A stretch of 64,000 nucleotides of DNA, from the NCBI GenBank assembly GCA_038400315.1, contig CP151667.1, forward strand, positions 868,001-932,000. The letters run 5' to 3'. A program made the translations under genes and the position numbers. This document shows, piece by piece, positions 1 to 64,000 of the stretch. The notes under the pieces are model-generated. The model was not told where the DNA came from and did not search any database. It saw nothing but the letters and a program-made list of their open reading frames with translations. The DNA comes from Isosphaeraceae bacterium EP7 (lineage in GTDB: Bacteria > Planctomycetota > Planctomycetia > Isosphaerales > Isosphaeraceae). Positions within the stretch are counted from its first letter, which is position 1, and every line of letters starts with the position of its first letter.

Positions 1-2
1 GC

Positions 3-98
3 ATCACCGGCAAGAAGCTCGACGAACTCCAGGCCGTCATGAAGTACCTCAAGGAGAATGGTCCGGAATACCCTCTCCAGTTTACCAATTTCACCTGA
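3..98 (+). CDS. YajQ/DUF520 family nucleotide-binding protein, C-terminal end (partial)
   Basis: The first 31 codons visible, read in the frame starting at base 3, end in a stop at 96-98. They match the C-terminus of the YajQ (DUF520) family: a G-K-K/S-R/L-D-x-L-Q-A-V-M helix followed by a short P-L-Q-F-x-N-F end. Known members bind nucleotides such as cyclic di-GMP or RNA/tRNA. Only the tail is present, so the start, promoter and operon context lie outside the window. The call depends on a short but characteristic terminal motif. Confidence 0.75.
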   Translation: MTGKKLDELQAVMKYLKENGPEYPLQFTNFT

Positions 99-312
99 TC
101 TGCCCCTCTTCGCCCAAGCGGACCACCGCCACGAGCGGCCGAGTCCGGGGCCTGCTCGCGCAGGAAGCGTTCCAGACGCCGCCTCGGACCGTCCGATGTT
201 AGCCATGCCCCGGGAGGTCGGTCGGTGCGGAGCACCCCCGCATCCCGGGACGCTGGCGGGGAATTCTTTCCCCACTCGGAATTGGGTCGTAAAGGCGGAG
301 GGCCGGACAGCC

Positions 313-1455
313 ATGGGCTTCTTGAGCGGACGCATCACCTACGCGCGATTTGCAGTCTCGGGCGACAGCCCCCTCCCCTTCGATGAAGACCTGCTGGAGA
401 AAGCCAACCTCCACGCCATCGGTAAGCACGGCAGCGCCGAATCGACTGACGGCGTCAAGATCGGCTGGGGGGGCGGCGACCACGTCCTCGACAACCGGTT
501 CGAGCTGGAGAAGAACCTGATTAACGACGCGCTCCACCTCTCGATGCGCGTCGACACCAACAAGGTTCCCAGCTCGATCCTCAAGGCCTACACCACCATC
601 GAGACCCAGGCCCGGGCCCACCTCAACCCCAGCGGCCGGGCCACAAAGGCCCAGCGCACCGAGGCCAAGGAAGCCGCGATCATCCGCGCCGAGGCCGAAT
701 CGGCCGACGGCCGCTACCTGCGGATGGCCCACTACCCCATCCTCTGGGACGGCCAGACCAACACCGTCTTCGTGGGCGCCACCAGCCTGAACGTGCTCGA
801 TCGCCTGCGGACTCTCTTCCGCGAGACCTTCGACCGCACGCTGGAGCCCCTCACCGCCGGCACGCTCGCCGTGCGGCTGGCCGAGCAGCGCGGCGAAGCC
901 GCCAGCATGGAAACCTTCGGCCCCTTCCACGACTCCCCCGTCGTCACCTGGGCCAACGAGGAAGGCTCCAGCCACGACGTCCTGGGCAATGAGTTCCTGC
1001 TCTGGCTCTGGCACACCCTCCAGAACGACAGCGACACCCTCAACCTGCCCGACGGCAGCGAGGCGACCATCATGGTCGCCAAGACCCTGACCCTCGACTG
1101 CCCCCGAGGCGAGAACGGCCGCGACCAGCTGACCACCGAAGGCCCGACACGCCTGCCCGAGGCCTTCCGCGCCCTGCAAGGCGGCAAGCTCCCCCGCAAG
1201 GCCGGCCTCATCATCGTCCGCCACGGCATGCAGTACGAGTTCACCCTGCAAGCCGAGACCTTCTCCGTCAGCGGCGCCAACCTGCCCAAGCCCGAGGACG
1301 CACAGGGCGACGAGGCGAAGATCGCCCGGATCGACGGCCTCCGCCACCTGGTCGAGACCCTCGACCTCATCTACGACACCTTCACCCGCCGCCGCACCGG
1401 CACCAACTGGACCGGCGACATGGGCCGCATCCGCAACTGGCTCACCGCCGCCTGA
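313..1455 (+). CDS. RdgC-like protein (putative recombination-associated DNA-binding protein)
   Basis: A 380-residue protein. The start is placed at ATG 313 rather than at the far-upstream in-frame ATG at 58, because 58 lies inside the YajQ-like gene and 313 is preceded by a GGCGGAG ribosome-binding sequence. The order of elements resembles RdgC: an N-terminal domain with a G-W segment, a region with a conserved V-P-S-S-I-L-K-A helix followed by a charged K-A-Q-R-T-E-A-K-E-A segment (compare RdgC V-I-K-Q-A-L-E), then a W-D-x-x-x-N-x-x-V-x-V-G-A strand and a D-x-L-x-x-L-F helix. RdgC forms a ring around duplex DNA and limits RecA activity in proteobacteria. Homology is remote and judged by eye. 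It is convergent with the LolA-like gene and separated from it by a strong hairpin. Confidence 0.5.
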   Translation: MGFLSGRITYARFAVSGDSPLPFDEDLLEKANLHAIGKHGSAESTDGVKIGWGGGDHVLDNRFELEKNLINDALHLSMRVDTNKVPSSILKAYTTIETQARAHLNPSGRATKAQRTEAKEAAIIRAEAESADGRYLRMAHYPILWDGQTNTVFVGATSLNVLDRLRTLFRETFDRTLEPLTAGTLAVRLAEQRGEAASMETFGPFHDSPVVTWANEEGSSHDVLGNEFLLWLWHTLQNDSDTLNLPDGSEATIMVAKTLTLDCPRGENGRDQLTTEGPTRLPEAFRALQGGKLPRKAGLIIVRHGMQYEFTLQAETFSVSGANLPKPEDAQGDEAKIARIDGLRHLVETLDLIYDTFTRRRTGTNWTGDMGRIRNWLTAA

Positions 1456-1477
1456 GCCGGCCGGATCATCGAAACTC

Positions 1478-1521
1478 AAAGGCCGCCCCCCGCGAGCTTG
1501 TTCGCGGGGGGCGGCCTTTTT
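1478..1521. terminator. Bidirectional intrinsic terminator
   Basis: A near-perfect inverted repeat of about 18 bp (AAAGGCCGCCCCCCGCGA and its complement) with a 6-nt loop, flanked by A residues on one side and a run of six T residues on the other. It sits between two convergent genes, so it can end transcription from both sides. Confidence 0.9.
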
Positions 1522-1525
1522 TCGT

Positions 1526-2272
1526 TCACTCAGGGCGGCTGAACGAGTCGGCGTCGGCCTTGTCGAGCACCTTGAAGTCGGTGGTCTCCGCCTCGACGAA
1601 CTTCGACCCGGCGCGGGTGCTCGCGACCTTCGTGGGGATCTTGAGCCCGCTATAGTCCTTGTAGTCGGAGAAGGTCTCGACCTCGTCGACCGTCGAGCCG
1701 TCGAAGTTGACCACCTTCGCCGTCCGCTTCACGGGAAGGCCGGTCTCCTTGTCGAAGGAGAGCGTGAAGTCCTTGCCGTCGGGGCCGGTCGCCGTCAGCA
1801 CGGAGGCGGGCTTGCCGTCGACCTTCTCCTCGCCCTTCGACTCCACCTTGAAGCCCTTCCCCTTCAGCGCCAGGGGATTGTAGGTGACAACCTGAAGGTA
1901 GAGATTCTGGCGCTCGGTGCTCAGCTCCTGTTCGGACAGACCTTGCGTCTGGCCGTCGAACTTCCTCCAGCCCTTGTCGCCGTCCAGGACCGCCAGCACC
2001 TCGACGTCCTGACCGCCGAAGTTCCCCTTGAACTCGGCCCGATGCCGGTCCAGGCCCTTCACGGTCGACGTCGCCTCGAACTCGTTGGGCGTGCCGTTGA
2101 GGTAGAGCTTGCCCTTGTTTTTCCAGGAGATCACGTCGGCCTTGGCAAGTTTCGCCTCGCCGCCGAGTGCCTTGATCGCCCGGTCCAGGACGGCGGTCAC
2201 CTCCGCGTCATCCGCGCTCGCTACGCTCGTCAGACCGACCAACATCGCAGCCAACCCAAGCATCATCTTCAT
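1526..2272 (-). CDS. Exported LolA-like fold protein, copy 1
   Basis: A 248-residue protein with an N-terminal signal peptide (MKMMLGLAAMLVGLTSVASA, cleavage after ASA). The mature part begins with V-L-D-R-A-I-K-A-L-G-G and consists of alternating beta-strand segments (K-x-K-G-K-L-Y-L-N-G-T-P, W-R-K-F-D-G, F-D-K-E-T-G-L-P-V-K-R-T). This pattern is typical of the LolA/LolB-like 'outer-membrane lipoprotein-sorting' fold, which cradles lipids or lipoprotein acyl chains in the periplasm. It is a close paralogue of the next gene on the same strand: same length, same start context (GAGGCGATCTG-ATG), strong similarity along the whole protein. No other Lol component lies nearby, so a true lipoprotein-carrier role is unproven. 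Confidence 0.6.
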   Translation of the reverse strand: MKMMLGLAAMLVGLTSVASADDAEVTAVLDRAIKALGGEAKLAKADVISWKNKGKLYLNGTPNEFEATSTVKGLDRHRAEFKGNFGGQDVEVLAVLDGDKGWRKFDGQTQGLSEQELSTERQNLYLQVVTYNPLALKGKGFKVESKGEEKVDGKPASVLTATGPDGKDFTLSFDKETGLPVKRTAKVVNFDGSTVDEVETFSDYKDYSGLKIPTKVASTRAGSKFVEAETTDFKVLDKADADSFSRPE

Positions 2273-2437
2273 CAGATCGCCTCGTCCCGTGAGAGAGATC
2301 AGAACGGATCAGATCCGCGACGACCCGTCAGGATACTGCGGCGCCATGCCTCCGTGAAGCGGCCCGCAGGCGCGCGGCGACTCCCGGCGGCCCGGCGTGG
2401 GCACCCGTGCGAGATCATCCGAGGGCTCCTACTTCGC

Positions 2438-3184
2438 TCAGTCGGGGCGGCTGAAGACGGAGGTGTCGGCCTTGGCCTGCACCTTGATCTCGGTGTTCAC
2501 CACTTCGGCAAATTTGATCCCGTCGCGGGTGCTCGTCCCGCGGGTGGCGAACATGATCCCGCCGAACTCCTGGTGACCCTCGAACGTCGTCTGATCGTCG
2601 ACGATGTTCCCGTCATAGTTGACGATCCTCGCCGTCCGCTTCACGGGCAGCCCGGTCTCCTTGTCGAAGAAGAGGGTGAAGTCCTTGCCGTCCGGGCCGG
2701 TCGCCTTGAGGACCGCCGAGGGCTTGCCGTCGATCTTCTCCTCGCCTTTGGACTCCACCTTGAAGCCGTCGCCCTTCATCGCCAGCATCGTGATCGAGAT
2801 CGCCTGGAGATAGGCGTTCTGCCGCTCGCCGGCCAGTTCGTGCTCGGTCAGCTCCAGGGTCGTCCCGTTGAAGCGCCTCCAGCCCTTGGCCCCGTCGAGG
2901 ACGGTGATCACCTCGATGTCCGACCCGTCGAAATCGCCACCGAACTCCGCGCGGGTGCGATCGAGACCCTTCAGGGTCGTCCGCAGCGTGAAGCCGTTTG
3001 GCGTCCCTTCCAGGTAGATCTTTCCCTTCGACTTCCACGAGATGACGTCGGCCCTGGCCAGGGCATCCTCGCCACCAAGCGCCTTGATCGCGCGGTCGAT
3101 GACGGCCTTCGCCTCCTTGTCTTCCGCGCTCGCGCCCCCCGTCAACCCGAGGAGCAATGCCGCCACTCCGAGTACTGCCTTCAT
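2438..3184 (-). CDS. Exported LolA-like fold protein, copy 2
   Basis: The start is set at ATG 3184, not at the upstream in-frame start at 3256, because this gives the same 248-residue length as copy 1, a signal peptide at the very N-terminus (MKAVLGVAALLLGLTGGASA) and the same GAGG-containing ribosome site 7-8 bases upstream. The mature protein repeats the layout of copy 1: A-I-D-R-A-I-K-A-L-G-G, W-R-R-F-N-G, the shared stretch K-V-E-S-K-G-E-E-K, then F-D-K-E-T-G-L-P-V-K-R-T, and the C-terminus F-S-R-P-D against F-S-R-P-E. The two genes are a tandem duplication separated by 165 bp. The N-terminal half has diverged most, which could mean different ligands. Confidence 0.6.
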   Translation of the reverse strand: MKAVLGVAALLLGLTGGASAEDKEAKAVIDRAIKALGGEDALARADVISWKSKGKIYLEGTPNGFTLRTTLKGLDRTRAEFGGDFDGSDIEVITVLDGAKGWRRFNGTTLELTEHELAGERQNAYLQAISITMLAMKGDGFKVESKGEEKIDGKPSAVLKATGPDGKDFTLFFDKETGLPVKRTARIVNYDGNIVDDQTTFEGHQEFGGIMFATRGTSTRDGIKFAEVVNTEIKVQAKADTSVFSRPD

Positions 3185-3441
3185 CAGATCGCCTCGTCGT
3201 CGGGGGGAAATTCTGGACCGGGCCACAACGTCGTGCCACGACAGGATACGTCGCATTCCGTCAGGCGAGAAGCCGCGATCTTGGCGCGCGGTGCCGCCCG
3301 GCCAGGTTCGGGGAAGCTGCCGAACGTTGGCCCGTCTCGCAATCCGGAGGCGACTGACACCGGCGCCGGGCGGGGGGTGCCCAGGAGGGGGGAGCCGGCA
3401 AGGGGGACAATCCGGCGGATTGTCGGTCGAAGGCCCGGCTC

Positions 3442-4671
3442 TCAGGCGTTCGAGGAGGTCGAATGCGTCGCGGTTGCGGGCGAGACCGCCTTCAAGGCAG
3501 CCTTGCGGGCCAGGGTGAAGTCCGCGCCACCCACCGTCGCGCCGGCGTAGGCCACATCGATGTTGAACTGGTCGACCTGACGGCCGTCGGTCGGCTGAAT
3601 CTCGCGGTTGTTGGGCAGGAAGCCCGCTCCGCTGGCCACCGCTTCATACTGCTTCAACTGGGCGGAATCCAGCGTGATCGGGGTCGAGAACACCAGCCAG
3701 TTGACGGTCTGAGACAGCGGCGGAGTCGTCAGCGAGCCGCTGTAAAACCAGCCCTGCGTGCTCGAAGGGAGCAGGCCCGCGAAGTTCAAGGGGGCCGACA
3801 GCGTGGTCGACGAGCCCGAGGTCGTCAGATTCGCCGTCGCCGCGTCCAGGATCGGCTGGATCGAGTCGTTATGCGCTCCCAGTTGCAGGAACACCGCCAC
3901 CACCGTCTCGGCGCCGGTGGAGCTGACGTTCACGAAGTGCTCCTCCATCGGGTAGTGATATCCATTCACCTCATTCTCGGCCGTGTCGTGGGCATGGAAC
4001 TGCGACAGGTCGTACTCGACCCCGTTCAGCTCGATCGAGTCGGCCTTGTTGGCGGTGAACTGCGTCTGGAGCTGCGCCCCGTTGTTGATCACCGCCTTGG
4101 GCGTCGCCGGGGCGTAGTTGATCGTCAGGTACTGGCTCAGGTCGGTCGGTTCCCCCTTGATGTTGATGGGAGACTCGAACGCCGCGTTTCCCTCGGGGGC
4201 GATGGTCACCCAGCCGTCCTGGCCCACCGGCCCGTTCTCCGGATTGTTGTTGCCCGTATGGTAGCTCCAGCTCACCCCCGTATAGAGCTGCCCCGTCGCC
4301 GGGTTCGTTGCATACGCCCCCACCGGGGCGATATTGGTGAACGTCGGCGAGGTTTGCACGAACGCCTTCGGCGTTTCGACATGCACCACGTACGCACCGG
4401 GCTTCTCCCCCTTGAAGGCGTACCTGCCCAGAGGGCCGGTCTTGGTGGTGGCCGCTTTCGCCCCATCGGCGTCAAACAACTGCACCGTCAGGCCCCCCAG
4501 CCCACGGCCGGTCACCTCATTGGTGATCCGCCCCGAGATGCTGACGGCCCTGGCAAGCGCCGAGTGCTGCGAACCGTTGAGCACCATCCTGTCTTCCAGG
4601 TGCTCCACATGCACGGCCAGCCCGGCTCGCCGGCACCTTTCCCGCGTCTTGTCCCACGGCAGAAGTCTCAT
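3442..4671 (-). CDS. Alpha-type carbonic anhydrase with N-terminal LEPR-like motif and CNA-B/SdrD-like domain
   Basis: A 409-residue exported protein. Residues 21-32 carry the planctomycete motif H-V-E-H-L-E-D-R-M-V-L. Residues about 44-115 form a beta-sandwich of the CNA-B/carboxypeptidase-regulatory type (S-G-R-I-T-N ... G-R-Y-A-F). The catalytic domain follows from about residue 130 to 385. The three zinc ligands of alpha-carbonic anhydrases are visible: H226 and H228 in Q-F-H-A-H, and H245 in E-E-H-F-V-N. The active-site G-S-L-T-T-P-P block is intact. The reaction is reversible CO2 hydration, probably outside the cytoplasm given the motif and fold. The C-terminal 20 residues are Ala/Thr/Ser-rich. 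A strong palindrome lies 80 bp upstream of the start. Confidence 0.88.
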   Translation of the reverse strand: MRLLPWDKTRERCRRAGLAVHVEHLEDRMVLNGSQHSALARAVSISGRITNEVTGRGLGGLTVQLFDADGAKAATTKTGPLGRYAFKGEKPGAYVVHVETPKAFVQTSPTFTNIAPVGAYATNPATGQLYTGVSWSYHTGNNNPENGPVGQDGWVTIAPEGNAAFESPINIKGEPTDLSQYLTINYAPATPKAVINNGAQLQTQFTANKADSIELNGVEYDLSQFHAHDTAENEVNGYHYPMEEHFVNVSSTGAETVVAVFLQLGAHNDSIQPILDAATANLTTSGSSTTLSAPLNFAGLLPSSTQGWFYSGSLTTPPLSQTVNWLVFSTPITLDSAQLKQYEAVASGAGFLPNNREIQPTDGRQVDQFNIDVAYAGATVGGADFTLARKAALKAVSPATATHSTSSNA

Positions 4672-4742
4672 CGCTCAAGGTGCTCCGTTCAGGTTCCGTG
4701 TAAATTGCCCATCTTCCGGGCGTCATCACTGTTACCAAACCT

Positions 4743-4775
4743 GGCACGATGAATTCAATCCCTTGAATTCGTGCC
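4743..4775. promoter_or_regulatory. Palindrome/hairpin upstream of the carbonic anhydrase gene
   Basis: An 8-bp perfect inverted repeat (GAATTCAA / TTGAATTC, spacer TCCC) at 4751-4770 is extended by GGCAC at 4743-4747 and GTGCC at 4771-4775, with a 3-nt GAT bulge. It is AT-rich in otherwise GC-rich DNA and lies upstream of the minus-strand gene starting at 4671. It could be an operator or a transcribed hairpin. No repressor is identifiable nearby. Confidence 0.45.
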
Positions 4776-5546
4776 GAGCGAGCGGTACGCGAACGGATTC
4801 GGGGCCGCATCTCCTGGTCGAGACGTCCCCCCGAAACGTGCCATCCGCCCGGCCATCCCGGCCGGGAAGAAGGGGATTTATGCCCGCCAGGTAGGCCAAG
4901 CAAACGGCACTGGCGACGAAAATCGTTGCCGGCTTTGCCAAGAAGCAGGCCGAGAACGACGTGTTCAAGCCGCGCGATACCCAGGCCCTCACGATCGGCG
5001 AGCGGGGCCACAGGCAAACCATCGAGGCCTGCGTCCGATTGCGGGACCAAGGCCCAGTCTCAGCGAGAACCGAGCAAACCGCCGGGGCCAGCGGCGTGCA
5101 TTGGGGCCGGCGGGAATGGATCGGAGCTGTTCACCCCTGCCCTCCCCGCTCGGATCGGAGAGTCTTGCCTCACCTCGATCTCGGCTCGGTCAGATGAGGT
5201 AGATCGTTCGCCCGATCCAAGGTCGATCGGAGCGGACAGGCCAATCCCGCGGGCAAGCTCAGCGTCCGTGCCCTCTCGGGAACCCCATCGCGCCATCCCT
5301 GCCCTACGGCTCGGACAATGGGCGGTGCTCACCGAAAATGGTCGACACCAGGGTATCGAAGTCGGGCTTCCGATTTCCGTGGCCGGCCCCATGGGCACGA
5401 CCCTCGAGGCGGTTGCCGGCGTGTCGGCTCATGCCCGAAGACCCCCCGGACCGCGTCGTCCGGGGTGGGTCTCGTCGTTTATCCGTTCGGACCGCGTCGT
5501 CCAGGGTTGGCCTCGTTCGTCATTCTTCCGATCGGCCGGTTCGACG
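4776..5546. other. Gene-poor region with a short direct repeat
   Basis: About 770 bp without a convincing gene. Open frames here are short, overlap in several frames and show no family motif. A minus-strand frame at 4732-5022 has a short hydrophobic stretch but no ribosome site and no recognisable homology. An imperfect tandem repeat of about 30 bp with core GGACCGCGTCGTCC occurs at about 5448 and 5489. The region may hold gene remnants and probably the promoter for the carbonic anhydrase gene. Confidence 0.4.
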
Positions 5547-6347
5547 TCACTCGACCACGATCTGGGTCGACTGGATGAACGCCTGGCTCGACAGCAGCGA
5601 GATCTGGCCGCCGAATCGGGTCGAGCTGGCGTGGGCCAGGCTCGCGAGGGCCGACGGCGTGGGCTCCTCGCCCAGGATCGAGTAATAGGTGAACGCCAAC
5701 CGTGAGTGCATGACCTGGGCACTCGACAGGACCGTCAACGCCCCCTGGTAGAGCCCCTTCTTCACGACGTTGGGCGAGTTGGCGGCCAGCGCCGAGTCGC
5801 TGTAGGTCACGCCATAGGTCGCTGCCACCGAACTGACGAATTGGGTCGGATTCTTCACGCTGTACAGGGTCAGGTATTCCTTCGACGAGAACAGCCGGGC
5901 CTGGAGCTGCGACTCCGTGCCGGTCTTCTTGCTGAGCAGCGAGATCCCGTTGTTCAGCTCGGCCGTGCCGGGCGCGCGATTCAGGATCGAGTAGTAGGAG
6001 TTGGTGACGATGTTGCCCAGGTTCTCGCGCGAGTTCAGGACCACCGCGGCCACCTTCGCATACGTCGTCTTGCCAGCGGACAGCGGCGTCGCGAGCTTCG
6101 AGAGTTCGGCCTCGGTCGGATCCCGATAGAGCACCGTGTTGAAGACGCCCGTGACGTAGGCATCGGCCGCTTCGACCGTCGGAGCGGCCTTGGCGACGAT
6201 GGCCGCCGCTCGGACCCCGGCGAATGCGCTATAGGCCATCAGCGCCTTCCCTTCCAGCGTCTCGACCGACAGATGGCGGCGAGACCTCTTCGAAGCGGCG
6301 GATTCATGGGTGGTCGCGAACAGGGTCCGAAGGGGGTTCCAGCGCAT
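5547..6347 (-). CDS. DUF4214-like exported protein with LEPR-like N-terminal motif
   Basis: A 266-residue protein. The N-terminus is basic and carries V-E-T-L-E-G-K-A-L-M-A at residues 28-38, the planctomycete LExxxLM motif of exported or surface proteins. The rest shows repeated units like those of DUF4214: V-L-Y-R-D-P-T-E-A-E-L, I-L-N-R-A-P-G-T-A-E-L and I-L-G-E-E-P-T-P-S-A-L, each with a helix before and a small-residue turn. DUF4214 is found in many surface-exposed or S-layer-associated proteins, often near calcium-binding repeats, and has no established biochemical role. The gene stands alone between two gene-poor gaps. The protein belongs with the other two LEPR-motif proteins of the window. 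Confidence 0.7.
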   Translation of the reverse strand: MRWNPLRTLFATTHESAASKRSRRHLSVETLEGKALMAYSAFAGVRAAAIVAKAAPTVEAADAYVTGVFNTVLYRDPTEAELSKLATPLSAGKTTYAKVAAVVLNSRENLGNIVTNSYYSILNRAPGTAELNNGISLLSKKTGTESQLQARLFSSKEYLTLYSVKNPTQFVSSVAATYGVTYSDSALAANSPNVVKKGLYQGALTVLSSAQVMHSRLAFTYYSILGEEPTPSALASLAHASSTRFGGQISLLSSQAFIQSTQIVVE

Positions 6348-6883
6348 CGTCTGCTCCTCGTTTTCTTGCTGTCAAATCGAATGGTGACCGAGAGTCATGA
6401 GAGCCCGGGAGCATGCCCGAGGCCCGGCGGCGCCGTCCCCTCGGCGGAGGTCGCGAAGGGGAAGACGCGTCGGAACATCCCCGACAACCGACCGCCGTGG
6501 GCACGATCCATGCGTGGCTTCGCGGCCGATCCAGAGGGCCGAATCCGCCGGAAATCGGCACGGAACACGGATGTCGAATCGAGCTATCATTGAGATGTAA
6601 ATAAAAACGAAAACCGGACATGAAATGCAAACAGAAATAAGGATTGAAATCCTGTGTTTAAAAATATCGACACAGTCCCCCCGTCTTCCCGGGCCCGATG
6701 GTCGCCGGCCCATTCCGCGTCTCCCTCGGAAATTTTTCGCAAGATTTCGGATTTCTTAGGGACGAAATCGCACAAAATTCAGACTATCTCTAAGAAGGGC
6801 GCGGCCGCGCGACGCAGCGACGGCCGGTCTCGCCTGGCCGGCGACACCTCGGATCGACCCACCGAAAGGCGCGAAGCCGCACC
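6348..6883. other. Divergent intergenic region with AT-rich core
   Basis: This 536-bp region lies between divergent genes. Bases about 6590-6790 are clearly AT-richer than the surroundings, for example around 6596-6665 and 6730-6790, as expected for divergent promoters. No RNA gene, long inverted repeat or convincing short coding frame is visible. Confidence 0.4.
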
Positions 6884-8047
6884 ATGAGCACCCCCACCGC
6901 CAGCCAGAGGCGCATCGACGCCAACCGCCGCAATGCCCTGCGAAGCACCGGACCAAGGACCGCCGAGGGCAAGGCGAAGTCCCGCCGCAACAGCCTGGTT
7001 CACGGGCTCTCAGGCGCCGGCATCGTCGTCCCGCAGGAGCAGGCCCAGGCCGCCCACGACCGCGCCGCGCAGTGGAACTCGTCGCTGCGGCCGATGAACG
7101 CCTTCGAGGTGAGCCTTGTCGAGACGATCGCAGTCGAGAGCCTGCGCATCGAGCGCTGCCGCGTCGAGGAGCGGCTCGCCAGGGATAGCCGCGCCCGCCG
7201 CTCCGCCGTCTGCTGGGCCGACGAGCGCAAGGCCGACACCGCCAAACTTGGACGCACCCTCCCTTCGAAGCCCGAGGAGACCGCCGCCAGGCTCGCCATC
7301 ACCGCGCCCGGCTGCGACTGGATGATCGACCGCTGGCGCGCCCTCGGCCACGCCCTGGACAAGGCTGGCACATGGACCGACGAACAGGCCGCCCTGGCGC
7401 TCGACCTCCTCGGCATCGCGCCCGAGCTGCGCGACCTGCCCGGTCCCCTCGATCCGACCGACGAAACAAGCCCCCTGGACCACCGCCAGGACCTCGTCGA
7501 CGACCAGCTTGAACGGCTGCTCGGCCGCAAGGAGTCGGGCCTGGACGACATCGAAGAGGACGAGCGCGAGGCGGCCATCCTGGGCCTCTCCACCGGCGAC
7601 GACCGGACGCTCAACCTGCTCCGTCGTTACGAGACCGCCAGCTTCCGCCGGATGAAGTGGGCCCTCGAATTGATGCACAAGGGCCGGTCCCGCCCCGTCG
7701 ACCCCACGCCGAACCCGAAGTGGGACGACGACGCCCCCTCCTCGCGGAGCCCGTACCCGACGCCCGAGGAGGTCGAGCGGGGTCGTGCCAGGACCGCCGC
7801 AACCGTTGCAGAACGAACCCAATCGCCCCATGCCGTCGTGACAGAACGAACCCAACCGGGCCACGCCCCGTCGCACATCCCTCGGCTTGCGGCCTGCCTC
7901 GGCGACATTTCATTACCCTTCCTGAACGACCAGCCGGAGACGCGGGACGACGCACGGCCGCTCGGCCGCAACTCCAAGACCGGCAATCGGATCCAACGCC
8001 TGCGAGCCTCGCGCCGGCGGGCCGCCTTGCAGCAGTTGGCCGCCTGA
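6884..8047 (+). CDS. Planctomycete protein with N-terminal STGPRTAEGK/HGL motif, function unknown
   Basis: A 387-residue soluble protein. Residues 9-43 contain the widespread planctomycete signature R-x-N-A-L-R-S-T-G-P-R-T-A-E-G-K followed by S-R-R-N-S-L-V-H-G-L. That signature occurs in many multi-copy proteins of these genomes and has no assigned function. The middle part is helical and charged (E-S-L-R-I-E-R-C-R-V-E-E-R-L). The C-terminal third is low complexity and includes a duplicated E-R-T-Q segment (about residues 310-330) encoded by a 33-bp tandem repeat at 7809-7874. No catalytic motif or membrane segment was seen. The start ATG lies after an AT-rich promoter region. Confidence 0.65.
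   Translation: MSTPTASQRRIDANRRNALRSTGPRTAEGKAKSRRNSLVHGLSGAGIVVPQEQAQAAHDRAAQWNSSLRPMNAFEVSLVETIAVESLRIERCRVEERLARDSRARRSAVCWADERKADTAKLGRTLPSKPEETAARLAITAPGCDWMIDRWRALGHALDKAGTWTDEQAALALDLLGIAPELRDLPGPLDPTDETSPLDHRQDLVDDQLERLLGRKESGLDDIEEDEREAAILGLSTGDDRTLNLLRRYETASFRRMKWALELMHKGRSRPVDPTPNPKWDDDAPSSRSPYPTPEEVERGRARTAATVAERTQSPHAVVTERTQPGHAPSHIPRLAACLGDISLPFLNDQPETRDDARPLGRNSKTGNRIQRLRASRRRAALQQLAA
7809..7874 (+). repeat. 33-bp imperfect tandem repeat inside the GKA/HGL protein gene
   Basis: Two copies begin with CAGAACGAACCC at 7809 and 7842 and continue with related sequence (AATCGCCCCATGCC and AACCGGGCCACGCC). They encode two A/T-E-R-T-Q segments. The period is a multiple of three, so the frame is kept. 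Confidence 0.7.
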
Positions 8048-8142
8048 GCACACGAAGAAACCCGTTTGCTCTTTGACAATTCGGACGGATCGAGCGACGA
8101 CGGCGTCCGGAATCGGCCTGGAGCCTTTCTCCCGGTTCTGGT

Positions 8143-9189
8143 ATGAGCCATCTGGAATGCGCGCGGGCTCCCCGGACAAGGATCGTCCCCCAGCCCCGGA
8201 TCCACCCTTTGGGCAACTATCGCCAGCACGTCACGTTCGGCTGCGGCACCGGCATCGTGTACGGCCTGGGCGCCTATTTCTTCGGCCAGATCCACTGGAT
8301 CTACGGGATCGTGGCCACGCTGCTCTCCACGCTGGGCGGGATGCTGCCCGACCTGGATAGCGACTCGGGCTCGGCCATGCGCGGGTTCACCGGCCTGATG
8401 GGCGTGATCGTCGCCATCGGCGTCTGGCACCGGCTGGCGATTATGGAACCGGTCCCCGCGTTCGAGTACCACCTGCTCGCGGTGATCATCGCCTACGTCT
8501 GCGTCCGCCACTTCCTCCAGCGGATCGTCGCAGGCCTGACCAAGCACCGGGGGATGAGCCACAGCTTTCCCACGTGCGCACTCTGGGGCACCATCTCGCT
8601 GCACTTCTACCCCACCGACAAGCCGATCATCAAGGTGATGATGGCCATCGCCCTGATGGCGGGCTTCTTCTCCCACCTGCTCCTGGACGAGATTTGCAGC
8701 GTCGACCTGCGGGGTGCGCGGGTGAACAAGGCGTTCGGCACGGCGATGAAGTTCTGGTCGAAGTCGATCATGAGCACCCTGGTCGTGTATGCCATGCTGA
8801 GCTACTCGACCTACACGCTGATCGAGCAGTGGCCCGAGGAGCCGTTGAACTTCGGCACCCGGGTCGACGCCCCGCTCTGGCGGTTCCACAAGCAAGACGA
8901 CGGCGGCCACGCAGCCGAGAAGACGCTCGCCGCCACGCCTCCCGGACCGGCCCCCGGGCCGGCTCCCGCAAAGGCCAGGACGCCCCCCCGCCTTGCCCAA
9001 TCCACCCCGACCCCGTCGCGTACCACGCCCGCGCCGGCGCCGAAACGCCCCGGCCGGACGCCTCAGACGCCCGCCGCCAGGCCGGAACGGGTGCTGGACC
9101 CGGCCGCGACACCCGCCCGAATTGGGGCGGCAGGCGGGCTCAAATCCCGTATACTCGACCCGATCAGGCCGTCGGACGGCCGCCCGTAG
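8143..9189 (+). CDS. DUF457/YdjM-like membrane metal-dependent hydrolase
   Basis: A 348-residue protein. The first 240 residues fit the DUF457 (YdjM) family of inner-membrane proteins: several hydrophobic segments and the conserved polar motifs G-G-M-L-P-D-L-D-S-D (about residue 68), H-R-G-M-S-H-S-F (about 143) and G-F-F-S-H-L-L-L-D-E (about 180). The Asp/His motifs are the presumed metal ligands. Family members are annotated as metal-dependent hydrolases, but the substrate is not established. The last 90 residues are a Pro/Ala/Thr-rich, probably disordered tail. The next gene follows after 46 bp, so both may share a transcript. Confidence 0.8.
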   Translation: MSHLECARAPRTRIVPQPRIHPLGNYRQHVTFGCGTGIVYGLGAYFFGQIHWIYGIVATLLSTLGGMLPDLDSDSGSAMRGFTGLMGVIVAIGVWHRLAIMEPVPAFEYHLLAVIIAYVCVRHFLQRIVAGLTKHRGMSHSFPTCALWGTISLHFYPTDKPIIKVMMAIALMAGFFSHLLLDEICSVDLRGARVNKAFGTAMKFWSKSIMSTLVVYAMLSYSTYTLIEQWPEEPLNFGTRVDAPLWRFHKQDDGGHAAEKTLAATPPGPAPGPAPAKARTPPRLAQSTPTPSRTTPAPAPKRPGRTPQTPAARPERVLDPAATPARIGAAGGLKSRILDPIRPSDGRP

Positions 9190-9235
9190 AAGGGTCCCAT
9201 TTCAGTCGCCCCAGGACGTCAGGGAGTCGTGACCG

Positions 9236-10363
9236 ATGCGCGTCGTTTCCTCCATGCTTTGCGCTTGCCTGCTGGCGCTTTCGGCCGCGTCCGCCCCCGC
9301 TCAGGCCCCCCCCGCCAAGGCCAAGGCCAAGCCCGCCGCCCCTGCCCCAGCGCAGGCCAAGCCTGCCGCGGCCCCCAAGCTGACCCCCCCCCAGACCGTC
9401 ATCGCCACCGTCAACGGCGAGCCCATCACCGCCATCGAGCTGCGGGAATATCTCGACAAATTCCCGTTCGAGCTCGAGCCCGGCAAGGAGAAGGAAACCC
9501 TCGCCGAGTTCTTCAAGGTGGGCGCCAACATGATCGCCAACACCAAGCTCCTGAACCGCTACGTCATCAATCAGAAGGCCGTCGCCACCGAGAAGGAGAT
9601 CGACGCCGAGGTCGAGCGCCTCAAGGCCGAGCTGAAGGCCGACGGTCAGGACCTCTTCAACGTCCTGGCCACCAACGACATCCCCATCGCCAAGCTGCGC
9701 GAGCAGATCGCCTCGGGCATCCGCTGGGCCAACTTCACCAAGCAGATGGCCACCGACGAGTTGCTCAAGAAGTACGTCGACGACAATAAAGACCTCTTCT
9801 ACGGCTCCACCGTCAAGGCCAGCCACATCCTGCTGAAACTCCCCCCCGACGCCACGCCCGAGGTCAAGGAGCAGGCCAAGCAGAAGCTCCTCGGCATCAA
9901 GAAGCAGATCGAAGGGGGCCAGATCTCCTTCGCCGACGCCGCCAACAAGTTCTCCGAGGACGACGGCAACGTCGCCACCAAGAGCGGCGGCGACCTCGGC
10001 TACTTCCGCCGCCGCAACCAGTACATCGAGAAGTTCGCCGCCGCCGCCTTCGGCCTCAAGAAGGGCTCGATCTCCGACCCGGTCGAGACCGAGTACGGCC
10101 TTCACCTCATCCAGGTGAACGACCGCAAGGAAGGCAAGCCGATCGACTTCGAGCAGAACAAGGTCGCGATCTTCAACCAGTACGTCACCGACCTCCAGCA
10201 GCAGATCGTCGACAGCGAGCGCAAGACCGCCAAGATCGACATCAAGCCCGTCCCGCCCGACTTCTTCCCCCCCATCACGCCGCAGAACGTCGCTCCGGCG
10301 CCCGCCGCGGCCCCGGCCACCAAGCCCGCCGCCGCACAGCCCAAGCCGGCCGCCCCGAAGTGA
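9236..10363 (+). CDS. Parvulin-type peptidyl-prolyl cis-trans isomerase, exported (PpiC/SurA/PrsA-like)
   Basis: A 375-residue protein with a signal peptide (cleavage near A-P-A-Q, residue 23) and an Ala/Pro/Lys-rich linker. Residues about 55-185 form a helical SurA-N-like chaperone part (I-A-T-V-N-G-E-P-I-T is a typical start). The parvulin domain spans about 195-295, with the hallmark strands K-A-S-H-I-L-L-K, G-G-D-L-G-Y-F and Y-G-L-H-L-I-Q-V. It should assist folding of exported proteins by proline isomerisation in the periplasm. The C-terminal 50 residues are again Pro/Ala-rich. The gene ends at a strong hairpin shared with the convergent purN. Confidence 0.9.
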   Translation: MRVVSSMLCACLLALSAASAPAQAPPAKAKAKPAAPAPAQAKPAAAPKLTPPQTVIATVNGEPITAIELREYLDKFPFELEPGKEKETLAEFFKVGANMIANTKLLNRYVINQKAVATEKEIDAEVERLKAELKADGQDLFNVLATNDIPIAKLREQIASGIRWANFTKQMATDELLKKYVDDNKDLFYGSTVKASHILLKLPPDATPEVKEQAKQKLLGIKKQIEGGQISFADAANKFSEDDGNVATKSGGDLGYFRRRNQYIEKFAAAAFGLKKGSISDPVETEYGLHLIQVNDRKEGKPIDFEQNKVAIFNQYVTDLQQQIVDSERKTAKIDIKPVPPDFFPPITPQNVAPAPAAAPATKPAAAQPKPAAPK

Positions 10364-10397
10364 ACCCCGGATCGGACCGAACCTGACGCCGACGCGA

Positions 10398-10436
10398 AGG
10401 CCCGGGCCATCCACCAAGGATGGCCCGGGCCTGTTT
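10398..10436. terminator. Bidirectional hairpin terminator
   Basis: A 15-bp perfect stem (AGGCCCGGGCCATCC and complement) with a 5-nt loop lies between the convergent parvulin and purN genes. A short GTTT follows on the plus strand, so the U-tract is weak. Confidence 0.75.
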
Positions 10437-10462
10437 GATGAACATTAAAGCGAACGTTGAAT

Positions 10463-11134
10463 TCAGGAGCCCCGGCGAGGGTCGTCCCCGACCACCGAGA
10501 CCACGCGGCCGCTCACCCGGAGCCGCCCCTCAGCGAACAGCTCGATCGCCTCGGGGAGCGCCTCGCACTCGGCCCCGAAGACCCGGGCGGCCAGAGTCTC
10601 GGCCGTGTCCTCCGCCCAGACCGGCACCGCACGCTGCACGATGATCGGCCCGGTGTCATACGTCTGGTCGGCGAAGTGGACCGTGCACCCCGAAACCTTC
10701 ACCCCCGCCTCCACCGCCGCCTGGTGCACCGCCGCCCCGTGGAACCCCTTGCCGCAGAACGCGGGGATCAACGAGGGGTGGATGTTGATGACCCGGCCGG
10801 CATAGTCGTCGGGGATCTCGACCAAGGCCAGAAATCCGCCCAGCACCACCAGCTCGGCACCGGCCGCGCGGATCGGGTCGAAGACCTCGCGGCTGAACGC
10901 CTCCAGCGACTTCCCCGCCCGCAGCGCCACCGAGGCCGGCACCCCCGCCGCCTCGGCCCTGGCAATCGCCCCGATCCCCGCCTTGCTCCCCACGACGTGC
11001 ACCACCCGGGCATCGAGCCGGCCGTCGCCGATCTGATCCAGGAGGTTCTGAAGCGTCGTCCCGCCCCCCGAGGCGCAGACCGCGACCTTGATCGGCCCGG
11101 TTCGCGGCTCTCGGGTCATCGCATCATCGGCCAC
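10463..11134 (-). CDS. purN: Phosphoribosylglycinamide formyltransferase
   Basis: A 223-residue enzyme transferring a formyl group from 10-formyl-tetrahydrofolate to GAR in purine synthesis. The N-terminal loop V-A-V-C-A-S-G-G-G-T-T-L-Q-N-L-L is the phosphate-binding site. The catalytic triad of the family is visible as N and H in V-I-N-I-H-P-S-L-I-P and D in H-F-A-D-Q-T-Y-D-T-G-P-I-I. The start is taken as GTG 11134, because it lies 3 bp after the ileS stop with a G-rich ribosome site; an internal ATG at 11119 is the alternative. The gene follows ileS and is probably co-transcribed with it. Confidence 0.93.
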   Translation of the reverse strand: MADDAMTREPRTGPIKVAVCASGGGTTLQNLLDQIGDGRLDARVVHVVGSKAGIGAIARAEAAGVPASVALRAGKSLEAFSREVFDPIRAAGAELVVLGGFLALVEIPDDYAGRVINIHPSLIPAFCGKGFHGAAVHQAAVEAGVKVSGCTVHFADQTYDTGPIIVQRAVPVWAEDTAETLAARVFGAECEALPEAIELFAEGRLRVSGRVVSVVGDDPRRGS

Positions 11135-11137
11135 GGA

Positions 11138-13960
11138 TCAGCCCCCGGCCGGGAGCATGGCCACGACCCCGGCGCAACGGGCGCAGAGCGTCGGATGGGC
11201 CGGGTCCGAACCGACCGACTCACGCTGGTTCCAGCACCGCTCGCACTTCGGATGGGTCGACTTCTCGACCGTGACCAGGGGAAGATCGGCGTCCCCGCCG
11301 GTCCCGCTCGCCACCACCTTCACCTCGGAGACGATGAACAGCTCGGTCAGCAACTCGACGTCCGCCCGGGCTGCCGCGGCCCGCTCCTCGGTCGGGTAGG
11401 TCAGCGTGACTACCGCACCCTGCGAGCTGCCGATCAGCTTCTGGGCCCGCATCGGCTCGATCGACAGCGTCACCAGCTCGCGGAGGGCGAACAGCCGCTC
11501 CCAGCGGGATTTGAGCGCGGGGTCATCGAATGCCGGATCGGCCTCGGGCCAAGCGGCCAGGTGCACGCTCTCGGCCTTCTCGCCGTCGGTCGGCAGGAAG
11601 TCCCAGACCTCCTCGGCCGAGTGCGGGACGATCGGCGCGACCATCCGGACCAGGGCCCTCAGCACCCGGTCGAGTACGAACCGGGCCGCCCGCCTGGGCT
11701 CGCCGTCGGGGGCCTCGGCGTAGAGCCGATCCTTCAACACATCGAAATAGAGGCTCGACAGGCCGACTCCGCAGAACTCGTAGAGCCGCTGATAGGCCTT
11801 GTACAGCTCGAATCGCTCATAGGAGGCCGTCACATCCCGCACCACGTCGTTCAGGAGCCCGAGCGCCCAGCGGTCGACCTCCCGCAGCGCGGGCACTCCG
11901 GCCGAATCCCCGTCGAACCCGGCGTAGTCGTCCAGGTTGCCGAGCATGTATCGGAATGTGTTTCGAATCTTCCGGTAAGACTCCGACATCTCCTTGATGC
12001 CTGCCTCGCGGATCTTCACGTCGTCGGCATAGTCCATGCTGGCGATCAGCAGCCGGAGCACGTCGGCCCCATAAGTCTCGGTCGCCTTCACGGCCGAGAT
12101 CGCGTTGCCGCCGCTCTTGGACATCTTCTCCCCCTTCTCGTCGAGGATGAACCCGTGCGTCAGCACGGCCTCGAAGGGGGCCCGGCCGGTCGTGCCGACC
12201 GCCGTCAGGATCGAAGACTGGAACCAGCCGCGGTGCTGGTCCGAGCCTTCCAGGTACAGATACGCCGGGAACCCCAGCCCGCGCCCTTCGTCGGACAGCA
12301 CGGCCCGGTGGCTGCTGCCCGACTCGAACCAGACGTCAAGGATGTCACCCTGCTTGACGAACGACCCGCCGCCGCACTTCGGGCACGACGTCCCGGGGGG
12401 CAGCAGGCTCTCGGCCGGCTCGGTGTACCAGGCGTCGGCCCCCTTCTCGCGGACGATGTCCCGGACGTGCCGGACGCTCTCGGCCGTGAGGACCTGGGTG
12501 CCGCACCCTTCGCAGCCGAACGCCGGGATCGGCACGCCCCAGGCACGCTGGCGGCTGATGCACCAGTCGGGCCGGCCCGCCACCATCGACTCGATCCGGG
12601 TCCGGCCCCAGCCGGGGATCCACTTCACCCCGGCGATGGCCTCCATCGTTCGGCCGCGCAGGTCATTGCGGTCGACCCCGACGAACCACTGCTCGGTCGC
12701 CCGCTGGATCACCGGCTTCTTGCACCGCCAGCAATGGGGGTAACTATGCTTGAACGCGAATTCATGATAGAGCGCCCCGGCGGACCGGAGCATCTCGACC
12801 ACGACCGGGTTCGCCGCGAAGACGTTCTTGCCCACCAGCTCGGGCGGGGCCTCGTCGGTGAACCGCCCGGCGGCGTCCACCGGGCTGATCGTCGGCAGGC
12901 CCAGGGCGCGGCAGACCTGGTAGTCCTCCACGCCGTGCCCGGGCGCGTTGTGCACCAGCCCCGTGCCGTCGTCCACGCTCACGTAGTCGGCCATGATCAA
13001 GGGGCCGGTGCGGTCGATGAAGACGTGGCGATACGTCGCCCCTTCCAGGTCTTTGCCCTTGCAGCGACCCAGCTCGACGACCTCCGTCACGCCGCGCAGG
13101 GCCATCACCTTCGACAGTAGCTCGACGGCCACGATGGCGTGGACCGGCCTGCCGTCGGCGGGGTCGGCGTAGCGCACGCCGGCGTAGTCGATCTTCGGGT
13201 TCAGGGCGATCGCGACGTTGCCCGGCAGGCTCCAGGGGGTCGTCGTCCAGATCATCGCATGCCAGGGACCTTCGCCCCAGGCGGCCGGCACGCCGGCGGT
13301 CATCGGGAAATTCACATAGACGCTGGTGCTGGTCTCGTCGCGATACTCAAGCTCGGCCTCGGCCAGCGCCGTCCGGTCCTGGATGCACCAGTGCAGCGGC
13401 TTGAGCTGGCGGAAGACCTCGTCGCGGGCCAGCAGGTCGGCCAGCACGTCGAGGACGCCCGCCTCATAGGCCGGGTTCAGGGTCAGGTACGGATTCTCGA
13501 AGTCGCCGCTGATCCCCAGCCGCCGGAACTGCCCTGTCTGCACGCCGACCCACTTCAGGGCCTCGACGCGGCAGAGGTCGCGGATCTCGGGGAAGCTCAT
13601 CGTGGAGGCCTTCGAGCCCAGGTCCTTCATGACCTTGTGCTCGATCGGCAGCCCGTGGCAGTCCCAGCCCGGCACGTAGGGGCTGTCATACCCCTTCATG
13701 GTGAAGAACCTGACGATGACGTCCTTGAGCACCTTATTGAGAAGGTGACCCATGTGGATGTCGCCGTTGGCATAGGGGGGGCCGTCGTGCAGCACCCGCC
13801 TCTGCTTGCCCTTCCCGGCCTCCCGGATCTTGCCGTAGAGGCCGGTCTCCGCCCACCTTGCCTGGACCTTCGGCTCCCTGAGGTTCAGGTTCGCCTTCAT
13901 CTCGAACCGGGTGACCGGCAGGTTCAAGGTGTCCTTGTACGGCTTCGCATTCGTCGACAT
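11138..13960 (-). CDS. ileS: Isoleucyl-tRNA synthetase
   Basis: A 940-residue class I aminoacyl-tRNA synthetase of bacterial type. The ATP-binding HIGH motif appears as G-D-I-H-M-G-H (about residue 70) after P-P-Y-A-N, and the KMSKS motif as E-K-M-S-K-S-G-G-N (about residue 607). The CP1 editing domain lies between about 200 and 400. There is a zinc-binding insertion with C-E-G-C-G and C-P-K-C-G pairs near 470-520, and a C-terminal zinc knuckle C-E-R-C-W ... C-A-R-C typical of bacterial IleRS. The length matches the family. purN follows with a 3-bp gap. Confidence 0.97.
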   Translation of the reverse strand: MSTNAKPYKDTLNLPVTRFEMKANLNLREPKVQARWAETGLYGKIREAGKGKQRRVLHDGPPYANGDIHMGHLLNKVLKDVIVRFFTMKGYDSPYVPGWDCHGLPIEHKVMKDLGSKASTMSFPEIRDLCRVEALKWVGVQTGQFRRLGISGDFENPYLTLNPAYEAGVLDVLADLLARDEVFRQLKPLHWCIQDRTALAEAELEYRDETSTSVYVNFPMTAGVPAAWGEGPWHAMIWTTTPWSLPGNVAIALNPKIDYAGVRYADPADGRPVHAIVAVELLSKVMALRGVTEVVELGRCKGKDLEGATYRHVFIDRTGPLIMADYVSVDDGTGLVHNAPGHGVEDYQVCRALGLPTISPVDAAGRFTDEAPPELVGKNVFAANPVVVEMLRSAGALYHEFAFKHSYPHCWRCKKPVIQRATEQWFVGVDRNDLRGRTMEAIAGVKWIPGWGRTRIESMVAGRPDWCISRQRAWGVPIPAFGCEGCGTQVLTAESVRHVRDIVREKGADAWYTEPAESLLPPGTSCPKCGGGSFVKQGDILDVWFESGSSHRAVLSDEGRGLGFPAYLYLEGSDQHRGWFQSSILTAVGTTGRAPFEAVLTHGFILDEKGEKMSKSGGNAISAVKATETYGADVLRLLIASMDYADDVKIREAGIKEMSESYRKIRNTFRYMLGNLDDYAGFDGDSAGVPALREVDRWALGLLNDVVRDVTASYERFELYKAYQRLYEFCGVGLSSLYFDVLKDRLYAEAPDGEPRRAARFVLDRVLRALVRMVAPIVPHSAEEVWDFLPTDGEKAESVHLAAWPEADPAFDDPALKSRWERLFALRELVTLSIEPMRAQKLIGSSQGAVVTLTYPTEERAAAARADVELLTELFIVSEVKVVASGTGGDADLPLVTVEKSTHPKCERCWNQRESVGSDPAHPTLCARCAGVVAMLPAGG

Positions 13961-14014
13961 GAAGCGCTCAATCTTTGGCTCGCGGCGAGTCCATCGCGGG
14001 CAATCCGGCCCGTC

Positions 14015-14845
14015 TCAGGCATCCAGCCGCTTCAAGACCTCGATCACCAGCGTCCTGAGCTTCCCCTCGGCCGTCTTGGCGACCTTGATAATCTCCTCGA
14101 TGTTCGCCGGCTCCAGCGCATCGGGGAGGCAGAGGTCGGTCACGATCGAGAAGCCCAGCACCTTCAGGCCGGCGTGGACGGCCACCAGGACCTCGGGCAC
14201 CGTCGACATGCCGACCACATCGGCGCCGATGGCCCGCAGGAACCGATACTCGGCCCGCGTCTCCAGGTTCGGCCCGGTCACCGCCACATAGACGCCCCGG
14301 TGCGCGACGATCTTCTGCTCCAGGGCAATCTCGAGGGCCAGGGCCTGCAGCTTCTTATCGTAGGGCTCGATCAGGTCGGGGAACCGGAGCCCCAGGCGGT
14401 CATCATTCGGCCCGATCAGGGGGTTGATCCCCATCAGGTTGATGTGGTCTTCGATGACGATCAGGTCGCCCTTGTGATGCAAGGGGTTCAGGCCGCCGGC
14501 CGCGTTGGAGACGAGCAGCGTGGTGCAGCCGAGCTCCTTCATGACCCGGATCGGGAACGTGACCTGGGCCGGCGTATACCCTTCATAGGAATGGAAGCGG
14601 CCTTCCATCGCCACCACCGACTTGCCCGCCAGGGTCCCGCAGACGAGCTGGCCCTTGTGGCTCTCGACCGTCGACTTGGGGAAGTGGGGGATCTCGGGAT
14701 AGGGGATCCGCGCCTCGGCCTTGATCTCGTCGGCCAGGCCTCCCAGGCCGGTGCCGAGGACGATGCCGACGGTCGGCGTCCCGGGCCAGCGGCCCTTCAC
14801 GGCCTCGGTGGCTTCGCGGACGTCGTCCCAGGTGTGGTGGAGCAT
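14015..14845 (-). CDS. Purine nucleoside phosphorylase (trimeric PNP type)
   Basis: A 276-residue enzyme that splits purine nucleosides with phosphate. Family signatures are complete: I-V-L-G-T-G-L-G-G (phosphate loop), [19 protein letters not shown] and [12 protein letters not shown] with E195 as base-binding Glu. At the position of human Asn243, which contacts the purine 6-position, there is Asp (D237 in S-I-V-T-D-L-C). In the human enzyme an Asn-to-Asp change at this site is known to favour 6-aminopurines, so the natural substrate may include adenosine. The gene lies 54 bp downstream of ileS on the same strand, near purN. Confidence 0.92.
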
Positions 14846-14947
14846 GGGTGCCTGACTCAGAGGTGGGCGACGGCGACGGCCACGCGTGGGCCTTGCGTCG
14901 TGACGGGAGGGCGAGAGGTTGAATCAGACGGGCCGTGCCGGCCGGCG

Positions 14948-15487
14948 TCAGGGCGTGTCGTGTTCGGCGGCCCGGGCGTAGGCAAGGCGGATCATGCGGT
15001 CGAACCGCGCGTCGCCGCGAAGCGGCTTCAGGTCGGGGTCGCGCCTCAGGTGATCGGCGTGGTGATACCCCAGGTCGAGCGCCTGCTGAAGGGCCCCGAA
15101 GGCGGGGTCGAGCATGCCGAGCACGGCGAAGCTACAGGCCAGATTGTACCAGGGGATCGACCGCTCGGGGAGCAGGCGGACGAGCCTGCGGTCGACCTGC
15201 AGGGCCCGGGCATGCTGGCCCTTGGACGCCAGGTTGTTGGCGTGAACCCGAAGGGCTTCGGTGTAGAGCGGGTCGCGTTCCAGGACCCGGCCGAAGAACT
15301 CCAGTTCGAAGTCGATCTGGGTCTGCTCTCGCAGTCTCCTCGTCGAAGGCGCGGGCTTCGCTCCCTCGGCCGAGGGATCGTCCGGTCGTTCGTAGGCTGC
15401 GGCCATCGCGGGTTGCTCCCCTGTCGGCATCGAGTCTGGCCCAGCCCCCATGCATCCCTTGCGGGCGCGGAAGGGCCAAGAAAGCAT
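14948..15487 (-). CDS. Small TPR-like protein
   Basis: A protein of up to 179 residues with two or three tetratricopeptide-like helical pairs: L-E-R-D-P-L-Y-T-E-A-L-R-V-H-A-N-N-L, R-S-I-P-W-Y-N-L-A-C-S-F-A and A-L-D-L-G-Y, followed by D-P-D-L-K-P-L-R-G-D-A-R-F, a common ending in TPR proteins. It has no signal peptide and no enzymatic motif. Three in-frame ATG codons (15487, 15430, 15406) are possible starts. The later ones would remove a basic, poorly structured N-terminus and give a more typical TPR protein. It probably acts as an interaction adaptor, partner unknown. Confidence 0.65.
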   Translation of the reverse strand: MLSWPFRARKGCMGAGPDSMPTGEQPAMAAAYERPDDPSAEGAKPAPSTRRLREQTQIDFELEFFGRVLERDPLYTEALRVHANNLASKGQHARALQVDRRLVRLLPERSIPWYNLACSFAVLGMLDPAFGALQQALDLGYHHADHLRRDPDLKPLRGDARFDRMIRLAYARAAEHDTP

Positions 15488-15594
15488 CCCTCAAGAATAG
15501 CCAGAACGCAAGTCGGCCTCCAAGCCGAAGTTTACGAAAAACCGGATGGTGTCGGGCGGCCACATCCGGGGCCGACCGAGACCCGGCCGCGCCC

Positions 15595-15619
15595 CTGCCC
15601 CGCCGAGTTGCCGGCGGGG
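15595..15619 (-). terminator. Hairpin downstream of the acidic protein gene
   Basis: An inverted repeat GCCCCGCCG / CGGCGGGGC with a 5-6-nt loop lies 40 bp after the stop of the minus-strand acidic protein gene. It lacks a U-tract, so its terminator function is uncertain. Confidence 0.4.
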
Positions 15620-15660
15620 CCACGGGCCGGACCGGGATCGAGGTCGTCTAGGCCCGAGGC

Positions 15661-16014
15661 TCAGACGTCGTCGATCTCGTCTTCATCCTCGTCGTCGTCG
15701 TCGTCCAGGTCATCATCGTCGTCATCATCGTCGTCGTCATCGTCGTCATCGTCGATTTCGATCTCGTCGATCTGGTCGAAGTTCTCTCCTTCCAGCTCGT
15801 CGTCCTCGTCGTCGTCGAGGTCGTCGTCCTCGTCTTCGTCGTCTTCGAAGTCGTCGTCAACTTCCTCGTCGTCGTCCACGTCGTCCTCGTCCAGCTCCTC
15901 TTCCTCGCCCGGGTGGCGGGCAGTCAGCGGGGCTACTTTGGAAAACGAAGGGGTGGTCGCCAGGCCGGCGATCACGTCTTCGAGGGTCTCGGACAACACC
16001 AGGCAGTCCAACAT
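15661..16014 (-). CDS. Small, extremely acidic protein (Asp/Glu tail)
   Basis: The start is placed at ATG 16014, preceded by GAGGAA, rather than at the far-upstream in-frame start at 16428 that would overlap the oxidoreductase gene antiparallel in content. The 117-residue product has an ordinary N-terminus (M-L-D-C-L-V-L-S-E-T-L-E-D-V-I-A-G-L, about 35 residues) and then about 80 residues composed almost only of Asp and Glu, including a run of 15 Asp. The DNA is a GAC/GAT/GAG triplet repeat. Such tails occur in DNA-mimic, histone-chaperone-like or metal-buffering proteins, but no function can be assigned. A real gene is likely because the Asp/Glu pattern is kept by mixed codons. Confidence 0.65.
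   Translation of the reverse strand: MLDCLVLSETLEDVIAGLATTPSFSKVAPLTARHPGEEEELDEDDVDDDEEVDDDFEDDEDEDDDLDDDEDDELEGENFDQIDEIEIDDDDDDDDDDDDDDDLDDDDDEDEDEIDDV
15670..15900. repeat. Trinucleotide-like simple repeat (GTC/ATC) encoding Asp/Glu tract
   Basis: On the plus strand the sequence is dominated by GTC, ATC and CTC triplets with few interruptions. It corresponds to GAC/GAT/GAG codons of the acidic protein. Such tracts are prone to slippage and length change. Confidence 0.8.
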
Positions 16015-16192
16015 GAGGTCATTCCTCGGGCCAAGGGGGACAGGTCGCCCCGACTCATTGTCTTGCACTCGCCGACTCGCCTCTCGGGAGGATCGGCACG
16101 TCGGGCGAAGGATAGGCCGTACGATCGAGAACTTCGGGGAGATTCGGGGCCGGTGGGCCGGGCACGCGTCCACCGGCGTGTGCGGCGCCTTC

Positions 16193-17221
16193 TCAGGTCG
16201 GTCGGACGACCTGGCCGGTGGCGGCCGAACGTCCGATGGCGTCCAGCAACCGGACGGCGTCGAGGGCCTCGTCGGCCGGGCAGCAGAGCGGGCCGTTGCC
16301 GGCGATCGCGGCCACGAAGTTGGCGTCGATGCTCTCGCCGGGCTCAGGCAGTCCGACCTCCGCGGGGGGGGACCGGCCGATCGTCTCGACCAGGGTCCGG
16401 TCGGTGAGGTGGAGACGACCCAACTCACCGAAGAACGTCATCTCGAAGAGCGAGTCGGGCGAGATCCCCGACAAGGCCACCGTCGCGAGGACCCCGCCGC
16501 TGAGCTGGATCGCCGCGGCTGTGACCACGTCCAGGCCCGAATCCAATCGGCTTTGCACGGCCGCGACTTCAACGGCAACACGGCCGGTGCTCCAGAGCAA
16601 GGCGTCCAGCAGGTGGTCGCCAGCGTCGGCGAGCAGGCCCCCGCCGGCGATCTTGGGGTCGAACCTCCAGGAGTTCTCCGCCCCGCCGTGCCCCTCCAAC
16701 CAGGGCTGGGCGAGCGTCGCCGAGACCAGCCTGAGCGCCCCGATGGTCCCCTCGGCAAGCCGGGCACGGGCGGCGATCAGGCTCGGGAGCAGCCGGTACT
16801 GATGGCCGACGCCGACGAGCCGTTTGCGCCCCTGGGCCAGGCCCACGATGTCGGCCGCCTCCTGGGCGCTGGTCGAAAGTGGCTTCTCGACGAAGACGTG
16901 GCAGCCCGCCTGGAGCGCGTCCATCGTCGGGCGGTAGTGGGCCAGGTGCGGCGTGAAGACGGCGATGGCGTCGGGCGCAGTCTCATGAATCAAGGCGGCG
17001 TGGCCCGTGAACACCGGCACGGCCGTCTCAACACGTCGGTCCCCGATCATGCCCAGCCCGACTGCGGTCGCACGATCGGCCAGGGCCTGGGCGGCGTGCC
17101 GGTCGGCATCGGCGCAGCCGACCACTCGGACCCCGTCCAGCGCGAGGAAGCGATCCATGTGGATCCCCGCCGCGTGGCCGCAGCCGATGAAGCCGATCCG
17201 CAACTCGCGAGTCCCGTCCAT
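16193..17221 (-). CDS. Gfo/Idh/MocA family NAD(P)-dependent oxidoreductase
   Basis: A 342-residue protein. The Rossmann nucleotide-binding loop is I-G-F-I-G-C-G-H-A-A-G at the N-terminus. The family signature E-K-P-L lies in H-V-F-V-E-K-P-L-S, and the catalytic-domain H-Q-Y-R segment and G-D-H-L-L-D-A-L-L-W helix follow. Members oxidise or reduce sugars, inositols and related compounds; the substrate cannot be told from sequence. The start is taken at ATG 17221, which has GGAG five bases upstream; GTG 17227 is an alternative. It stands alone, transcribed away from tRNA-His. Confidence 0.88.
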   Translation of the reverse strand: MDGTRELRIGFIGCGHAAGIHMDRFLALDGVRVVGCADADRHAAQALADRATAVGLGMIGDRRVETAVPVFTGHAALIHETAPDAIAVFTPHLAHYRPTMDALQAGCHVFVEKPLSTSAQEAADIVGLAQGRKRLVGVGHQYRLLPSLIAARARLAEGTIGALRLVSATLAQPWLEGHGGAENSWRFDPKIAGGGLLADAGDHLLDALLWSTGRVAVEVAAVQSRLDSGLDVVTAAAIQLSGGVLATVALSGISPDSLFEMTFFGELGRLHLTDRTLVETIGRSPPAEVGLPEPGESIDANFVAAIAGNGPLCCPADEALDAVRLLDAIGRSAATGQVVRPT

Positions 17222-17227
17222 GCCCAC

Positions 17228-17563
17228 TCCATCCCTCGCCTGCGCGCCCGCGATCTTCTTTTAGGCAGTACCCGAATCCGCGGCCCTCGACGCACCCCGC
17301 GTCGGACGCTCGCAACCAGCCTCGCCGACAACCTGCCGCGACCGGTGGCCGGAGTATTCCGGCACCGGCGGCCCCCAGAGTCTAGACATTATCCGGCCCG
17401 GTCAAGGGATGTCCCGAGATTTTTCCAAGCCCTTACGCAGCCTCTTCCCCGGGACCCTCTTCGGCCCCGGATTTCTCGCCCCCGGCGGCCCGGCCTGTTG
17501 ACGACGCGGCGGGCGAATGATTACCATCAAACCTCGCTCGCCCTTCCCGATGGGCGAGATGAT
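17228..17563. other. Divergent intergenic region before tRNA-His
   Basis: About 336 bp without a gene. It contains the probable tRNA-His promoter near its right end and presumably that of the oxidoreductase gene at its left end. No other structure was seen. Confidence 0.5.
17498..17527 (+). promoter_or_regulatory. Putative sigma-70-type promoter of tRNA-His
   Basis: TTGACG at 17498-17503 and TACCAT at 17522-17527 are separated by 18 bp and lie about 37 bp upstream of the tRNA. The same TTGACN spacing pattern precedes the other tRNA genes of the window. Confidence 0.45.
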
Positions 17564-17637
17564 GGTGGTTGTGGCCTAGCGGTTAAGGCGCCAGATTGTG
17601 GATCTGGAGATCGCGGGTTCAAATCCCGTCAGCCACC
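17564..17637 (+). tRNA. tRNA-His (GTG)
   Basis: A full cloverleaf is visible. The acceptor stem GTGGTTG pairs with CAGCCAC, with an extra G at 17564 opposite the C discriminator, as is diagnostic for tRNA-His. The anticodon loop TTGTGGA gives anticodon GTG, and the T-loop TTCAAAT is intact. CCA is not encoded. Confidence 0.95.
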
Positions 17638-17758
17638 CCTTATTGTCGACTCTGTCACCCAGATGTCCTCGACACCGGACGACTCCCGTCGTCCCAATCC
17701 GGGCTGCTCCGGTCTTTTCGCCCTGATGGCCGGTCTGCCATGGGCCCAGGGCGTGACC

Positions 17759-18622
17759 ATGACTTCCCCGTCGGACGGCGTTGAACGCCTGGTCCTCGAC
17801 GTCAACGGTTTCCGCTTCGATGCGCTGGCCGGTGGCCCTGTGTCCGGCCCCCTCGTGATCCTGTTGCACGGGTTCCCGGAATTCGCCGACTCCTGGCTGC
17901 CCATCCTGGGGCGGCTTGCCGAGGCGGGCTTTCGAGCTGTCGCGGTCGATCAACGCGGGTATTCTCCCGGGGCCCGGCCCGGGCGGGTTGCCGACTATGC
18001 GGTCGACCTGCTGGTGTCGGATGTCCTGGGCTTTGCCGACACCTTCGGCCAGGCTCGGTTCCACCTGGTCGGCCACGATTGGGGTGGCATCGTCGCCTGG
18101 ACCTTGGCGGCCCGCCATCCCGGGCGACTTGCCTCGCTCTGCGTCCTGTCGGTCCCCCACGTCGACGCGCTGCTCGACGCGATCGCCAACGACCCCGACC
18201 AGCAACGTCGGTCCTGGTACGTCAAACTCTTCCGGGCACCGTTCCACATCGCCGAGTTCCTCCTCAAGGCCTGGAACTTCCGGGGCTTGAAGAAGGCCTA
18301 TGACGGCAAGCTATCCGCCCCGCAGGTCGAGGCCAACGTCCGTCGATTGCGCGAGCCGGGGGCGCTGACCGCCGCCCTGAACTGGTACAGGGCGCTCGAC
18401 GTCTCGGCGCGCATCGGCCTGGTTGAGGTCCCCACCTTGTACGTCTGGGGCGACCGCGACCAGGCCCTCGGGCCTGTCGCCGCACACGCGACCGCGGCCC
18501 ACGTCTCCGGTCCCTATCGTTTCGAGATCCTCGACGGCGCCTCGCACTGGCTGCTCGAAGAGGAGGCAGCGGCGGTCGGTCGGTTGATCCTCGAAAACCT
18601 GGGGGCGAAGCCCAGCAATTAG
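17759..18622 (+). CDS. Alpha/beta hydrolase, epoxide-hydrolase-like
   Basis: A 287-residue protein; the chosen ATG 17759 gives a typical N-terminus for the family, although an in-frame ATG at 17663 is possible. The oxyanion-hole motif is H-G-F-P-E (residues 37-41). The nucleophile elbow is G-H-D-W-G-G with Asp107, the arrangement of epoxide hydrolases and haloalkane dehalogenases. The catalytic acid is probably Asp234 in W-G-D-R-D, and the base is His263 in G-A-S-H-W. Lid tyrosines expected for epoxide hydrolases may be Y154 (S-W-Y) and Y210 (N-W-Y). It is probably cytosolic, and the substrate is unknown. It follows tRNA-His but is not obviously linked to it. Confidence 0.85.
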   Translation: MTSPSDGVERLVLDVNGFRFDALAGGPVSGPLVILLHGFPEFADSWLPILGRLAEAGFRAVAVDQRGYSPGARPGRVADYAVDLLVSDVLGFADTFGQARFHLVGHDWGGIVAWTLAARHPGRLASLCVLSVPHVDALLDAIANDPDQQRRSWYVKLFRAPFHIAEFLLKAWNFRGLKKAYDGKLSAPQVEANVRRLREPGALTAALNWYRALDVSARIGLVEVPTLYVWGDRDQALGPVAAHATAAHVSGPYRFEILDGASHWLLEEEAAAVGRLILENLGAKPSN

Positions 18623-18867
18623 CCCCCCTAAAGCGTGTTGGTTCATGTATTTGTTAAATTGGTTGATTTGCTGCGCCGCTGGCGCGAGACTTGCAGATTC
18701 CTGATCCGCGAATCAATCCCGCCTGAGCCAGTCCGTGTCCATCGAGCGAACAGGGCGTTGACACAGGCACCGTAGCGGGGGGCCTTCGTCATTGTCTGCT
18801 GCGCTGGCTCTCGCCGAATCGCGACTCGGGAGAGCAAGGCCCCGCGAATTTTCTGAGGATCACTGCG

Positions 18868-21492
18868 ATGTCTCTACCGATCCCGGCGCGGACGTCCGCC
18901 CCCATCTTGCTGTGTCATTGTCATCTACGTTGGGATTGGGTGTATCAGCGTCCCCAGCATCTGTTGACCCGAATGGCCGCGCACTGGCCGGTGATCGTCG
19001 AGGAAGAACCGCTCTTCGACGACCGTCCTCCCGGCCTCGATGTGCTGCACGTGGCCGACGGCGTCACGGTCCTGCGCCCGCACCGGCGAGCGGATCGCGA
19101 CTTCGACCTCGGGCGGCTCGTCGAAGACTATGTCCAGCAAGTGCGCGGCGATCGCCCGCTGATCCGCTGGTTCTATTCGCCGATCTTCTCGGCGTATGGC
19201 GACCGGCTCGCCGCCGATCAGGTCGTGGTTTATGACTGCATGGACGAGCTGGCAAACTTCGCCGGGGCCCCCTCCGGACTGGCCGAGGCCGAGACCCGGC
19301 TGCTCGGGCGGGCCGACGTCGTGTTCACCGGGGGCCGGAGCCTGTACGAGGCCAAGGCCGGCCGGCACGCGAATCTCCACTGCTTCCCGTCCGCGGTCGA
19401 GGCGGGCCACTTCGCCAAGGCCGAGGACCCCGCCCTCCCGCTTCCCGCCGATCTGGCCGATCTGCCCAGGCCGATCCACGGCTATTACGGCGCGGTCGAT
19501 GAGAGGCTGGATTACGACCTGATCGCGCGGCTGGCCGACACGCCGGGCGTGGGCTCGGTGGTGCTCGTCGGCCCCCTGATCAAGGTCGACCCGGCAAGCC
19601 TGCCCCGGCGTGACAACCTCCATTATCTCGGCCAGAAGTCGTATGCCGAGCTTCCCGCCTATTTGAAGGGCTTCGACGTCTGCCTGATGCCCTGGGCCCT
19701 GAACGAATCGACCAAGACGATCAGCCCGACGAAGACCCTGGAATATATGGCCGGCGGCAAGCCGATCGTGTCGACCGCGGTCCGCGACGTGGTGCGCGAC
19801 CACGGCGATCTGGTCTTTGTCGCCGAGAGCGCCGACCAGTTCCTCTCGATGGCCACGACGGCGATGGCCAATTTCGACGAGCCTCGGGCCGCGGCCGGCA
19901 GGCGTCGGGCCGATGAGAGCGGCTGGGACGCGACCGCCGATGCGATGCGCCGCCAGATCGAGCAGCATTTCAGCAGCCCCGCACCCCAACCGAAAGTCCG
20001 ACGCATGGTTGTCGACGAGGCGAAGAACCTGATCATCGGCGCGGGCCCGGCCGGCCTGAGCGCCGGTCTGCATCTGGATGACCCCGACTTCCTGATCGCC
20101 GACAAGCACGGCCGTGCCGGCGGGCTCTGCCGCTCGATCATCGACGGCGGGTTTACGTTCGACTACGCCGGTCACATCTTCTTCACCCAGGACAAGTATG
20201 TTGACTCCCTGTTCCGCGAGGTCCTGAAAGGGAACTTCCACGAGCAGGTCCGCGAGAGCTGGGTCTACCTCTACGACGCCTACCAGCGCTATCCGTTCCA
20301 GGGGAACCTGTATGGGCTGCCGACCGAGGTGGTCAAGGAGTGCCTGCTCGGCGTGATCGAAGCTTCCAGGCATCCGCTGCTCACCGCAACGAGCGGGCAC
20401 GCCAACGGAGCCGGGGACGGCAACGGAATCGGCAATGGCCACTCGGTCCCGCCTAACTTCCTGGAGTGGAGCAAGCGGACGTTCGGCGAGGGGATCACCC
20501 GGCACTTCATGGAGCCGTACAACTTCAAGGTCTGGGGCATCGACCCCGCCCGGATGAGCAGCGACTGGATCGCCGGCCGGGTGCTGACCCCGTCGCTCGA
20601 CGAGGTCATCGAGGGATCGCTCCAGCGTGGCCGCGGCGACATGGGCCCGAACTCGAAGTTCGGCTACCCCGTCAACGGCGGCTGCGAGATGTTCGTCGCC
20701 GGCCTTGCGTCCCGCGTCAGTGCCCGCGGCGGCGCGTTCGCCCAGAACAGGACGCTGGTGAAGCTCGACCCGATCAAGCGACGGGCGACGTTCCGCGTCG
20801 AGGAGGCGGGGTCGTCCGACGCCAGGCTGGAGACGATCGGCTACGGCACCCTCTACCCGAGCGTCCCGCTGCCCGACCTGATCGCGGCCATCGAGGGGGC
20901 CCCGGAGGTGGTCCGCCAGGCGGCCAACAGCCTGCCGAGCACGGCCGTCGTCTGTGTTAATCTGGGCATCAACCGCGAGAAGGTCACGGAGAAGCACTGG
21001 ATCTACTATCCCGAAGGCCAGGACAAGTACATCTTCCAGCGCATCTTCGTCCAGTCGAACGCGTCGCCCAACAACGCCCCGCCTGGGCACAGTGCACTCA
21101 CCTTCGAGATCAGTCACTCGAAGTACAAGCCGCTGCCCGTTCAGGGCAAGCGTGCGCTGATCGACGCCTGCGTGGCCGGCCTGAAACGGACGGATCTCTG
21201 GCGAGACGGCGACGAGGTCGTCTTCGAGCAGGTGCTGGGCATGCCGCATGCCTACATCCCCTTCACGCCCGAACGCCAGGGCAACCTCGACATCATCAAC
21301 GCGTACCTGCACGGGCTGGGGATCTACCCGATCGGCCGGTTCGGCGAGTGGAAGTACGTCAACCAGGACGGTGCGATCCTCTCGTCGAAGCGGGTGGTCG
21401 AGTCGGTCCAGTCCGGCGAGAAGTCGATCGGCCCCGCGCCGCAGGCCCCTCGTGGCCGGTCCAAAGGGCTGAGCGGCGCCGGTCGCCCTTGA
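18868..21492 (+). CDS. Fusion: glycosyltransferase (TuaH-like) + UDP-galactopyranose-mutase-like FAD protein
   Basis: An 874-residue two-domain protein; the start ATG has GAGG 10 bases upstream. Residues about 10-370 resemble GT4/TuaH-type glycosyltransferases: H-L-R-W-D-W-V-Y-Q-R-P-Q-H-L at the start, a middle Rossmann part, and P-T-K-T-L-E-Y-M-A-G-G-K-P-I-V-S-T near 290, the usual donor-binding end. Residues from about 384 form an FAD/NAD-binding domain with N-L-I-I-G-A-G-P-A-G-L-S-A, G-G-L-C-R and a C-terminal R-F-G-E-W-K-Y, resembling UDP-galactopyranose mutase or protoporphyrinogen-oxidase-like flavoproteins. A Gly/Asn-rich spacer lies near 510-530. The pairing suggests that a furanose sugar nucleotide is made and transferred by one protein. 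The specificity is inferred. Three glycosidase genes follow. Confidence 0.8.
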   Translation: MSLPIPARTSAPILLCHCHLRWDWVYQRPQHLLTRMAAHWPVIVEEEPLFDDRPPGLDVLHVADGVTVLRPHRRADRDFDLGRLVEDYVQQVRGDRPLIRWFYSPIFSAYGDRLAADQVVVYDCMDELANFAGAPSGLAEAETRLLGRADVVFTGGRSLYEAKAGRHANLHCFPSAVEAGHFAKAEDPALPLPADLADLPRPIHGYYGAVDERLDYDLIARLADTPGVGSVVLVGPLIKVDPASLPRRDNLHYLGQKSYAELPAYLKGFDVCLMPWALNESTKTISPTKTLEYMAGGKPIVSTAVRDVVRDHGDLVFVAESADQFLSMATTAMANFDEPRAAAGRRRADESGWDATADAMRRQIEQHFSSPAPQPKVRRMVVDEAKNLIIGAGPAGLSAGLHLDDPDFLIADKHGRAGGLCRSIIDGGFTFDYAGHIFFTQDKYVDSLFREVLKGNFHEQVRESWVYLYDAYQRYPFQGNLYGLPTEVVKECLLGVIEASRHPLLTATSGHANGAGDGNGIGNGHSVPPNFLEWSKRTFGEGITRHFMEPYNFKVWGIDPARMSSDWIAGRVLTPSLDEVIEGSLQRGRGDMGPNSKFGYPVNGGCEMFVAGLASRVSARGGAFAQNRTLVKLDPIKRRATFRVEEAGSSDARLETIGYGTLYPSVPLPDLIAAIEGAPEVVRQAANSLPSTAVVCVNLGINREKVTEKHWIYYPEGQDKYIFQRIFVQSNASPNNAPPGHSALTFEISHSKYKPLPVQGKRALIDACVAGLKRTDLWRDGDEVVFEQVLGMPHAYIPFTPERQGNLDIINAYLHGLGIYPIGRFGEWKYVNQDGAILSSKRVVESVQSGEKSIGPAPQAPRGRSKGLSGAGRP

Positions 21493-21504
21493 TCCCAGGG
21501 GCCG

Positions 21505-21570
21505 ACCGCCTTCCTTCCAACCGTCCGGGGCCGGGGCCGATGTTCGGGCCCGAACGGTTGGAAGGGGCGG
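21505..21570 (+). promoter_or_regulatory. Long intergenic hairpin between fusion gene and GH5-like gene
   Basis: A perfect 12-bp inverted repeat (CCTTCCAACCGT at 21513-21524 and its complement at 21554-21565) is extended by CCGCC/GGCGG outside and a GC-rich inner stem. No U-tract follows. It may stabilise or process the upstream mRNA, or attenuate transcription into the glycosidase genes. Confidence 0.5.
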
Positions 21571-21598
21571 CCCGGCCTGTCTCCGAGGAGAAGTCCTG

Positions 21599-23098
21599 AT
21601 GGTCACCTTGTTCGACCCGCCGATTGCCGAGGCCGAGCCGACGCTGTTTCCCCCCGACTGGGGGACGTCCAAGCCCCTCGCGTGGGTGAGACTTGGCCCC
21701 GGCCGCCGCTACTTCGAGACCGAAGACTCTGAGCCGTTCCTCATCATCGGCCAGAATGATGCCCTGACCTGGCCGGAACTGGAAGGGCTGCTCGGCCGGC
21801 GCGACGTCGCCTCCGTGGAAAGGCACCTGGCCTGGCTCAGCGAGCATGGCGTGACCACGCTCCGGGTCATGCTCGAGTACGTGGGGGACGGGCTCTTCCT
21901 GGAACGGAGCCCTGGCGACTTCGACCCGGTGACGGTCCAGGCCGTCGACGACCTGATCGCCCTGTGCGATCGCCATGGGCTCAGGCTTCTCCTGACGCCG
22001 TTCGACACCTTCTTCACCTGGGTGATGTGGGACGATCACCCCTATAACTCGGCCCGCGGCGGCCCATGCAGCAGGCAGATCGACCTGCTGACCGACCCCG
22101 AAGGTATGGCGGCGGTTAAGCGGCGGATTGCGTTCGTGGTGGAACGCTGGGGGGGCTCGGGCGTGGTCTTCGCCTGGGATCTCTGGAACGAGCTTGGGCA
22201 CGACCACGGGGTGGCCTCGGAGGCGATCGACTTCGAAACTGCGAGCCGACTGATGGACGTCGTGGCCGACCTCTCGGAGCACGTCCGGCAGATCGAGCGG
22301 CTTCACTTCGGCAAGACGCATCTCCAGACGGTCAGCCATTTTGGCGCCGAGCCCCGCGGCCCATTGGCGGAACTGATCTTCCGTCACCCGAGCCTCGACT
22401 TCGCCACAACCCACGTCTACGAGCCGGGGGCGATCGACGCGCCGACGAACACGGTGGCGGCGGCCGACGCGATGGCCCGGTGGGTGCGGCACGCCCTGGC
22501 CGAGATCCGTGACGGCCGTCCGTTCACCGACAGCGAGACGGGCCCGATCCACACCTTCAAGGACATGGGGATCACGCTCCCCGAAGGGTTCGACCTGGGC
22601 TATTTCCGCCACATGTCGTGGGCCCACCTGGCCAGCGGCGGTGCCGGCGGCGGGATGCGCTGGCCGAACCGGCACCCGCACACTCTGACCCCCGGGATGC
22701 GCCAGGCCCAGGCCGTGATGGCCGACTTCGCCCGGCTCATCGACTGGCCCCGGTTCGCGTCCGTGAATGTCACCGACCTGGTGAAGGTGGCCCCCGAAGA
22801 TCTGCTTGCTTACGCCTGTCTCGACGGCCGGCAGGCGGTCGCCTGGGTGATCCGCGGCCGCGAGGCGATGGAGCACGAAGGCGAGCTTCCGTTCCTCCCG
22901 CTCGTCCGCGAGGCCACGATCGAGCTTCCCTCGATGGACGCGGGCAGGTATGACCTGACATTCGTCGAGACGCACAACGGCCAGATCCTCGGAGAGGTGA
23001 CGCTCGACTGCCGGGGCGGTCCTCTCGCGTTCGAACTGCCGCCGTTCCGGCACGACCTGGCTATCGCCGTCCGTCCCGCGAGAGAGCATCGCGCATGA
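21599..23098 (+). CDS. GH5-like (cellulase/beta-mannanase clan) glycoside hydrolase, cytosolic
   Basis: A 499-residue protein without signal peptide; the start ATG follows GAGGAGAAG. The central TIM-barrel pattern of clan GH-A is recognisable. It has G-V-T-T-L-R-V-M early, an acid/base Glu at about residue 197 in A-W-D-L-W-N-E-L, a H-V-Y-E-P strand, and a likely nucleophile Glu near residue 312 in T-D-S-E-T-G-P. The C-terminal 100 residues form a beta-rich domain. Such enzymes split beta-linked glucans or mannans, but the substrate here is not known. The next gene overlaps by 4 bp (ATGA), so the two are translationally coupled. Confidence 0.75.
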   Translation: MVTLFDPPIAEAEPTLFPPDWGTSKPLAWVRLGPGRRYFETEDSEPFLIIGQNDALTWPELEGLLGRRDVASVERHLAWLSEHGVTTLRVMLEYVGDGLFLERSPGDFDPVTVQAVDDLIALCDRHGLRLLLTPFDTFFTWVMWDDHPYNSARGGPCSRQIDLLTDPEGMAAVKRRIAFVVERWGGSGVVFAWDLWNELGHDHGVASEAIDFETASRLMDVVADLSEHVRQIERLHFGKTHLQTVSHFGAEPRGPLAELIFRHPSLDFATTHVYEPGAIDAPTNTVAAADAMARWVRHALAEIRDGRPFTDSETGPIHTFKDMGITLPEGFDLGYFRHMSWAHLASGGAGGGMRWPNRHPHTLTPGMRQAQAVMADFARLIDWPRFASVNVTDLVKVAPEDLLAYACLDGRQAVAWVIRGREAMEHEGELPFLPLVREATIELPSMDAGRYDLTFVETHNGQILGEVTLDCRGGPLAFELPPFRHDLAIAVRPAREHRA

Positions 23099-24600
23099 GC
23101 ATGCCGGCCGAGTCGCCGATCCCCAGCTTTTCGAATCCGATCGAGGGGATCGCGCTCGGCGACCCGTTCGTCCTGCCTCATCGAGGCCGGTTCTACCTGT
23201 ATGGGACCGCGGATGGCCCCGGGCCCGGCGACGGCCGGGTCATCCCGGTCTACCGCTCCGACGACCTGCTGAACTGGACCCCGCTGGGCGGCGCCCTCGT
23301 GCCCGCCGAGGGGGAGCCCGCCGATTACTGGGCCCCCGAGGTGATGGCCTGGAACGGCAAGTTCTACATGGTCGTCAGTTTCGGCGACGTCGAGCGGAGA
23401 GGGCACGCCCTCTGGGTCGCCGTGGCCGACGATCCCGCGGGGCCGTTCCATCTCCGCACGCAGATCAGCGACCCTTCGGAGAAGTTCTCGATCGACGGCT
23501 CGTGGCTGCTGGACGACGACGGTCGGCTTTACCTGTTCCGCTGTCTCGACTTCGTGGAAGACGGGCAGCCCCCGCACGGGACGGGGATCGTCGCCCAGCC
23601 GATGCGTGACCCCTTGACGCCCGAGGGGCCCCCAGTCCCGATCCTGCGTGCCCATTCCCCCTGGCAGCTGTTCCAGTCCGATCGGACGATGCCGCTGTAC
23701 GACAACCGGCGGTTCGAGAGCTGGAACACCATTGAAGGCCCCGCGCCGGTCCGCCGCCACGGGCGTTATTTCTGCGGCTACAGCGGCGGTAACTATACCG
23801 GGGCGTACGGCACGGGCGAGGCCGTGGCCGATGCACCCCTGGGCCCGTACACCGACCTTCGGGGCCGCGAGGGCCCGATCTTCGGCACGGTCCCCGGCCT
23901 GGTCGAAGGGCCCGGCCATTTCTCGGTCGTCCGGCCGGACCTGGTGCACGACTGGATCGTGCTGCACGGCCGTCGTCCGGGCGAGCACGTCCGCCGGGTC
24001 TGGCTGTGCCCGGCCTTCTGGGACGCTGGCGGCGTGACCATCGGTCGATTGACCGACCAGCCGCAGACGGCGCCTCCCCTCCCCTCCGACCGCTCACGAT
24101 TCGCCCCGGGCGTCAAGCCGGAGGGCTGGACCTTCGAGTCGGGCGAATGGTCGACGGTCGATGATGGACTCGCCTCCCACGCAGGCCTGGCCTCGGGCCT
24201 GGCCTGGCGAGACGCCCTTGATCTGGTCGATGATTTCGCGGTCGAGATCTGGGTCCGATTTTCCTCGGCCGGTTCTGGCCGAGCTGGGATGATTCTCCGA
24301 AGCGAGGCGGGGAATCTGTCGATCTTACTCCCGGCTTCGCCCGATTCCCCGGCGCTCATCGGGGGGACGGAAGGGGCCGTGACCGATGCCCCGCTGCCGA
24401 CCCTGGGAGGAGCGAGTTTCGACCCGACGTGCTTCCACCGCATCGACGTCCGGGCCGGAGGCGGGACGGCCGAGGTTCGACTCGACGGAGTAATCCTGGC
24501 AGCCGGTGTGACGGTCCCCCGGGGACGGATTAAGTTGGGTTTGATGGCCGAGGGACCAGCCATCTTCGACGCGATCTCGGCGACTCGAGTCGTTGCATAA
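23095..24600 (+). CDS. GH43-like glycoside hydrolase with C-terminal LamG-like domain
   Basis: A 501-residue protein, start overlapping the previous stop. Residues about 12-330 follow the five-bladed beta-propeller of GH43. The catalytic base is Asp23 in L-G-D-P-F-V. The pKa-setting Asp is about D134 in S-I-D-G-S-W, and the general acid about E271 in V-E-G-P-G-H-F. A W-A-P-E-V segment at about 81 is typical. Residues 345-500 look like a concanavalin/LamG-type jelly roll. GH43 enzymes remove arabinofuranose, xylose or galactofuranose units. Given the mutase-like domain encoded upstream, furanose removal is an attractive but unproven idea. No signal peptide. Confidence 0.82.
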   Translation: MSMPAESPIPSFSNPIEGIALGDPFVLPHRGRFYLYGTADGPGPGDGRVIPVYRSDDLLNWTPLGGALVPAEGEPADYWAPEVMAWNGKFYMVVSFGDVERRGHALWVAVADDPAGPFHLRTQISDPSEKFSIDGSWLLDDDGRLYLFRCLDFVEDGQPPHGTGIVAQPMRDPLTPEGPPVPILRAHSPWQLFQSDRTMPLYDNRRFESWNTIEGPAPVRRHGRYFCGYSGGNYTGAYGTGEAVADAPLGPYTDLRGREGPIFGTVPGLVEGPGHFSVVRPDLVHDWIVLHGRRPGEHVRRVWLCPAFWDAGGVTIGRLTDQPQTAPPLPSDRSRFAPGVKPEGWTFESGEWSTVDDGLASHAGLASGLAWRDALDLVDDFAVEIWVRFSSAGSGRAGMILRSEAGNLSILLPASPDSPALIGGTEGAVTDAPLPTLGGASFDPTCFHRIDVRAGGGTAEVRLDGVILAAGVTVPRGRIKLGLMAEGPAIFDAISATRVVA

Positions 24601-24682
24601 AGTCATCACAAGTACTCTATGCGGTCGCTCGAGGGCCGATTATCATCCCTTCGGTCAGCGAGCACGGTCCCAACAGGTCGTA

Positions 24683-24717
24683 AGTACGTACTAAAGAGTG
24701 GACGGTGCCGTCCACTC
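24683..24717. promoter_or_regulatory. Two adjacent palindromes upstream of the GH1-like gene (possible operators)
   Basis: A perfect 10-bp palindrome AGTACGTACT at 24683-24692 is followed by a 22-bp palindrome at 24696-24717 with arms GAGTGGACGG and CCGTCCACTC around a central TG. They lie 60-95 bp upstream of the start codon at 24777. Arms of this size and symmetry fit a dimeric repressor such as a LacI-type sugar regulator, but no regulator gene is nearby. Confidence 0.5.
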
Positions 24718-24776
24718 AATCTCCGCCCTGGCATGGCGGGAAAATCGAGACGGGACTTCGTGGGAGTGGACCGACA

Positions 24777-26126
24777 ATGGACAGCCAACCGATCGGCGGG
24801 GTCGTCGTCGACCTGAGTTCGATGCGGCGCGGTCAAGGCTCCTATCCCAACGGGTGGGGCCCCTCATCGTCCGAGTTCCTCTGGGCTGTCGGCATCGAGA
24901 ATACGTTCGTCCCGCACACCCGGGCCGGCCATCGGAGGCTCGACGAGTACGAGCTGATGGACCACTATCGGCTCTGGCGGCAGGACATCGACATCGCAGC
25001 CGACCTGGGGATCTCGACGATTCGCTATGGAATTCCCTGGTACAGGGTGAACCCCGAGCCCGGGAAGTACGACTGGTCGTGGACCGACCCCGTCTTGGAG
25101 TATCTCGTCGAGGTGAAGGGGCTGACCCCGATCATCGACCTGATGCATTACGGGACGCCGCTCTGGCTCGACAACCACTTCGTCAACGCCTCGTATCCGC
25201 GACGGGTCGCGGAGTTTGCGTCGAAGTTCGCCGAGCGTTACGGGTCGCTGGTTCACTGCTATACGCCGGTCAACGAGCCTTCGGTGACGGCCAACTTCTG
25301 CGGGCGAGACGGTCGCTGGCCCCCCTACCTGCGGGGCGAGGACGGCTACGTCAAGATCTTGCTGTCGCTGGCCAAGGGGATGAGCCTGACGGCCGAGGCC
25401 CTGCGAGCCGCGCAGCCCGACGCGGTGCTCGTCCACGTCGAGGACGTCGGCCTGGAACTGGCCGGCTCCCCCGAGGTCGAGGATCTTGCCGCCGAGGCCC
25501 AGTCCCGACGACTCCTGCCGCTCGACCTCGCCTGCGGGAAGGTCCTGCCCGGCCATGCTCGGTTCGAATGGTTGCTGGAGCACGGGGCGACCGAGGCCGA
25601 ACTGGTCTGCCTGGCCGAGCACGCGCCCCGCTGGGATGTGCTGGGGGTGAACTACTATCCCTGGTCGAGCCATAAATTCGTGGTCCGCCGCGACGGCAAG
25701 ACCCGGGTGATGGGCCACCGCACGCCCACCGACCTGGCGGATGTTTTGCGGCTGGTGCACGATCGCTACCAGCTGCCCATGATGGTCACCGAGACCAGCT
25801 CGAACGGCCCGCACGTCGAACGCGCCCGCTGGATGCGCGAGACCGTGTCGGCCGTCCACCGGGTCCGCTCCGAGGGCGTGCCCGTGCTGGGGTACACCTG
25901 GTTCCCGCTGTTCACGATGATCGAGTGGAAATATCGCTGGTCGCGCAAGGGGATGGAGCATCATCTGCTCCACCTGGGCCTGTACGACGTCGTGCCCGAC
26001 TCCGGTCGGATGGACCGCGACCCGACCCCGCTGGTCGATGCCTATCGCGACTACGTGGTTACCCCGTCCGCGTCGGTGGGCGAGATGATCCTTGAGGAGG
26101 TCGAGGCTTCCTGCCTCGTCGCCTGA
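24777..26126 (+). CDS. GH1-like beta-glycosidase, cytosolic
   Basis: A 449-residue protein. The start is set at ATG 24777, which has GGGAG upstream; an in-frame ATG at 24705 lies inside the palindrome and is less likely. GH1 features are the acid/base Glu167 in T-P-V-N-E-P-S-V and the nucleophile Glu339 in M-V-T-E-T-S-S-N-G. Further barrel strands are I-R-Y-G-I-P-W-Y-R-V and L-G-V-N-Y-Y-P. It would hydrolyse beta-glycosides with retention of configuration, releasing glucose, galactose or similar sugars. With no signal peptide and two other glycosidases upstream, it probably completes breakdown of an oligosaccharide in the cytoplasm. It converges with the DUF1501 gene, with 6 bp between. Confidence 0.85.
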   Translation: MDSQPIGGVVVDLSSMRRGQGSYPNGWGPSSSEFLWAVGIENTFVPHTRAGHRRLDEYELMDHYRLWRQDIDIAADLGISTIRYGIPWYRVNPEPGKYDWSWTDPVLEYLVEVKGLTPIIDLMHYGTPLWLDNHFVNASYPRRVAEFASKFAERYGSLVHCYTPVNEPSVTANFCGRDGRWPPYLRGEDGYVKILLSLAKGMSLTAEALRAAQPDAVLVHVEDVGLELAGSPEVEDLAAEAQSRRLLPLDLACGKVLPGHARFEWLLEHGATEAELVCLAEHAPRWDVLGVNYYPWSSHKFVVRRDGKTRVMGHRTPTDLADVLRLVHDRYQLPMMVTETSSNGPHVERARWMRETVSAVHRVRSEGVPVLGYTWFPLFTMIEWKYRWSRKGMEHHLLHLGLYDVVPDSGRMDRDPTPLVDAYRDYVVTPSASVGEMILEEVEASCLVA

Positions 26127-26132
26127 GCGAGT

Positions 26133-27545
26133 TCAGGCGAAGAGGCCCCGGATGGGCTCGCCCTCGGCGAGCCTGTAAGGGCGGCCGGTGGCGTCCTTGA
26201 TTTCCTGGGTGTGGTCGAGGCCGAACCTCCAGAAGATCGTGGCGGCCAGGTCGGCGGGCGTCACCCCGTCGGTCGCGGGGAAGGCGCCAATTTTGTCGCT
26301 GGCTCCGTAGACCGAGCCCCCCTTCACGCCGCCGCCGGCCATCACGACGCTGTAGCAGTCGGGCCAGTGGTCGCGGCCGGCGTCCTTGTTGATCCGAGGG
26401 GTCCGGCCGAACTCTCCAAGCGCGACGACGAGCGTCGATTCGAGCAGTCCCCGGGCGTCGAGGTCGTCCACCAAGGCCGAGAACGCGCGGTCGGCGGGCG
26501 GCAGCAGATGGTTCTTGTGCTGCTGGAAGTTCTGGGAGTGGGCGTCCCAGTTCTGTCCCTGCTGCTGATAGTCGTAGACGCTGACGAACGGCACGCCCGC
26601 CTCGACGAGTCGCCGCGCGAGCAGCAGGTTCTGGCCGCGCATCAACCGGCCCGCCGCGTGCCAGGCGCCGTTATTCTCGGGCACGCCCCGGTCATCACCT
26701 CGTGGCGGATCGGGTAGCCCTCGGCCGTAGCGGTCCCTTACCCTCGGGTCTTCCCCGCTCAGGTCGACCGCCGCCCGGACCGCCTCGCTGTCGAGCAGGG
26801 CGAATGCCCGCTCGTAATACGGACGGAACGACTCGGCCGCGGCGCCGGGGACCGTCGTCGCCAGGTGCCCCAGCAGGGCCCGTCGACGCTCGAACCTCGG
26901 CCCACGGATCCCTTCCGGCAGGCCCAACAACTCGGCCCGATACGACTGGCTGGCGAGGTCCGACTCGACCAGGAGCGGGTCGTAACCGGGGCCCAGGAAC
27001 CCGCCCGACTGGCCCGGCACGGTCACGACGTTGCGGATTCGATAGGGGAGCGACGCATGGGCCAGTGGCAAGCCTCTCGCCTTCCATGCGTGCGAAAGCG
27101 TCGCCCCGTGAGACGGGAACGAGACCGGCACCTCGGAGAAATTCTCGCGATCTCCGCCCGGTGGGAGCCTGCCGGTCAGAGTCTCGGTGCAGGCCGAGTC
27201 GTGGTTGCGCATCGCATGGTGCATGCTCCTGACGATGGCGACCTTGTGCATCACGCGGGCCGTCAGCGGCAGATGCTCGCAGATGGAGATGCCCGGCACG
27301 CTGGTGGAGATCGCCTTGAATTCGCCGCGAATTTCCGCGGGTGCATCCGGCTTGGGATCCCACGAGTCGAGATGGCTGGGCCCGCCGTAATAGAAGACCA
27401 TGATGCAGGATCGGATCGAGGGCAATCCCGTGGGCACGCCCGTCCCCACGCTTGCGGCCCGGGCATTGAGCAGGCCGGGCAGGCCGAGCCCCAGGGAGCC
27501 GAGTCCTCCGCCCAGCAGCAGCGATCGACGCGTGGTATCGAGCAT
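26133..27545 (-). CDS. DUF1501 family protein, Tat-exported
   Basis: A 470-residue protein. The start is set at ATG 27545, giving M-L-D-T-T-R-R-S-L-L-L-G-G-G, a twin-arginine signal, and AGAGG 10 bases upstream. DUF1501 belongs to the alkaline-phosphatase/sulfatase-like superfamily. Visible conserved parts are F-Y-Y-G-G-P-S-H-L-D-S-W-D-P-K-P, H-H-A-M-R-N-H-D-S-A, L-V-V-A-L-G-E-F-G-R-T-P-R-I and G-R-D-H-W-P. The histidines and acidic residues are likely metal ligands. DUF1501 genes are very abundant in planctomycetes, usually paired with DUF1800 or DUF1553 genes. Here no partner is present. Substrate unknown. Confidence 0.92.
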   Translation of the reverse strand: MLDTTRRSLLLGGGLGSLGLGLPGLLNARAASVGTGVPTGLPSIRSCIMVFYYGGPSHLDSWDPKPDAPAEIRGEFKAISTSVPGISICEHLPLTARVMHKVAIVRSMHHAMRNHDSACTETLTGRLPPGGDRENFSEVPVSFPSHGATLSHAWKARGLPLAHASLPYRIRNVVTVPGQSGGFLGPGYDPLLVESDLASQSYRAELLGLPEGIRGPRFERRRALLGHLATTVPGAAAESFRPYYERAFALLDSEAVRAAVDLSGEDPRVRDRYGRGLPDPPRGDDRGVPENNGAWHAAGRLMRGQNLLLARRLVEAGVPFVSVYDYQQQGQNWDAHSQNFQQHKNHLLPPADRAFSALVDDLDARGLLESTLVVALGEFGRTPRINKDAGRDHWPDCYSVVMAGGGVKGGSVYGASDKIGAFPATDGVTPADLAATIFWRFGLDHTQEIKDATGRPYRLAEGEPIRGLFA

Positions 27546-27786
27546 CGGGCGCCTCTGTGAGCGATTGGCCGTCGATTCTCCAACAAAAGTCCAAGATCGA
27601 ATTGAATCGATTCGACCGCGGGCTGTCAACCGCCGCGCGGACTTCGCGGTTTCCCTCGGGCGATGGCATCTCTGCCGAGGGGGGTGACGTCCCGCTACAA
27701 TGAGCCATCCCGACGCCTCGTCCGGCGACCTCTGGGCGTCGCGGCGAATTTTGAAGCCGAGGATTCAAGGGACGGGCTAGGACGGC

Positions 27787-30366
27787 ATGGCGAAGACCCG
27801 GGATGACCAACCCTCGACGCGGCACCCGGCACTCTCCGGGGTGGTGCGGGCCTGGTTCGAGGCCTCGTTCCCCGGCGGGCCGACGCCGGCGCAGGAACTC
27901 GCGTGGCCGGTGATCTCGGCGGGCGAGAATGCGTTGCTCGTCTCGCCCACAGGTACTGGCAAGACCCTGGCCGCCTTCCTGGCGATCCTCGATCGGCTGG
28001 CCGCAGAGCATGCCGCGGGCACTCTGGGGCCGGGCCTCCGTTGCGTCTATCTCTCGCCGCTTCGTAGCCTGAGCTATGACATCGAGCGGAACCTCTCACT
28101 CCCGCTGGAAGGAATCCGGGCGGCGATGGGCCTGGAAGCGAGTCCGATCACCGTTGGGGTGCGTACCGGCGACACGTCCGCGTATCAACGGGCCAGGCTT
28201 CGCGACAAGCCGCCGCACATCCTGATTACCACCCCCGAGAGCCTGTCTCTGCTGCTCAGCCAGTCGAGCTGGCACGGCCGATGGGGGCCAGTAGAGCACC
28301 TGATCGTCGACGAGGTCCATTCGCTGGTCCCGACGAAGCGCGGGGCCGATCTGTCCGTGTCGCTGGAACGGTTGGCGGCCCTGGCCAGGCACGACCCTTG
28401 CCGGATCGGCCTCTCGGCGACCTGCAATCCGGCCGGCCCGGTGGCCCATTTCCTGGTCGGGCCGACGCGCACGTGTCACGTTCTGGAGGCTCCCCTGCCG
28501 GTCGGATCGCCGCCGCTCCAGGTCGAGGTGGAGTCGTTGATGGAGGCCGATGAAGGGCCGCATCGGGGGCTCTCGTATCGGCGATTGCTCAGGCGACTGG
28601 GCCGGGCGGTCGGTGAGAACCGGACGACGGTGGTCTTCGCGAATACGCGCGCGTTCACCGAGAAGATCACCCGCGACCTGAGGCAGGTCACAGCCGGGGG
28701 TGACGAGACGATCGCGGCGCATCACTCGGCCCTCGATGCCAGGCGTCGGCGAGAGGTCGAGGCTGCGCTGAAGGCGGGCGATCTCCGAGCGGTGGTCACC
28801 AGCACCAGCCTGGAGCTGGGCGTGGACATCGGCACGGCCGACCTGGCGGTGCAGATCGGCCTGCCGGGGAGCGTCTCGCGCTGCCTCCAACGCATGGGCC
28901 GGGCCGGCCATTCGGTGGACGTCCCGACTCGCGGCTTGCTGCTCGCGGCGACGCCCGCCGAACTGGCCGGCGGGGTCGTCACGGCCGAAGGAGCCCGGGC
29001 CGGTCGGGTCGAGCCGCTCGCGGCGATCCGGGCGCCCCTGGACGTGCTCTGCCAGCAACTGATCGGGATGTCCTGTGCCGGCGAGTGCTCGCCCGACTCC
29101 GCATTCGAACTCATCCGACGGGCCGGGCCGATGGCCGACCTGACGAGGCGGGATTTCGATGACTGCCTGGCCTTCCTCGCCGGCGAGCTGGCCGCGCCGC
29201 CGGGTGCCTACGAGCCCGAGCCGGGCGCGACGCCGCGCTGGACGGCCCCGCGAATCTGGAAGAAGGGAGACTCGTTCGGCGTTCGGAACGGCCGGATCCC
29301 TCGCTGGTTCCGGACGAACGTCGGCACGATCTGCTCGGAGGAATCGGTGCGAGTCGTGGTGGACGGGCTGGAGATCGGCACGCTGGAAGGGGCCTACGCC
29401 GAGCGACTTCAGGTGGGTGATCGGTTCGTGCTCGACGGCCGTGCGCTAGAATATCGAGGGGTCGAGGGGAACGTGGTCCGGGCGAAGCTGGCAGGAGGCG
29501 AGGCCGACCTGCCGCGCTGGTCGAGCGATCGTCAGGGCCTTTCGGCGGAGCTGGCGCTCGACCTCGGCCGCTTCCGACAGCGAGCCGCGGACTTGCTGGC
29601 GGACGGGCCGTCGACGATGCGGGCCTGGCTCGTCGACGAGCACGACCTTGACCCTTCGGCCGCCGCCGTTCTGGTCGAGCTGTTCCGGGCGCAGGAGGCG
29701 TTCAGCGAGATCCCGAGGGCCGACGTCCTGCTCGTCGAGGAGTCTCCCAGGGTCGATGAGCCGGGGGTCGCCTATACCTTCCATGCGCCGCTCGGACGCT
29801 CGGCGTGCGAGGCGCTCGGCCGTGCGACCGCCGCCAGGCTGGGGAAGCGGTTCGGGCGCGACCTCGGCCTGGTCGTCGCCGATCTCGGCTGGTCGATCCT
29901 GACGCCCGAGGGGAGCTCTCTTGAGCCGGAGGAGGTTGCTCCGTTAGTCAGCCTTGAAGGGCTGGAAGCGGACATCCTGGAAGGGCTCGACCGCGGCGAG
30001 CTGCTTGCAAAGCGGTTCCGCCACGTCGCGACGATCGCGCTGATGGTCCTGCGCAATCCAGAAGGGGGCCGCCTCAAGGTCGGCGGCCTGAACTGGGTGA
30101 GCACGAGACTCTATCCGCTGGTGAAGGCGGCCTGTCCCGATCACCCGCTGCTGCGCGAGACCAGGCGGGAAGTGCTCGAGAATTTGCTCGACGTGCCGGG
30201 CGCCCGTGCCTGGCTTGCGACGGGCCCCGCCGTCCGGATGCGGAGGCTCGACGCCGCCTCGCCGTTCGCCTGGGCATGGGTCGACCCGGCCGGCGCCGAG
30301 CCTCTTCGATTCGAGGATCCTGAAGACGCGCTGAAGCGGCTGCACGCCCGGCTGGTAGGACCTTGA
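27787..30366 (+). CDS. Lhr-like (ligase-associated type) DEXH-box helicase
   Basis: An 859-residue superfamily 2 helicase. Motif I is S-P-T-G-T-G-K-T (about residue 58), motif II D-E-V-H (about 177), motif III S-A-T, and motif VI Q-R-M-G-R-A-G-H-S (about 368). An Lhr-type winged-helix and C-terminal region follows (W-K-K-G-D-S-F-G-V-R-N-G-R-I-P-R is characteristic). The length of about 860 fits the ligase-associated DNA-damage-response subgroup rather than full-length Lhr of about 1,500. The following phosphoesterase gene overlaps by 4 nt, the usual order of that subgroup. The ATP-dependent ligase and exonuclease partners are not in the window. Confidence 0.93.
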   Translation: MAKTRDDQPSTRHPALSGVVRAWFEASFPGGPTPAQELAWPVISAGENALLVSPTGTGKTLAAFLAILDRLAAEHAAGTLGPGLRCVYLSPLRSLSYDIERNLSLPLEGIRAAMGLEASPITVGVRTGDTSAYQRARLRDKPPHILITTPESLSLLLSQSSWHGRWGPVEHLIVDEVHSLVPTKRGADLSVSLERLAALARHDPCRIGLSATCNPAGPVAHFLVGPTRTCHVLEAPLPVGSPPLQVEVESLMEADEGPHRGLSYRRLLRRLGRAVGENRTTVVFANTRAFTEKITRDLRQVTAGGDETIAAHHSALDARRRREVEAALKAGDLRAVVTSTSLELGVDIGTADLAVQIGLPGSVSRCLQRMGRAGHSVDVPTRGLLLAATPAELAGGVVTAEGARAGRVEPLAAIRAPLDVLCQQLIGMSCAGECSPDSAFELIRRAGPMADLTRRDFDDCLAFLAGELAAPPGAYEPEPGATPRWTAPRIWKKGDSFGVRNGRIPRWFRTNVGTICSEESVRVVVDGLEIGTLEGAYAERLQVGDRFVLDGRALEYRGVEGNVVRAKLAGGEADLPRWSSDRQGLSAELALDLGRFRQRAADLLADGPSTMRAWLVDEHDLDPSAAAVLVELFRAQEAFSEIPRADVLLVEESPRVDEPGVAYTFHAPLGRSACEALGRATAARLGKRFGRDLGLVVADLGWSILTPEGSSLEPEEVAPLVSLEGLEADILEGLDRGELLAKRFRHVATIALMVLRNPEGGRLKVGGLNWVSTRLYPLVKAACPDHPLLRETRREVLENLLDVPGARAWLATGPAVRMRRLDAASPFAWAWVDPAGAEPLRFEDPEDALKRLHARLVGP

Positions 30367-31016
30367 TCGCCGGCCCCGGCGGTTGGTTCCTGAGTCCAGA
30401 AGGGGCCGCCGTCCACCCGGGCGAGTCGGTCGCGGTGATCGCCGATGTGCACCTGGGCTACGAATGGGCCCGGGCCGCCGGTGGCGACATCGTCCCCGCG
30501 CACTCGCTGGCCGAGACCTTGGATCGGTTGGAAAGGCTCCTCGATCGCGTCTCGATCCGCCGCCTGGTCGTCGCCGGCGACCTGGTCGAGCGTCCCACCC
30601 CCTGCCCGCGGACCTGGGTCGACTTGCATCGCCTGAAGGAATGGCTGGGCGAGAAGGGTGTCGAATTGATCGCGTTGCGCGGGAACCATGACCCGCCCTC
30701 GAAGCCGCCGCTCCCGTTGAGCCTGGCCGTCGACGGCTGGACGATCGGCCATGGCCATCGGCCGATCCGCGGCGCCCGGTCAATCTCCGGTCACCACCAC
30801 CCAATCCTGCGTGCATCGGGCGTGTCGGCCCCCTGCTTCCTCGTCGGCCCGAGCCGGATCGTCCTGCCAGCCTTCTCGCCCAACGCCGCCGGCCTGAACG
30901 TCCTGGGGGAAGTGCCGGCCGCCTGGCTGGAGCCTGATCTACGCTGTATCGCCGGATTGGGTCGGACGGTGCTCGACTTCGGCCCGCTCGCCGCCCTCCG
31001 CGGCCGGCCCGCCTGA
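30363..31016 (+). CDS. pdeM: PdeM-like metallophosphoesterase (ligase-associated DNA damage response)
   Basis: A 217-residue calcineurin-like phosphoesterase starting with TTG 30363, overlapping the helicase stop (TTGA). All metal-binding motifs are visible: I-A-D-V-H-L-G-Y (D-x-H), V-A-G-D-L-V-E (G-D), R-G-N-H-D (G-N-H-D), and S-G-H-H-H-P (G-H-x-H). PdeM homologues accompany the Lhr-like helicase, a DNA ligase and an exonuclease in a bacterial DNA-repair set. Translational coupling here supports a joint role. A DNA end or phosphodiester intermediate is the expected substrate. Confidence 0.88.
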   Translation: MIAGPGGWFLSPEGAAVHPGESVAVIADVHLGYEWARAAGGDIVPAHSLAETLDRLERLLDRVSIRRLVVAGDLVERPTPCPRTWVDLHRLKEWLGEKGVELIALRGNHDPPSKPPLPLSLAVDGWTIGHGHRPIRGARSISGHHHPILRASGVSAPCFLVGPSRIVLPAFSPNAAGLNVLGEVPAAWLEPDLRCIAGLGRTVLDFGPLAALRGRPA

Positions 31017-31218
31017 GGCCGAGAACAGCGATTCAGTCGCATCTGGGTCTGACCCGATCTCTGTTCGCGATCGCGACAACCTCGCGTATCTGAATAGTTT
31101 CGTTGATCGAGATGGTCGCCATGGACCGTTGTTCATTGGATGAAATTGAGACGTTCCATTGCGAGTGATCGTTGTCCGTTTTTGGAATCGATTGTCCAAA
31201 TCATCCTGGTGAATCGTC

Positions 31219-31248
31219 TTGACCTTGGTGGGCGTCCGGGCCTAGATT
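31219..31248 (+). promoter_or_regulatory. Putative promoter of leader copy A
   Basis: TTGACC at 31219-31224 and TAGATT at 31243-31248 (18-bp spacer) sit at the same place as TTGACC/AAGATT in copy B. Copy A has the better -10 hexamer. Confidence 0.45.
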
Positions 31249-31274
31249 GTGCACTCTTCCACTCATCTCGCAGT

Positions 31275-31322
31275 AAGCCAGCCGATCCCTCTTCCTCCCT
31301 AGGGGGACTCGGCTGCGGGCTT
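31275..31322 (+). ncRNA. Conserved leader hairpin, copy A
   Basis: AAGCC-AGCCGA at 31275-31285 pairs with TCGGCT-GCG-GGCTT at 31309-31322 with a 3-nt bulge; TCCC/GGGA may extend it inwards. The last A-T pair of the inner arm is G-C in copy B, a compensatory change. A second hairpin with arms GCGAGC/GCTCGT follows near 31358-31376. Confidence 0.6.
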
Positions 31323-31535
31323 CTTTCGATGTCACGCGAATTCCAGAAAATTTCCCGCGAGCGTGTCCGCTCGTGCCTGGGTTACACGTTACGTCTCTCA
31401 GAAGCCTGGTTCCTACGATCGCTCCTCCTAATCCGTTGAGTGGGTGTCTGGTCTCGGCCAGGGATCGCTTGCTCATTCCCAAAGGCTATTCCAGTCCGGG
31501 TCGCGTCATTGCTTGCGCTCTGGGGAGTTCGTCGT

Positions 31536-31685
31536 ATCAATCTGCATCTCAGTTCGAGAAAAGCCGGATTCACCCCGATCCCTCTGCCGGAGGACTTCTC
31601 CATCATCGACGAACTGTCGCCCTCCGCGTCAGGACGCCCTGAGTCGGATGTATCCATCGCGCGTGAGTGTGTGGATATTCGCTAG
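31536..31685 (+). pseudogene. Decayed 5' end of a DUF1559 gene
   Basis: In copy A the sequence matching the start of the intact DUF1559 gene reads ATC instead of ATG at 31536-31538. The following frame keeps N-L-H-x-x-S-R-K-A-G-F-T, but the L-I-E-L-L-V-V-I-S-I-I of the pilin-like segment has become P-I-P-L-P-E-D-F-S-I-I. The frame then runs to a stop at 31685 with no further DUF1559 similarity. Both the initiation codon and the membrane/processing signal are therefore lost. It is a remnant left by duplication or truncated insertion, not an expressed gene. Confidence 0.75.
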
Positions 31686-31836
31686 CATCGGTTGCGATCG
31701 ACTTTGCGAATTCTTTCGTTGATCGAGATGGTCATCATGATGCGTGAGTGGGACTCACAAATCTCGGCTTTTGGTGCTCGATCAATGAGACATGAGGTTC
31801 ATACACCACACGAGGCAAAACCTCTCAGAAATTGTC

Positions 31837-31866
31837 TTGACCGCGTCGTGCATCGGGGTCAAGATT
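31837..31866 (+). promoter_or_regulatory. Putative promoter of leader copy B
   Basis: TTGACC at 31837-31842 is followed after 18 bp by AAGATT at 31861-31866, the counterpart of copy A. The -35 box is preserved in both copies, while the -10 is weaker here. Start of transcription would be near 31873. Confidence 0.4.
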
Positions 31867-31892
31867 GTGAGTCATCCCTCTCATCTTGTGGT

Positions 31893-31940
31893 AAGCCAGC
31901 CGGTGTCTCTTCCTCACGTAGAGCGCCCGGCTGCTGGCTT
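31893..31940 (+). ncRNA. Conserved leader hairpin, copy B
   Basis: AAGCC-AGCCGG at 31893-31903 pairs with CCGGCT-GCT-GGCTT at 31927-31940, keeping the 3-nt bulge of copy A; CTCT/AGAG can extend it. The loop sequences differ between copies while the stem is kept. A second hairpin GCGAGC/GCTCGC follows at about 31975-31993. It could be a regulatory 5' UTR element or an attenuator. Confidence 0.6.
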
Positions 31941-32177
31941 CTTAAGACGTTACGCTAAATTCAGGAAATTTCCCGCGAGCCTGTTCGCTCGCGCCTGTCT
32001 TTCGCGTCTTGTTTCCTAGAAGTCACGTTCCTTCGATCGCTCGTCCTAATCCGTTCTGTGGGTGTCTGGATTCGTCCAGGGATCGACTGCTCATCCCCGA
32101 AGGCCCTTCCGGCCCGGGTCGCGTCATTGGATGCGCGGTCCGCTGTCGTCTTTCTCGTTTTTCGCGGAGTTCGTCGT

Positions 32178-33311
32178 ATGAATCTGCATCGCGGTTCGAG
32201 AAAAGCTGGTTTCACCCTGATCGAGCTGCTGGTGGTCATCTCGATCATCGCAGTGCTGATCGCCCTGCTGCTGCCCGCCGTTCAGTCGGCACGCGAGGCT
32301 GCCCGACGCATCCAGTGCGTCAATAACATGAAGCAAATCGGCCTGGCAATGCACAATTACCAGGACACCTATGGCTCGTTCCCCACCGGCGGGATCACGG
32401 CCCAGGCGACCATGGACCAGGGTGCCTGGAATGGTCGTGCCAATCTGCTCTCGTGGCGGGCGATGATCCTGCCGCAGATGGAGCAGAGCAATATCTTCAA
32501 CAACATCAACTTGATGGTTGAATCGTCCGGCGGCGGTGCCGACGGCGGGTCGTTCTACACGATCTGGATGACGGCGGTGAACGCCTTCCTTTGCCCCTCA
32601 GACGGCACCAACGGCAACGGCTTCCTGCCGCTGGGCTCCGGCGCCAATCCCGCCGGCCAGTCGGCCGCCGCGACTCCCCCGGCCAATCCGCTGACCGGTG
32701 CCGCGACCCTCGTCGTTCCCGTCTCGAATTATGGCGGCAGCTTCGGCGACAACTACTGCGGCGGCCCGCTCAACGGCGGCCTGCCCTGGGAAACCGATCC
32801 CAACGCCACCACCCTTCCCGCCGGCATCGCTCGTATCGGCTGGCACGGCTTCTGGGGCACGAAGTACGGCCCTGCCTTCGCCACGACCGGCGGCACGATG
32901 CGTGGTGTGTTCGACTACCGCACCATGCAGACCGCGACGATCAACAGCTTCACCGACGGCACCAGCAACACCATCATGGTCGGCGAAGTCCTTCCGGTCG
33001 CCGCCGCCGACAACAATCTGTGGCACTTCAACGGTGGACTCGCCGGTACCACCGTCCCGCTCGGTTGGAACGCCAATACGGTCCCGGCCACGGCCGCAAA
33101 TTGCGCCTTCAACTGGCAGGGTGCGTCCGCGCCGGTCGGTTGCCGCTACTCGGCCGCGGCGAAGGGCTTCATCAGCCGCCACCCCGGCGGCGGTAACTTC
33201 ATCTTCGGTGACGGCTCGGTCAAGTTCCTGAAGAACACGATCAGCATGCCGACGTACTGTGCCCTCGCCAGCCGCAATGGCGGCGAGGTCGTCAGCTCCG
33301 ACGCTTACTGA
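32178..33311 (+). CDS. DUF1559 domain protein with type IV pilin-like N-terminus
   Basis: A 377-residue protein. The start ATG 32178 has GGAG upstream and gives a short basic leader (M-N-L-H-R-G-S-R-K-A-G) followed by the prepilin motif F-T-L-I-E. Cleavage is expected after G11, with the conserved Glu at +5 (E16), then a hydrophobic helix to about residue 36. The DUF1559 body has N-N-M-K-Q-I-G-L-A-M-H-N-Y, F-L-C-P-S-D, the D-G-T-S-N-T-I-M-V-G-E block and the C-terminal F-G-D-G-S-V-K-F-L. DUF1559 proteins are pseudopilin-like, massively expanded in planctomycetes, and of unknown function. A small lipoprotein gene follows, the common pairing. Confidence 0.95.
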   Translation: MNLHRGSRKAGFTLIELLVVISIIAVLIALLLPAVQSAREAARRIQCVNNMKQIGLAMHNYQDTYGSFPTGGITAQATMDQGAWNGRANLLSWRAMILPQMEQSNIFNNINLMVESSGGGADGGSFYTIWMTAVNAFLCPSDGTNGNGFLPLGSGANPAGQSAAATPPANPLTGAATLVVPVSNYGGSFGDNYCGGPLNGGLPWETDPNATTLPAGIARIGWHGFWGTKYGPAFATTGGTMRGVFDYRTMQTATINSFTDGTSNTIMVGEVLPVAAADNNLWHFNGGLAGTTVPLGWNANTVPATAANCAFNWQGASAPVGCRYSAAAKGFISRHPGGGNFIFGDGSVKFLKNTISMPTYCALASRNGGEVVSSDAY

Positions 33312-33339
33312 GGTCGAGACCCCGCCGTCCGCTCATTTC

Positions 33340-33388
33340 CGCCCCGTTCCCGTCGGGCCGATTCATCGGCCCGACGGAGCGGGGCGGG
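33340..33388 (+). promoter_or_regulatory. Intergenic hairpin between DUF1559 and lipoprotein genes
   Basis: A perfect 12-bp inner stem (CGTCGGGCCGAT / ATCGGCCCGACG, 2-nt loop) at 33351-33376 is extended by outer arms CGCCCCG/CGGGGCG. There is no U-tract, so partial termination or mRNA stabilisation that sets DUF1559:lipoprotein ratios is more likely than full termination. Confidence 0.55.
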
Positions 33389-33496
33389 TCCGTTCGACGC
33401 GGTGGCAGGCAACCGCACGCCGATTTTTCCGGATCTGAACCCCTGCCCGACCTCCCCGACCTCGCCACTACTAAGTTCCAGGACGAGCGAACAGCC

Positions 33497-33973
33497 ATGA
33501 ATAAATCCATCGCTACACTGGTCGCGTCTTGCTCCCTCGTTGCCGCCACCTTGATCTCGCTGCCCGGCTGCGGTGATGACGGATTCGGCAAGCGTTATCC
33601 GGTCTCCGGCAAGATTACCTACAAGGGTGAAGCGGTCTCGAAAGGGAATATTAACTTCCTCCCCCTCGACAATACGACCGGTCGGGCCGCACAGAGCGAG
33701 ATCACCGATGGCTCCTATAGCCTGACGACCGCCTCTCCCAACGACGGTGCACTGCCGGGTAAGTACAAGGTGACCATCATCTCCGTCGAAGCGGATTACA
33801 GCAAAGTGATGGCCAACGCCAAGGGCGGAGCAGGTCGGCAGGAAGACGTCTACAAGGCGAACAAGTCCGCGAAGAAGCTCGTTCCCTCCAAGTATTCCAT
33901 CTTCCAGACCACGCCTCTCGAAGAGACCGTGAAGGAAGAGTCGAACACAATTAACTTCGACCTGACTGACTGA
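33497..33973 (+). CDS. Small lipoprotein with transthyretin/carboxypeptidase-regulatory-like fold
   Basis: A 158-residue protein with a lipoprotein signal. The lipobox L-P-G-C places the acylated Cys at about residue 25. The mature part has the short beta-sandwich pattern P-V-S-G-K-I-T-Y-K-G-E-A-V, G-N-I-N-F-L-P-L, then T-D-G-S-Y-S-L, P-G-K-Y-K-V-T-I and a terminal I-N-F-D-L. Planctomycete genomes contain many such genes immediately downstream of DUF1559 genes, so the two products probably work together at the cell envelope. Function is unknown. It ends at a strong terminator. Confidence 0.8.
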   Translation: MNKSIATLVASCSLVAATLISLPGCGDDGFGKRYPVSGKITYKGEAVSKGNINFLPLDNTTGRAAQSEITDGSYSLTTASPNDGALPGKYKVTIISVEADYSKVMANAKGGAGRQEDVYKANKSAKKLVPSKYSIFQTTPLEETVKEESNTINFDLTD

Positions 33974-33998
33974 GCACGGCTGACTCGGAAATGACCTC

Positions 33999-34052
33999 AA
34001 CGACCGATCCCACCTCGCCCAGGGCGAGACGCGGATCGGTCGTTCCTTTTTT
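33999..34052 (+). terminator. Intrinsic terminator of the DUF1559-lipoprotein unit
   Basis: A 12-bp perfect stem (AACGACCGATCC / GGATCGGTCGTT) encloses a second small stem (CTCGCCC/GGGCGAG) and is followed by CCTTTTTT. This is one of the clearest rho-independent terminators in the window. Confidence 0.9.
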
Positions 34053-34162
34053 AGGTCTGGCCGTCTTGTCTGCTATCGGGTTGAGTCGGCTGACGTACGC
34101 GGGCCGACGCATGGCAGCGAAAGCCATCGATCCGCTTCAGCCGTCATCCCCTGAGTCAACGA

Positions 34163-34199
34163 AATACGGCGGCCCCCATTTGGAGAGGGCCGCCGTATT
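34163..34199 (-). terminator. Hairpin terminator of the YTV-repeat gene
   Basis: A 13-bp perfect inverted repeat AATACGGCGGCCC / GGGCCGCCGTATT with an 11-nt loop lies 32 bp after the minus-strand stop. Read on the minus strand it ends in ...TATTTC, a short U-tract. Confidence 0.7.
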
Positions 34200-34230
34200 G
34201 GGGTCTGAATTCGTCCGACTTCGCCCGGGC

Positions 34231-35799
34231 TCAGTTGCAGCTCAGGCAGGCGGGGACGGCGACCGGCACGAATGTGCATGCCTGCACGGCGACCTGACGC
34301 TGAACGACCTGGGCGACGGTGCGATTCACCGTGACGGGGACCTGCTCGGCGACCGTCACCGGCACCTGACGCGAGGCCGTCTCGGCGACCATCCGGCAGG
34401 TCGTCACAGGGACGCGTTCGACATGCTCCTCGGAAACCATCTGGCAGGTGGTGACGGGGATGTTCTCGACGCGTTCCTCGGCGACCATCGAGCAGGTGCG
34501 GACCTCGTAGGGCTCGACTCGTTCCTCGGCGACCATCTGGCAGGTGGTGACGGGGATGTTCTCGACGCGCTCCTCGGCAACCATCGAGCAGGTGCGGACC
34601 TCGTAGGGCTCGACTCGTTCCTCGGCGACCATCTGGCAGGTGGTGACGGGGATGTTCTCGACGCGTTCCTCGGCGACCATCGAGCAGGTGCGGACCTCGT
34701 AGGGCTCGACTCGTTCCTCGGCGACCATCTGGCAGGTGGTGACGGGGATGTTCTCGACGCGCTCCTCGGCAACATAGGTGCAAGTACGAACGGGGATCTG
34801 ACGCATCACCGTTTCGGTGACATACGTCGTCTCGGCGACGTCCTGAACGATGGTCTGCGGCTTGTAAACGCGGCGGCAGACGGTGCGTGCAGGCTTCTGG
34901 ACGGCCACGGTGGCCCAGGTCTTTTTCTTGTGAAGGCAGGCGAACAGGCCGCGACGGGGCGCCTCCTCGCAGCCGCATTCCTGGACGGGGACGCGGACTC
35001 GACGCTCGACCACGGGGCCCGGGACGGTCACCATCTGTCGCTCGTAGTAACCGACCTCACGCACCATCTGGCGAACCGTCGTCACCGGCCGGCTGATCGT
35101 ATATGGCTGCTCGACCATCGACGTCTGGACGACGGGCCGCATGACGGTGTACTTGCGCTGCTGGGTTGCCGTCTGATAGACCGGCTTCATGACGGTGTAC
35201 CTGCGTTCCAGCCGCTGAGTCTGGACCACCGGCTTCATGACGGTGTACCTGCGCTGCTGGGTCGCGGTCTGGTAGACCGGCTTCATCACCGTGTACTTGC
35301 GCTCCATGCGCTGGGTCTGGACCACTGGCTTCATCACGGTGTACTTGCGCTGCTGGGTCGCGGTCTGGTAGACCGGCTTCATCACCGTGTACTTGCGCTC
35401 CATGCGCTGGGTCTGGACCACCGGCTTCATCACGGTGTACTTACGCTGCTGGGTTGCCGTCTGGTAGACCGGCTTCATGACGCTGTACTTGCGTTCGACG
35501 AAGCTGGTCTCGCGGACCGGCCGCATGACGGTGTACTGCTCCGAGCGGAGCTCGGTGCGGTAGCGGGTCTCCATCACCGTCAGGGGCTGGTTCTGGTAGA
35601 CGGTCTCGAAGACGGTCTGGACCAGGGGCTGGCACTGGGGTGCCAGTGAGACCACTTCATACTGAGTGGCGACGACGGGCGCCGGGCAGCAGCGGGTGCT
35701 GGCCCCGCCGCCGTAGGTGGCGAGGGCCGGGCTGGCGAGCGTGAGGACGGCCAGGGCGCCGCCCCAGCAGTGGCGTGTTGCTCGAAAGAACGTTGACAT
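34231..35799 (-). CDS. YTV-repeat exported protein with two 16-residue repeat blocks
   Basis: A 522-residue protein. The start is set at ATG 35799 (GGGGAG upstream), giving a signal peptide ending in S-P-A-L-A. A first block (about residues 85-240) contains about nine 16-residue units alternating M-K-P-V-Y-Q-T-A-T-Q-Q-R-K-Y-T-V and M-K-P-V-V-Q-T-Q-R-M-E-R-K-Y-T-V. This is the planctomycete YTV repeat. A central part has C-G-C and basic stretches. A second block (about 330-475) has about eight 16-residue units alternating M-V-A-E-E-R-V-E-P-Y-E-V-R-T-C-S and M-V-A-E-E-R-V-E-N-I-P-V-T-T-C-Q, with one Cys per unit. Regular beta-structure and disulphide cross-linking at the cell surface are plausible. 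Function is unknown. Confidence 0.85.
   Translation of the reverse strand: MSTFFRATRHCWGGALAVLTLASPALATYGGGASTRCCPAPVVATQYEVVSLAPQCQPLVQTVFETVYQNQPLTVMETRYRTELRSEQYTVMRPVRETSFVERKYSVMKPVYQTATQQRKYTVMKPVVQTQRMERKYTVMKPVYQTATQQRKYTVMKPVVQTQRMERKYTVMKPVYQTATQQRRYTVMKPVVQTQRLERRYTVMKPVYQTATQQRKYTVMRPVVQTSMVEQPYTISRPVTTVRQMVREVGYYERQMVTVPGPVVERRVRVPVQECGCEEAPRRGLFACLHKKKTWATVAVQKPARTVCRRVYKPQTIVQDVAETTYVTETVMRQIPVRTCTYVAEERVENIPVTTCQMVAEERVEPYEVRTCSMVAEERVENIPVTTCQMVAEERVEPYEVRTCSMVAEERVENIPVTTCQMVAEERVEPYEVRTCSMVAEERVENIPVTTCQMVSEEHVERVPVTTCRMVAETASRQVPVTVAEQVPVTVNRTVAQVVQRQVAVQACTFVPVAVPACLSCN
34410..34800 (-). repeat. 48-bp tandem repeats (96-bp higher-order unit), Cys-containing block
   Basis: About eight 48-bp units alternate between two types, giving a 96-bp period. 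Copies are almost identical at the DNA level, which points to recent amplification or gene conversion. They encode the Cys-containing block of the YTV protein. Confidence 0.9.
35085..35540 (-). repeat. 48-bp tandem repeats, YTV block
   Basis: About nine 48-bp units encoding the K-Y-T-V-M-K-P-V repeats, again of two alternating kinds with a 96-bp period. The central copies are nearly identical, while the end copies have diverged. Confidence 0.9.
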
Positions 35800-36127
35800 G
35801 CGTTTCTCCCCAGACTCCGATTCGGCGTCCCTGATGCAAATTTGAGAGTGCGATCGGCGTCGGCTTGTTGCGGAGGAGAGCGCCCACTCGTCCCTGAAGG
35901 CCCCCAACCACTCGACGATTGCAAACCCGGCGACCTGCCGAGCCACCGCGCGATCGTTGTTGCTCGCGCGACCGTCGCGTCCAAAGTAACTATAACATGG
36001 GGACTCTGGGAGAACGGCGGATTACGCAGTTTTCCTCAAGTCTTGTCCAGGGCCTGCCGGAGCATGCCAAGAGGCCGAATCGCAACGGGCATGCCGGGGC
36101 GCCTGGCAGACGCTTGCAAGCCGCACG
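35800..36127. other. Intergenic region upstream of the YTV-repeat gene
   Basis: This 328-bp stretch holds no gene. On the minus strand a TATAGT-like box near 35987-35997 could be part of the YTV gene promoter, which would give a leader of about 190 nt. The evidence is weak and no clear -35 box was found. Confidence 0.35.
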
Positions 36128-36169
36128 AAAAAAGGCGGAAGTCTCACCTGGAGTGAGACTTCCGCCTTC
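36128..36169 (-). terminator. Strong intrinsic terminator of the HEAT-repeat gene
   Basis: A 16-bp perfect stem (AAGGCGGAAGTCTCAC and complement) with a 5-nt loop is followed on the minus strand by a run of T residues. It lies 30 bp after the stop of the minus-strand gene. Confidence 0.92.
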
Positions 36170-36198
36170 GTAATCCGGGGCAGATGGACGCGATTCCG

Positions 36199-37200
36199 TC
36201 AGCCAGGGCGTTGTAAGATTTTCAAGACCTCGGAGGCGTTCGACCTGACCCCGACAAGTCCCGACTTGGACAGCGCCGACAGTTGCGGTTTAAGGGTCTC
36301 GGCGAGCGCAGTATGGCCTGCCCTGGTCGAGGTGAGGAGTGCCTGAATCGCCTCAAGCTCAAGGGCCTCGATCCGACTGCGCTTCTCGTCGGCGGATTCG
36401 GAGACGACGGTACGCTCAAGGTCTTCGGGGGTCAGCATCTCGCGCAAGACGTTCACGGCAGCCGGGTCGTCCTTACGTCCCAGGGCGATCGCCGCGTTGT
36501 ATCGAGTGGAGCGGTCTTCGTCGACGAGTCGCTCGCGGAGAGCGACCGATGCGGGCTCGCCGGTGAAGAACCCGAGGGCGAAGGCGGAGACTTGCCGCAA
36601 CTCGACGTCAGGGTCGGTCCCGGCGGCGATAAGGGCTGTGACGGCCTTGGGATCGTCGAGGGTATTCTCCAACCGCGCGGCGTGCTTGGCCAAGCTCATG
36701 GCCGCCGCGACCCGGACCGGGGTTGGATGGCCGGGCTCGACGGCGAGTGCGAGGGTTTCCAGCGGCGGCGTGACGCCGTCGGCCGATCCCTTCGTCTCGA
36801 GGATCTTGAATTCGCCCAGCGAGAGCGCCAGGAAGTTCTGGACCGACTCGTCCTTGCCCGCGATCAACTCACGAGCCAGCAGTCCGTTGAGACGCCCGAG
36901 CAACTCGGGGTCTCGGGCCAGGGAGTCGGTGTTCCGGATCAGGTTGGCCAGCTCGTAGGCTGCACGGAAACGGCGATTGGCCGACTCGTTCTCGATCGTC
37001 TGGACGTAGTCCATCGCGGGCCGCTCGCCGCCGGCGAGCTTTCCGAAGAGGAGCCAAACGACCACGACCACGGCGACGATCGCCGCCGGGATAACGAACA
37101 ACTGGACGATGAAGCCGGCCGAAGGGGGCTCGACCGGCGGCAGGTCCGGCAAGACGCCTGGATCTCGATTCGGGGTCTCCCCCGCGGGTGCATGGCTCAT
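36199..37200 (-). CDS. Membrane-anchored HEAT-repeat protein
   Basis: A 333-residue protein. Residues 1-28 are polar and Pro-rich, residues about 29-52 form one transmembrane helix (F-V-I-P-A-A-I-V-A-V-V-V-V-V-W-L-L), and the rest is helical. HEAT-like repeats are visible as V-R-V-A-A-A-M-S-L-A-K-H, L-R-Q-V-S-A-F-A-L-G-F-F and T-R-Y-N-A-A-I-A-L-G-R-K, each with Asp/Pro before the helix. It is probably an interaction scaffold on the outer face of the cytoplasmic membrane or on the cytosolic side; orientation is not clear. No enzymatic motif. The gene is convergent with nothing and has its own strong terminator. Confidence 0.78.
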   Translation of the reverse strand: MSHAPAGETPNRDPGVLPDLPPVEPPSAGFIVQLFVIPAAIVAVVVVVWLLFGKLAGGERPAMDYVQTIENESANRRFRAAYELANLIRNTDSLARDPELLGRLNGLLARELIAGKDESVQNFLALSLGEFKILETKGSADGVTPPLETLALAVEPGHPTPVRVAAAMSLAKHAARLENTLDDPKAVTALIAAGTDPDVELRQVSAFALGFFTGEPASVALRERLVDEDRSTRYNAAIALGRKDDPAAVNVLREMLTPEDLERTVVSESADEKRSRIEALELEAIQALLTSTRAGHTALAETLKPQLSALSKSGLVGVRSNASEVLKILQRPG

Positions 37201-37330
37201 GGCGGGGCGGTCGATTCGATGGGAGGGGAGGGCGCCGGCGTGCCTCGGGGGTCTTCCCCGCGCCGGCTCTGGGAACCTGGATCGGTCCCCCTAGTGTAAG
37301 ACCCCCGCTCCCACGGTCAAGCAAGACGAA

Positions 37331-37385
37331 AGCCCTCGTCGGGTCGCCCTCTTGCGAGATGCCACCTGACGAGGGTTCCTGGCTG
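37331..37385 (-). terminator. Probable hairpin terminator of the CARDB-like gene
   Basis: On the minus strand CCCTCGTCAGGT pairs with ACCCGACGAGGG around a long loop and is followed by CTTTC. It begins within 10 bp of the gene's stop. The long loop makes it a moderate candidate. Confidence 0.5.
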
Positions 37386-37393
37386 GCCCAATC

Positions 37394-38695
37394 TCAGACC
37401 TTGGGGGTCCTGGGGGCATCCTTTATCGGCTTGGTGCTGGTGATCCAGGAGAAGGATCTTGTGGGGGTCGGTGACGCAGCGATCAAGATCCGGCGCCCGC
37501 CTTGCACGGTGCTGGCCGTGGGGGCAAGCTTCACAGACGACGTCGTCTGGGCCGCGACGCCGCTGCCGACGAGCCCGGACTGTTGGGACGCGGCGACCGC
37601 GGCCGCCGCAGCGGCCGAGCCCGCGAGCACGCCGCCGACCGGGGATGCCGGGGTGGGGAAGAGCGCCGTGCTAGGGCTGGTGGTCACGTTGGCCGCCGGC
37701 AGTCGGTTGTTAACCGCGCCAACGAGGCGGATTCCCTGGAGACGATTCGCAGGTTGGCCGGACCTCAGCTCGCGGATCGTGTTGTCGGGGTCGATGACCA
37801 CACCCAGGTAGTAGCGGCCGGGGGTCGTCGGCAGGGTGACCGCGGCACCATTGATTGTGGCAATGTTCGTGGGCGCGTCGAGGGTGTCGTCGCCCAGGAC
37901 CGAGTGGCGGCCCACCACGGCCGAGGCCGAGTCGATGTTGGCGATGGAGTACGTCGCGACGATCGAGCTGCCGCTATTGAATGTCTTGTTGAGCGACGCG
38001 ACGAGAATCACCTTCACCGGGCCCTGGGGCAGAGTCGCGGCGGTGCCGAAGTTCCCCACCTGGATGGTCGGCTGGATCGTGTCGCCGGGCTCCAACGCGG
38101 CGGGGACGGCGAACTCGACCAGCCGCAGGCTCGGCAGCGCGGGCTGGGGGGCCACGCGGAGCGGTACCGGGGCGCTGGTGTTGGCCGTCGAGTCGTTCTG
38201 AACGATCGAGCCCGTCGGGTTGACGACGAATGTCAGGTAGACATTCTTGCCCGCGCCGGGGAAGCCTTTCGGCTGGCTGGGAAGGGTCAGCACGGAATTG
38301 ATGTCGACCCGGTCATTCTGCTTGATCGCAGGGACGTCGACCGTGCCGACTAACACCGCTGTCTTCGGGTTGAAATGCGTCGTGGACGAGAGATAGACGT
38401 TGGCCGTGGTGGCCGGTGCGTCGGCCGTGCTCGTCGCGCCTGGCGTGAGTGCGAACGGCTCGATGATCGAGCTGGCGCCGAGATTCTGGACGCTGATCGT
38501 GACGCCGAGCTGTCCGCCATACGCCGCCGTGCCGGCCGCCCGGCCCGAGACGACGAGCTCGGGCAGCGAGTAGCCGAGCGGCGAGTAAGCCATCAGCTGC
38601 CGGCTTTCCAGGAGCTCGACGAACGCGTGCGGGACGGCCCGTCGGCGCCGTTCGCGACCATTCCGTTGCAGCGGGTTGAAATCGAGAGTCGACAC
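37394..38695 (-). CDS. Exported CARDB-like protein with LEPR-like N-terminal motif
   Basis: The start is taken as GTG 38695, which has GGAGG 8 bases upstream; the open frame extends further upstream but without support. The 433-residue product begins with a basic region and the motif F-V-E-L-L-E-S-R-Q-L-M-A (about residues 25-36), the planctomycete LExRxL signal. Two or three beta-sandwich modules follow, of the CARDB type: L-G-V-T-I-S-V-Q-N-L-G, I-Q-P-T-I-Q-V-G-N-F-G and Y-Y-L-G-V-V-I-D-P-D-N-T-I-R-E. CARDB modules act in adhesion or as spacers. The C-terminus is Ala/Ser/Thr-rich. It is probably surface-located. Confidence 0.72.
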   Translation of the reverse strand: MSTLDFNPLQRNGRERRRRAVPHAFVELLESRQLMAYSPLGYSLPELVVSGRAAGTAAYGGQLGVTISVQNLGASSIIEPFALTPGATSTADAPATTANVYLSSTTHFNPKTAVLVGTVDVPAIKQNDRVDINSVLTLPSQPKGFPGAGKNVYLTFVVNPTGSIVQNDSTANTSAPVPLRVAPQPALPSLRLVEFAVPAALEPGDTIQPTIQVGNFGTAATLPQGPVKVILVASLNKTFNSGSSIVATYSIANIDSASAVVGRHSVLGDDTLDAPTNIATINGAAVTLPTTPGRYYLGVVIDPDNTIRELRSGQPANRLQGIRLVGAVNNRLPAANVTTSPSTALFPTPASPVGGVLAGSAAAAAAVAASQQSGLVGSGVAAQTTSSVKLAPTASTVQGGRRILIAASPTPTRSFSWITSTKPIKDAPRTPKV

Positions 38696-39043
38696 CGTGA
38701 ACCTCCGTGCGGCCGATGCCCGGACCGCGCCTGCGGGACCGATCACGCAGGTCTCCCCGGACCGCGCCCGGGGCCTGCGCCCACTGGTCGACTTCTTTCG
38801 ACGGGAACGATGCCCGAAATTGCGGCCGAGTCGCGTTCTCGGTCGGTCGGGGGTTGGGTTGGGAACGACTTGCCCGGCACGCGACGGGACGCGGATACGA
38901 CGCCCGCGACGCGTGCCCCGAATCCGCCGGAAGCTCCCTGCGTGACCCTCGGCCGATCTGGTACACTTGGCCGAATTGTCCGGCCGCGGGGCCCCTGCCC
39001 CGGTCCGTCGACGACGATCCGATGACGCAGGCAGGAGCGGAAC

Positions 39044-40828
39044 GTGCGCTGGTCGCGAGCACTGATCCCCACGCAGAAGGAAACCCCCGCCGACGCCGTG
39101 GCACCCAGCCACCGCCTACTCCTCCGCGCGGGGATGATCCGCCAGCTCGGAGCCGGGGCCTATACCTACCTCCCGCTCGGCCTGCGCGTGCTGCACAAGG
39201 TCGAGCAGATCATCCGCTCCGAGATGGATGCGGCGGGCGCGCTCGAGCTTCTGATGCCCGCGCTCCAGCCCATCGAGCTCTGGAAAGAGTCGGGCCGGTT
39301 CGAAGCGTACGGCGACACCTTGATGAAGCTGAAGCTCAGCGGCAATCATCACGTCGCGCTGGGGCCGACCCACGAGGAGGTCGTCACCGACATCGTCCGG
39401 GCCCTGGTGAAGTCGTACAAGCAGCTGCCGGTCACCCTCTATCAGATCCAGACCAAGTTCCGCGACGAGGCCAGGCCCCGGTTCGGGATTCTCCGCACCC
39501 GCGAATTCCTGATGAAGGACGCCTACAGCTTCGATGCCGACGTCGACCAGCTCAACACGAGCTACGACGCGATGTATGAGGCCTATTGCCGGATCTTCGA
39601 CCGCTGCGGCATCCCCTACGTCAGCGTCGAGGCCGAGAGCGGCCCGATCGGCGGAGACAGCTCGCACGAGTTCATGATCCCGTCCTCCACGGGCGAAGAC
39701 TCGATCCTCTGGTGCGAGGCCTGCGGGTACGCCGCCAACGTCGAGCGTGCCGAGATCGGCGTACGACCGCCCAAGGCGCCCGGCTCAGCCCCCGCCCCCG
39801 CCGAAGTCCCCGCCCGCAGGGCCGTCCCCACGCCCGGCAAGAAGACGATCGAGGAAGTCTCGAAGTTCCTCAAGGCCAGGACGCAGGCGACCGCCAAGCT
39901 GCTCGTCTTCCTGGCCGACGGCAAGCCGGTCGCCGCACTCATCCGCGGCGATCACGAGGCGAATGAGTCGAAGGTGCGCAGGGCCTTTGTCGCGACCACG
40001 CTGGAGCAGGCCGACGCAAAGACTGTCGAGACCGCCACCGGCGTGCCCATCGGCTATCTCGGGCCGATCGACCTGAAAATCCCGCTGGTCGTCGACTCCT
40101 CCGTCAGCCGGATGGCGACCGTGATCGTCGGGGCCAATGAGGTTGACCTTCACTTTGTCGACGTCGTCCCGGGCCGAGACTTCCCGCTGGAAAACGTGCT
40201 CGACCTGCGAAATGCCGTCGATGGTGACCCTTGCCCGCGTTGCTCCACGGCGATGGCGGTCCGGCAGGGCATCGAGGTCGGCCACGTCTTCAAGCTGGGG
40301 ACCAAGTATTCCAAGGCTCTCGGGGCGAACTTCCTCGACGAGAAGGGGAACGAGGTCCCGGTGATCATGGGCTGCTACGGTATCGGCGTGAATCGGATCG
40401 TCGCGGGCGCCGTCGAGTCGGGCCACGACGAGAACGGCATCCTCTGGCCGCTGGCAATTGCCCCGTATCACGCCCTGGTCGTACCGCTCCAGCCCCAGAA
40501 TGCCGAGGTCATGGCCGCCGCCGAGGCGATCGAGGCCAGGCTCCAGGCCGCCGGGTATGACGTGCTGACCGACGACCGCGACCAGCGCCCGGGGTTCAAG
40601 TTCAAGGATGCCGACCTGATCGGCGTCCCCCTGCGAGTGGTCATCGGCGAGCGTGGGCTTAAGGAAGGGATCGTCGAGGTGAAGTGGCGTAACGACGCCG
40701 CCGCCCACAACGTGCCGGCGGCCGACGCCGCGGAGACGATCCTGGGCGAGCTGGACAAGCTCCGAAAGGAGCAAGCCGAGGGCAACGAGGCCAAGAAGGC
40801 GACCCGTGCCGGCAAGGGGCGATCCTGA
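39044..40828 (+). CDS. proS: Prolyl-tRNA synthetase, bacterial type with editing domain
   Basis: A 594-residue class II synthetase starting at GTG 39044, with GGAG nine bases upstream. Motif 2 is F-R-D-E-A-R-P-R-F-G-I-L-R-T-R-E-F, and motif 3 is G-C-Y-G-I-G-V-N-R. The YbaK-like editing insertion lies between about residues 235 and 390, with K-L-L-V-F-L-A-D-G-K-P and the conserved G-D-H-E. The anticodon-binding domain follows at about 465-570. The layout is that of the standard bacterial ProRS. Its gene precedes three membrane-protein genes of surface-glycan type. Confidence 0.97.
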   Translation: MRWSRALIPTQKETPADAVAPSHRLLLRAGMIRQLGAGAYTYLPLGLRVLHKVEQIIRSEMDAAGALELLMPALQPIELWKESGRFEAYGDTLMKLKLSGNHHVALGPTHEEVVTDIVRALVKSYKQLPVTLYQIQTKFRDEARPRFGILRTREFLMKDAYSFDADVDQLNTSYDAMYEAYCRIFDRCGIPYVSVEAESGPIGGDSSHEFMIPSSTGEDSILWCEACGYAANVERAEIGVRPPKAPGSAPAPAEVPARRAVPTPGKKTIEEVSKFLKARTQATAKLLVFLADGKPVAALIRGDHEANESKVRRAFVATTLEQADAKTVETATGVPIGYLGPIDLKIPLVVDSSVSRMATVIVGANEVDLHFVDVVPGRDFPLENVLDLRNAVDGDPCPRCSTAMAVRQGIEVGHVFKLGTKYSKALGANFLDEKGNEVPVIMGCYGIGVNRIVAGAVESGHDENGILWPLAIAPYHALVVPLQPQNAEVMAAAEAIEARLQAAGYDVLTDDRDQRPGFKFKDADLIGVPLRVVIGERGLKEGIVEVKWRNDAAAHNVPAADAAETILGELDKLRKEQAEGNEAKKATRAGKGRS

Positions 40829-40829
40829 C

Positions 40830-41117
40830 ATGGCCGGTTCGAACTTCGCCCCTCGCCAGAAGCGGATGCTGATCTTGCTGGCTGTCATGTCGCTGGGGAC
40901 GTTCGGCGGCCCCGTCGGGATCGGCGCCATCCTTCGAGGCGGCGCCAGCCGTGGCTGGCCCCCCGACAGGCCCGTGGAATGGGCTACCCTCCTCGGGGTC
41001 TCAGGCCTGGTTGCGGCCTGCATGCTGGGGATCATCTCGCTGGGCATGACCCAGAGGCGCGAGCAGGCCATCGCCGAAGCCGCAAGGAAGGCGTCCGCAA
41101 GCGAGGTTCGACGATGA
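40830..41117 (+). CDS. Small membrane protein, unknown function
   Basis: A 95-residue protein starting 1 bp after the proS stop and overlapping the WecA-like gene by 4 bp (ATGA). Two hydrophobic segments are visible (about 16-38 and 55-75), followed by a charged C-terminal helix. No family is recognised. Tight coupling on both sides suggests that it is translated with proS and the phosphoglycosyltransferase. Confidence 0.7.
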   Translation: MAGSNFAPRQKRMLILLAVMSLGTFGGPVGIGAILRGGASRGWPPDRPVEWATLLGVSGLVAACMLGIISLGMTQRREQAIAEAARKASASEVRR

Positions 41118-42292
41118 GTCTGGCGGTTGTCGCCGGGGTGGTCACGGTCGCCGCATTTGTGGTCGGAGCCATCCTTTCGGCGATTGCCATCCGCATTGCA
41201 CCCAAACTCGGCCTGGTCGATGCACCTGGCGGACGCAAGGCGCACAAGGCTCCCACCCCCATGGGCGGCGGCGTGGCCATCTGGCTCACGGTCATTCTCG
41301 GCCTTGGACTCGCGACGCTCGTCGTCAAGTTCCCGCCGGACTGGCTTCCCGACGAACTTGCCCGACATGCCTCGGGGGCCCGGGAGAAGATTCCGAGGCT
41401 CTGGGGGATCCTGATGCTCTCCAGCGTCATCATGGCAATGGGGCTGGCCGATGACCGCTTCGGGCTGGGCTGGAAGCCTCGCTTGTTCGTGCAAGTGGGG
41501 CTGGCGACCCTCCTCGTGACCTGGCTGGGCGTGCACGTGACCCTCTTCGGGCCGTTCTCGCACCCGCTTGTGTCGGGCGCCATCACCGTGCTCTGGGTGG
41601 TGGGCCTGACCAACTCGTTTAACTTCCTAGACAATATGGACGGGCTCGCGGCCGGCGTGGGCCTGATCGCGGCCTCGCTGTTCGTCGCCGCACAGGTCGC
41701 CGTGGAGAGCCTCTTCGTGCCGGCGGTTCTGCTCGTCCTGATCGGGGCCCTGGGCGGATTCCTCGTGTACAACCGATCTCCGGCGAGACTGTTCATGGGG
41801 GATGCCGGGAGCAACTTCCTGGGCTTCATGCTGGGGACCTGGACCGTCGAGGGGACGTTCACTCGCGATCCCTATTCGCCATTCAGTGTGCTCACCCCCC
41901 TGCTCGTCATGGCCGTGCCGCTTTATGACACAATCTCGGTGATCGCCATCCGTCTCAAGGAAGGGCGGAGTCCATTCCAGGCCGACCGGAGCCACTTCTC
42001 GCACCGGTTGGTCGATCGCGGCTTGACTGCGCCTGCGGCGGTCCGCACGATTGACCTGGTCACGCTCGCCGGCGGCCTGGGCGCCTTGCTGCTGCACCGG
42101 CCCGAGATGGACGCCCTGGGCGCCTCGATCATCGTCGGCCAGGCCCTCTGCCTGCTCGGCGTCGTCGCCGTGCTGGAAGTCTCACGCAAGCCCGAGCGAA
42201 TCGATGCCCCGACGCACGCCGATCCGAACCCGCAATCTCGGGACGCCGCCCCCCTTCCCCGCCTTCACGGGAGCGACCAGGCCGCCCGATGA
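41114..42292 (+). CDS. WecA/MraY-family polyprenyl-phosphate sugar-1-phosphate transferase
   Basis: A 392-residue polytopic membrane enzyme. Conserved cytoplasmic motifs are D-D-R-F-G-L (the Mg-binding D-D pair), N-S-F-N-F-L-D-N-M-D-G-L-A-A-G, and F-M-G-D-A-G-S-N-F-L-G-F. The C-terminal H-F-S-H-R-L-V-D-R-G segment is typical of WecA-like proteins. It moves a sugar-1-phosphate, usually GlcNAc-1-P, from a UDP-sugar to undecaprenyl phosphate and so starts a lipid-linked glycan. The C-terminal 40 residues are hydrophilic. With the ligase-like gene behind it, it belongs to an O-antigen or exopolysaccharide pathway. Confidence 0.93.
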   Translation: MSLAVVAGVVTVAAFVVGAILSAIAIRIAPKLGLVDAPGGRKAHKAPTPMGGGVAIWLTVILGLGLATLVVKFPPDWLPDELARHASGAREKIPRLWGILMLSSVIMAMGLADDRFGLGWKPRLFVQVGLATLLVTWLGVHVTLFGPFSHPLVSGAITVLWVVGLTNSFNFLDNMDGLAAGVGLIAASLFVAAQVAVESLFVPAVLLVLIGALGGFLVYNRSPARLFMGDAGSNFLGFMLGTWTVEGTFTRDPYSPFSVLTPLLVMAVPLYDTISVIAIRLKEGRSPFQADRSHFSHRLVDRGLTAPAAVRTIDLVTLAGGLGALLLHRPEMDALGASIIVGQALCLLGVVAVLEVSRKPERIDAPTHADPNPQSRDAAPLPRLHGSDQAAR

Positions 42293-44567
42293 CGACCCGG
42301 CCGAGGCGCTCGCCGGACGCCTCCACCGGATCGCGCTCGGCCTGTTCAGCGCGCTCGTCGTGGTCCGCGCCTTCTGGCCGAGCGAAGACGCCGCCGAGGG
42401 GAGCGGTCTGACCTGGGTGTTCGCAGTCCTGCTCGTCGCCGGCCTCGGCCTCGTCTCCGCCCTCATCGGCGGGACGCTCCGACTCCGGTTCGGCTGGGCC
42501 GACGCCGCGGTGCTCGGCCTCTTCGCGCTCGTCGGACTCTCCGCCGGCCACGCCGCCGACCGCCGCCCTGCGCTCAACCTCGCCTGGGAATGGGGGGGGC
42601 TTGCCGTCGCCTACATGCTGGCCCGGTCCCTTCCGCGAACCAAACGCGAGACGAACACGCTGGCCGCGATCCTCGTCGCCACGGCCACGGCGATCGCAGT
42701 TTACGGGCTTTTCCAGATCGCCTATGAGCTGCCCACGGTCCGCGACCGTTACCGGGCAAACCCCGAGCTGGTCCTGCGCGAGCTCGGGCTGGAGTCGACC
42801 GGCCCTAGCCGCCGAATGTATGAAGACAGGCTCCTCGGCTCCAACGAGCCATTCGCCACCTTCGGCCTGGCTAATTCCCTGGCCGGCTTCCTCTTAGGGC
42901 CGACCGTCCTGCTGGCCGCAGTATGCCTCGAACGCCTTCGCAAACGGGCTCCGATCGGGCTCATCCCTTACGTCCTGGCCGCCGTCCCTGGCCTCATTCT
43001 TCTCGCCTGTTTGATCGCAACCAAGAGCCGGAGCGCCTACCTGGGGCTCGGTCTGGCCCTGGCCCTCCTCGCCTTCCGGTCGATCGGCGCGATTTCGGGA
43101 CGGACGTTGAGATGGGTGACGCTTTCAAGTTTGATTCTGATTGGCGCAATGGTCGCGGTGGGCTATGCCGCGGGCCAGCTCGACCTCCTCGTCCTCACCC
43201 AGTCGTCGACGTCGCTCAAGTACCGGTATGAATACTGGCAGGGCGCGTGGCGCATCCTCAAGTTCGTCCCCGGAGCGTTCTGGCAAGGGCTGGGTCCCGG
43301 CAACTTCGCGGGCCCCTACCTGATCTACAAGCTCCCCGAGGCCAGCGAGGAGATCAGCGACCCTCATAATCTGTTCCTCGAAGTCTGGACCACCGCGGGT
43401 ATCTTCGCTCTGACGTCACTCGTCGCCGCCCTCGCTTTGACGCTGAGAGCGTCGTTCGGGAAGGCAACCGCTTCGCATGTAAGTGCGGAAGAAGTACCGA
43501 TGCGAGCGAATGCCGATTCGAGCAGGGTCGGCTGGCTCCTCGCCTGGGGAGCCTCGGGCTGGATGCTCGCCGCGACCCTGAATCTGATCAACCCATTCAG
43601 CCCCCTGCTCGGCCCCCTGAATCCGTTCCAGGGCGACCTCTTCCTGCGCTGGATCATCCTCGGCATAGGCTGGGTCGTAGCGATCGCCTTGATCTGGCCG
43701 CTCTGGAATTCCGTGAACTTGCCCGCCGAGAGTGCCGGCGCCGCGGTCATCGCCGTCGTCGTGAATTTGCTGGCGGCGGGAGGCATCGGCATGCCCGCCG
43801 TCTCGCTGATGCTCTGGCTGAGCATGGCCCTGGCCTTGAACTTGCGAGATGACCGGGCCGAGGGCCTTGAACGTCGGCTGGGCCGAACCCCGACTTTCCT
43901 GATCGCCGCGGCCTGGGCCGCCCTGCTCGGCTCGTTCGTCGGCACGACGGTCCCTTACTGGAAGTCCGAGTCGGCGATTGTCGAGGCTGACCGCCAGATG
44001 ATCCCCGGCCGGATGAACTTCGAGCGTGCACGGGGCGCGTACAGCCGTGCCATCAAGGCCGATCGATTCAACGTCCACCCGTGGATCGGCCTGGCCGACC
44101 TGGAGTATCAGTTCTGGCTGAGCCCCGAATCGAAGCGAGATCCGCGAGTCTGGCCCCGCGTCCTGATGGCGATGGACAACGCCGTGGGCTCGCCCCGCAA
44201 CGCCGCGAATTACGGCTTACAGCGACGAAGGGCAATGATCGCTCGAGCCATCGAGGCTTCGCTCGGCGACGCCGCGAGGCCGGGTGATTTGATCCTGCTC
44301 CGGACCCACGCCGAGCGTGCGCTGCGGCTCGCCTCGAAGTTGAATCCGACGTCGCCGTTGATCCATGCGGAATTGGCCGAGTCGAGTGCGGCGATGAACT
44401 TCCTCAGCGTTGCCCAGGCCGAGGCGAAGGAGGCCCTTCGTCTCGATGCCTTGACCCCTCACCTCGACAAGAAACTGCCGGACGAACTGCGAACGCGCCT
44501 GCAGGCCGAGATCCCCGAATGGGCCGAGAAGGCGAAGCAAGGAGAGTCGTTCAACCCGGCGAGTTGA
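42204..44567 (+). CDS. O-antigen ligase (WaaL/Wzy_C)-like membrane protein with C-terminal TPR region
   Basis: The start is taken at ATG 42204, overlapping the previous gene by 89 bp, because no suitable start lies closer to its end. The product has 787 residues. About twelve hydrophobic helices fill residues 35-600. The Wzy_C/WaaL region has T-K-S-R-S-A-Y-L-G-L and the loop G-L-G-P-G-N-F ... S-D-P-H-N-L-F-L-E-V-W-T-T-A-G, the classic H-N-x-x-L-x motif. From about residue 610 to the end TPR-like helices appear (A-R-G-A-Y-S-R-A-I-K-A-D-R-F-N-V-H-P-W). It probably joins or polymerises lipid-linked glycans in the periplasm. Confidence 0.85.
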   Translation: MPRRTPIRTRNLGTPPPFPAFTGATRPPDDDPAEALAGRLHRIALGLFSALVVVRAFWPSEDAAEGSGLTWVFAVLLVAGLGLVSALIGGTLRLRFGWADAAVLGLFALVGLSAGHAADRRPALNLAWEWGGLAVAYMLARSLPRTKRETNTLAAILVATATAIAVYGLFQIAYELPTVRDRYRANPELVLRELGLESTGPSRRMYEDRLLGSNEPFATFGLANSLAGFLLGPTVLLAAVCLERLRKRAPIGLIPYVLAAVPGLILLACLIATKSRSAYLGLGLALALLAFRSIGAISGRTLRWVTLSSLILIGAMVAVGYAAGQLDLLVLTQSSTSLKYRYEYWQGAWRILKFVPGAFWQGLGPGNFAGPYLIYKLPEASEEISDPHNLFLEVWTTAGIFALTSLVAALALTLRASFGKATASHVSAEEVPMRANADSSRVGWLLAWGASGWMLAATLNLINPFSPLLGPLNPFQGDLFLRWIILGIGWVVAIALIWPLWNSVNLPAESAGAAVIAVVVNLLAAGGIGMPAVSLMLWLSMALALNLRDDRAEGLERRLGRTPTFLIAAAWAALLGSFVGTTVPYWKSESAIVEADRQMIPGRMNFERARGAYSRAIKADRFNVHPWIGLADLEYQFWLSPESKRDPRVWPRVLMAMDNAVGSPRNAANYGLQRRRAMIARAIEASLGDAARPGDLILLRTHAERALRLASKLNPTSPLIHAELAESSAAMNFLSVAQAEAKEALRLDALTPHLDKKLPDELRTRLQAEIPEWAEKAKQGESFNPAS

Positions 44568-44579
44568 ACGACTCTCCTT
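44539..44579. terminator. Convergent hairpin overlapping the ligase stop codon
   Basis: A 16-bp perfect stem (AAGGAGAGTCGTTCAA and complement) with a 9-nt loop contains the TGA of the plus-strand gene and ends 10 bp before the stop of the minus-strand gene. No long U-tract. Confidence 0.7.
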
Positions 44580-44588
44580 GCCCCTCGA

Positions 44589-47500
44589 TCAGCGACCCGA
44601 GGATCTTCGGGTCTGGTACGTCTTGAGGTAATCTCTGTACTTGTCGTCCATCGGCCTCTCCCCTTCCGGGCCGAACGGGTAGTAGGGCATCCCCTTCCAG
44701 GGGAGCGGCCCGACGGTGTCGCTGGCGGCCGTGAACGGATCGGCGTCCTTGCAATAGCCGATCGACCTGAGGACGTACGACCGGGTCCAGCCCGGCTTGA
44801 TCGGCGGGAGCCCGGACGCGTCGAATTCCAGCTTGAGGTCGTCGCCAGGACCGACGAGGCAGAGCCGATCGTCATCAGAGCTGACCAAACCCGCGACGTC
44901 GCCATACCTCGTCAAGTCGCCCTGGAGTCTTGCCAGCGGCGCGGGGTCCACATAGTCATAGTCGTAGATCAGCGGGAGTTCGCCATCGGGTGAGACCTCG
45001 CGGAGGTATCCCCGGGCAGAGAGCCACGCGTTCGACACGGGCAGGCTCGTCACCGCCTCGCCAGCCGGCTCCACCAACGCCAGGAACGCCTGGTCGTAAT
45101 AGCATTCCATATTGGTCGTCAGCCGGATCGCGGCCCCCCGCCCCGTCAGCTTCCCTGTGAGGTCGAGCGACATCATCCGGGGCAACCCCGCGGGATAACC
45201 GGGGTGCGGGTCGATGACTTCCCACGTCCCGTCGGCCTTTCTCCGCTCCAGGACCGGCGGCTTCAGGGCCATACCGGCGGTGGCCGCAGCATAGTTGGTC
45301 TGCGAATACGGGTAATCGATCCAGCCCGCAAGCATCAGCATCAACCGATCGCTGGATTTCAGTTCCGTCAGGCGATCGCCGAAGTCGAGCACGATGCCAT
45401 GCTCCTCCGCGTAGCCGATCCACCCGGAGAGTTTCTTGAACCCGTCGGCCGTGCGTCGGTCCCAATGCTCGAGCGTCGCGGACAGGTCGCGGCCATGCAG
45501 GTCCGTGGCCTTCTCCGGCCGGATGGTCCTCCGCCAGGTGAGCAACTCGCCAGTCGGCCGAGGACCCTCGGGCGCAAACCGCTCGTCTGGCGTGGACTCG
45601 AAGCCGGGCGGGCGGTCGACCACATCAAGCGTCAGGTGATCGAGATAGGCAATTTCATCCATGGGTTCGGCGATGGCCAGCCTGAGCTTTCCATCGACCG
45701 CACGAAGCTGGTTGCTGCTGATCGCGATCGCCTCGTCGCGATCGGGCTGACCATAGGTCCCCGGAGCGACCAGGTAACCGAGTCCGCCCCCGCCGAGGAA
45801 GTCGCCCAGGCACTCGAATCGTTTGCCGTTCCACGTGAAAAGTACCGGGCAACTGCCGGTCTTGCGGTTGATCTCATCCTGCACCCGGAGCACATTCGAT
45901 TGCACGTTCAACTCGCACTGCATCGTGCCGTCGGGCCAGCGGAGTCGCAGCAGATCAGCCATCTCGTGGCTGCCCATTCCGAGCACAGCAGGGACCACCG
46001 ACTGCCCTGGCCCCGAGGATGGGGTGGTGACCTCGAGTGGGACATTCAAACCCTGCCCTTCCAGCGTGAGCTTGACCCCCAACCCATGCGGATTGGTTCG
46101 CATGTGGCCGAAATCGGTCAGCCACTTCCCGCGAAGGTCGAGTGCGAGCCACTTCGAATTGGTCAGCCTCGGAATGATCTCGGGTGCCTCACCCTGCTTC
46201 CATTCGATCATTTCAGGCAGTGCATCACCCAGGAAGTCGGCCGTGAAATGCGCCGTCGGCAATGTGATTTCCGGGGAGCTTCCCGGGATCCGAAGGCTTT
46301 GTGCGACGAGTCTGTCTCCGTCATTTCGGGCCCACTGCGGGCCGGCGACGGCCCTTAGGCTGACTGGCAGGAGGTCGGGCCAGGTGTCGAGATCGAGGTC
46401 CACGGCCGTGGCCGAGTTCCAATCGGAGGCCTGGATCGGGACATCCTGGAAGCTCGCGACGACACGATCACCCCGTCCTGTCGTCGCATTCCGCCACGCC
46501 TTGATCGGACCGCCCACACTGGTCTGGACCAGGTCGGACCGACCGTCTCGGTCGAGATCGATCGTGACCAGCCCGGAGACTCGGCCCTGCGAACCGACCT
46601 CGCCCGCGCCGAGCCCGGTGACTTCCACTGTCCGAAAGCGGCCCAGGCGATCATTCAGGATGAGGATCGGAAGTTCGCCTTGCCGGGCGAGGATCAGATC
46701 GAGGTCGCGGTCATCATCAACATCCAGCGCCGCGATCCCGGCATAAGAGCCCGGAGGTCCCGACAGAGCTGCGGCCTCGGGCATGGTCCACGGGGTCAGT
46801 TTGAGCGACAGACCTCCCGCGGAAGTTTTCCCCTTCGGCGCCGAGGCGAGCGGGAGCCAGTTGGAAGGAACTCCCCCCTCCTGGGGCCTGGGGGTCCCGT
46901 CGTTTCGATAGACGGTATTCACCGTGGATGTCGACGGCTTGCCGGGGAGGAAGGCCCGGCGACCGTCCTCGATGGCCGCACCGTTGAGGACATAAAGATC
47001 GAGGTCTCCGTCCTGGTCCAGGTCGAGCCAGCGGGCCATCGGCGAGATCGACTTCGACGGAGCCAGGCCGACCTCGGTCGTCACATCCTTGAATCCGTCG
47101 GCGCCGAGATTTCGTAGCAGGCGATTGTCGCCGACGCCGGTGACGAACAAATCCACATTCAGGTCGGCATCGAAGTCCCCGGCGGCGACCCCAATCCCGG
47201 CGCGGTCCTCGGGAAGCCCCAAGGCCAGGGTGACATCCTCGAACGCTCCGTTTCCGCGGTTCAGAAAAAGCGCGTCCCGCAGCCCCTTCGGGCCGATGAC
47301 GGCTGCCGTGAGATAGAGGTCGAGCTTGCCGTCGTTGTTCGCGTCGAAGACGGCGGTTCCGGGCCCCCAGATCGCCCGCGCCGAGGTGATGATCGTATCC
47401 CGATCCGAGGTTGAATCCGTCACGCTCGACGGGGCGACGAATGGAGCCCAATTCGTGCTCGGGGGGAAGGCCACCTTCATCGGCGTCCGACCAGCAAACT

Positions 47501-48362
47501 GAAGTTCGGTCCCCTTCCCCGCGGGCCTCTCACGTGGGGGTGTCGGGTCGATGACCCGGGCGTATTTTCCCGCCTCGCCGTAGAAATTCTCGGCGGTGTC
47601 GCCGGGACCGTCCGGGGACGATTTCGGGTTGAGCCTGCGCCAGAGTGCGGACAGTTCCTTCTGTTTGTCTCGGTCCTTCGCCCAGCTATAGGCCGATTGC
47701 AGCTTGAACAGGGCCGAGATCAGATATGGGTTCGCCTCGAGCGCCTTTGTGTAGATCTCGATGAGCTGCTTCGCCTGGGGCGGTCCCGCGGGACGCCCCT
47801 TCACATTGGGGTCGGTGAGGGTGGTGCCGACGTGATACCAGGTGTGCCCATCATTGGGGTCGGCCTTCGAAACGAAGACGAAATCCTCGTGCGCCTGGAG
47901 GATGTTATCTCCGCCCAGGAATTCCAGGATCAGGCCGCGGCAATAATGCGCCGGAAGATGACCCGGGTCGGCCTTGAGGACATCGTCGAGGAGCGATAGT
48001 GCAACTTCGAAATTGCTCTTGGACTTCTCCCCTCCCGGCGTCGCCTCCGCGATCGTGCCCGACGTATTGAGGAGTGCGATCGAGAGGTTGACCGAGCCCG
48101 GCAGCCAACCCGGCGCCAGCTCGTGCACCTTTCGGAATGCAGCGGTCGCATCCTCGTATTCGTAGCGTTCCATGTGACCCACACCCGCGAGGTGGGCCTT
48201 CATGACCTCGCCAAGGCGGGCGGCGGGAATCTCGCCGGGCCGCTCCGACGAGACCTCGGGTTTCGGCGGGGCGGCTTCCTTCGCCGTACCGCCGCAACCG
48301 TGGGAGGCGCCGATCAGGACAAAAAGCAAGAGCGACGGATGCCCGAGTCGACTCGCCCACAT
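44589..48362 (-). CDS. Large lipoprotein: TPR + FG-GAP/VCBS propeller + ASPIC/UnbV domain
   Basis: A 1,257-residue protein with a lipoprotein-type signal (Cys at residue 23 in A-S-H-G-C). Residues about 50-260 are TPR repeats. About 310-700 form an FG-GAP beta-propeller with calcium-binding loops D-A-N-N-D-G-K-L-D, D-F-D-A-D-L-N-V-D, D-L-D-Q-D-G-D-L-D and D-L-D-R-D-G-R-S-D. About 750-830 is an ASPIC/UnbV domain (L-G-V-K-L-T-L ... R-W-P-D-G). The last 400 residues are a unique region beginning with C-P-V-L-F-T-W-N-G-K-R-F-E. Such CRTAC1-like proteins are common in planctomycetes and Acidobacteria and are probably surface adhesins or matrix proteins. Function is unproven. Confidence 0.85.
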   Translation of the reverse strand: MWASRLGHPSLLLFVLIGASHGCGGTAKEAAPPKPEVSSERPGEIPAARLGEVMKAHLAGVGHMERYEYEDATAAFRKVHELAPGWLPGSVNLSIALLNTSGTIAEATPGGEKSKSNFEVALSLLDDVLKADPGHLPAHYCRGLILEFLGGDNILQAHEDFVFVSKADPNDGHTWYHVGTTLTDPNVKGRPAGPPQAKQLIEIYTKALEANPYLISALFKLQSAYSWAKDRDKQKELSALWRRLNPKSSPDGPGDTAENFYGEAGKYARVIDPTPPRERPAGKGTELQFAGRTPMKVAFPPSTNWAPFVAPSSVTDSTSDRDTIITSARAIWGPGTAVFDANNDGKLDLYLTAAVIGPKGLRDALFLNRGNGAFEDVTLALGLPEDRAGIGVAAGDFDADLNVDLFVTGVGDNRLLRNLGADGFKDVTTEVGLAPSKSISPMARWLDLDQDGDLDLYVLNGAAIEDGRRAFLPGKPSTSTVNTVYRNDGTPRPQEGGVPSNWLPLASAPKGKTSAGGLSLKLTPWTMPEAAALSGPPGSYAGIAALDVDDDRDLDLILARQGELPILILNDRLGRFRTVEVTGLGAGEVGSQGRVSGLVTIDLDRDGRSDLVQTSVGGPIKAWRNATTGRGDRVVASFQDVPIQASDWNSATAVDLDLDTWPDLLPVSLRAVAGPQWARNDGDRLVAQSLRIPGSSPEITLPTAHFTADFLGDALPEMIEWKQGEAPEIIPRLTNSKWLALDLRGKWLTDFGHMRTNPHGLGVKLTLEGQGLNVPLEVTTPSSGPGQSVVPAVLGMGSHEMADLLRLRWPDGTMQCELNVQSNVLRVQDEINRKTGSCPVLFTWNGKRFECLGDFLGGGGLGYLVAPGTYGQPDRDEAIAISSNQLRAVDGKLRLAIAEPMDEIAYLDHLTLDVVDRPPGFESTPDERFAPEGPRPTGELLTWRRTIRPEKATDLHGRDLSATLEHWDRRTADGFKKLSGWIGYAEEHGIVLDFGDRLTELKSSDRLMLMLAGWIDYPYSQTNYAAATAGMALKPPVLERRKADGTWEVIDPHPGYPAGLPRMMSLDLTGKLTGRGAAIRLTTNMECYYDQAFLALVEPAGEAVTSLPVSNAWLSARGYLREVSPDGELPLIYDYDYVDPAPLARLQGDLTRYGDVAGLVSSDDDRLCLVGPGDDLKLEFDASGLPPIKPGWTRSYVLRSIGYCKDADPFTAASDTVGPLPWKGMPYYPFGPEGERPMDDKYRDYLKTYQTRRSSGR

Positions 48363-48431
48363 GGATCGGCCCCGAGAAGGTGGTGCCCGAGGGGCCGCGG
48401 GCTGGACTTGGTTCGCGTCGGCGAGCCGAGC

Positions 48432-49367
48432 TCAGTCGCGATTCGGGCGATAGATTGGCCTGGTATACAGGTCAGTATAGGCCTCGGCCCGGATGTGGCC
48501 TAGGAGGTCATGCCCCCGCCGTCGCCCTCGCTCGGCGCGGAGTGAGGCGAGGTCGATGGGACCGACGACGATCTTCTCGCCCGGTCCCGGGTCCGCCTGA
48601 CTCAGGATCCGGCCGTCGAAGTCGACGATCATGCTGCCGCCCGGCCAGGAGAAGGGCGGATAGTTCGAGAGGCTCGCCCCCTGATTGGCTGCGACCACAT
48701 AGGCCGAGTTCTCCGCGGCGCGGGCACGATTGAACAGCGTCCACCAATCCATCGGGGGGGTGGCACCCCACGGATCCATGTAGGCCGAGACCCTGAGGAG
48801 GACTTCGGCCCCGCCCAGGGCCAGGGCGCGAATAGCCTCGGGAAAGAGCCAGTCGTAGCAAATTGCCGCTCCCAGGCGACCGATTTCGGTCTCGGTCACC
48901 GGGAACAATGGCTCGTCATATCCGGGCAGGTCGTGGGGGCTGGTGTGGACTTCCCACGGGATCCACGGATTCACCTTGCGATACTTGCTCAGCAACCCGT
49001 CGGGGCCGATCAAGCAGGTCGTGTTGAACACCCGCCCGGGCCAGCGGGCGTCGACTTCCAGGAAGGTTCCGCTCTGAATGTAGATCGAGTGCTGCCTGGC
49101 CTTGGCCACATACCGATCGGTCTGTTCGTTGGGGATGGGGACGGCGAGCCGGTCGATCAGTTCCTCGGCCGTCGCATAGATTGGCGCGGCATGCACGAAC
49201 TCGGGGAAGACGACGAGCCTGATGTCGAAGAACGGGCCGTAGCCGATCACCGCATGGTCGACCATCGCCAGGAGACGGTCGACGCGAGCAGGAAGTTCTG
49301 AGCGGTCTTTTGGGCAGGACAGATCGGTCTGGCATGCTGCGGCGTAGTACCGTTCGATGGTCGGCAT
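48432..49367 (-). CDS. Carbon-nitrogen hydrolase (nitrilase superfamily)
   Basis: A 311-residue cytosolic protein. The Glu-Lys-Cys triad of the superfamily is complete: Glu56 in V-F-P-E-F, Lys131 in K-Y-R-K-V-N, and Cys170 in A-I-C-Y-D-W-L-F-P-E. Members hydrolyse nitriles, amides or N-carbamoyl compounds. The Y-D-W-L-F-P-E context resembles amidases and N-carbamoylputrescine/amino-acid hydrolases more than true nitrilases, but the substrate is not determined. A TPR gene lies 6 bp downstream and the FG-GAP gene starts 70 bp further on the same strand. Confidence 0.88.
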   Translation of the reverse strand: MPTIERYYAAACQTDLSCPKDRSELPARVDRLLAMVDHAVIGYGPFFDIRLVVFPEFVHAAPIYATAEELIDRLAVPIPNEQTDRYVAKARQHSIYIQSGTFLEVDARWPGRVFNTTCLIGPDGLLSKYRKVNPWIPWEVHTSPHDLPGYDEPLFPVTETEIGRLGAAICYDWLFPEAIRALALGGAEVLLRVSAYMDPWGATPPMDWWTLFNRARAAENSAYVVAANQGASLSNYPPFSWPGGSMIVDFDGRILSQADPGPGEKIVVGPIDLASLRAERGRRRGHDLLGHIRAEAYTDLYTRPIYRPNRD

Positions 49368-49373
49368 TGGCTC

Positions 49374-50225
49374 TCAGCGTTTCTCTGGCTCTTGCTTCCT
49401 GGTCGCGTCGAGGAATGCGGCGAGTGAGGGGTCGGCCTTTCGGTCGGTCAGTCTGAGGAAGATATCGCCAGCCTTCCGAGTCTCGCCCGAGAGATAGAGC
49501 TGCGCACCGAGTAGGAACCAACCGTCGCGGTCTCCTGGCTCGGCCTGGAGGTGCGATTCGAGCGCCGCAATCGGCTTGTGGAAATCGCCGGGCTCGCCGT
49601 AGATCCGCCGGATATCGGGCGCCGTCAGCAACCAACCGGGGTCGGTCGTCAGGGCTTCGCGCACGCGGTCGGCCGCCTCGGAATACTTGCCCCGAACAAA
49701 CGCGAGCTGGGCCAGCCGAACCCGCGGCTCAGCCGACGAAGGATTGGCGCGAGCGGCCTGCTCATAACGCTCGCTGGCTCGCTTGGTGCTGCCCATCCGG
49801 AAATGGCGGTCGCCGAGTGTCACGAATTGCTCCGCGCGGGCGAAGTCGACCCGGCGAGTTCGCCGTTGCGTCGGCCTCATCGGAGAGCCCTGCATCTCTC
49901 CTTCATCTGCACGCGGGACAACGACTCCGGCCTGGAAGTCCGGAGGAACCATCGGGCCCAGCATCAACGGAGACGGAGTCGTGACATAGGTCGTGCCTCG
50001 GGGGCCGTACATGCCGCCGTACCAATACATCGACCAGCCGCCGCCGACGGCGCCGGGGACCTGGTAATTCCCTCGAGAGCGATTCCCCGAGGTCGAGGGC
50101 GTGGAAGCACCGGCTGCGGCCTGGGTTGGCGCGGCGACGACGACCTCACCGGCTTCGGCGGTGGGAGCGACGCCCTGCCAGAACATCACGATGGTTCCGA
50201 TCGCGATCCATCTTCCTGAGACCAT
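49374..50225 (-). CDS. Exported TPR protein
   Basis: The start is set at ATG 50225 with GGAGG 12 bases upstream; the longer open frame to 50579 runs into the kinase gene and is not supported. The 283-residue product has a signal peptide (M-V-S-G-R-W-I-A-I-G-T-I-V-M-F ... T-A-E-A), a Gly/Tyr/Trp-rich stretch (about 55-75), and a TPR region from about 125 to the end (R-M-G-S-T-K-R-A-S-E-R-Y-E-Q-A-A-R-A-N-P). It is probably a periplasmic adaptor. Its gene is followed by the nitrilase gene after 6 bp. Confidence 0.75.
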   Translation of the reverse strand: MVSGRWIAIGTIVMFWQGVAPTAEAGEVVVAAPTQAAAGASTPSTSGNRSRGNYQVPGAVGGGWSMYWYGGMYGPRGTTYVTTPSPLMLGPMVPPDFQAGVVVPRADEGEMQGSPMRPTQRRTRRVDFARAEQFVTLGDRHFRMGSTKRASERYEQAARANPSSAEPRVRLAQLAFVRGKYSEAADRVREALTTDPGWLLTAPDIRRIYGEPGDFHKPIAALESHLQAEPGDRDGWFLLGAQLYLSGETRKAGDIFLRLTDRKADPSLAAFLDATRKQEPEKR

Positions 50226-50347
50226 CGCCCTGCCTCCGTTTGCGCAGCGCCAGCGTCCACTGTCTCCAGTATGCAGGTGACCAAGCCCGAGCGCCAAGTG
50301 TGGATGGCCACGACCGCTCGTGTCTTCGAGCACAAAGACGCCCACGG

Positions 50348-53300
50348 TCAACGTCGTCGCAACGGACGCGCCTGCGAGGCCCTCGCCGGTGCGGGGAGCT
50401 TGCCATAATCCGCACCCACGGATCGGAGCCGCATCGTCTCCGACGTGTTCGAAAAATCGCGTGCCAGATCGCCGGGTTTGAGGGTGCCGGGGGTAGGCCG
50501 ATCCACGACGAGTCTGGCGAAAGGGCCCCTGTTCGACGGAATCGGGCCGATCGCGTCGCGGATATGCGACGGGCCCCAAAGGTCGATCCAGTCGCGCTTG
50601 ACGTTGACGATCGACGAGCTTGTGTTATTCGACCGACTCGAACCCAGGAAATGCTGCACCTGGAACACATCACGGTCACCCTGCCAATTCGCTACGCCCG
50701 AGGATAGACCGTCGGGATCGGCTCGCAGGACATCCATCGCCCGCTCCGGAAACGGGTCGATGAAGAGGCACTCCTTGCTGCTGATTAACCAGGGCCTGTC
50801 CGGCCCAGGCGGATCGGTCGGCCATGAGCCGATCGTGATTGCGGCACGACCCGCGGTGATCGTGCAGCGGGTCATCTGCAACTCGGCGAAAAATCGCGAC
50901 CGGCTGACCTCTTCCGGCAGGAGCCGTATTGAATCCTGGCCCCCCGCAATCGCGCAGTTGGTCAGCGAAATCAGGCCCCGTGCAACCTCGGCGACCAGGA
51001 CCGCCCCGCCGCCCTGCATCAGGATGCTATCCCGGATGAGACATGTGGGCAGGTCCCACGGGGTCACGAACGGACGAGTCCTGGAGCGTAGTGGTCTCGT
51101 CTCGAAGGCGCGGAATTCGATCAATTCATCGCCCGGGTACCCCTTCACGCTCTCCGAGGTGAGCAAGCAATTGGTCATCACCAGATGCCCGGCCTCCACG
51201 CGCACGAGGTGGTCGGGTCCCCGTTTCTCTCGTCGGAGATGCACCCCTCTGAGGACCAGATCGCCTCCCTTGGTCGCGAACAGAGCTCCACCGTTGGCAG
51301 ATCGGTTGGTCTTCCAGGAGAGGTGTTCCTCGCCCGCCGATGGGGGGACGACGTCGATCTCCAACGACACCCCCTCCGGCATTAGGATGGGTGACGTGAA
51401 CCTCGAAGAGGCACCGATTACCGAGACCCGGACTCGCACCGCATCAGGTGGGGTCCGTTCGACGAGAAATCTCCCAATGTCTCCGTACCAGGGGCCCACA
51501 TCAGCCCGGAAGACCAGATCCACATCCGTGTGGCTGACCGACGGATCCGGATCGTCCTGCTTTACTGCCAACATCGGCGGACGGACCGCGTCTCCCTGAG
51601 CAGGAGCCTGTCTCAGCAAAGCCCCCGGGAGGAGGAGTTCGGGGATCGTTGTGAGTTTGAAGACATCCAACGTCTTCTCACCGAGCCAGGGGGACGGTAC
51701 TGCAACTCGGGTGAGGGTGCCGAGGCGCTCGGGCGCCAGGAGTTCGAGTTGATCGAGTTTCGTGGTCGACGGGGAAAGGATCCAGGGGCCGGGAGCCTCG
51801 CGTCCGTCCACTTCGAAATCGGGCCAGGCGGCCCTGGCGGCGGGGAGATTTGCCAGCCGGGTCGTTGCGCCCGCGTTGAGGAGCGACGTCCAGCCGACGA
51901 ACCGATCGTCCTGTCCTTCCCAGTCGAACGCTGTCGTGGTTGCAGCCTCGGGAGTCGTCAAGAGGGGCACCGAGTCACGACCGGCCAATCTTGCGAACGT
52001 GGACCCGAGGGAGCGGAGGCTGAGAGACTCGGTCAAGGAGGGGTGAAACGCGGCGAATGGCCCCTGCCCCGCGACGATGCTTCGCACGAGATTCAGACGC
52101 CGAGGAGGCCCGGCGAACGTCCTGGCCTCGACCGACACGAGCGGCCCTTGCCCACCGAGCACCACGCTACGGACGACGGCGAGGTCGCAACGTCCCGCTG
52201 TGAGTTGGAAGACTGTAGGGACATCGGTGCGAATCGTGGTCCGATCGAGAATGATCCGCGATGGCCCCGGTGGACGGTCGGTTGGCTCGATGACCTTCAC
52301 GAGCGGGAACGACTGACCATCCGCCGCGAGTAGTGTGACGGTGCAGTCGCGGAGGATCAGGTCGGAACCCCCGCACTCAAAGACCGCTAGATGCGCGGCC
52401 GGTAGCTTCTTGACCTGGATGACGAGATCGAGGCCTTCGAGGATGAGCTTGGCCCGTTGCAATTGGAAGATCGCAGACGAGTTGTTTGCGACCGCGGGCT
52501 TGGTGAAAGCCAGGATCGGTCGATAGCCGGCTCTCGCACGGATCCGCCTGGTCTTCCCCGTCATCCGGAAATCGGTTTCGAAGAAGGGGCCGTTGTCGGC
52601 GATCTCGATCTCCGCCTCGCGTGAGTCGAAGGCACGACGCAGATCGGGCACGGCAGTGGGGTCCGCAGGATGCGCGACGCGCCGCACGATCACCTTGGGA
52701 GACGACGGCGGGTCGGCGTCGATTCCGACGAAATCAGCCAGTATGGCGTCCTCTCGCCCCGGCGGATAAATCGTCTCAGCGACAATTTCACGTTCGGGGT
52801 CGGTGGGCTCTAACCAGGGAGGCTCAACGGGCGCACCCGCGATCGGGGCCGGCTTTGATTTCTTGGGAGTCACCACGGGTGGAAAGATCACGGGAGGGGG
52901 CTCGATCACCGTGGTGACGCCGGATACGGTCTCGAGTTCCTTCTCGATCTCCTGCTTCAGGATCGTGGTCAGTCCAACCCCGAGGAGCGCGATAGCCAGA
53001 CCGATGATGACACCGAACCCGACGTAGACGTGTGTCGGTGCCTCGGAACGTCCCGAGGTGGGCGAGAGTTGTCCTGCCGGAGGGGCCTGGATGTTTCTCC
53101 GGTCGGGACCGGTTGGGGCAGAGAGGGGAAAGGACTCCGAGTGCGACGCGAGTTCGCGGGCCCTCGTACGCAACTCATCGAAGACTCGCAGCTTCGAGAG
53201 GTCGCGACCGCCTTTCCCGAGAGGCTGATCCGTGGCGACCTCTAGCTCGACACCGGAGAGTGCTTTGAGGTCGAACTGACTGATCGGGGCCGAAAACCGT

Positions 53301-54250
53301 TCGGCAGGTGCCCGCTCGGGTCGCGGCAGGATCTTGCCGTCGGCTTCGTCATCGAGCATCACATCGAGGACCGACGCCTCCATGGTCGATGCACTGTTCC
53401 GATCGGTGGCGGCGTCAAGGTCGGAGATCAGGGCGTCATAGTCCGCCTGCCGATCCTCGGGGCGCTTGGCCATCATCGACTGGATAACTTCAACGAGCGT
53501 CTCGGGGATTTCGGGACGGATGGATCTTGGGTCCGGGGGGGCCTCTCGGTAGTGCCTCGAGAGCTTCTCCGTCACGGTCCCGCCCGGGAACGGTGGGGCG
53601 CCGGTGAGCAAGAAATAGAACGTGCAGCCGAGGGAATAGATATCGCTCTGGACGGTCGCTGCGCGGCTATCGCGGGCCTGCTCGGGCGACATGTAGTCGA
53701 CGGTCCCGACCGTCGTCCCGTCGCGAGTCACCCGCTCGTCGTCGGTATCGGCCTGGAGGGCGAGCCCTAGGTCGATCACTTTGACCACGCCGTCCGGACT
53801 TTGCAGGATGTTCGCCGGCTTGACGTCGCGGTGGATCACCCCGCGGCTGGCCGCGTATTTCAACGCCGCGGCAACCCCTTTGACGATCTCGACGGCGATC
53901 GGGATCGGCAGCGGGCCGTCCTTCCTGATTCGATCGTGGAGGTCACCCCCCTCGACGAATTCGAGAACCAGGTAGAACCGGCCCTGGTCGGCCCCGCGAT
54001 CGAAGATGGTGACGATGCTGGGATGTTCGAGCGACTCGGCGTTCTTCGCCTCGCGCAGAAATCGATGGAGGATCGTCGGGTTCTTGGCGAGCGATCGGGG
54101 CAAGACTTTGATGGCGACTTCGTGACCGGACTCGTCGTGAATCGCGCGGAAAACCGAACTCATCCCGCCCGAACCGAGGGGCTGGACCAGCCGGTAGCTC
54201 CCGATCCGGGCCTCCTGGAAGGGTCGAGGGCTCGTCTCCGACTCGGGCAT
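50348..54250 (-). CDS. Receptor-like Ser/Thr protein kinase with large predicted beta-helix extracellular domain
   Basis: A 1,300-residue protein. Residues 18-285 are a Hanks-type kinase: G-S-G-G-M-S-S (glycine loop), Lys48 in V-A-I-K, Asp142 in H-R-D-V-K-P-A-N, and D-L-G at 160 in place of DFG, then T-V-G-T-V-D-Y-M-S-P-E-Q. A juxtamembrane linker follows, then one transmembrane helix at about 407-430. Outside, a Pro-rich segment leads into about 800 residues of short strands with repeated L-I-L-R-D-C-T-V, L-V-M-T-N-C-L-L, I-S-L-T-N-C-A-I and M-T-R-C-T-I-T motifs, the pattern of right-handed parallel beta-helices. It may sense a polysaccharide or surface ligand. Kinase activity is likely; the ligand is unknown. 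Confidence 0.9.
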   Translation of the reverse strand: MPESETSPRPFQEARIGSYRLVQPLGSGGMSSVFRAIHDESGHEVAIKVLPRSLAKNPTILHRFLREAKNAESLEHPSIVTIFDRGADQGRFYLVLEFVEGGDLHDRIRKDGPLPIPIAVEIVKGVAAALKYAASRGVIHRDVKPANILQSPDGVVKVIDLGLALQADTDDERVTRDGTTVGTVDYMSPEQARDSRAATVQSDIYSLGCTFYFLLTGAPPFPGGTVTEKLSRHYREAPPDPRSIRPEIPETLVEVIQSMMAKRPEDRQADYDALISDLDAATDRNSASTMEASVLDVMLDDEADGKILPRPERAPAERFSAPISQFDLKALSGVELEVATDQPLGKGGRDLSKLRVFDELRTRARELASHSESFPLSAPTGPDRRNIQAPPAGQLSPTSGRSEAPTHVYVGFGVIIGLAIALLGVGLTTILKQEIEKELETVSGVTTVIEPPPVIFPPVVTPKKSKPAPIAGAPVEPPWLEPTDPEREIVAETIYPPGREDAILADFVGIDADPPSSPKVIVRRVAHPADPTAVPDLRRAFDSREAEIEIADNGPFFETDFRMTGKTRRIRARAGYRPILAFTKPAVANNSSAIFQLQRAKLILEGLDLVIQVKKLPAAHLAVFECGGSDLILRDCTVTLLAADGQSFPLVKVIEPTDRPPGPSRIILDRTTIRTDVPTVFQLTAGRCDLAVVRSVVLGGQGPLVSVEARTFAGPPRRLNLVRSIVAGQGPFAAFHPSLTESLSLRSLGSTFARLAGRDSVPLLTTPEAATTTAFDWEGQDDRFVGWTSLLNAGATTRLANLPAARAAWPDFEVDGREAPGPWILSPSTTKLDQLELLAPERLGTLTRVAVPSPWLGEKTLDVFKLTTIPELLLPGALLRQAPAQGDAVRPPMLAVKQDDPDPSVSHTDVDLVFRADVGPWYGDIGRFLVERTPPDAVRVRVSVIGASSRFTSPILMPEGVSLEIDVVPPSAGEEHLSWKTNRSANGGALFATKGGDLVLRGVHLRREKRGPDHLVRVEAGHLVMTNCLLTSESVKGYPGDELIEFRAFETRPLRSRTRPFVTPWDLPTCLIRDSILMQGGGAVLVAEVARGLISLTNCAIAGGQDSIRLLPEEVSRSRFFAELQMTRCTITAGRAAITIGSWPTDPPGPDRPWLISSKECLFIDPFPERAMDVLRADPDGLSSGVANWQGDRDVFQVQHFLGSSRSNNTSSSIVNVKRDWIDLWGPSHIRDAIGPIPSNRGPFARLVVDRPTPGTLKPGDLARDFSNTSETMRLRSVGADYGKLPAPARASQARPLRRR

Positions 54251-54318
54251 CGGTCACTCTCTCCAGGACCGATTGAGCCGAGCGGGATGAGCTGCGGCGG
54301 GCCGGGGCAGATTCGAGA

Positions 54319-55098
54319 TCAAAGACGCGGGATCGAGAGTCCGCCGTCCAGCCCGAAAATTGAACCAGTCGAAAACGGGAAGGCGCCAGAGACGAGAGAC
54401 GCCACGGCACGCCCAACGTCGTCGGGTGTCCCCCATCGCCGGATCGGGACGAGGCCCTCGGCGATCTTCTCGTCGTAGACGCCCTTGACCGAGGAAGTCA
54501 TGTCCGTGGCGATGATGCCGGGCCTGATTTCGTTGACGAGGATGCCAAATTCCGCGAGGCGGACAGCGAAGAGCCGTGCAACCATGCTGAGGCCGGCCTT
54601 CGCCACGCAATATTCTCCGCGGCCAATACTCGCCATTTCGCTGGAGACCGAGGTGATGAAGAGAATCTGAGAAGCGGGCCTGACTCGTCGAGGGGCCTGC
54701 TCAATCATCGCCGCGGCCACGGCCTGGGTCAAGAAGAAGGGGCCCCGGAGGTTGTTGCCGAGTGCCCGGTCCCAGCTTTCGGGAGTCGTCTCCAGCAAGC
54801 CAAACCGGATCAGGGGCGCCACCCCAGCATTGTTCACCCAGTAATCGATGTGGCCGAAATGCTCTGTGATCGTATTGACGAGGGCACGCCCCTGCCCCAG
54901 ATCCGAGACGTCCGCCTGGATCGCGACGGCTTCCGGCGATCCCTTGCGTCTGGCCATCTCGCAGGTGGCCTCCGCCGCATCCGCATCTGCTCGATAATTC
55001 ACGACCAATCGCAGACCCAGGCCAGCAAGGTGCTCGACAATTCCGCGGCCGATCCCTCGGCCTCCCCCGGTCACGACCGCGACGGAGTCCGTGGTCAT
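54319..55098 (-). CDS. Short-chain dehydrogenase/reductase (3-oxoacyl-ACP-reductase-like)
   Basis: A 259-residue classical SDR. The cofactor loop is V-T-G-G-G-R-G-I-G, the N-N-A-G-V strand is present, and the catalytic set appears as Ser in I-T-S-V-S-S, then Tyr and Lys in E-Y-C-V-A-K-A. The C-terminus ends in D-G-G-L, as in FabG-like enzymes. Many such genes act in sugar or fatty-acyl reduction; the actual substrate cannot be told. It lies 68 bp upstream of the kinase gene on the same strand and may be co-transcribed with it. Confidence 0.9.
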
Positions 55099-55160
55099 GG
55101 GCGATCTCTCCGGGGAACGGGCCGACTCTCGCCTCCGCGCCGACGGCGGAGCACTGTCGA

Positions 55161-55189
55161 TTGACAGGCTACCAGGTTCAAGTCAGAAT
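55161..55189 (+). promoter_or_regulatory. Sigma-70-type promoter of the tRNA-Arg pair
   Basis: A consensus TTGACA at 55161-55166 and CAGAAT at 55184-55189 with an exact 17-bp spacer lie 20 bp upstream of the first tRNA. This is the best promoter match in the window. Confidence 0.75.
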
Positions 55190-55208
55190 GGCACCGCTCC
55201 TCAAGTTC

Positions 55209-55282
<74 letters not shown>

Positions 55283-55332
55283 TCTCCAAAGATCGAGCGA
55301 CATGCTGGCCCGGTTGCGGGCCGCCCTCCGAC

Positions 55333-55405
55333 GCGCCCGTAGCTCAGCGGATAGAGCAACGGTTTTCTAAACCGTCGGCCGCAGGTTCGAATCCTGCCGG
55401 GCGTA
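55333..55405 (+). tRNA. tRNA-Arg (TCT)
   Basis: Acceptor GCGCCCG pairs with CGGGCGT (one G-U). The anticodon arm ACGGT-TTTCTAA-ACCGT gives anticodon TCT, with the same T-arm as the preceding tRNA. It lies 50 bp after tRNA-Arg(CCT), and the two are close paralogues. CCA is not encoded. Confidence 0.95.
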
Positions 55406-55513
55406 TCTCACCGACTCTTCGAGCCTCGGTCGAGCAGGCCCGATCCCGGATTCATCTTGACATGAACCCGCTCGCCGATTGGGATGACGGCCAGTCAGCC
55501 TCGACTCCGTCCG

Positions 55514-55529
55514 CGTTCCACGTGAAACC
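55514..55529. promoter_or_regulatory. parS-like site 1
   Basis: The 16-mer CGTTCCACGTGAAACC matches the bacterial parS consensus (TGTTTCACGTGAAACA) at 13 of 16 positions, with the central CACGTG and GAAAC arm intact. It is intergenic, 110 bp after tRNA-Arg(TCT) and 6 kb from parA. Confidence 0.75.
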
Positions 55530-55646
55530 GAGACGTGTCGACGACGGCTCTCACGGCCTGATGCGTGCTCGAACGCCTCTCATGCCGGGTTCAGCCGTCT
55601 TGGGCTGATTCCCTCCGCTCCGAATCGCCTCCGGCCAGGCGGAATC

Positions 55647-56384
55647 ATGGAATTTTCCGAAGATCTCCCGCAGAAGATCGATGTCAGCCTGACCAACCTT
55701 CCCACCATCTGGGGAACGATCCGCGAGGCCCACGGGACGGGTCCGACGGCCCAGACGGCGATGATCGAACTGATCAGCCGCTATCACGACGCGGTCGAGC
55801 GATATTTGCGCCTGAAGCTCCGGGATCCTAACCTGGCCGATGAGGTCTTCCAGGAATTCTGGGCGAAGGTGCTGACCCACAAGCTCGCCGGGGCCGACCA
55901 CAATAAGGGGCGGTTCCGGGACTACTTACGCACGGTCCTCCATCGCCTGATCATCGACCACTATCGCGGTCGCAAGCTCCAACCCCTGCCCCCCGGCGAC
56001 CTGCTCGACGAGTCTCAACCCGACGTCGACTTCGACCGCCACATGCGCGAGGCCCTGCTCAAGCGCGTCTGGTCTCGGCTCGAGACGTATGAGGCCTGCA
56101 CGCCCAAAAATCGATACTCGAGCGTGCTCCACCTCCGTAGTGACTTTCCCGAAGACTCAATCGATGACCTGGCCTTAAAGCTCGAGGCGCGGACCCAGCT
56201 GAAGATTTCTCCGGAGGCCTTCCGGAAGACCTTGCAGCGGGCACGGGCCAAGTTCCTGGAGCTTCTCGTCGTCGAATTGAAAGAAACGATCCACCCGGCC
56301 GCCAAGGAGGATATCGAAGCCGAGATTTACGATCTCGGACTCGGTCATCTCTATCGCCGCTATGCCGTCGACCATAACGCTTGA
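55647..56384 (+). CDS. ECF-type RNA polymerase sigma factor (planctomycete-type)
   Basis: A 245-residue protein with start ATG 55647 and GGCGGA upstream. Region 2 is recognisable as L-I-S-R-Y-H-D-A-V-E-R-Y-L-R, then A-D-E-V-F-Q-E-F-W-A-K-V-L, and F-R-D-Y-L-R-T-V-L-H-R-L-I-I-D-H-Y-R (core binding and -10 recognition). A region 4-like helix-turn-helix is likely in I-S-P-E-A-F-R-K-T-L-Q-R-A-R-A-K-F-L. No anti-sigma factor is adjacent, so control may be through another route. It lies between the tRNA-Arg pair and csrA. Confidence 0.85.
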   Translation: MEFSEDLPQKIDVSLTNLPTIWGTIREAHGTGPTAQTAMIELISRYHDAVERYLRLKLRDPNLADEVFQEFWAKVLTHKLAGADHNKGRFRDYLRTVLHRLIIDHYRGRKLQPLPPGDLLDESQPDVDFDRHMREALLKRVWSRLETYEACTPKNRYSSVLHLRSDFPEDSIDDLALKLEARTQLKISPEAFRKTLQRARAKFLELLVVELKETIHPAAKEDIEAEIYDLGLGHLYRRYAVDHNA

Positions 56385-56471
56385 CGGACGACTCGATCCG
56401 ATCGAATGTTGGATCGTTGTAAAAACGAAACCTCTGTCAAGGTGAATTTCGGTCGATTATGGCCCGGCGAC

Positions 56472-56499
56472 TTGATTCATCCGTCACGGCCCTTAAACT
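56472..56499 (+). promoter_or_regulatory. Putative promoter of csrA
   Basis: TTGATT at 56472-56477 and TAAACT at 56494-56499, spaced by 16 bp, would give a leader of about 125 nt before csrA. A TTGACT box also occurs at 56564 but lacks a convincing -10. Confidence 0.4.
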
Positions 56500-56631
56500 A
56501 GGGTTAGACGGATCCGCGCATGGAGTCTGAGCACGCCCGCATCGGGTTCGACCCCCTGGCATGTTGACTGCCCATGGCCCGGGCGATTCCTGAACTTGCA
56601 CCGAGACTCTTCGTCCAAGAGAGGAACGGGG

Positions 56632-56853
56632 ATGCTGGTTCTATCCCGCAAGAAAAACGAGAGCATCATTATCAACGACCACATCACGATCACCGTGGTG
56701 GAGGTTCGTGGCGATAAGGTGCGCCTGGGGATCGATGCGCCCAAGGATGTCTCGGTCCACCGCCACGAAATTTATAATGCGATCCAGCTTCAGAACCGGC
56801 AAAACAATATCACCGCCCCGACCGGTGCGGCGTCGCCAGAACTTGACGACTGA
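56632..56853 (+). CDS. csrA: Carbon storage regulator / translational regulator CsrA
   Basis: A 73-residue RNA-binding protein. The start is set at ATG 56632, the usual M-L-V-L-S-R-K start of the family, preceded by GAGGAA. The conserved core is N-E-S-I-I-I, I-T-V-V-E-V-R-G-D-K-V-R-L-G-I-D-A-P and V-H-R-H-E-I-Y, including the R44-equivalent region that contacts RNA. CsrA binds GGA motifs in mRNA leaders and changes translation or stability. The C-terminal extension is short. Its own leader contains a GGA in the Shine-Dalgarno, a possible autoregulation site. Confidence 0.97.
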   Translation: MLVLSRKKNESIIINDHITITVVEVRGDKVRLGIDAPKDVSVHRHEIYNAIQLQNRQNNITAPTGAASPELDD

Positions 56854-56979
56854 GTCGGTCGACTCGCCTTCGACTCGAGTTTCGGCGAAATTTTCCATCA
56901 AACGCTTTGGCGATTGCGTGCATGGGTGAATCGGGCGGATCATGAGTTCGGTCGATTCCCGAACTCTTGCTCACATCGC

Positions 56980-57011
56980 TTGACCTGGTGGACGACTGTC
57001 GGTAGTCTAAT
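56980..57011 (+). promoter_or_regulatory. Putative promoter of tRNA-Glu
   Basis: TTGACC at 56980-56985 is followed by TAGTCT at 57003 (17-bp spacer) or TCTAAT at 57006-57011 (20-bp spacer). The region lies 18 bp upstream of the tRNA. Confidence 0.5.
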
Positions 57012-57028
57012 TCGATCGCCCGGCGACT

Positions 57029-57103
57029 GGCCCCATCGTCTAGCCTGGTCTAGGACACGTGCCTTTCACGCACGCAACATGGGTTCAAATCCCATTGGGG
57101 TCA
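57029..57103 (+). tRNA. tRNA-Glu (TTC)
   Basis: Acceptor GGCCCCA pairs with TGGGGTC. The anticodon arm CGTGC-CTTTCAC-GCACG gives anticodon TTC, and the T-arm is ATGGG-TTCAAAT-CCCAT. CCA is not encoded. Its last three bases overlap the stop codon of the minus-strand symporter gene. Confidence 0.95.
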
Positions 57104-58378
57104 CTGCTTCTCCCCCTCTCCCTCCGTCATCCTCTCCCCCAATCGATGCCCTTCGAAGCGATCGAGCATCACCGCGACGACCATGTCGCTGGTGACGTTG
57201 GTCATCGCGCGTCCTCTCGACAAGATCCAATCGACCGAGAGCAGCAGCGAGACGATCTCGAGCGGCAACCCGACCGTCGCAAGTACGATCGGAAGCGAGA
57301 TCAGGCCCGCGTCGGGGATGCCTGCAATACCTACGCTTGCTACGACACACGCCAGCGCAGCGGCAAGTTGCCTGAGCGGTGAGAGTTCGATGCCGTAGGC
57401 ATGGGCGACGACGAGGACGGCCATCGCCTCGTAAAGCAAGATCCCGTCGTTGTTCAGGTTCGTGCCCACACACGCGGAGAGTCGCGCGGATGGCGTCGAA
57501 ACTCCCATCTCGTCCAGGCTCTTGAGCGTGACGGGCAGGGTGGCCAGGCTGCTGCTCGCCCCCATCGCATAGATGACAGGTTCCTTCGCCTTCGACCAGA
57601 ATCGGCGGAGCGAGATGCCTGAGAAGTAGAGCCAACCCTGGTAGACGACCAGAACCTGGATTGAAAGTCCAAGCAGGACGACGAGGACGTAATAAGCCAG
57701 GCCCACGATGGGGCCGAACCCATATCGGCCCACTGTCTGCGCCACCACCCCGAAGATCGCCAGCGGGATGAGCCTTATCACCCATCCGATCAGAAGCTCC
57801 GACGCCCGGTAGAAGGTCGCGACCGCACGCTCGACCCCGAGGTAATCCCCTTCCCCTCGCGTCTGTTGCTCGACCTTCACCATCCTGAGAGCTAGGCCCG
57901 CCATCAAGGCGATCAGGACGATGGAGAGGACCGAACCTTCCAGAAATGGCTGGACCACGTTTTTGGGTACGTATCCACTCAGCTCCTTGATGAAGTCGAT
58001 CGGCTTCGCGTCAAGCTCGGGCCTCGAGATGGGGATTGGACGGAGTGCCATTGAGGCCCTCAGGTGATCACCGGGCCGCATCAGTTGCGAGAGTGCCATC
58101 CCGATGACGATCGCCAGTCCTCCATTGACCATCGAGATTCCGACCATCCTGGCTCCGCTTCGCCCGCTCAGTTCCGACCTCATGAACGCGTCGATCACGG
58201 CGAAGAACAGGAGCGGTGCCGCGAGCGCCTTGATCAGGCCAATGACGATCGCGCCCAACTCGCCAAGTGGAGCCGCCCTCGGGCCGATCGCGTGTCCGAG
58301 CAAGGCTCCCAGGACCATTCCCACGAGGATCTGAGCGACGAACGGGATTCGAGACGCGAAGTTGAGCATGCGAATCAT
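57101..58378 (-). CDS. Dicarboxylate/amino acid:cation symporter (DAACS family)
   Basis: A 425-residue polytopic transporter of the SDF/GltP-DctA type; start ATG 58378 with GAGGAA upstream (a TTG precedes it). Family motifs are A-S-S-S-L-A-T-L-P-V-T-L (hairpin HP1 S-S-x-x-T-L-P) and G-T-N-L-N-N-D-G-I-L-L-Y-E (TM7 region). The C-terminal S-V-D-W-I-L-S-R-G-R-A-M-T-N-V-T segment contains the R/N residues of the substrate site. It couples Na+ or H+ to uptake of dicarboxylates or Asp/Glu. Its stop codon lies within the end of tRNA-Glu on the other strand. Confidence 0.92.
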   Translation of the reverse strand: MIRMLNFASRIPFVAQILVGMVLGALLGHAIGPRAAPLGELGAIVIGLIKALAAPLLFFAVIDAFMRSELSGRSGARMVGISMVNGGLAIVIGMALSQLMRPGDHLRASMALRPIPISRPELDAKPIDFIKELSGYVPKNVVQPFLEGSVLSIVLIALMAGLALRMVKVEQQTRGEGDYLGVERAVATFYRASELLIGWVIRLIPLAIFGVVAQTVGRYGFGPIVGLAYYVLVVLLGLSIQVLVVYQGWLYFSGISLRRFWSKAKEPVIYAMGASSSLATLPVTLKSLDEMGVSTPSARLSACVGTNLNNDGILLYEAMAVLVVAHAYGIELSPLRQLAAALACVVASVGIAGIPDAGLISLPIVLATVGLPLEIVSLLLSVDWILSRGRAMTNVTSDMVVAVMLDRFEGHRLGERMTEGEGEKQ

Positions 58379-58417
58379 CAATTCCTCGAACCGTTCATCG
58401 TGGGCGATTCATGAAAC

Positions 58418-59368
58418 CTAGCGATCGGCCTTGATGGGCACGCCCAGGGCGTCCAGGTGTGCGGAGACGCAGCCCGCGAGGATCGGGACGTTATATCCTC
58501 CCTCGAGCACGCTCAGGAGCCGGCCTTGCGACCAGGTCTCCGCAACCTGAAGGACATCGCGGGTCATCGCATCGAAGTCCTCGGTCTCGAGCCCAAGGTC
58601 GCCAACCGGGTCTTCCGCATGTGCATCGAAGCCGGCGCTGAGAATCACCAGCTCAGGTCTCGTCCGGTCGGCCATCTCCGAGAGAGAGGCTCGGAACGCG
58701 GCGAGGTACTCGGCCCGAGAAATTCCATAGGGTAGGGGGACGTTCCGCGTCATCCCCAGCCCCGGCCCGGTCCCTGTCTCGTCGGCCGCTCCCGTGCCCG
58801 GGTAGAACGGCCAACGATGGATCGAGAGGAACCCGACCCGAGGGTCGCGTTCGAAGATCTCCTGAGTCCCGTTGCCGTGGTGCACGTCCCAGTCGACGAT
58901 CAATATTCGGCTCAGCCCTAGCCCTTCGAGCGCCTCGGCCGCCGCGACAGCCACGTTGGCATAGAGGCAGAATCCCATCGGCCGATCGGGCCTTGCATGG
59001 TGGCCGGGAGGCCTCACGACGCAGAGCCCCCGCGGGTCGCCGCCGTTAACGATTCCGTGGACCGCCTCGACTGCCGAGCCGGCGGCCAGCCTCGCCGCCA
59101 GCGTCGTCCCGGCGCTCATCCAGGTATCGGCCTCGATCTGTCCGCCTCCCTGCTCCTCCCACTTCGAGACGGAATCGAGGTAGCCCTGAGTATGCACACG
59201 GAGAAGCTCGGAATCGGTCGCCGGGCGAACCGTGCCTATGCCACACCGACCCGCCTGTCCGGTCCGCTCTAACTGCCGAAGGACCATCTGCAGGCGTTCG
59301 GGCCGCTCGGGATGACCTTGCTTCGGCACGTGGTCGAGCATCCTTCGATCGCTGTAGAGGGTGACCAT
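58418..59368 (-). CDS. Histone-deacetylase-family (AcuC/class II HDAC-like) hydrolase
   Basis: A 316-residue protein. Active-site motifs of the arginase/deacetylase fold are intact: R-P-P-G-H-H-A (general base His pair), D-W-D-V-H-H-G-N-G-T (first zinc ligand Asp and His), S-A-G-F-D-A-H (second zinc Asp), and E-G-G-Y-N (the E-G-G-Y end). Bacterial members remove acetyl groups from proteins, polyamines or acetoin-related substrates. The substrate here is not known. The gene ends 40 bp before the symporter start, so the two may be co-transcribed. Confidence 0.92.
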   Translation of the reverse strand: MVTLYSDRRMLDHVPKQGHPERPERLQMVLRQLERTGQAGRCGIGTVRPATDSELLRVHTQGYLDSVSKWEEQGGGQIEADTWMSAGTTLAARLAAGSAVEAVHGIVNGGDPRGLCVVRPPGHHARPDRPMGFCLYANVAVAAAEALEGLGLSRILIVDWDVHHGNGTQEIFERDPRVGFLSIHRWPFYPGTGAADETGTGPGLGMTRNVPLPYGISRAEYLAAFRASLSEMADRTRPELVILSAGFDAHAEDPVGDLGLETEDFDAMTRDVLQVAETWSQGRLLSVLEGGYNVPILAGCVSAHLDALGVPIKADR

Positions 59369-59447
59369 CTTGGACCTCGATTCTGCGGTGTCGTACGCGC
59401 GGGGTGCCTCACGCTAGACGAGCGACGCGTGATGGTCAATCGTCGCG

Positions 59448-59463
59448 CGTTTCACGTGGAACC
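59448..59463. promoter_or_regulatory. parS-like site 2
   Basis: The 16-mer CGTTTCACGTGGAACC matches the parS consensus at 13 of 16 positions with GTTTCACGTG intact. It is the near mirror of site 1 and lies in the divergent gap between the deacetylase-like gene and the GT39-like gene, 2 kb from parA. Confidence 0.75.
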
Positions 59464-59505
59464 CGGGCGATGGAAGCTGGTCGCTGATCGGTTATCTTCG
59501 GCCCC

Positions 59506-61212
59506 ATGGGAAACTCGACCGACCGCGCCCGTGCCTCCGGAAGGCTGCTCGCGATCCTCACGATCGTTGGGCTGGCCATACGCCTTTCGGGCCAGGGACG
59601 TCTCTACCTGGATCAGTTCGATGAGGGGATCTATGCCCTTGGCGGGCTCTGGTCGCTTCCCGGAGCGGGACTGACAAGTCTCGACCCGACACTCATTCCC
59701 TATGCGCCGCCAGTATTCCCAATCCTGGTGGGGCTAGCGTACGAGATCGTCGGGGTGAGCGATCTCGCGGCGATTCTCCCATCCTTGATCGCCGGCACGC
59801 TCACGATTATCGTGGTCGGCCTGATCGCCTGGAGGAGCTTCGGGGTCGCCGCGGGCGTGGCTTCCGCGACGCTCGCAGCGTTTTCCGGTGCACACGCTGA
59901 ATTTTCCAGAGTGGCCCTCACCGACGCCACGTTTCTGCTGACCTGGCTCCTGGCATTATTCGCAGGCCAGAGGTTTCTGAGTCATCCAGGCGTACGTCGG
60001 GCGATTTTGCTCGGGCTTGCGACTGGGCTCGCCTGGAACACCAAGTACAACGGATTCCTCGCGGGCGTCATCGTGGTCCTCGCGGCCGCATGGAATGCGT
60101 GCCTCGACTCTGAGGCGAGACGTCGTGCGACACTGGCTCGCGTCTTCGGGTTCGGGGCGATTGCAGGCCTCGTGGCAATTCTCGCCTATATCCCCTGGGC
60201 GATTTTCGTGGAACGCAACGGAGGCTACGCGGCCCTGGCCGCCCATCAGCGGAGTTATCTGGGTGGGCCGATTTCCTGGTTTCCGCACTGGCGCCTCCAG
60301 CTCGCGCAGTCAGTCGCACTCTCCGGCCCGCCGATCCGCGGAATACTTGCCTGGATCGCGGCATTCGCCCTGTCGGCGTTCGTCTCGAAGGGCGAGATCA
60401 TCCCGCGTCGGGTCCCTGCCCTAACAGGCATCTGGAATTTCAGTCCTGTCGTCGTCGGAGCCCTCGCGGCCTGGTTGGCCCCCGATTTTGGCTGGTGGGC
60501 GGGATTATTCTTGATGCCCCGGGCCTTGTTTGAATCCAGACCCTCTGTGCGTCTACTCGCGCTTGCCTGGCTTGTCCCGGCGATCCTGACGCCGTTCTAT
60601 CACCCGTACGCCCGCCTCTGGCTTCCGATACACGCCGCGGGGTGGCTGCTGATCGGCGGTGCGATCGGAGATCTCGTCACACGGGACGATGAGGGCTGGA
60701 AGGCGGCAGAACTCCAGGTGCTCTGGAAGCATCCGGGGTTGCTCCTGACGGTCGCCTGCCTACTGGCCGTATCTCACTGGCAAATCTATGGCCCGAGGCC
60801 GCGACCGCTGATCCCCCCGGCGGCGGGAGGTCGAGGCCTCGCCTTGCTCCCGAAATTCGTCCTCGATCGACTTGGAGGAGCTCGCCTGCCGGTCAGGGTT
60901 CTGGCTCGACCTCCGGCCCTGTTCTACCTCGGATCGTCGGGGATCAATCCAGGGCGACTGAGCGGCATCGAGGACCTGACCGCGGCCAGGTTGTCCCCGG
61001 GCCTCGTCCTCGTCGACGAGGCAGTGCTCGATCCGGTACAGGCGAGTGCGTTCCTACGTGACGAGGAAGGAGTCGCGGTCACGATGCAATTCGAGCCGCT
61101 ACGGCCGGTCACGATGCTCGACGTCGACCCCTCGGCGGCATACAGGCTGACAGCCCGTCGACCCTATCGAGTCTTCGTCCTCGACTCGCGACGTACGGCC
61201 CCACACCCCTGA
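59506..61212 (+). CDS. GT39/ArnT-like membrane glycosyltransferase
   Basis: A 568-residue protein with about ten hydrophobic helices. The first loop carries D-Q-F-D-E-G-I-Y, the acidic pair expected for the catalytic site of GT-C enzymes (dolichyl/undecaprenyl-phosphate mannosyltransferase or ArnT type). Next come A-L-T-D-A-T-F-L-L-T-W and G-L-A-W-N-T-K-Y-N-G-F, and a H-P-Y-A-R-L-W-L-P motif at about 365. The C-terminal 150 residues are mostly soluble and periplasmic. It would transfer a sugar from a polyprenyl-phosphate donor to a protein or lipid; the acceptor is unknown. Confidence 0.82.
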   Translation: MGNSTDRARASGRLLAILTIVGLAIRLSGQGRLYLDQFDEGIYALGGLWSLPGAGLTSLDPTLIPYAPPVFPILVGLAYEIVGVSDLAAILPSLIAGTLTIIVVGLIAWRSFGVAAGVASATLAAFSGAHAEFSRVALTDATFLLTWLLALFAGQRFLSHPGVRRAILLGLATGLAWNTKYNGFLAGVIVVLAAAWNACLDSEARRRATLARVFGFGAIAGLVAILAYIPWAIFVERNGGYAALAAHQRSYLGGPISWFPHWRLQLAQSVALSGPPIRGILAWIAAFALSAFVSKGEIIPRRVPALTGIWNFSPVVVGALAAWLAPDFGWWAGLFLMPRALFESRPSVRLLALAWLVPAILTPFYHPYARLWLPIHAAGWLLIGGAIGDLVTRDDEGWKAAELQVLWKHPGLLLTVACLLAVSHWQIYGPRPRPLIPPAAGGRGLALLPKFVLDRLGGARLPVRVLARPPALFYLGSSGINPGRLSGIEDLTAARLSPGLVLVDEAVLDPVQASAFLRDEEGVAVTMQFEPLRPVTMLDVDPSAAYRLTARRPYRVFVLDSRRTAPHP

Positions 61213-61478
61213 GTTTTTAAGGTCTCCGACCTCTTGAGGAGGACTCGTGGTAGGTCGAGATCCTGAGCTTTACAGCCTGGGCGTGCGGAGCTACGATCCG
61301 CGCTCACCTTGGACTGACCTCTCCTGACGCCTCAAAGGACGGCGGGCAAGGACGCCCCCGGAGCGAACCCCCTCGGCCGGGCGACGATCGCCCGAGACGC
61401 GGCGGGTCGATCCCGGTTTCATCCCCATCCGCCGGTCGCGTTCTCGAGTCCCCATGGACGCGGACCGGAGATCGACCC

Positions 61479-62231
61479 GTGGCCAAGATCATCAGCGTGG
61501 CGAACCAAAAGGGGGGCGTGGGCAAGACCACGACCGCCATCAACGTGGCCGCAGGGCTGGCGAAGGCCGGCAAGACGGCTCTCGTCATCGACGTCGACCC
61601 CCAGTGCAACGCCACAAGCGGCCTCGGCATCGAGCCCGCCGCGCGGCATCCGCTCGTCGCCGGCCGCCCTTTGTTCGAGTCGGTCGTCGAGACCTCGCAG
61701 GAGCGTCTCTCGGTCCTGCCCGGTTCGCAGAGCCTGGCCGACGCCGACGCGCTTTCGGCGTCGAACCGGCAGCGAGCCTCCGCTTTCCGACAGCAGCTCA
61801 CCGGCGAGCTGGGTCAGTTCGACTACGTTTTCATCGATTGCCCCCCGTCGCTCGGCCAGCTCACCAGGGCCGCGCTCGGGGCGTCCAACGAGATCTATAT
61901 CCCGATCCAGACCGAATACTTCGCGATGGAAGGGCTCTCGCAGATCATCGAGCTGGCCAGGCAGACGAAGGCCAAGGACAACCACCGGCTCGAGATCGGC
62001 GGCATCATCCTGACCATGTACGACCCGTCGCTCGAGCTGGCCAACGAGGTGGCTCGCGAGGTCCGAGAGTATTTCGAGGGCACGGTCTTCGATACCCCCA
62101 TCCCGCGTGACGTGCACATCAGCGAGGCGCCCAGCCACGGCGTCAGCGTCCTGGATTATTCGCCGAGGGCCCGCGGAGCCTGGGCCTACTCAGAACTCGT
62201 CATGGAGGTCATCGACCGTGAATCCGAATAA
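61479..62231 (+). CDS. parA: Chromosome partitioning ATPase ParA
   Basis: A 250-residue Walker-type ATPase starting at GTG 61479 with GGAG upstream. The deviant Walker A motif is K-G-G-V-G-K-T (residues 11-17), Walker A' is V-I-D-V-D-P-Q, and Walker B is F-I-D-C-P-P-S. Chromosomal type is supported by the length without an N-terminal HTH domain and by adjacency to parB and parS-like sites. It forms a nucleoid-bound gradient that moves ParB-parS complexes. parB overlaps by 14 bp. Confidence 0.97.
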   Translation: MAKIISVANQKGGVGKTTTAINVAAGLAKAGKTALVIDVDPQCNATSGLGIEPAARHPLVAGRPLFESVVETSQERLSVLPGSQSLADADALSASNRQRASAFRQQLTGELGQFDYVFIDCPPSLGQLTRAALGASNEIYIPIQTEYFAMEGLSQIIELARQTKAKDNHRLEIGGIILTMYDPSLELANEVAREVREYFEGTVFDTPIPRDVHISEAPSHGVSVLDYSPRARGAWAYSELVMEVIDRESE

Positions 62232-63120
62232 GAAGCGACTTGGACGCGGCCTGGACGCCTTGCTCGGCCGCGAGGAAGGGGGCTTCGAGCCCAGCTCGCT
62301 CGACACCGGCGACCTGCTCCACATTGCCGTAGACCAGATTGACCCGAACCCATTCCAACCCCGTAGGCACTTCGACCCGGCCGAGATCGCCGCCCTTGCC
62401 GATTCGCTCCGGCTGCACGGGATGATCCAGCCGATCCTCGTCCGCACCGTCGGCGACCGCTTCCAGCTCATCGCCGGCGAGCGACGCCACCGGGCCGCGA
62501 TGGAAGCCCAGCTGCACGACATTCCCGCCCGCGTGATGGAGCTGGACGACCAGCGCGTCAGCGAGCTGGCGATGGTCGAGAACCTACAGCGAGAAGACCT
62601 CAACGCGATCGAGAAGGCGGGAGCCTTCCGCGATTACCTCAACAATTACGGCGGAACCCAGGAAGAGCTGGCGAGCCGGCTGGGGATCGATCGTTCGACG
62701 ATCTCCAACTTGATCCGCCTGCTGGAACTCCCGGAAGAGATCCGCCAGGCCGTGCTGAACGGCCAGATCAGCCAGGGACATGCCCGGGCCCTGCTCGCCC
62801 TGGCTGACGCCGAGACGATGATCCATGCGTGTCAGCGTGTAATCTCCGAGTCTCTCTCAGTACGGCAGACCGAGGCTCTTGTCGCCACCGGTGAACCGAC
62901 CCCGGCGAAGACCAGGATCCGCAAGGATCCGGGGCACGAAGCCGCGGCGGCGGCCGCCGCCCGACCTCCCCACTTCGTCGAATTCGAACAGCATCTGGCC
63001 CAACGTCTGGGTTCCCCGGTCCTCGTCCGGGTCCGAGGCAAGGAACGCGGCCAGATCGTCATCGACTACACCTCGACCGAGGAATTCGACAGACTCACGG
63101 GAATCCTCCGCGGGCACTGA
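62218..63120 (+). CDS. parB: ParB family chromosome partitioning protein
   Basis: A 300-residue protein. The start is GTG 62218 (GGAGG upstream), giving M-N-P-N-K-K-R-L-G-R-G-L-D-A-L-L, the standard ParA-interacting N-terminus. The CTP-binding/arginine-patch motif is G-E-R-R-H-R-A, followed by E-N-L-Q-R-E-D-L-N, then the helix-turn-helix (Q-E-E-L-A-S-R-L-G-I-D-R-S-T-I-S-N-L-I-R-L). After an Ala-rich linker the C-terminal 50 residues form the dimerisation domain. It binds parS and spreads as a CTP-dependent clamp. Two close parS matches lie within 7 kb. Confidence 0.97.
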   Translation: MNPNKKRLGRGLDALLGREEGGFEPSSLDTGDLLHIAVDQIDPNPFQPRRHFDPAEIAALADSLRLHGMIQPILVRTVGDRFQLIAGERRHRAAMEAQLHDIPARVMELDDQRVSELAMVENLQREDLNAIEKAGAFRDYLNNYGGTQEELASRLGIDRSTISNLIRLLELPEEIRQAVLNGQISQGHARALLALADAETMIHACQRVISESLSVRQTEALVATGEPTPAKTRIRKDPGHEAAAAAAARPPHFVEFEQHLAQRLGSPVLVRVRGKERGQIVIDYTSTEEFDRLTGILRGH

Positions 63121-63144
63121 TCGACACTTCAGGAAGTAGAATAT

Positions 63145-63188
63145 GGCGGCGGGCCCCTCGGAATCCTTCGAGGGGCCCGCCGCCGTTT
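63145..63188 (+). terminator. Terminator of the parAB operon
   Basis: A 16-bp perfect stem (GGCGGCGGGCCCCTCG and complement) with an 8-nt loop, followed by GTTT, lies 25 bp after the parB stop. Confidence 0.75.
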
Positions 63189-63360
63189 CGCAACCGGGTC
63201 CTCGTATAGCTGATCTTGAACTCGAACGAGTCTGCCGCAGCGGTCCCGATTACGACCCGATCGATCGCGATGGGAGCGGTGCATCGCATTGCAGGGATAT
63301 GAAACGACGATTTCGGGAGTCTGTGGGAACAACGAAGGCGATTGGGATCGGCGGCCGACC

Positions 63361-63390
63361 TTGACCGATCGCGTACGGTGGGACTACGAT
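63361..63390 (+). promoter_or_regulatory. Putative promoter of tRNA-Pro
   Basis: TTGACC at 63361-63366 and TACGAT at 63385-63390 with an 18-bp spacer lie 33 bp upstream of the tRNA. Confidence 0.6.
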
Positions 63391-63423
63391 GCGTGGGCGC
63401 CGGCTCCGCCCGGTCGTCGTATT

Positions 63424-63498
63424 CGGGGTGTAGCGCAGCCTGGTTAGCGCGCCTGCCTTGGGAGCAGGAGGTCACCAGTTCGAATCTGGTCACCCCGA
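63424..63498 (+). tRNA. tRNA-Pro (TGG)
   Basis: Acceptor CGGGGTG pairs with CACCCCG. The anticodon arm CCTGC-CTTGGGA-GCAGG gives anticodon TGG, and the T-arm is ACCAG-TTCGAAT-CTGGT. CCA is not encoded. Confidence 0.95.
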
Positions 63499-63582
63499 CT
63501 CGAGATCCGTCCTTCAAGACGTCGTCTCCCCTTCGGTGACGGTCGTCGTCCCGACCTGATTGCATCGAGTCGAGTCCCCCCG

Positions 63583-64000
63583 ATGATCCCCGCTGAGCAA
63601 ATCAAGGACCATGCGGCCCGGGCTGCCGCCATGCTGGTCGAAGACGGAATGTGCGTCGGCCTGGGTTCCGGCTCGACCGCAAAGCTCATGGTTCATCACC
63701 TGGCCGAGCGGGCCACACGTGATGGCCTCAGGTTTCGGGGCGTGCCCACAAGTCGGGTCACTGCCGATTACGCGCTCTCGCTCGGCATCGAGCTGCTCGA
63801 CCTCGACGAGTGCGAAGTCCTCGACCTGAACATCGACGGGGCCGATGAGATCGATCCTGAGTTCCGGATGATCAAGGGCCTTGGCGGGGCCTTACTCCGC
63901 GAGAAGATCGTGGCGTCGGCTGCACAACGTCGAGTGACGATTGTCGGGGCACGTAAGCGGGTCGCTCGCCTTGGCGTGGTGACGCCCGTTCCGGTCGAGG
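63583..64000 (+). CDS. rpiA: Ribose-5-phosphate isomerase A (partial, 3' end outside window)
   Basis: The first 139 codons are present, starting at ATG 63583 (M-I-P-A-E-Q-I-K-D). The RpiA signatures are G-L-G-S-G-S-T-A-K (substrate phosphate loop), D-L-N-I-D-G-A-D-E-I-D (catalytic Asp region) and K-G-L-G-G-A-L-L-R-E-K (catalytic Lys/Glu region). The enzyme interconverts ribose-5-phosphate and ribulose-5-phosphate in the pentose phosphate pathway. The remainder lies beyond the window end. Confidence 0.95.
   Translation, partial: MIPAEQIKDHAARAAAMLVEDGMCVGLGSGSTAKLMVHHLAERATRDGLRFRGVPTSRVTADYALSLGIELLDLDECEVLDLNIDGADEIDPEFRMIKGLGGALLREKIVASAAQRRVTIVGARKRVARLGVVTPVPVE

Follow-up and report, generated by a model that had tools for sequence, protein, structure and literature searches.

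Organization of Galactofuranose Enzymes

UDP-galactofuranose (UDP-Galf) is a rare, thermodynamically disfavoured sugar donor. The UDP-galactopyranose mutases (UGMs) and the galactofuranosyltransferases have been studied as pathogen targets and, in the literature compared here, as separate proteins. In mycobacterial GlfT1/GlfT2, Kingella pamABCDE, WbbI and WbbO, a UGM and Galf transferases work together (passages of PMC12269835 and PMC7278926), as is proposed below for a single polypeptide. In K. kingae, the UGM and the Galf transferases are encoded in one locus, with the mutase PamB a separate protein (excerpt of PMC12269835). The term “bifunctional” in the corresponding passages of the K. kingae work (PMC12269835) and of a review of Galf enzymes (PMC7278926) denotes one transferase forming two linkages, not a mutase joined to a transferase. 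Searches of a library of open-access papers returned no description of a UGM-glycosyltransferase fusion.

Bacterial and eukaryotic UGMs form two classes that share 14–18% identity (in a section of PMC3624792). The eukaryotic enzymes TcUGM (4dsg/4dsh) and AfUGM (3ute) are stand-alone proteins of ~480–510 aa. The active-site residues of TcUGM listed in part of a QM/MM study are Gly61, His62, Arg176, Asn201, Tyr317, Arg327, Tyr395, Arg423, Tyr429, Asn433 and Val63 (PMC4192007), and the uracil-binding Gln of AfUGM is absent from bacterial UGMs, according to the same section of PMC3624792. Bacterial Glf (TIGR00031, PF03275) is expected to catalyze the same reaction as the mutase described here, and occupies the same place in alphaproteobacterial glycosyltransferase (GT) fusions and in GT-glf gene pairs.

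A Fused Transferase–Mutase Gene in a Planctomycete

The DNA analysed (the window) is a stretch of 64,000 nucleotides from Isosphaeraceae bacterium EP7 (contig CP151667.1). An earlier note, made from the letters alone, had described an uninterrupted frame at 18868–21492 (+) that joins a TuaH/GT4-like domain to a mutase-like FAD domain. The frame stands: it encodes 874 aa from an ATG start, and Pfam places a GT domain in the N half and FAD domains in the C half (Table 1). The GC content of the three codon positions is 0.71/0.47/0.84 in the GT half, compared with 0.63/0.45/0.91 in the mutase half. In both halves, differences from a 76%-identical relative (genome G018) affect third positions roughly two to three times as frequently as first and second ones. 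By both measures, the frame is true coding sequence on either side of the junction and across it. A read-through artefact that merely joins two genes was rejected, since both halves lie in one frame in 79 of the 80 loci kept from at least 558 confirmed relatives; in the remaining locus, from a Chloroflexaceae MAG (L083), they form two adjacent frames.

Other reading frames were noted in this region. A 915-aa antisense ORF (18925–21672, −) overlaps nearly all of the fusion gene and is taken as a high-GC artefact. An 1827-aa ORF (13139–18622), the end of which encodes an alpha/beta hydrolase, is regarded as partly spurious because a tRNA-His gene (17565–17639) lies inside it. The ORF at 15661–16428 (−) contains long Asp/Glu-rich runs that are mirrored as serine runs in the overlapping ORF of the + strand.

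Table 1. Positions in the window of the fusion gene, its parts and the genes behind it.
Feature	Position	Strand	Basis
874-aa GT4–predicted UDP-galactopyranose mutase fusion gene	18868..21492	+	open frame from ATG to stop; homologous fusions
GAGGA, likely ribosome-binding site, 8 bases 5′ of the fusion ATG	18855..18859	+	read directly
GT4-type, TuaH-like glycosyltransferase half, aa 1–376 (~370)	18868..19995	+	Pfam, NCBIfam, GT tree, conserved columns
Linker, about aa 370–382	19975..20013	+	pLDDT <50 at 373–380; 10–56 residues across 67 fusions
Predicted eukaryotic-class UDP-galactopyranose mutase half, aa 383–874 (homology aa ~385 to ~850)	20014..21489	+	sequence, residues, tree, fold
His436 = TcUGM His62	20173..20175	+	alignment
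Arg571 = TcUGM Arg176, AfUGM Arg182; first active-site arginine	20578..20580	+	kept in 66/67 fusions
Arg725 = TcUGM and AfUGM Arg327; second active-site arginine	21040..21042	+	kept in 67/67 fusions
TIM-barrel glycosidase-like gene, 499 aa, next after the fusion	21599..23098	+	weak matches to DUF5060 proteins and GH5 mannanases; PDB best 7.2e-12
GH43-family gene, 4-base overlap with the preceding gene	23095..24600	+	Pfam 3.9e-36; PDB 4qqs 3.5e-28
GH1-type glycosidase gene	24705..26126	+	Pfam 5.1e-18

Class and Active Site of the Mutase Half

Sequence, predicted fold and active-site residues all support assignment of the C half to the eukaryotic-class UDP-galactopyranose mutases. In a phmmer search of the sequences of solved structures, it matched TcUGM at 3.3e-52 and AfUGM at 1e-50, whereas the best amine oxidase reached 0.029 and a carotene desaturase 0.051, so that the mutase-like character proposed for the FAD domain in the earlier note is upheld. 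The likeness to the eukaryotic enzymes extends over the whole C half at ~28% identity (Foldseek alignment) and includes the YPFQ uracil site in addition to the active site; the difference is that the window mutase is fused behind a GT4 domain and occurs in a bacterium. Pfam reports NAD_binding_8 and Amino_oxidase, both over cut-off. No NCBIfam model reached its cut-off with the C half: the best match was to the unnamed PRK07208 family (at most 181.2 of 389 bits among its five models), and the bacterial Glf model TIGR00031 gave 15.9 bits against a cut-off of 303.75, unlike true Glf.

The two mutase active-site arginines, for which the earlier note had proposed a check, are present as R571 and R725, along with the eight other TcUGM positions. 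In an alignment whose numbering was checked by residue identity, G435, H436, R571, N595 and Y713 of the window protein correspond to TcUGM G61, H62, R176, N201 and Y317, and R725, Y796, R824, Y830 and N832 to R327, Y395, R423, Y429 and N433, all ten being identical; the eleventh listed position, Val63, is Ile. The uracil-binding Gln (AfUGM Gln107) is Q478 of YPFQ and is kept in 66 of 67 fusions, and each of the ten TcUGM positions is likewise kept in 66 or 67. These 67 sequences comprise 63 of the 68 stop-free loci among the 80, the window protein and L002–L004; L021 was omitted as a copy of L002; L059, L069, L088 and L095 were omitted for brevity only; and in the other 12 loci the matched range crossed a stop. 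One place differs from the known enzymes: residue 732, at the position of AfUGM Tyr334, is Ala in the window protein, as opposed to Tyr in the fungal and trypanosomal enzymes, and across the fusions it is Ala in 64 and Thr in 3.

The mutase signature is not universal in the superfamily, because related planctomycete proteins miss parts of it. All seven PRK07208-like proteins of a contrast set are without the Asn201 equivalent and six of the seven without the Gln, whereas the fusion keeps both; for this reason, and for its score under the cut-off, membership of PRK07208 was rejected. In nine additional planctomycete proteins, the Asn201- and Gln-equivalent places are occupied by Gln and Glu, and among 20 others nearer TcUGM the first active-site Arg is missing in 11. 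Absence of the first Arg or of the last Asn is common (11 rows out of 20 for each residue) in the planctomycete proteins that stand closest to TcUGM and the fused mutases (L116–L144); these are possibly UGM relatives that carry out a different chemistry. In both the residue contrast and the FAD tree, L127 is counted as stand-alone, although it is a fusion cut by the edge of the stretch read. The FAD tree, which took in 20 of the 67 fusions, places them beside, not inside, the group of TcUGM and AfUGM with moderate support (87/91), and separates Glf from the eukaryotic-class domains at 100/100.

The structure prediction that the earlier note had called for gave the same answer. An AlphaFold2 model based on the 67 aligned fusions has a mean pLDDT of 87.4 and a pTM of 0.59, with low-confidence stretches at 373–380, 507–524 and 856–874. 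In a Foldseek search of the PDB, ranks 1 to 34 are all UGMs (TcUGM 1.8e-39, TM 0.84 by target length), and the first protein of another kind is a Myxococcus protoporphyrinogen oxidase at 5.1e-23. An identity as amine oxidase, desaturase or protoporphyrinogen oxidase (PPOX) was rejected, as UGM is far closer in its sequence and in its predicted structure. At this pTM, the model does not reliably position one half against the other and gives no confident domain orientation; therefore, no claim is made that the active sites face each other. Nor is a closed tunnel between the domains claimed, the linker being disordered and varying from 10 to 56 residues across the fusions.

The Glycosyltransferase Half

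The GT4-like character that had been read in the N half is confirmed by a match to PF13692 (Glyco_trans_1_4, 6.5e-9, 36.6 bits against a cut-off of 27). TuaH, the teichuronic acid glycosyltransferase to which the earlier note had likened this half, is its best named NCBIfam family, at 4.3e-19 and 68.6 bits (NF047676). This score is far under the 550-bit equivalog cut-off, and an ordinary TuaH was rejected accordingly; furthermore, the TuaH model contains no mutase domain, unlike the fusion protein. A conserved ISPTKTLEYM block occupies aa 285–294. In a tree of 42 GTs that included 25 of the 67 fusions, all 33 UGM-linked GTs form one group at 100/100 against a narrow outgroup of nine other planctomycete GTs.

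Distribution of the Fusion

The search across planctomycetes envisaged in the earlier note found the fusion there and well beyond them. Full-length fusions are present in 4 of 59 related genomes (G000, G018, G023 and G048), and an alignment of these four was used to scan genome contigs, yielding the 80 kept loci. The carriers comprise Planctomycetota, Oxalobacteraceae, Nitrosomonadaceae, Enterobacterales (Pantoea, Erwinia, Enterobacter, Leclercia and an Escherichia sp.), Xanthomonas, Luteimonas, Acidobacteriota, Gemmatimonadota and others. In 41 of the 80 loci, the fusion is preceded by a GH1-like domain within its own frame, and the protein is then mostly 1,230–1,330 aa long; a GH1-type gene is nearby in 16, and none was seen in 23 within the DNA read, some loci being covered by a short stretch. 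Read by eye, the GH1-like domains retain NE and (S/A)ET motifs at the places of the two catalytic glutamates of GH1 enzymes. A search of complete E. coli genomes for the three-domain gene of L081 gave no match.

In public annotation, most full fusions bear the name “FAD-dependent oxidoreductase” or “NAD(P)-binding protein”, whereas fusions with Glf are called “glf”. Under such labels, the GT part of the protein goes unseen in many genomes.

One Transferase Lineage with Two Classes of Mutase

The same GT lineage also occurs with classical Glf. A plasmid collection contains 164 matching records, 17 of which span at least 80% of the query; among the other plasmid matches, the GT half of the window runs on into the glf-annotated gene in proteins of Sinorhizobium, Sphingobium and Azospirillum. 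Three alphaproteobacterial GT-Glf fusions tested (L106, L107 and L110) all scored over the TIGR00031 cut-off, at 364–390 bits, and PF03275 was found in both of those given to Pfam. Free GTs of this lineage are followed directly by glf in all seven records read (D. radiodurans, Skermanella, Caballeronia, A. lipoferum, Mesorhizobium, Ensifer and D. gobiensis), five of which count as read without prior knowledge, because the match list had already named glf for Skermanella and A. lipoferum. The mutase partner of this GT in alphaproteobacteria and Deinococcus passes the TIGR00031 equivalog cut-off. A single transferase lineage is therefore coupled to mutases of both classes, the eukaryotic-class UGM and classical Glf.

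Intermediate arrangements were found in a survey of 392 Planctomycetota genomes, in which the GT half matches 11 places in nine genomes at 1e-40. Nine of the 11 are fused to or near a mutase: one is the fusion of the window, two have classical glf directly behind (75% identical to the D. radiodurans gene), five have a eukaryotic-type UGM-like gene directly behind (42–47% to rows grouping with TcUGM), and one is a tandem copy before a GT with a eukaryotic-type UGM. The two weakest matches (33–34% identity) have no mutase within the DNA read around them. It follows from this survey that every step from gene pair to fusion exists, for both mutase classes. The two-class pattern may reflect independent joinings or the replacement of one mutase domain by the other, and both are possible.

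Two further arrangements were observed. In the planctomycete family f49 (L164, L165 and L166), the separate GT and UGM genes are surrounded by several frames of 380–460 aa, some of which are distant GT homologues, and the surroundings are like a glycan assembly locus. In Ruegeria conchae (L148:4158–6695), a GT4 gene (23% identity to the window) is followed by a gene for an NAD(P)-binding protein, with galE close by; judged by sequence, this is perhaps a distant version of the GT-mutase pair.

Gene Neighbourhood

Behind the fusion gene of the window lie three glycosidase-type genes (Table 1). The first of these matched nothing in Pfam or NCBIfam, and its homologues adjoin the fusion also in L002/L021 and L003; the gene at 33991–35649 likewise matched no Pfam family. 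GH1-type genes or domains recur beside the GT-mutase module in other phyla, and in Azospirillum and Skermanella the module is followed by genes for a GH1-like protein and an ABC transporter. The galT and galK genes flank the fusion in nine of the 80 kept loci (eight Massilia/Telluria and one Noviherbaspirillum), and a tenth locus, from Methylomagnum, has the order fusion, GH2, galT, galK. In the genome of the window, a GalE passes its cut-off (428 bits), whereas no protein does so for classical Glf.

Other fused genes were seen in these regions. Behind the GT-Glf fusion of S. meliloti pSymA (L106:11289–16807), an unusually fusion-rich locus encodes two more fusion proteins, GT4–Gfo/Idh/MocA–zinc dehydrogenase (1079 aa) and GT4–GH1-like (759 aa). 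Fusions of a GH1-type domain with an RmlD-like sugar nucleotide reductase recur beside the module (L036:8801–10969, L108:5317–7542 and L107:5501–7738). A GGAAC-N15–18-(C/G)GTT motif, which resembles the EcfG general stress promoter, precedes the annotated GT gene in three of eight alphaproteobacterial loci scanned (L105 at ~−124, L146 at ~−79 and L110 at ~−302); this count, made without a shuffled control, is too weak to use.

Proposed Function and Alternatives

What was observed directly is the domain make-up, a complete mutase active site and the constant pairing of the GT lineage with a mutase of one class or the other. On sequence grounds, we consider it likely that the fusion protein is a bifunctional UDP-Galp mutase/galactofuranosyltransferase; its catalysis, donor identity, linkage, acceptor and channelling are inferred. 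GalE would supply UDP-galactopyranose, which the C-terminal flavoprotein half, with its FAD reduced, would convert to UDP-galactofuranose via a flavin N5–sugar adduct, as in eukaryotic UGMs: reduced FAD would attack UDP-Galp, and Galf would leave as UDP-Galf. The N-terminal GT4 half would then take UDP-Galf from the tethered mutase and move Galf onto an acceptor. The benefit is likely to be a high local concentration of the donor rather than a closed tunnel. Since GT4 enzymes retain configuration, the predicted linkage is alpha-Galf. From the glycosidase and ABC transporter neighbours, it may be guessed that the product is an exported small glycan or glycolipid. Gene context, namely galT/galK and the pairing with glf, lends good support to the conditional idea of the earlier note that a furanose donor is made and used by one protein.

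Some mutases with this fold use other sugar nucleotides as substrates, and the mutase half might therefore make another furanose donor for the GT (e.g., UDP-Araf, UDP-GalfNAc or a deoxy sugar). The window operon contains a GH43 gene, from a family rich in arabinofuranosidases, which would fit such a role. Nevertheless, galT and galK flank ten loci of three lineages, the alphaproteobacterial and Deinococcus partner scores as a UDP-galactopyranose mutase equivalog, and all ten TcUGM positions are kept, so that another donor seems improbable. It is about equally doubtful that the mutase half feeds UDP-Galf to other transferases while the fused GT uses a different donor, the fusion serving only to coordinate expression: GH-type genes, and sometimes further GTs, do occur in the same loci, but the same GT lineage accompanies two unrelated mutase classes. 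The Pfam fold names Amino_oxidase and NAD_binding_8, together with PRK07208 relatives that have no assigned function, could suggest that the FAD half is a redox enzyme of the amine oxidase or desaturase type that acts on a glycan or lipid acceptor and has no mutase activity. This is very improbable, because UGM is far closer in sequence and fold, the full UGM active site is present where the PRK07208 relatives miss part of it, and a swap with classical Glf beside the same GT is hard to explain by a redox role.

Starting from a bifunctional mutase/galactofuranosyltransferase, it is tempting to speculate more broadly, though the odds are somewhat against the full scheme, that the module is a widespread bacterial galactofuranosylation cassette. 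One GT4 lineage, a retaining (alpha-) galactofuranosyltransferase, would have taken its own mutase separately from two unrelated classes; in many Proteobacteria, the GH1-like domain of the same chain, perhaps a transglycosylase or trimming enzyme, would place on one polypeptide the steps that make the donor, transfer the sugar and process a Galf-containing glycan or glycolipid for export.

Implications

The fusion is an apparently undescribed architecture of known enzyme kinds, common and with an unusual two-mutase history. A GT lineage that travels with its own mutase, drawn from two classes, is strong comparative evidence for the role of the transferase. The incorporation of alpha-Galf has been called unclear (in the abstract of PMC3520571); if the GT4 half is retaining, the fusion would provide a handle on alpha-Galf. 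In addition, it is ready material to test whether tethering the maker of a furanose donor to its user speeds transfer.

Follow-up and report, generated by a model that had tools for sequence, protein, structure and literature searches.

The predicted mRNA leader of a DUF1559 gene in Isosphaeraceae bacterium EP7 has a fold whose selection at the RNA level is supported by refolding tests, by a bias toward the transcribed strand, and by independent leaders of another genus. The leader is present in two copies (A and B) in the window, which is the whole 64,000-nt stretch of DNA that was analyzed. It is a structured, fast-evolving mRNA leader that lies outside the recognized RNA families, and although its general kind is ordinary, it has apparently not been recognized before. 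To our knowledge, little is known about the function and regulation of DUF1559 proteins. A selected leader RNA on one DUF1559 subfamily offers a handle on that subfamily's control.

The duplicated leader and its hairpins

The gene (32178–33311, + strand) encodes a DUF1559 protein (PF07596, E 9e-50) with a type IV prepilin-type N-terminus (PF07963, E 1e-7; MNLHRGSRKAGFTLIELLVVI), both Pfam matches being above the cut-off. The DUF1559 family is hugely expanded in this 7.2-Mb genome, with 107 matches to PF07596, and a gene product of Tautonia sociabilis, a relative within the Isosphaeraceae, is 65% identical to the protein encoded in the window. Copies A (31212–31511) and B (31830–32129) align without gaps at 76% identity (∼77% over the aligned leader); by part, identity is 73 to 83% across most of the leader and 58% in the 24 nt 5′ of the first hairpin. 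Downstream of copy A lies a decayed DUF1559 gene start (31536–31610, + strand), found by comparison of the repeat family D2, whose members at 31524–31608 and 32166–32250 (the intact gene) are 84% identical. This remnant covers ∼70 nt of the gene's 5′ part, carries ATC in place of ATG, and has lost the prepilin motif. As copy A runs into the decayed start of the gene that follows copy B, it is a partial tandem duplicate whose own gene has been lost.

A consensus scan predicts a promoter for copy A (TTGACC-N18-TAGATT, 31219–31248, + strand; start at ∼31253–31256), with which the predicted promoter of copy B is aligned (TTGACC-N18-AAGATT, 31837–31866, + strand; start at ∼31870–31874). With such a sigma-70-like promoter just upstream, the first hairpin would lie ∼20 nt from the 5′ end of the DUF1559 mRNA, and the predicted starts place 13 to 22 unpaired nt before its stem. 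The predicted leader B is ∼305 nt long (31870–32177, + strand). A CTTGAC box occurs 150 to 540 nt upstream of 32 of 42 genes of the subfamily to which this gene belongs, taken across the Isosphaeraceae, versus 17 of the 87 other DUF1559 genes of the EP7 genome, and in 7.6% of shuffles. Farther upstream, ∼100 nt 5′ of the −35 box, the two copies share a 32-nt conserved island (31092–31123 in A and 31708–31739 in B, + strand) that is 88% identical and is perhaps an activator site, whereas the spacer between island and promoter is only 33% identical. A 20-mer from the island has no other site in the genome at up to two mismatches; it was rejected as a regulon motif, as it occurs at this locus only. 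The −35/−10 region of copy B (31835–31864) also contains an 8-bp inverted repeat, TCTTGACC...GGTCAAGA, which copy A lacks.

At the other end of the gene, folding predicts a very strong hairpin directly past the stop codon (33338–33387, + strand; ∼23 bp, GC-rich, without a U-run), whose best 60-nt window folds at −50 kcal/mol. Comparably strong post-stop hairpins follow nearly all of 22 orthologues. A small lipoprotein-like gene (33497–33973) lies downstream of this hairpin, and a long ORF on the − strand (34231–35946) with internal repeats (RKYTVMKPV..., MVAEERVE...) encodes a probable, repetitive surface protein.

Hairpin 1 (31275–31322 in A and 31893–31940 in B, + strand) is the bulged stem AAGCC-AGCCGR...YCGGCT-NNN-GGCTT that the initial annotation had described in both copies, and all 17 of its pairs stand in each of them. 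The A and B versions differ by two-sided changes in two pairs and by one-sided changes in three more. The closing pair is A-T in A (31285/31309) and G-C in B (31903/31927), just as had been annotated; the other two-sided change, C-G in A (31287/31306) and G-C in B (31905/31924), had been missed. Part of what was described as a strongly differing loop is in fact stem, as pairing extends 4 to 6 bp into it. Hairpin 2 (31356–31375 and 31974–31993, + strand) has 7 bp in either copy, with G-C/G-U as the single difference, and begins 33 nt past hairpin 1 in both copies, in agreement with the equal distance that had been noted.

Compared with dinucleotide shuffles, the hairpins reach z scores of −3.4 (A) and −2.5 (B). 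In a refolded null, the observed substitutions were placed randomly, the sequences were refolded, and the consensus energies were compared. The consensus energy of hairpin 1 was matched in 0 and 0.5% of the trials (P ≤ 0.005), that of hairpin 2 in 5.5 to 6.8%, and that of both hairpins jointly (146-nt region) in none. These refolded nulls, which assume uniform substitution, are the sound tests here. The column-shuffle control of the covariation tool gave 131/500, significance being unreachable with n = 2 sequences. Because that control is uninformative with two sequences, independent leaders were needed.

Orthologous leaders and the search for relatives

Orthologues elsewhere in the Isosphaeraceae have kept the promoter, and their leaders are 150 to 475 nt long. 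Between genera, the leaders diverge beyond alignment (proteins 53–67% identical), which makes a single Isosphaeraceae-wide covariance alignment impossible. Even among close orthologues, with proteins 78 to 97% identical, the leaders often align poorly or not at all; those of five orthologues from genus g15 were unalignable and were left out of the pair tests. Full leaders of alignable pairs were tested against the refolded null on both strands. The A/B leader (∼300 nt) gave z = −4.0 on the transcribed strand (P < 1/400) and −2.45 on the reverse strand. Two independent orthologue pairs of genus g9 behaved similarly on the transcribed strand: L221/L222 with z = −6.0 (P < 1/400; reverse strand −0.24, upstream control −1.8) and L228/L229 with z = −4.35 (P < 1/400; reverse strand −1.6, upstream control +0.3). 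The pair L240/L241 reached z = −1.5.

No significant constraint was found in three pairs of a third genus, g10 (transcribed-strand z of −0.65, 0.2, and −1.1), or in the paralogue pair L059/L061 (z = +0.8), which means that the leader structure is not universal. The leader pairs of g18 likewise lacked a significant signal on the transcribed strand. On the reverse strand, one g10 pair scored z = −2.55; the test can therefore yield values near −2.5 that do not reflect the kind of signal looked for. Taken together, the leaders at the window's locus and those of genus g9 are under strong, strand-biased structural constraint, which elsewhere is absent or escapes detection. Across 32 leaders, the folding excess over shuffles sets in at the predicted transcription start, with none upstream (mean z of the best of three windows −1.3 from the start versus −0.5 upstream, P = 0.003). 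The 5′ end itself has no special folding peak, since windows at +80 to +120 match the first 60 nt in degree of structure.

A search of Rfam (4227 families) gave no match to the leader above the gathering cut-off, the only hits in the window being five tRNAs; the initial annotation had recognized no known riboswitch class, and this search bears it out. With the leader as BLAST query, only copies A and B were found in 59 genomes, and none of the weak 22- to 33-nt matches lies near a DUF1559 start. The covariance model R2 retrieved from 45 Isosphaeraceae genomes only the two copies plus one weak extra (L214). This best chance match of the model was rejected because it is a terminator-like hairpin with a T-run that lies 3′ of a coding region. 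Membership in a riboswitch class is not supported, given the lack of an Rfam match, of a conserved core, and of a covariance-model relative in the 45 genomes. Moreover, a literature search found no description of DUF1559 gene leaders. The leaders show a structural constraint that outlasts sequence similarity, in which case covariance searches find nothing even though the RNA is real. Of the structured regulatory RNA that had originally been proposed, the structure holds, being under selection by the refolded nulls, the strand bias, and the two g9 pairs; the regulatory part does not follow, as the leader has neither a conserved aptamer-like core nor a terminator.

Proposed message protection and alternative pairing

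Most likely, the leader fold protects or meters the message. In its full form, which we advance tentatively and with somewhat less than even confidence, this reading holds that the copies begin long DUF1559 mRNA leaders (∼280–305 nt) with a selected fold, which would control the expression level through mRNA protection. Transcription would start at the predicted sigma-70-type promoter, and the 5′-proximal folded domains together with the post-stop hairpin would shield a long-lived, abundant message from RNase E-type decay. The leader sequence would be free to drift because any fold of suitable stability and placement would suffice, and the turnover of leaders whose proteins remain 78 to 97% identical suits such a generic role rather than a ligand pocket. 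The kept fold with its fast sequence turnover, the early structure, the post-stop hairpins, and the RNase E/G gene present in this genome all suit message protection. In E. coli, a protective stem-loop needs to lie almost at the 5′ end of the message, as in ompA; with the predicted start, the stem found here is not within a few nt of that end. Furthermore, a stability role alone fails to explain an alternative pairing that is kept in both A and B.

This alternative is a three-way junction obtained by energy folding (31268–31418 in leader A and 31886–32036 in leader B, + strand), formed when a downstream AGAAG[CT]C (31400–31406 and 32018–32024) base-pairs with the GGCTTCT of hairpin 1. In A, stem P1 is formed by 31268–31278/31409–31418, P2 is the upper part of hairpin 1, and P3 (31317–31324/31400–31407) encloses hairpin 2; in B, P1 and P3 lie at 31886–31896/32027–32036 and 31935–31942/32018–32025. 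All 46 pairs of the junction are standard in A and B alike, with three altered on both sides, a count that is partly circular, the structure having been derived from those two sequences. A count of no broken pairs between the copies versus 6.8 expected is partly circular on the same grounds. The predicted junction and the full-length hairpin 1 are mutually exclusive, and either is fully paired in both copies. Once the next ∼85 nt are added, the junction is predicted to be 8.2 kcal/mol (A) and 4.9 kcal/mol (B) more stable than the full-hairpin-1 fold.

These features would be expected of a conformational switch, in which hairpin 1 forms in full first and AGAAG[CT]C then captures GGCTTCT to give the junction. 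The choice of fold, and with it access to the ribosome-binding site, could be swayed by temperature, by a ligand or protein, or by an sRNA. The Shine-Dalgarno sequence of B (GGAG, 32166–32169) is predicted to be ∼85% paired. In Rhodopirellula baltica, several DUF1559 genes are upregulated in cold and salt shock and downregulated in heat (PMC2754498), which recalls structured cold-shock leaders such as that of cspA. However, the energy calculation shows no inversion of the junction preference between 4 and 60 °C, the Shine-Dalgarno sequence stays paired throughout this range, and a temperature switch driven by folding energy was accordingly rejected. The outer stem AAGCC/GGCTT of hairpin 1 never varies, so that the outer part of the full-hairpin-1 fold has no covariation of its own, whereas P3 has one two-sided change (G-U/U-A). 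Other genera also share no conserved core. We consider a switch, the principal rival of message protection, unlikely.

The same pairs might instead reflect an element at the DNA level, that is, operators near the promoter, or neutral inverted repeats, chance palindromes inherited through the duplication. Such an origin would fit the somewhat constrained reverse strand of the A/B pair, as well as the facts that only two copies exist and that the refolding nulls assume uniform substitution. It is nevertheless rather improbable in view of the strand preference in three pairs, the outcome of those nulls, the independent pairs elsewhere, and the G-U pairs tolerated where an exact palindrome would be expected. 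Less probable again is a binding site for an RNA-binding protein or sRNA, in which the pyrimidine-rich CTCTTCCTC would be displayed on the selected stem: this segment is identical in A and B and its flanking pairs covary, but it does not recur in a fixed context in other leaders. We are also very doubtful of a lineage-specific, fast-evolving RNA switch, for which the junction leader with its exclusive pairings would respond to temperature, osmolarity, a ligand, or a protein as its signal and control this member of the greatly expanded planctomycete DUF1559 family, each genus having its own unalignable version. Finally, a transcription attenuator, in which one of the hairpins would terminate transcription under some condition, is most improbable: although CTTCTT follows hairpin 1, hairpin 2 of copy B passes a loose terminator scan, and L214 is terminator-like, no proper U-run follows either hairpin, terminator-like sites occur at chance level (3 found versus 2.1 expected), nothing of the kind is kept in orthologues, and the hairpins were thus rejected as intrinsic terminators.

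Comparison with known systems

The proposed message protection by the leader has its closest parallels in the 5′ stem-loops that stabilize ompA, aprE, and other mRNAs (reviewed in PMC7509114 and PMC3997798), including the pilin mRNA papA (cited in PMC3997798). Like the stabilizing stem-loops of ompA, papA, and aprE, the predicted DUF1559 leader combines an early hairpin with a long leader on the mRNA of a surface or secreted protein, and its fold outweighs its letters. It departs from those systems in the 13 to 22 unpaired nt that may lie ahead of the stem, in a structure that spans all ∼300 nt of the leader, and in a stability role that is a prediction. Leaders of the cspA type are similarly long and structured with alternative folds, and in another planctomycete, cold and heat alter the expression of some DUF1559 genes; here, however, no temperature-driven inversion is predicted, and the DUF1559 gene is unrelated to cold-shock proteins. 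With riboswitches, the leader would share its predicted three-way junction and mutually exclusive pairing 5′ of a gene, but it differs from them in having no Rfam match, no known ligand, and no conserved core outside one genome. The Rhodopirellula-1 motif, going by its table entry alone (Weinberg 2010, PMC2864571), resembles the leader in being a structured-RNA candidate of Planctomycetes.
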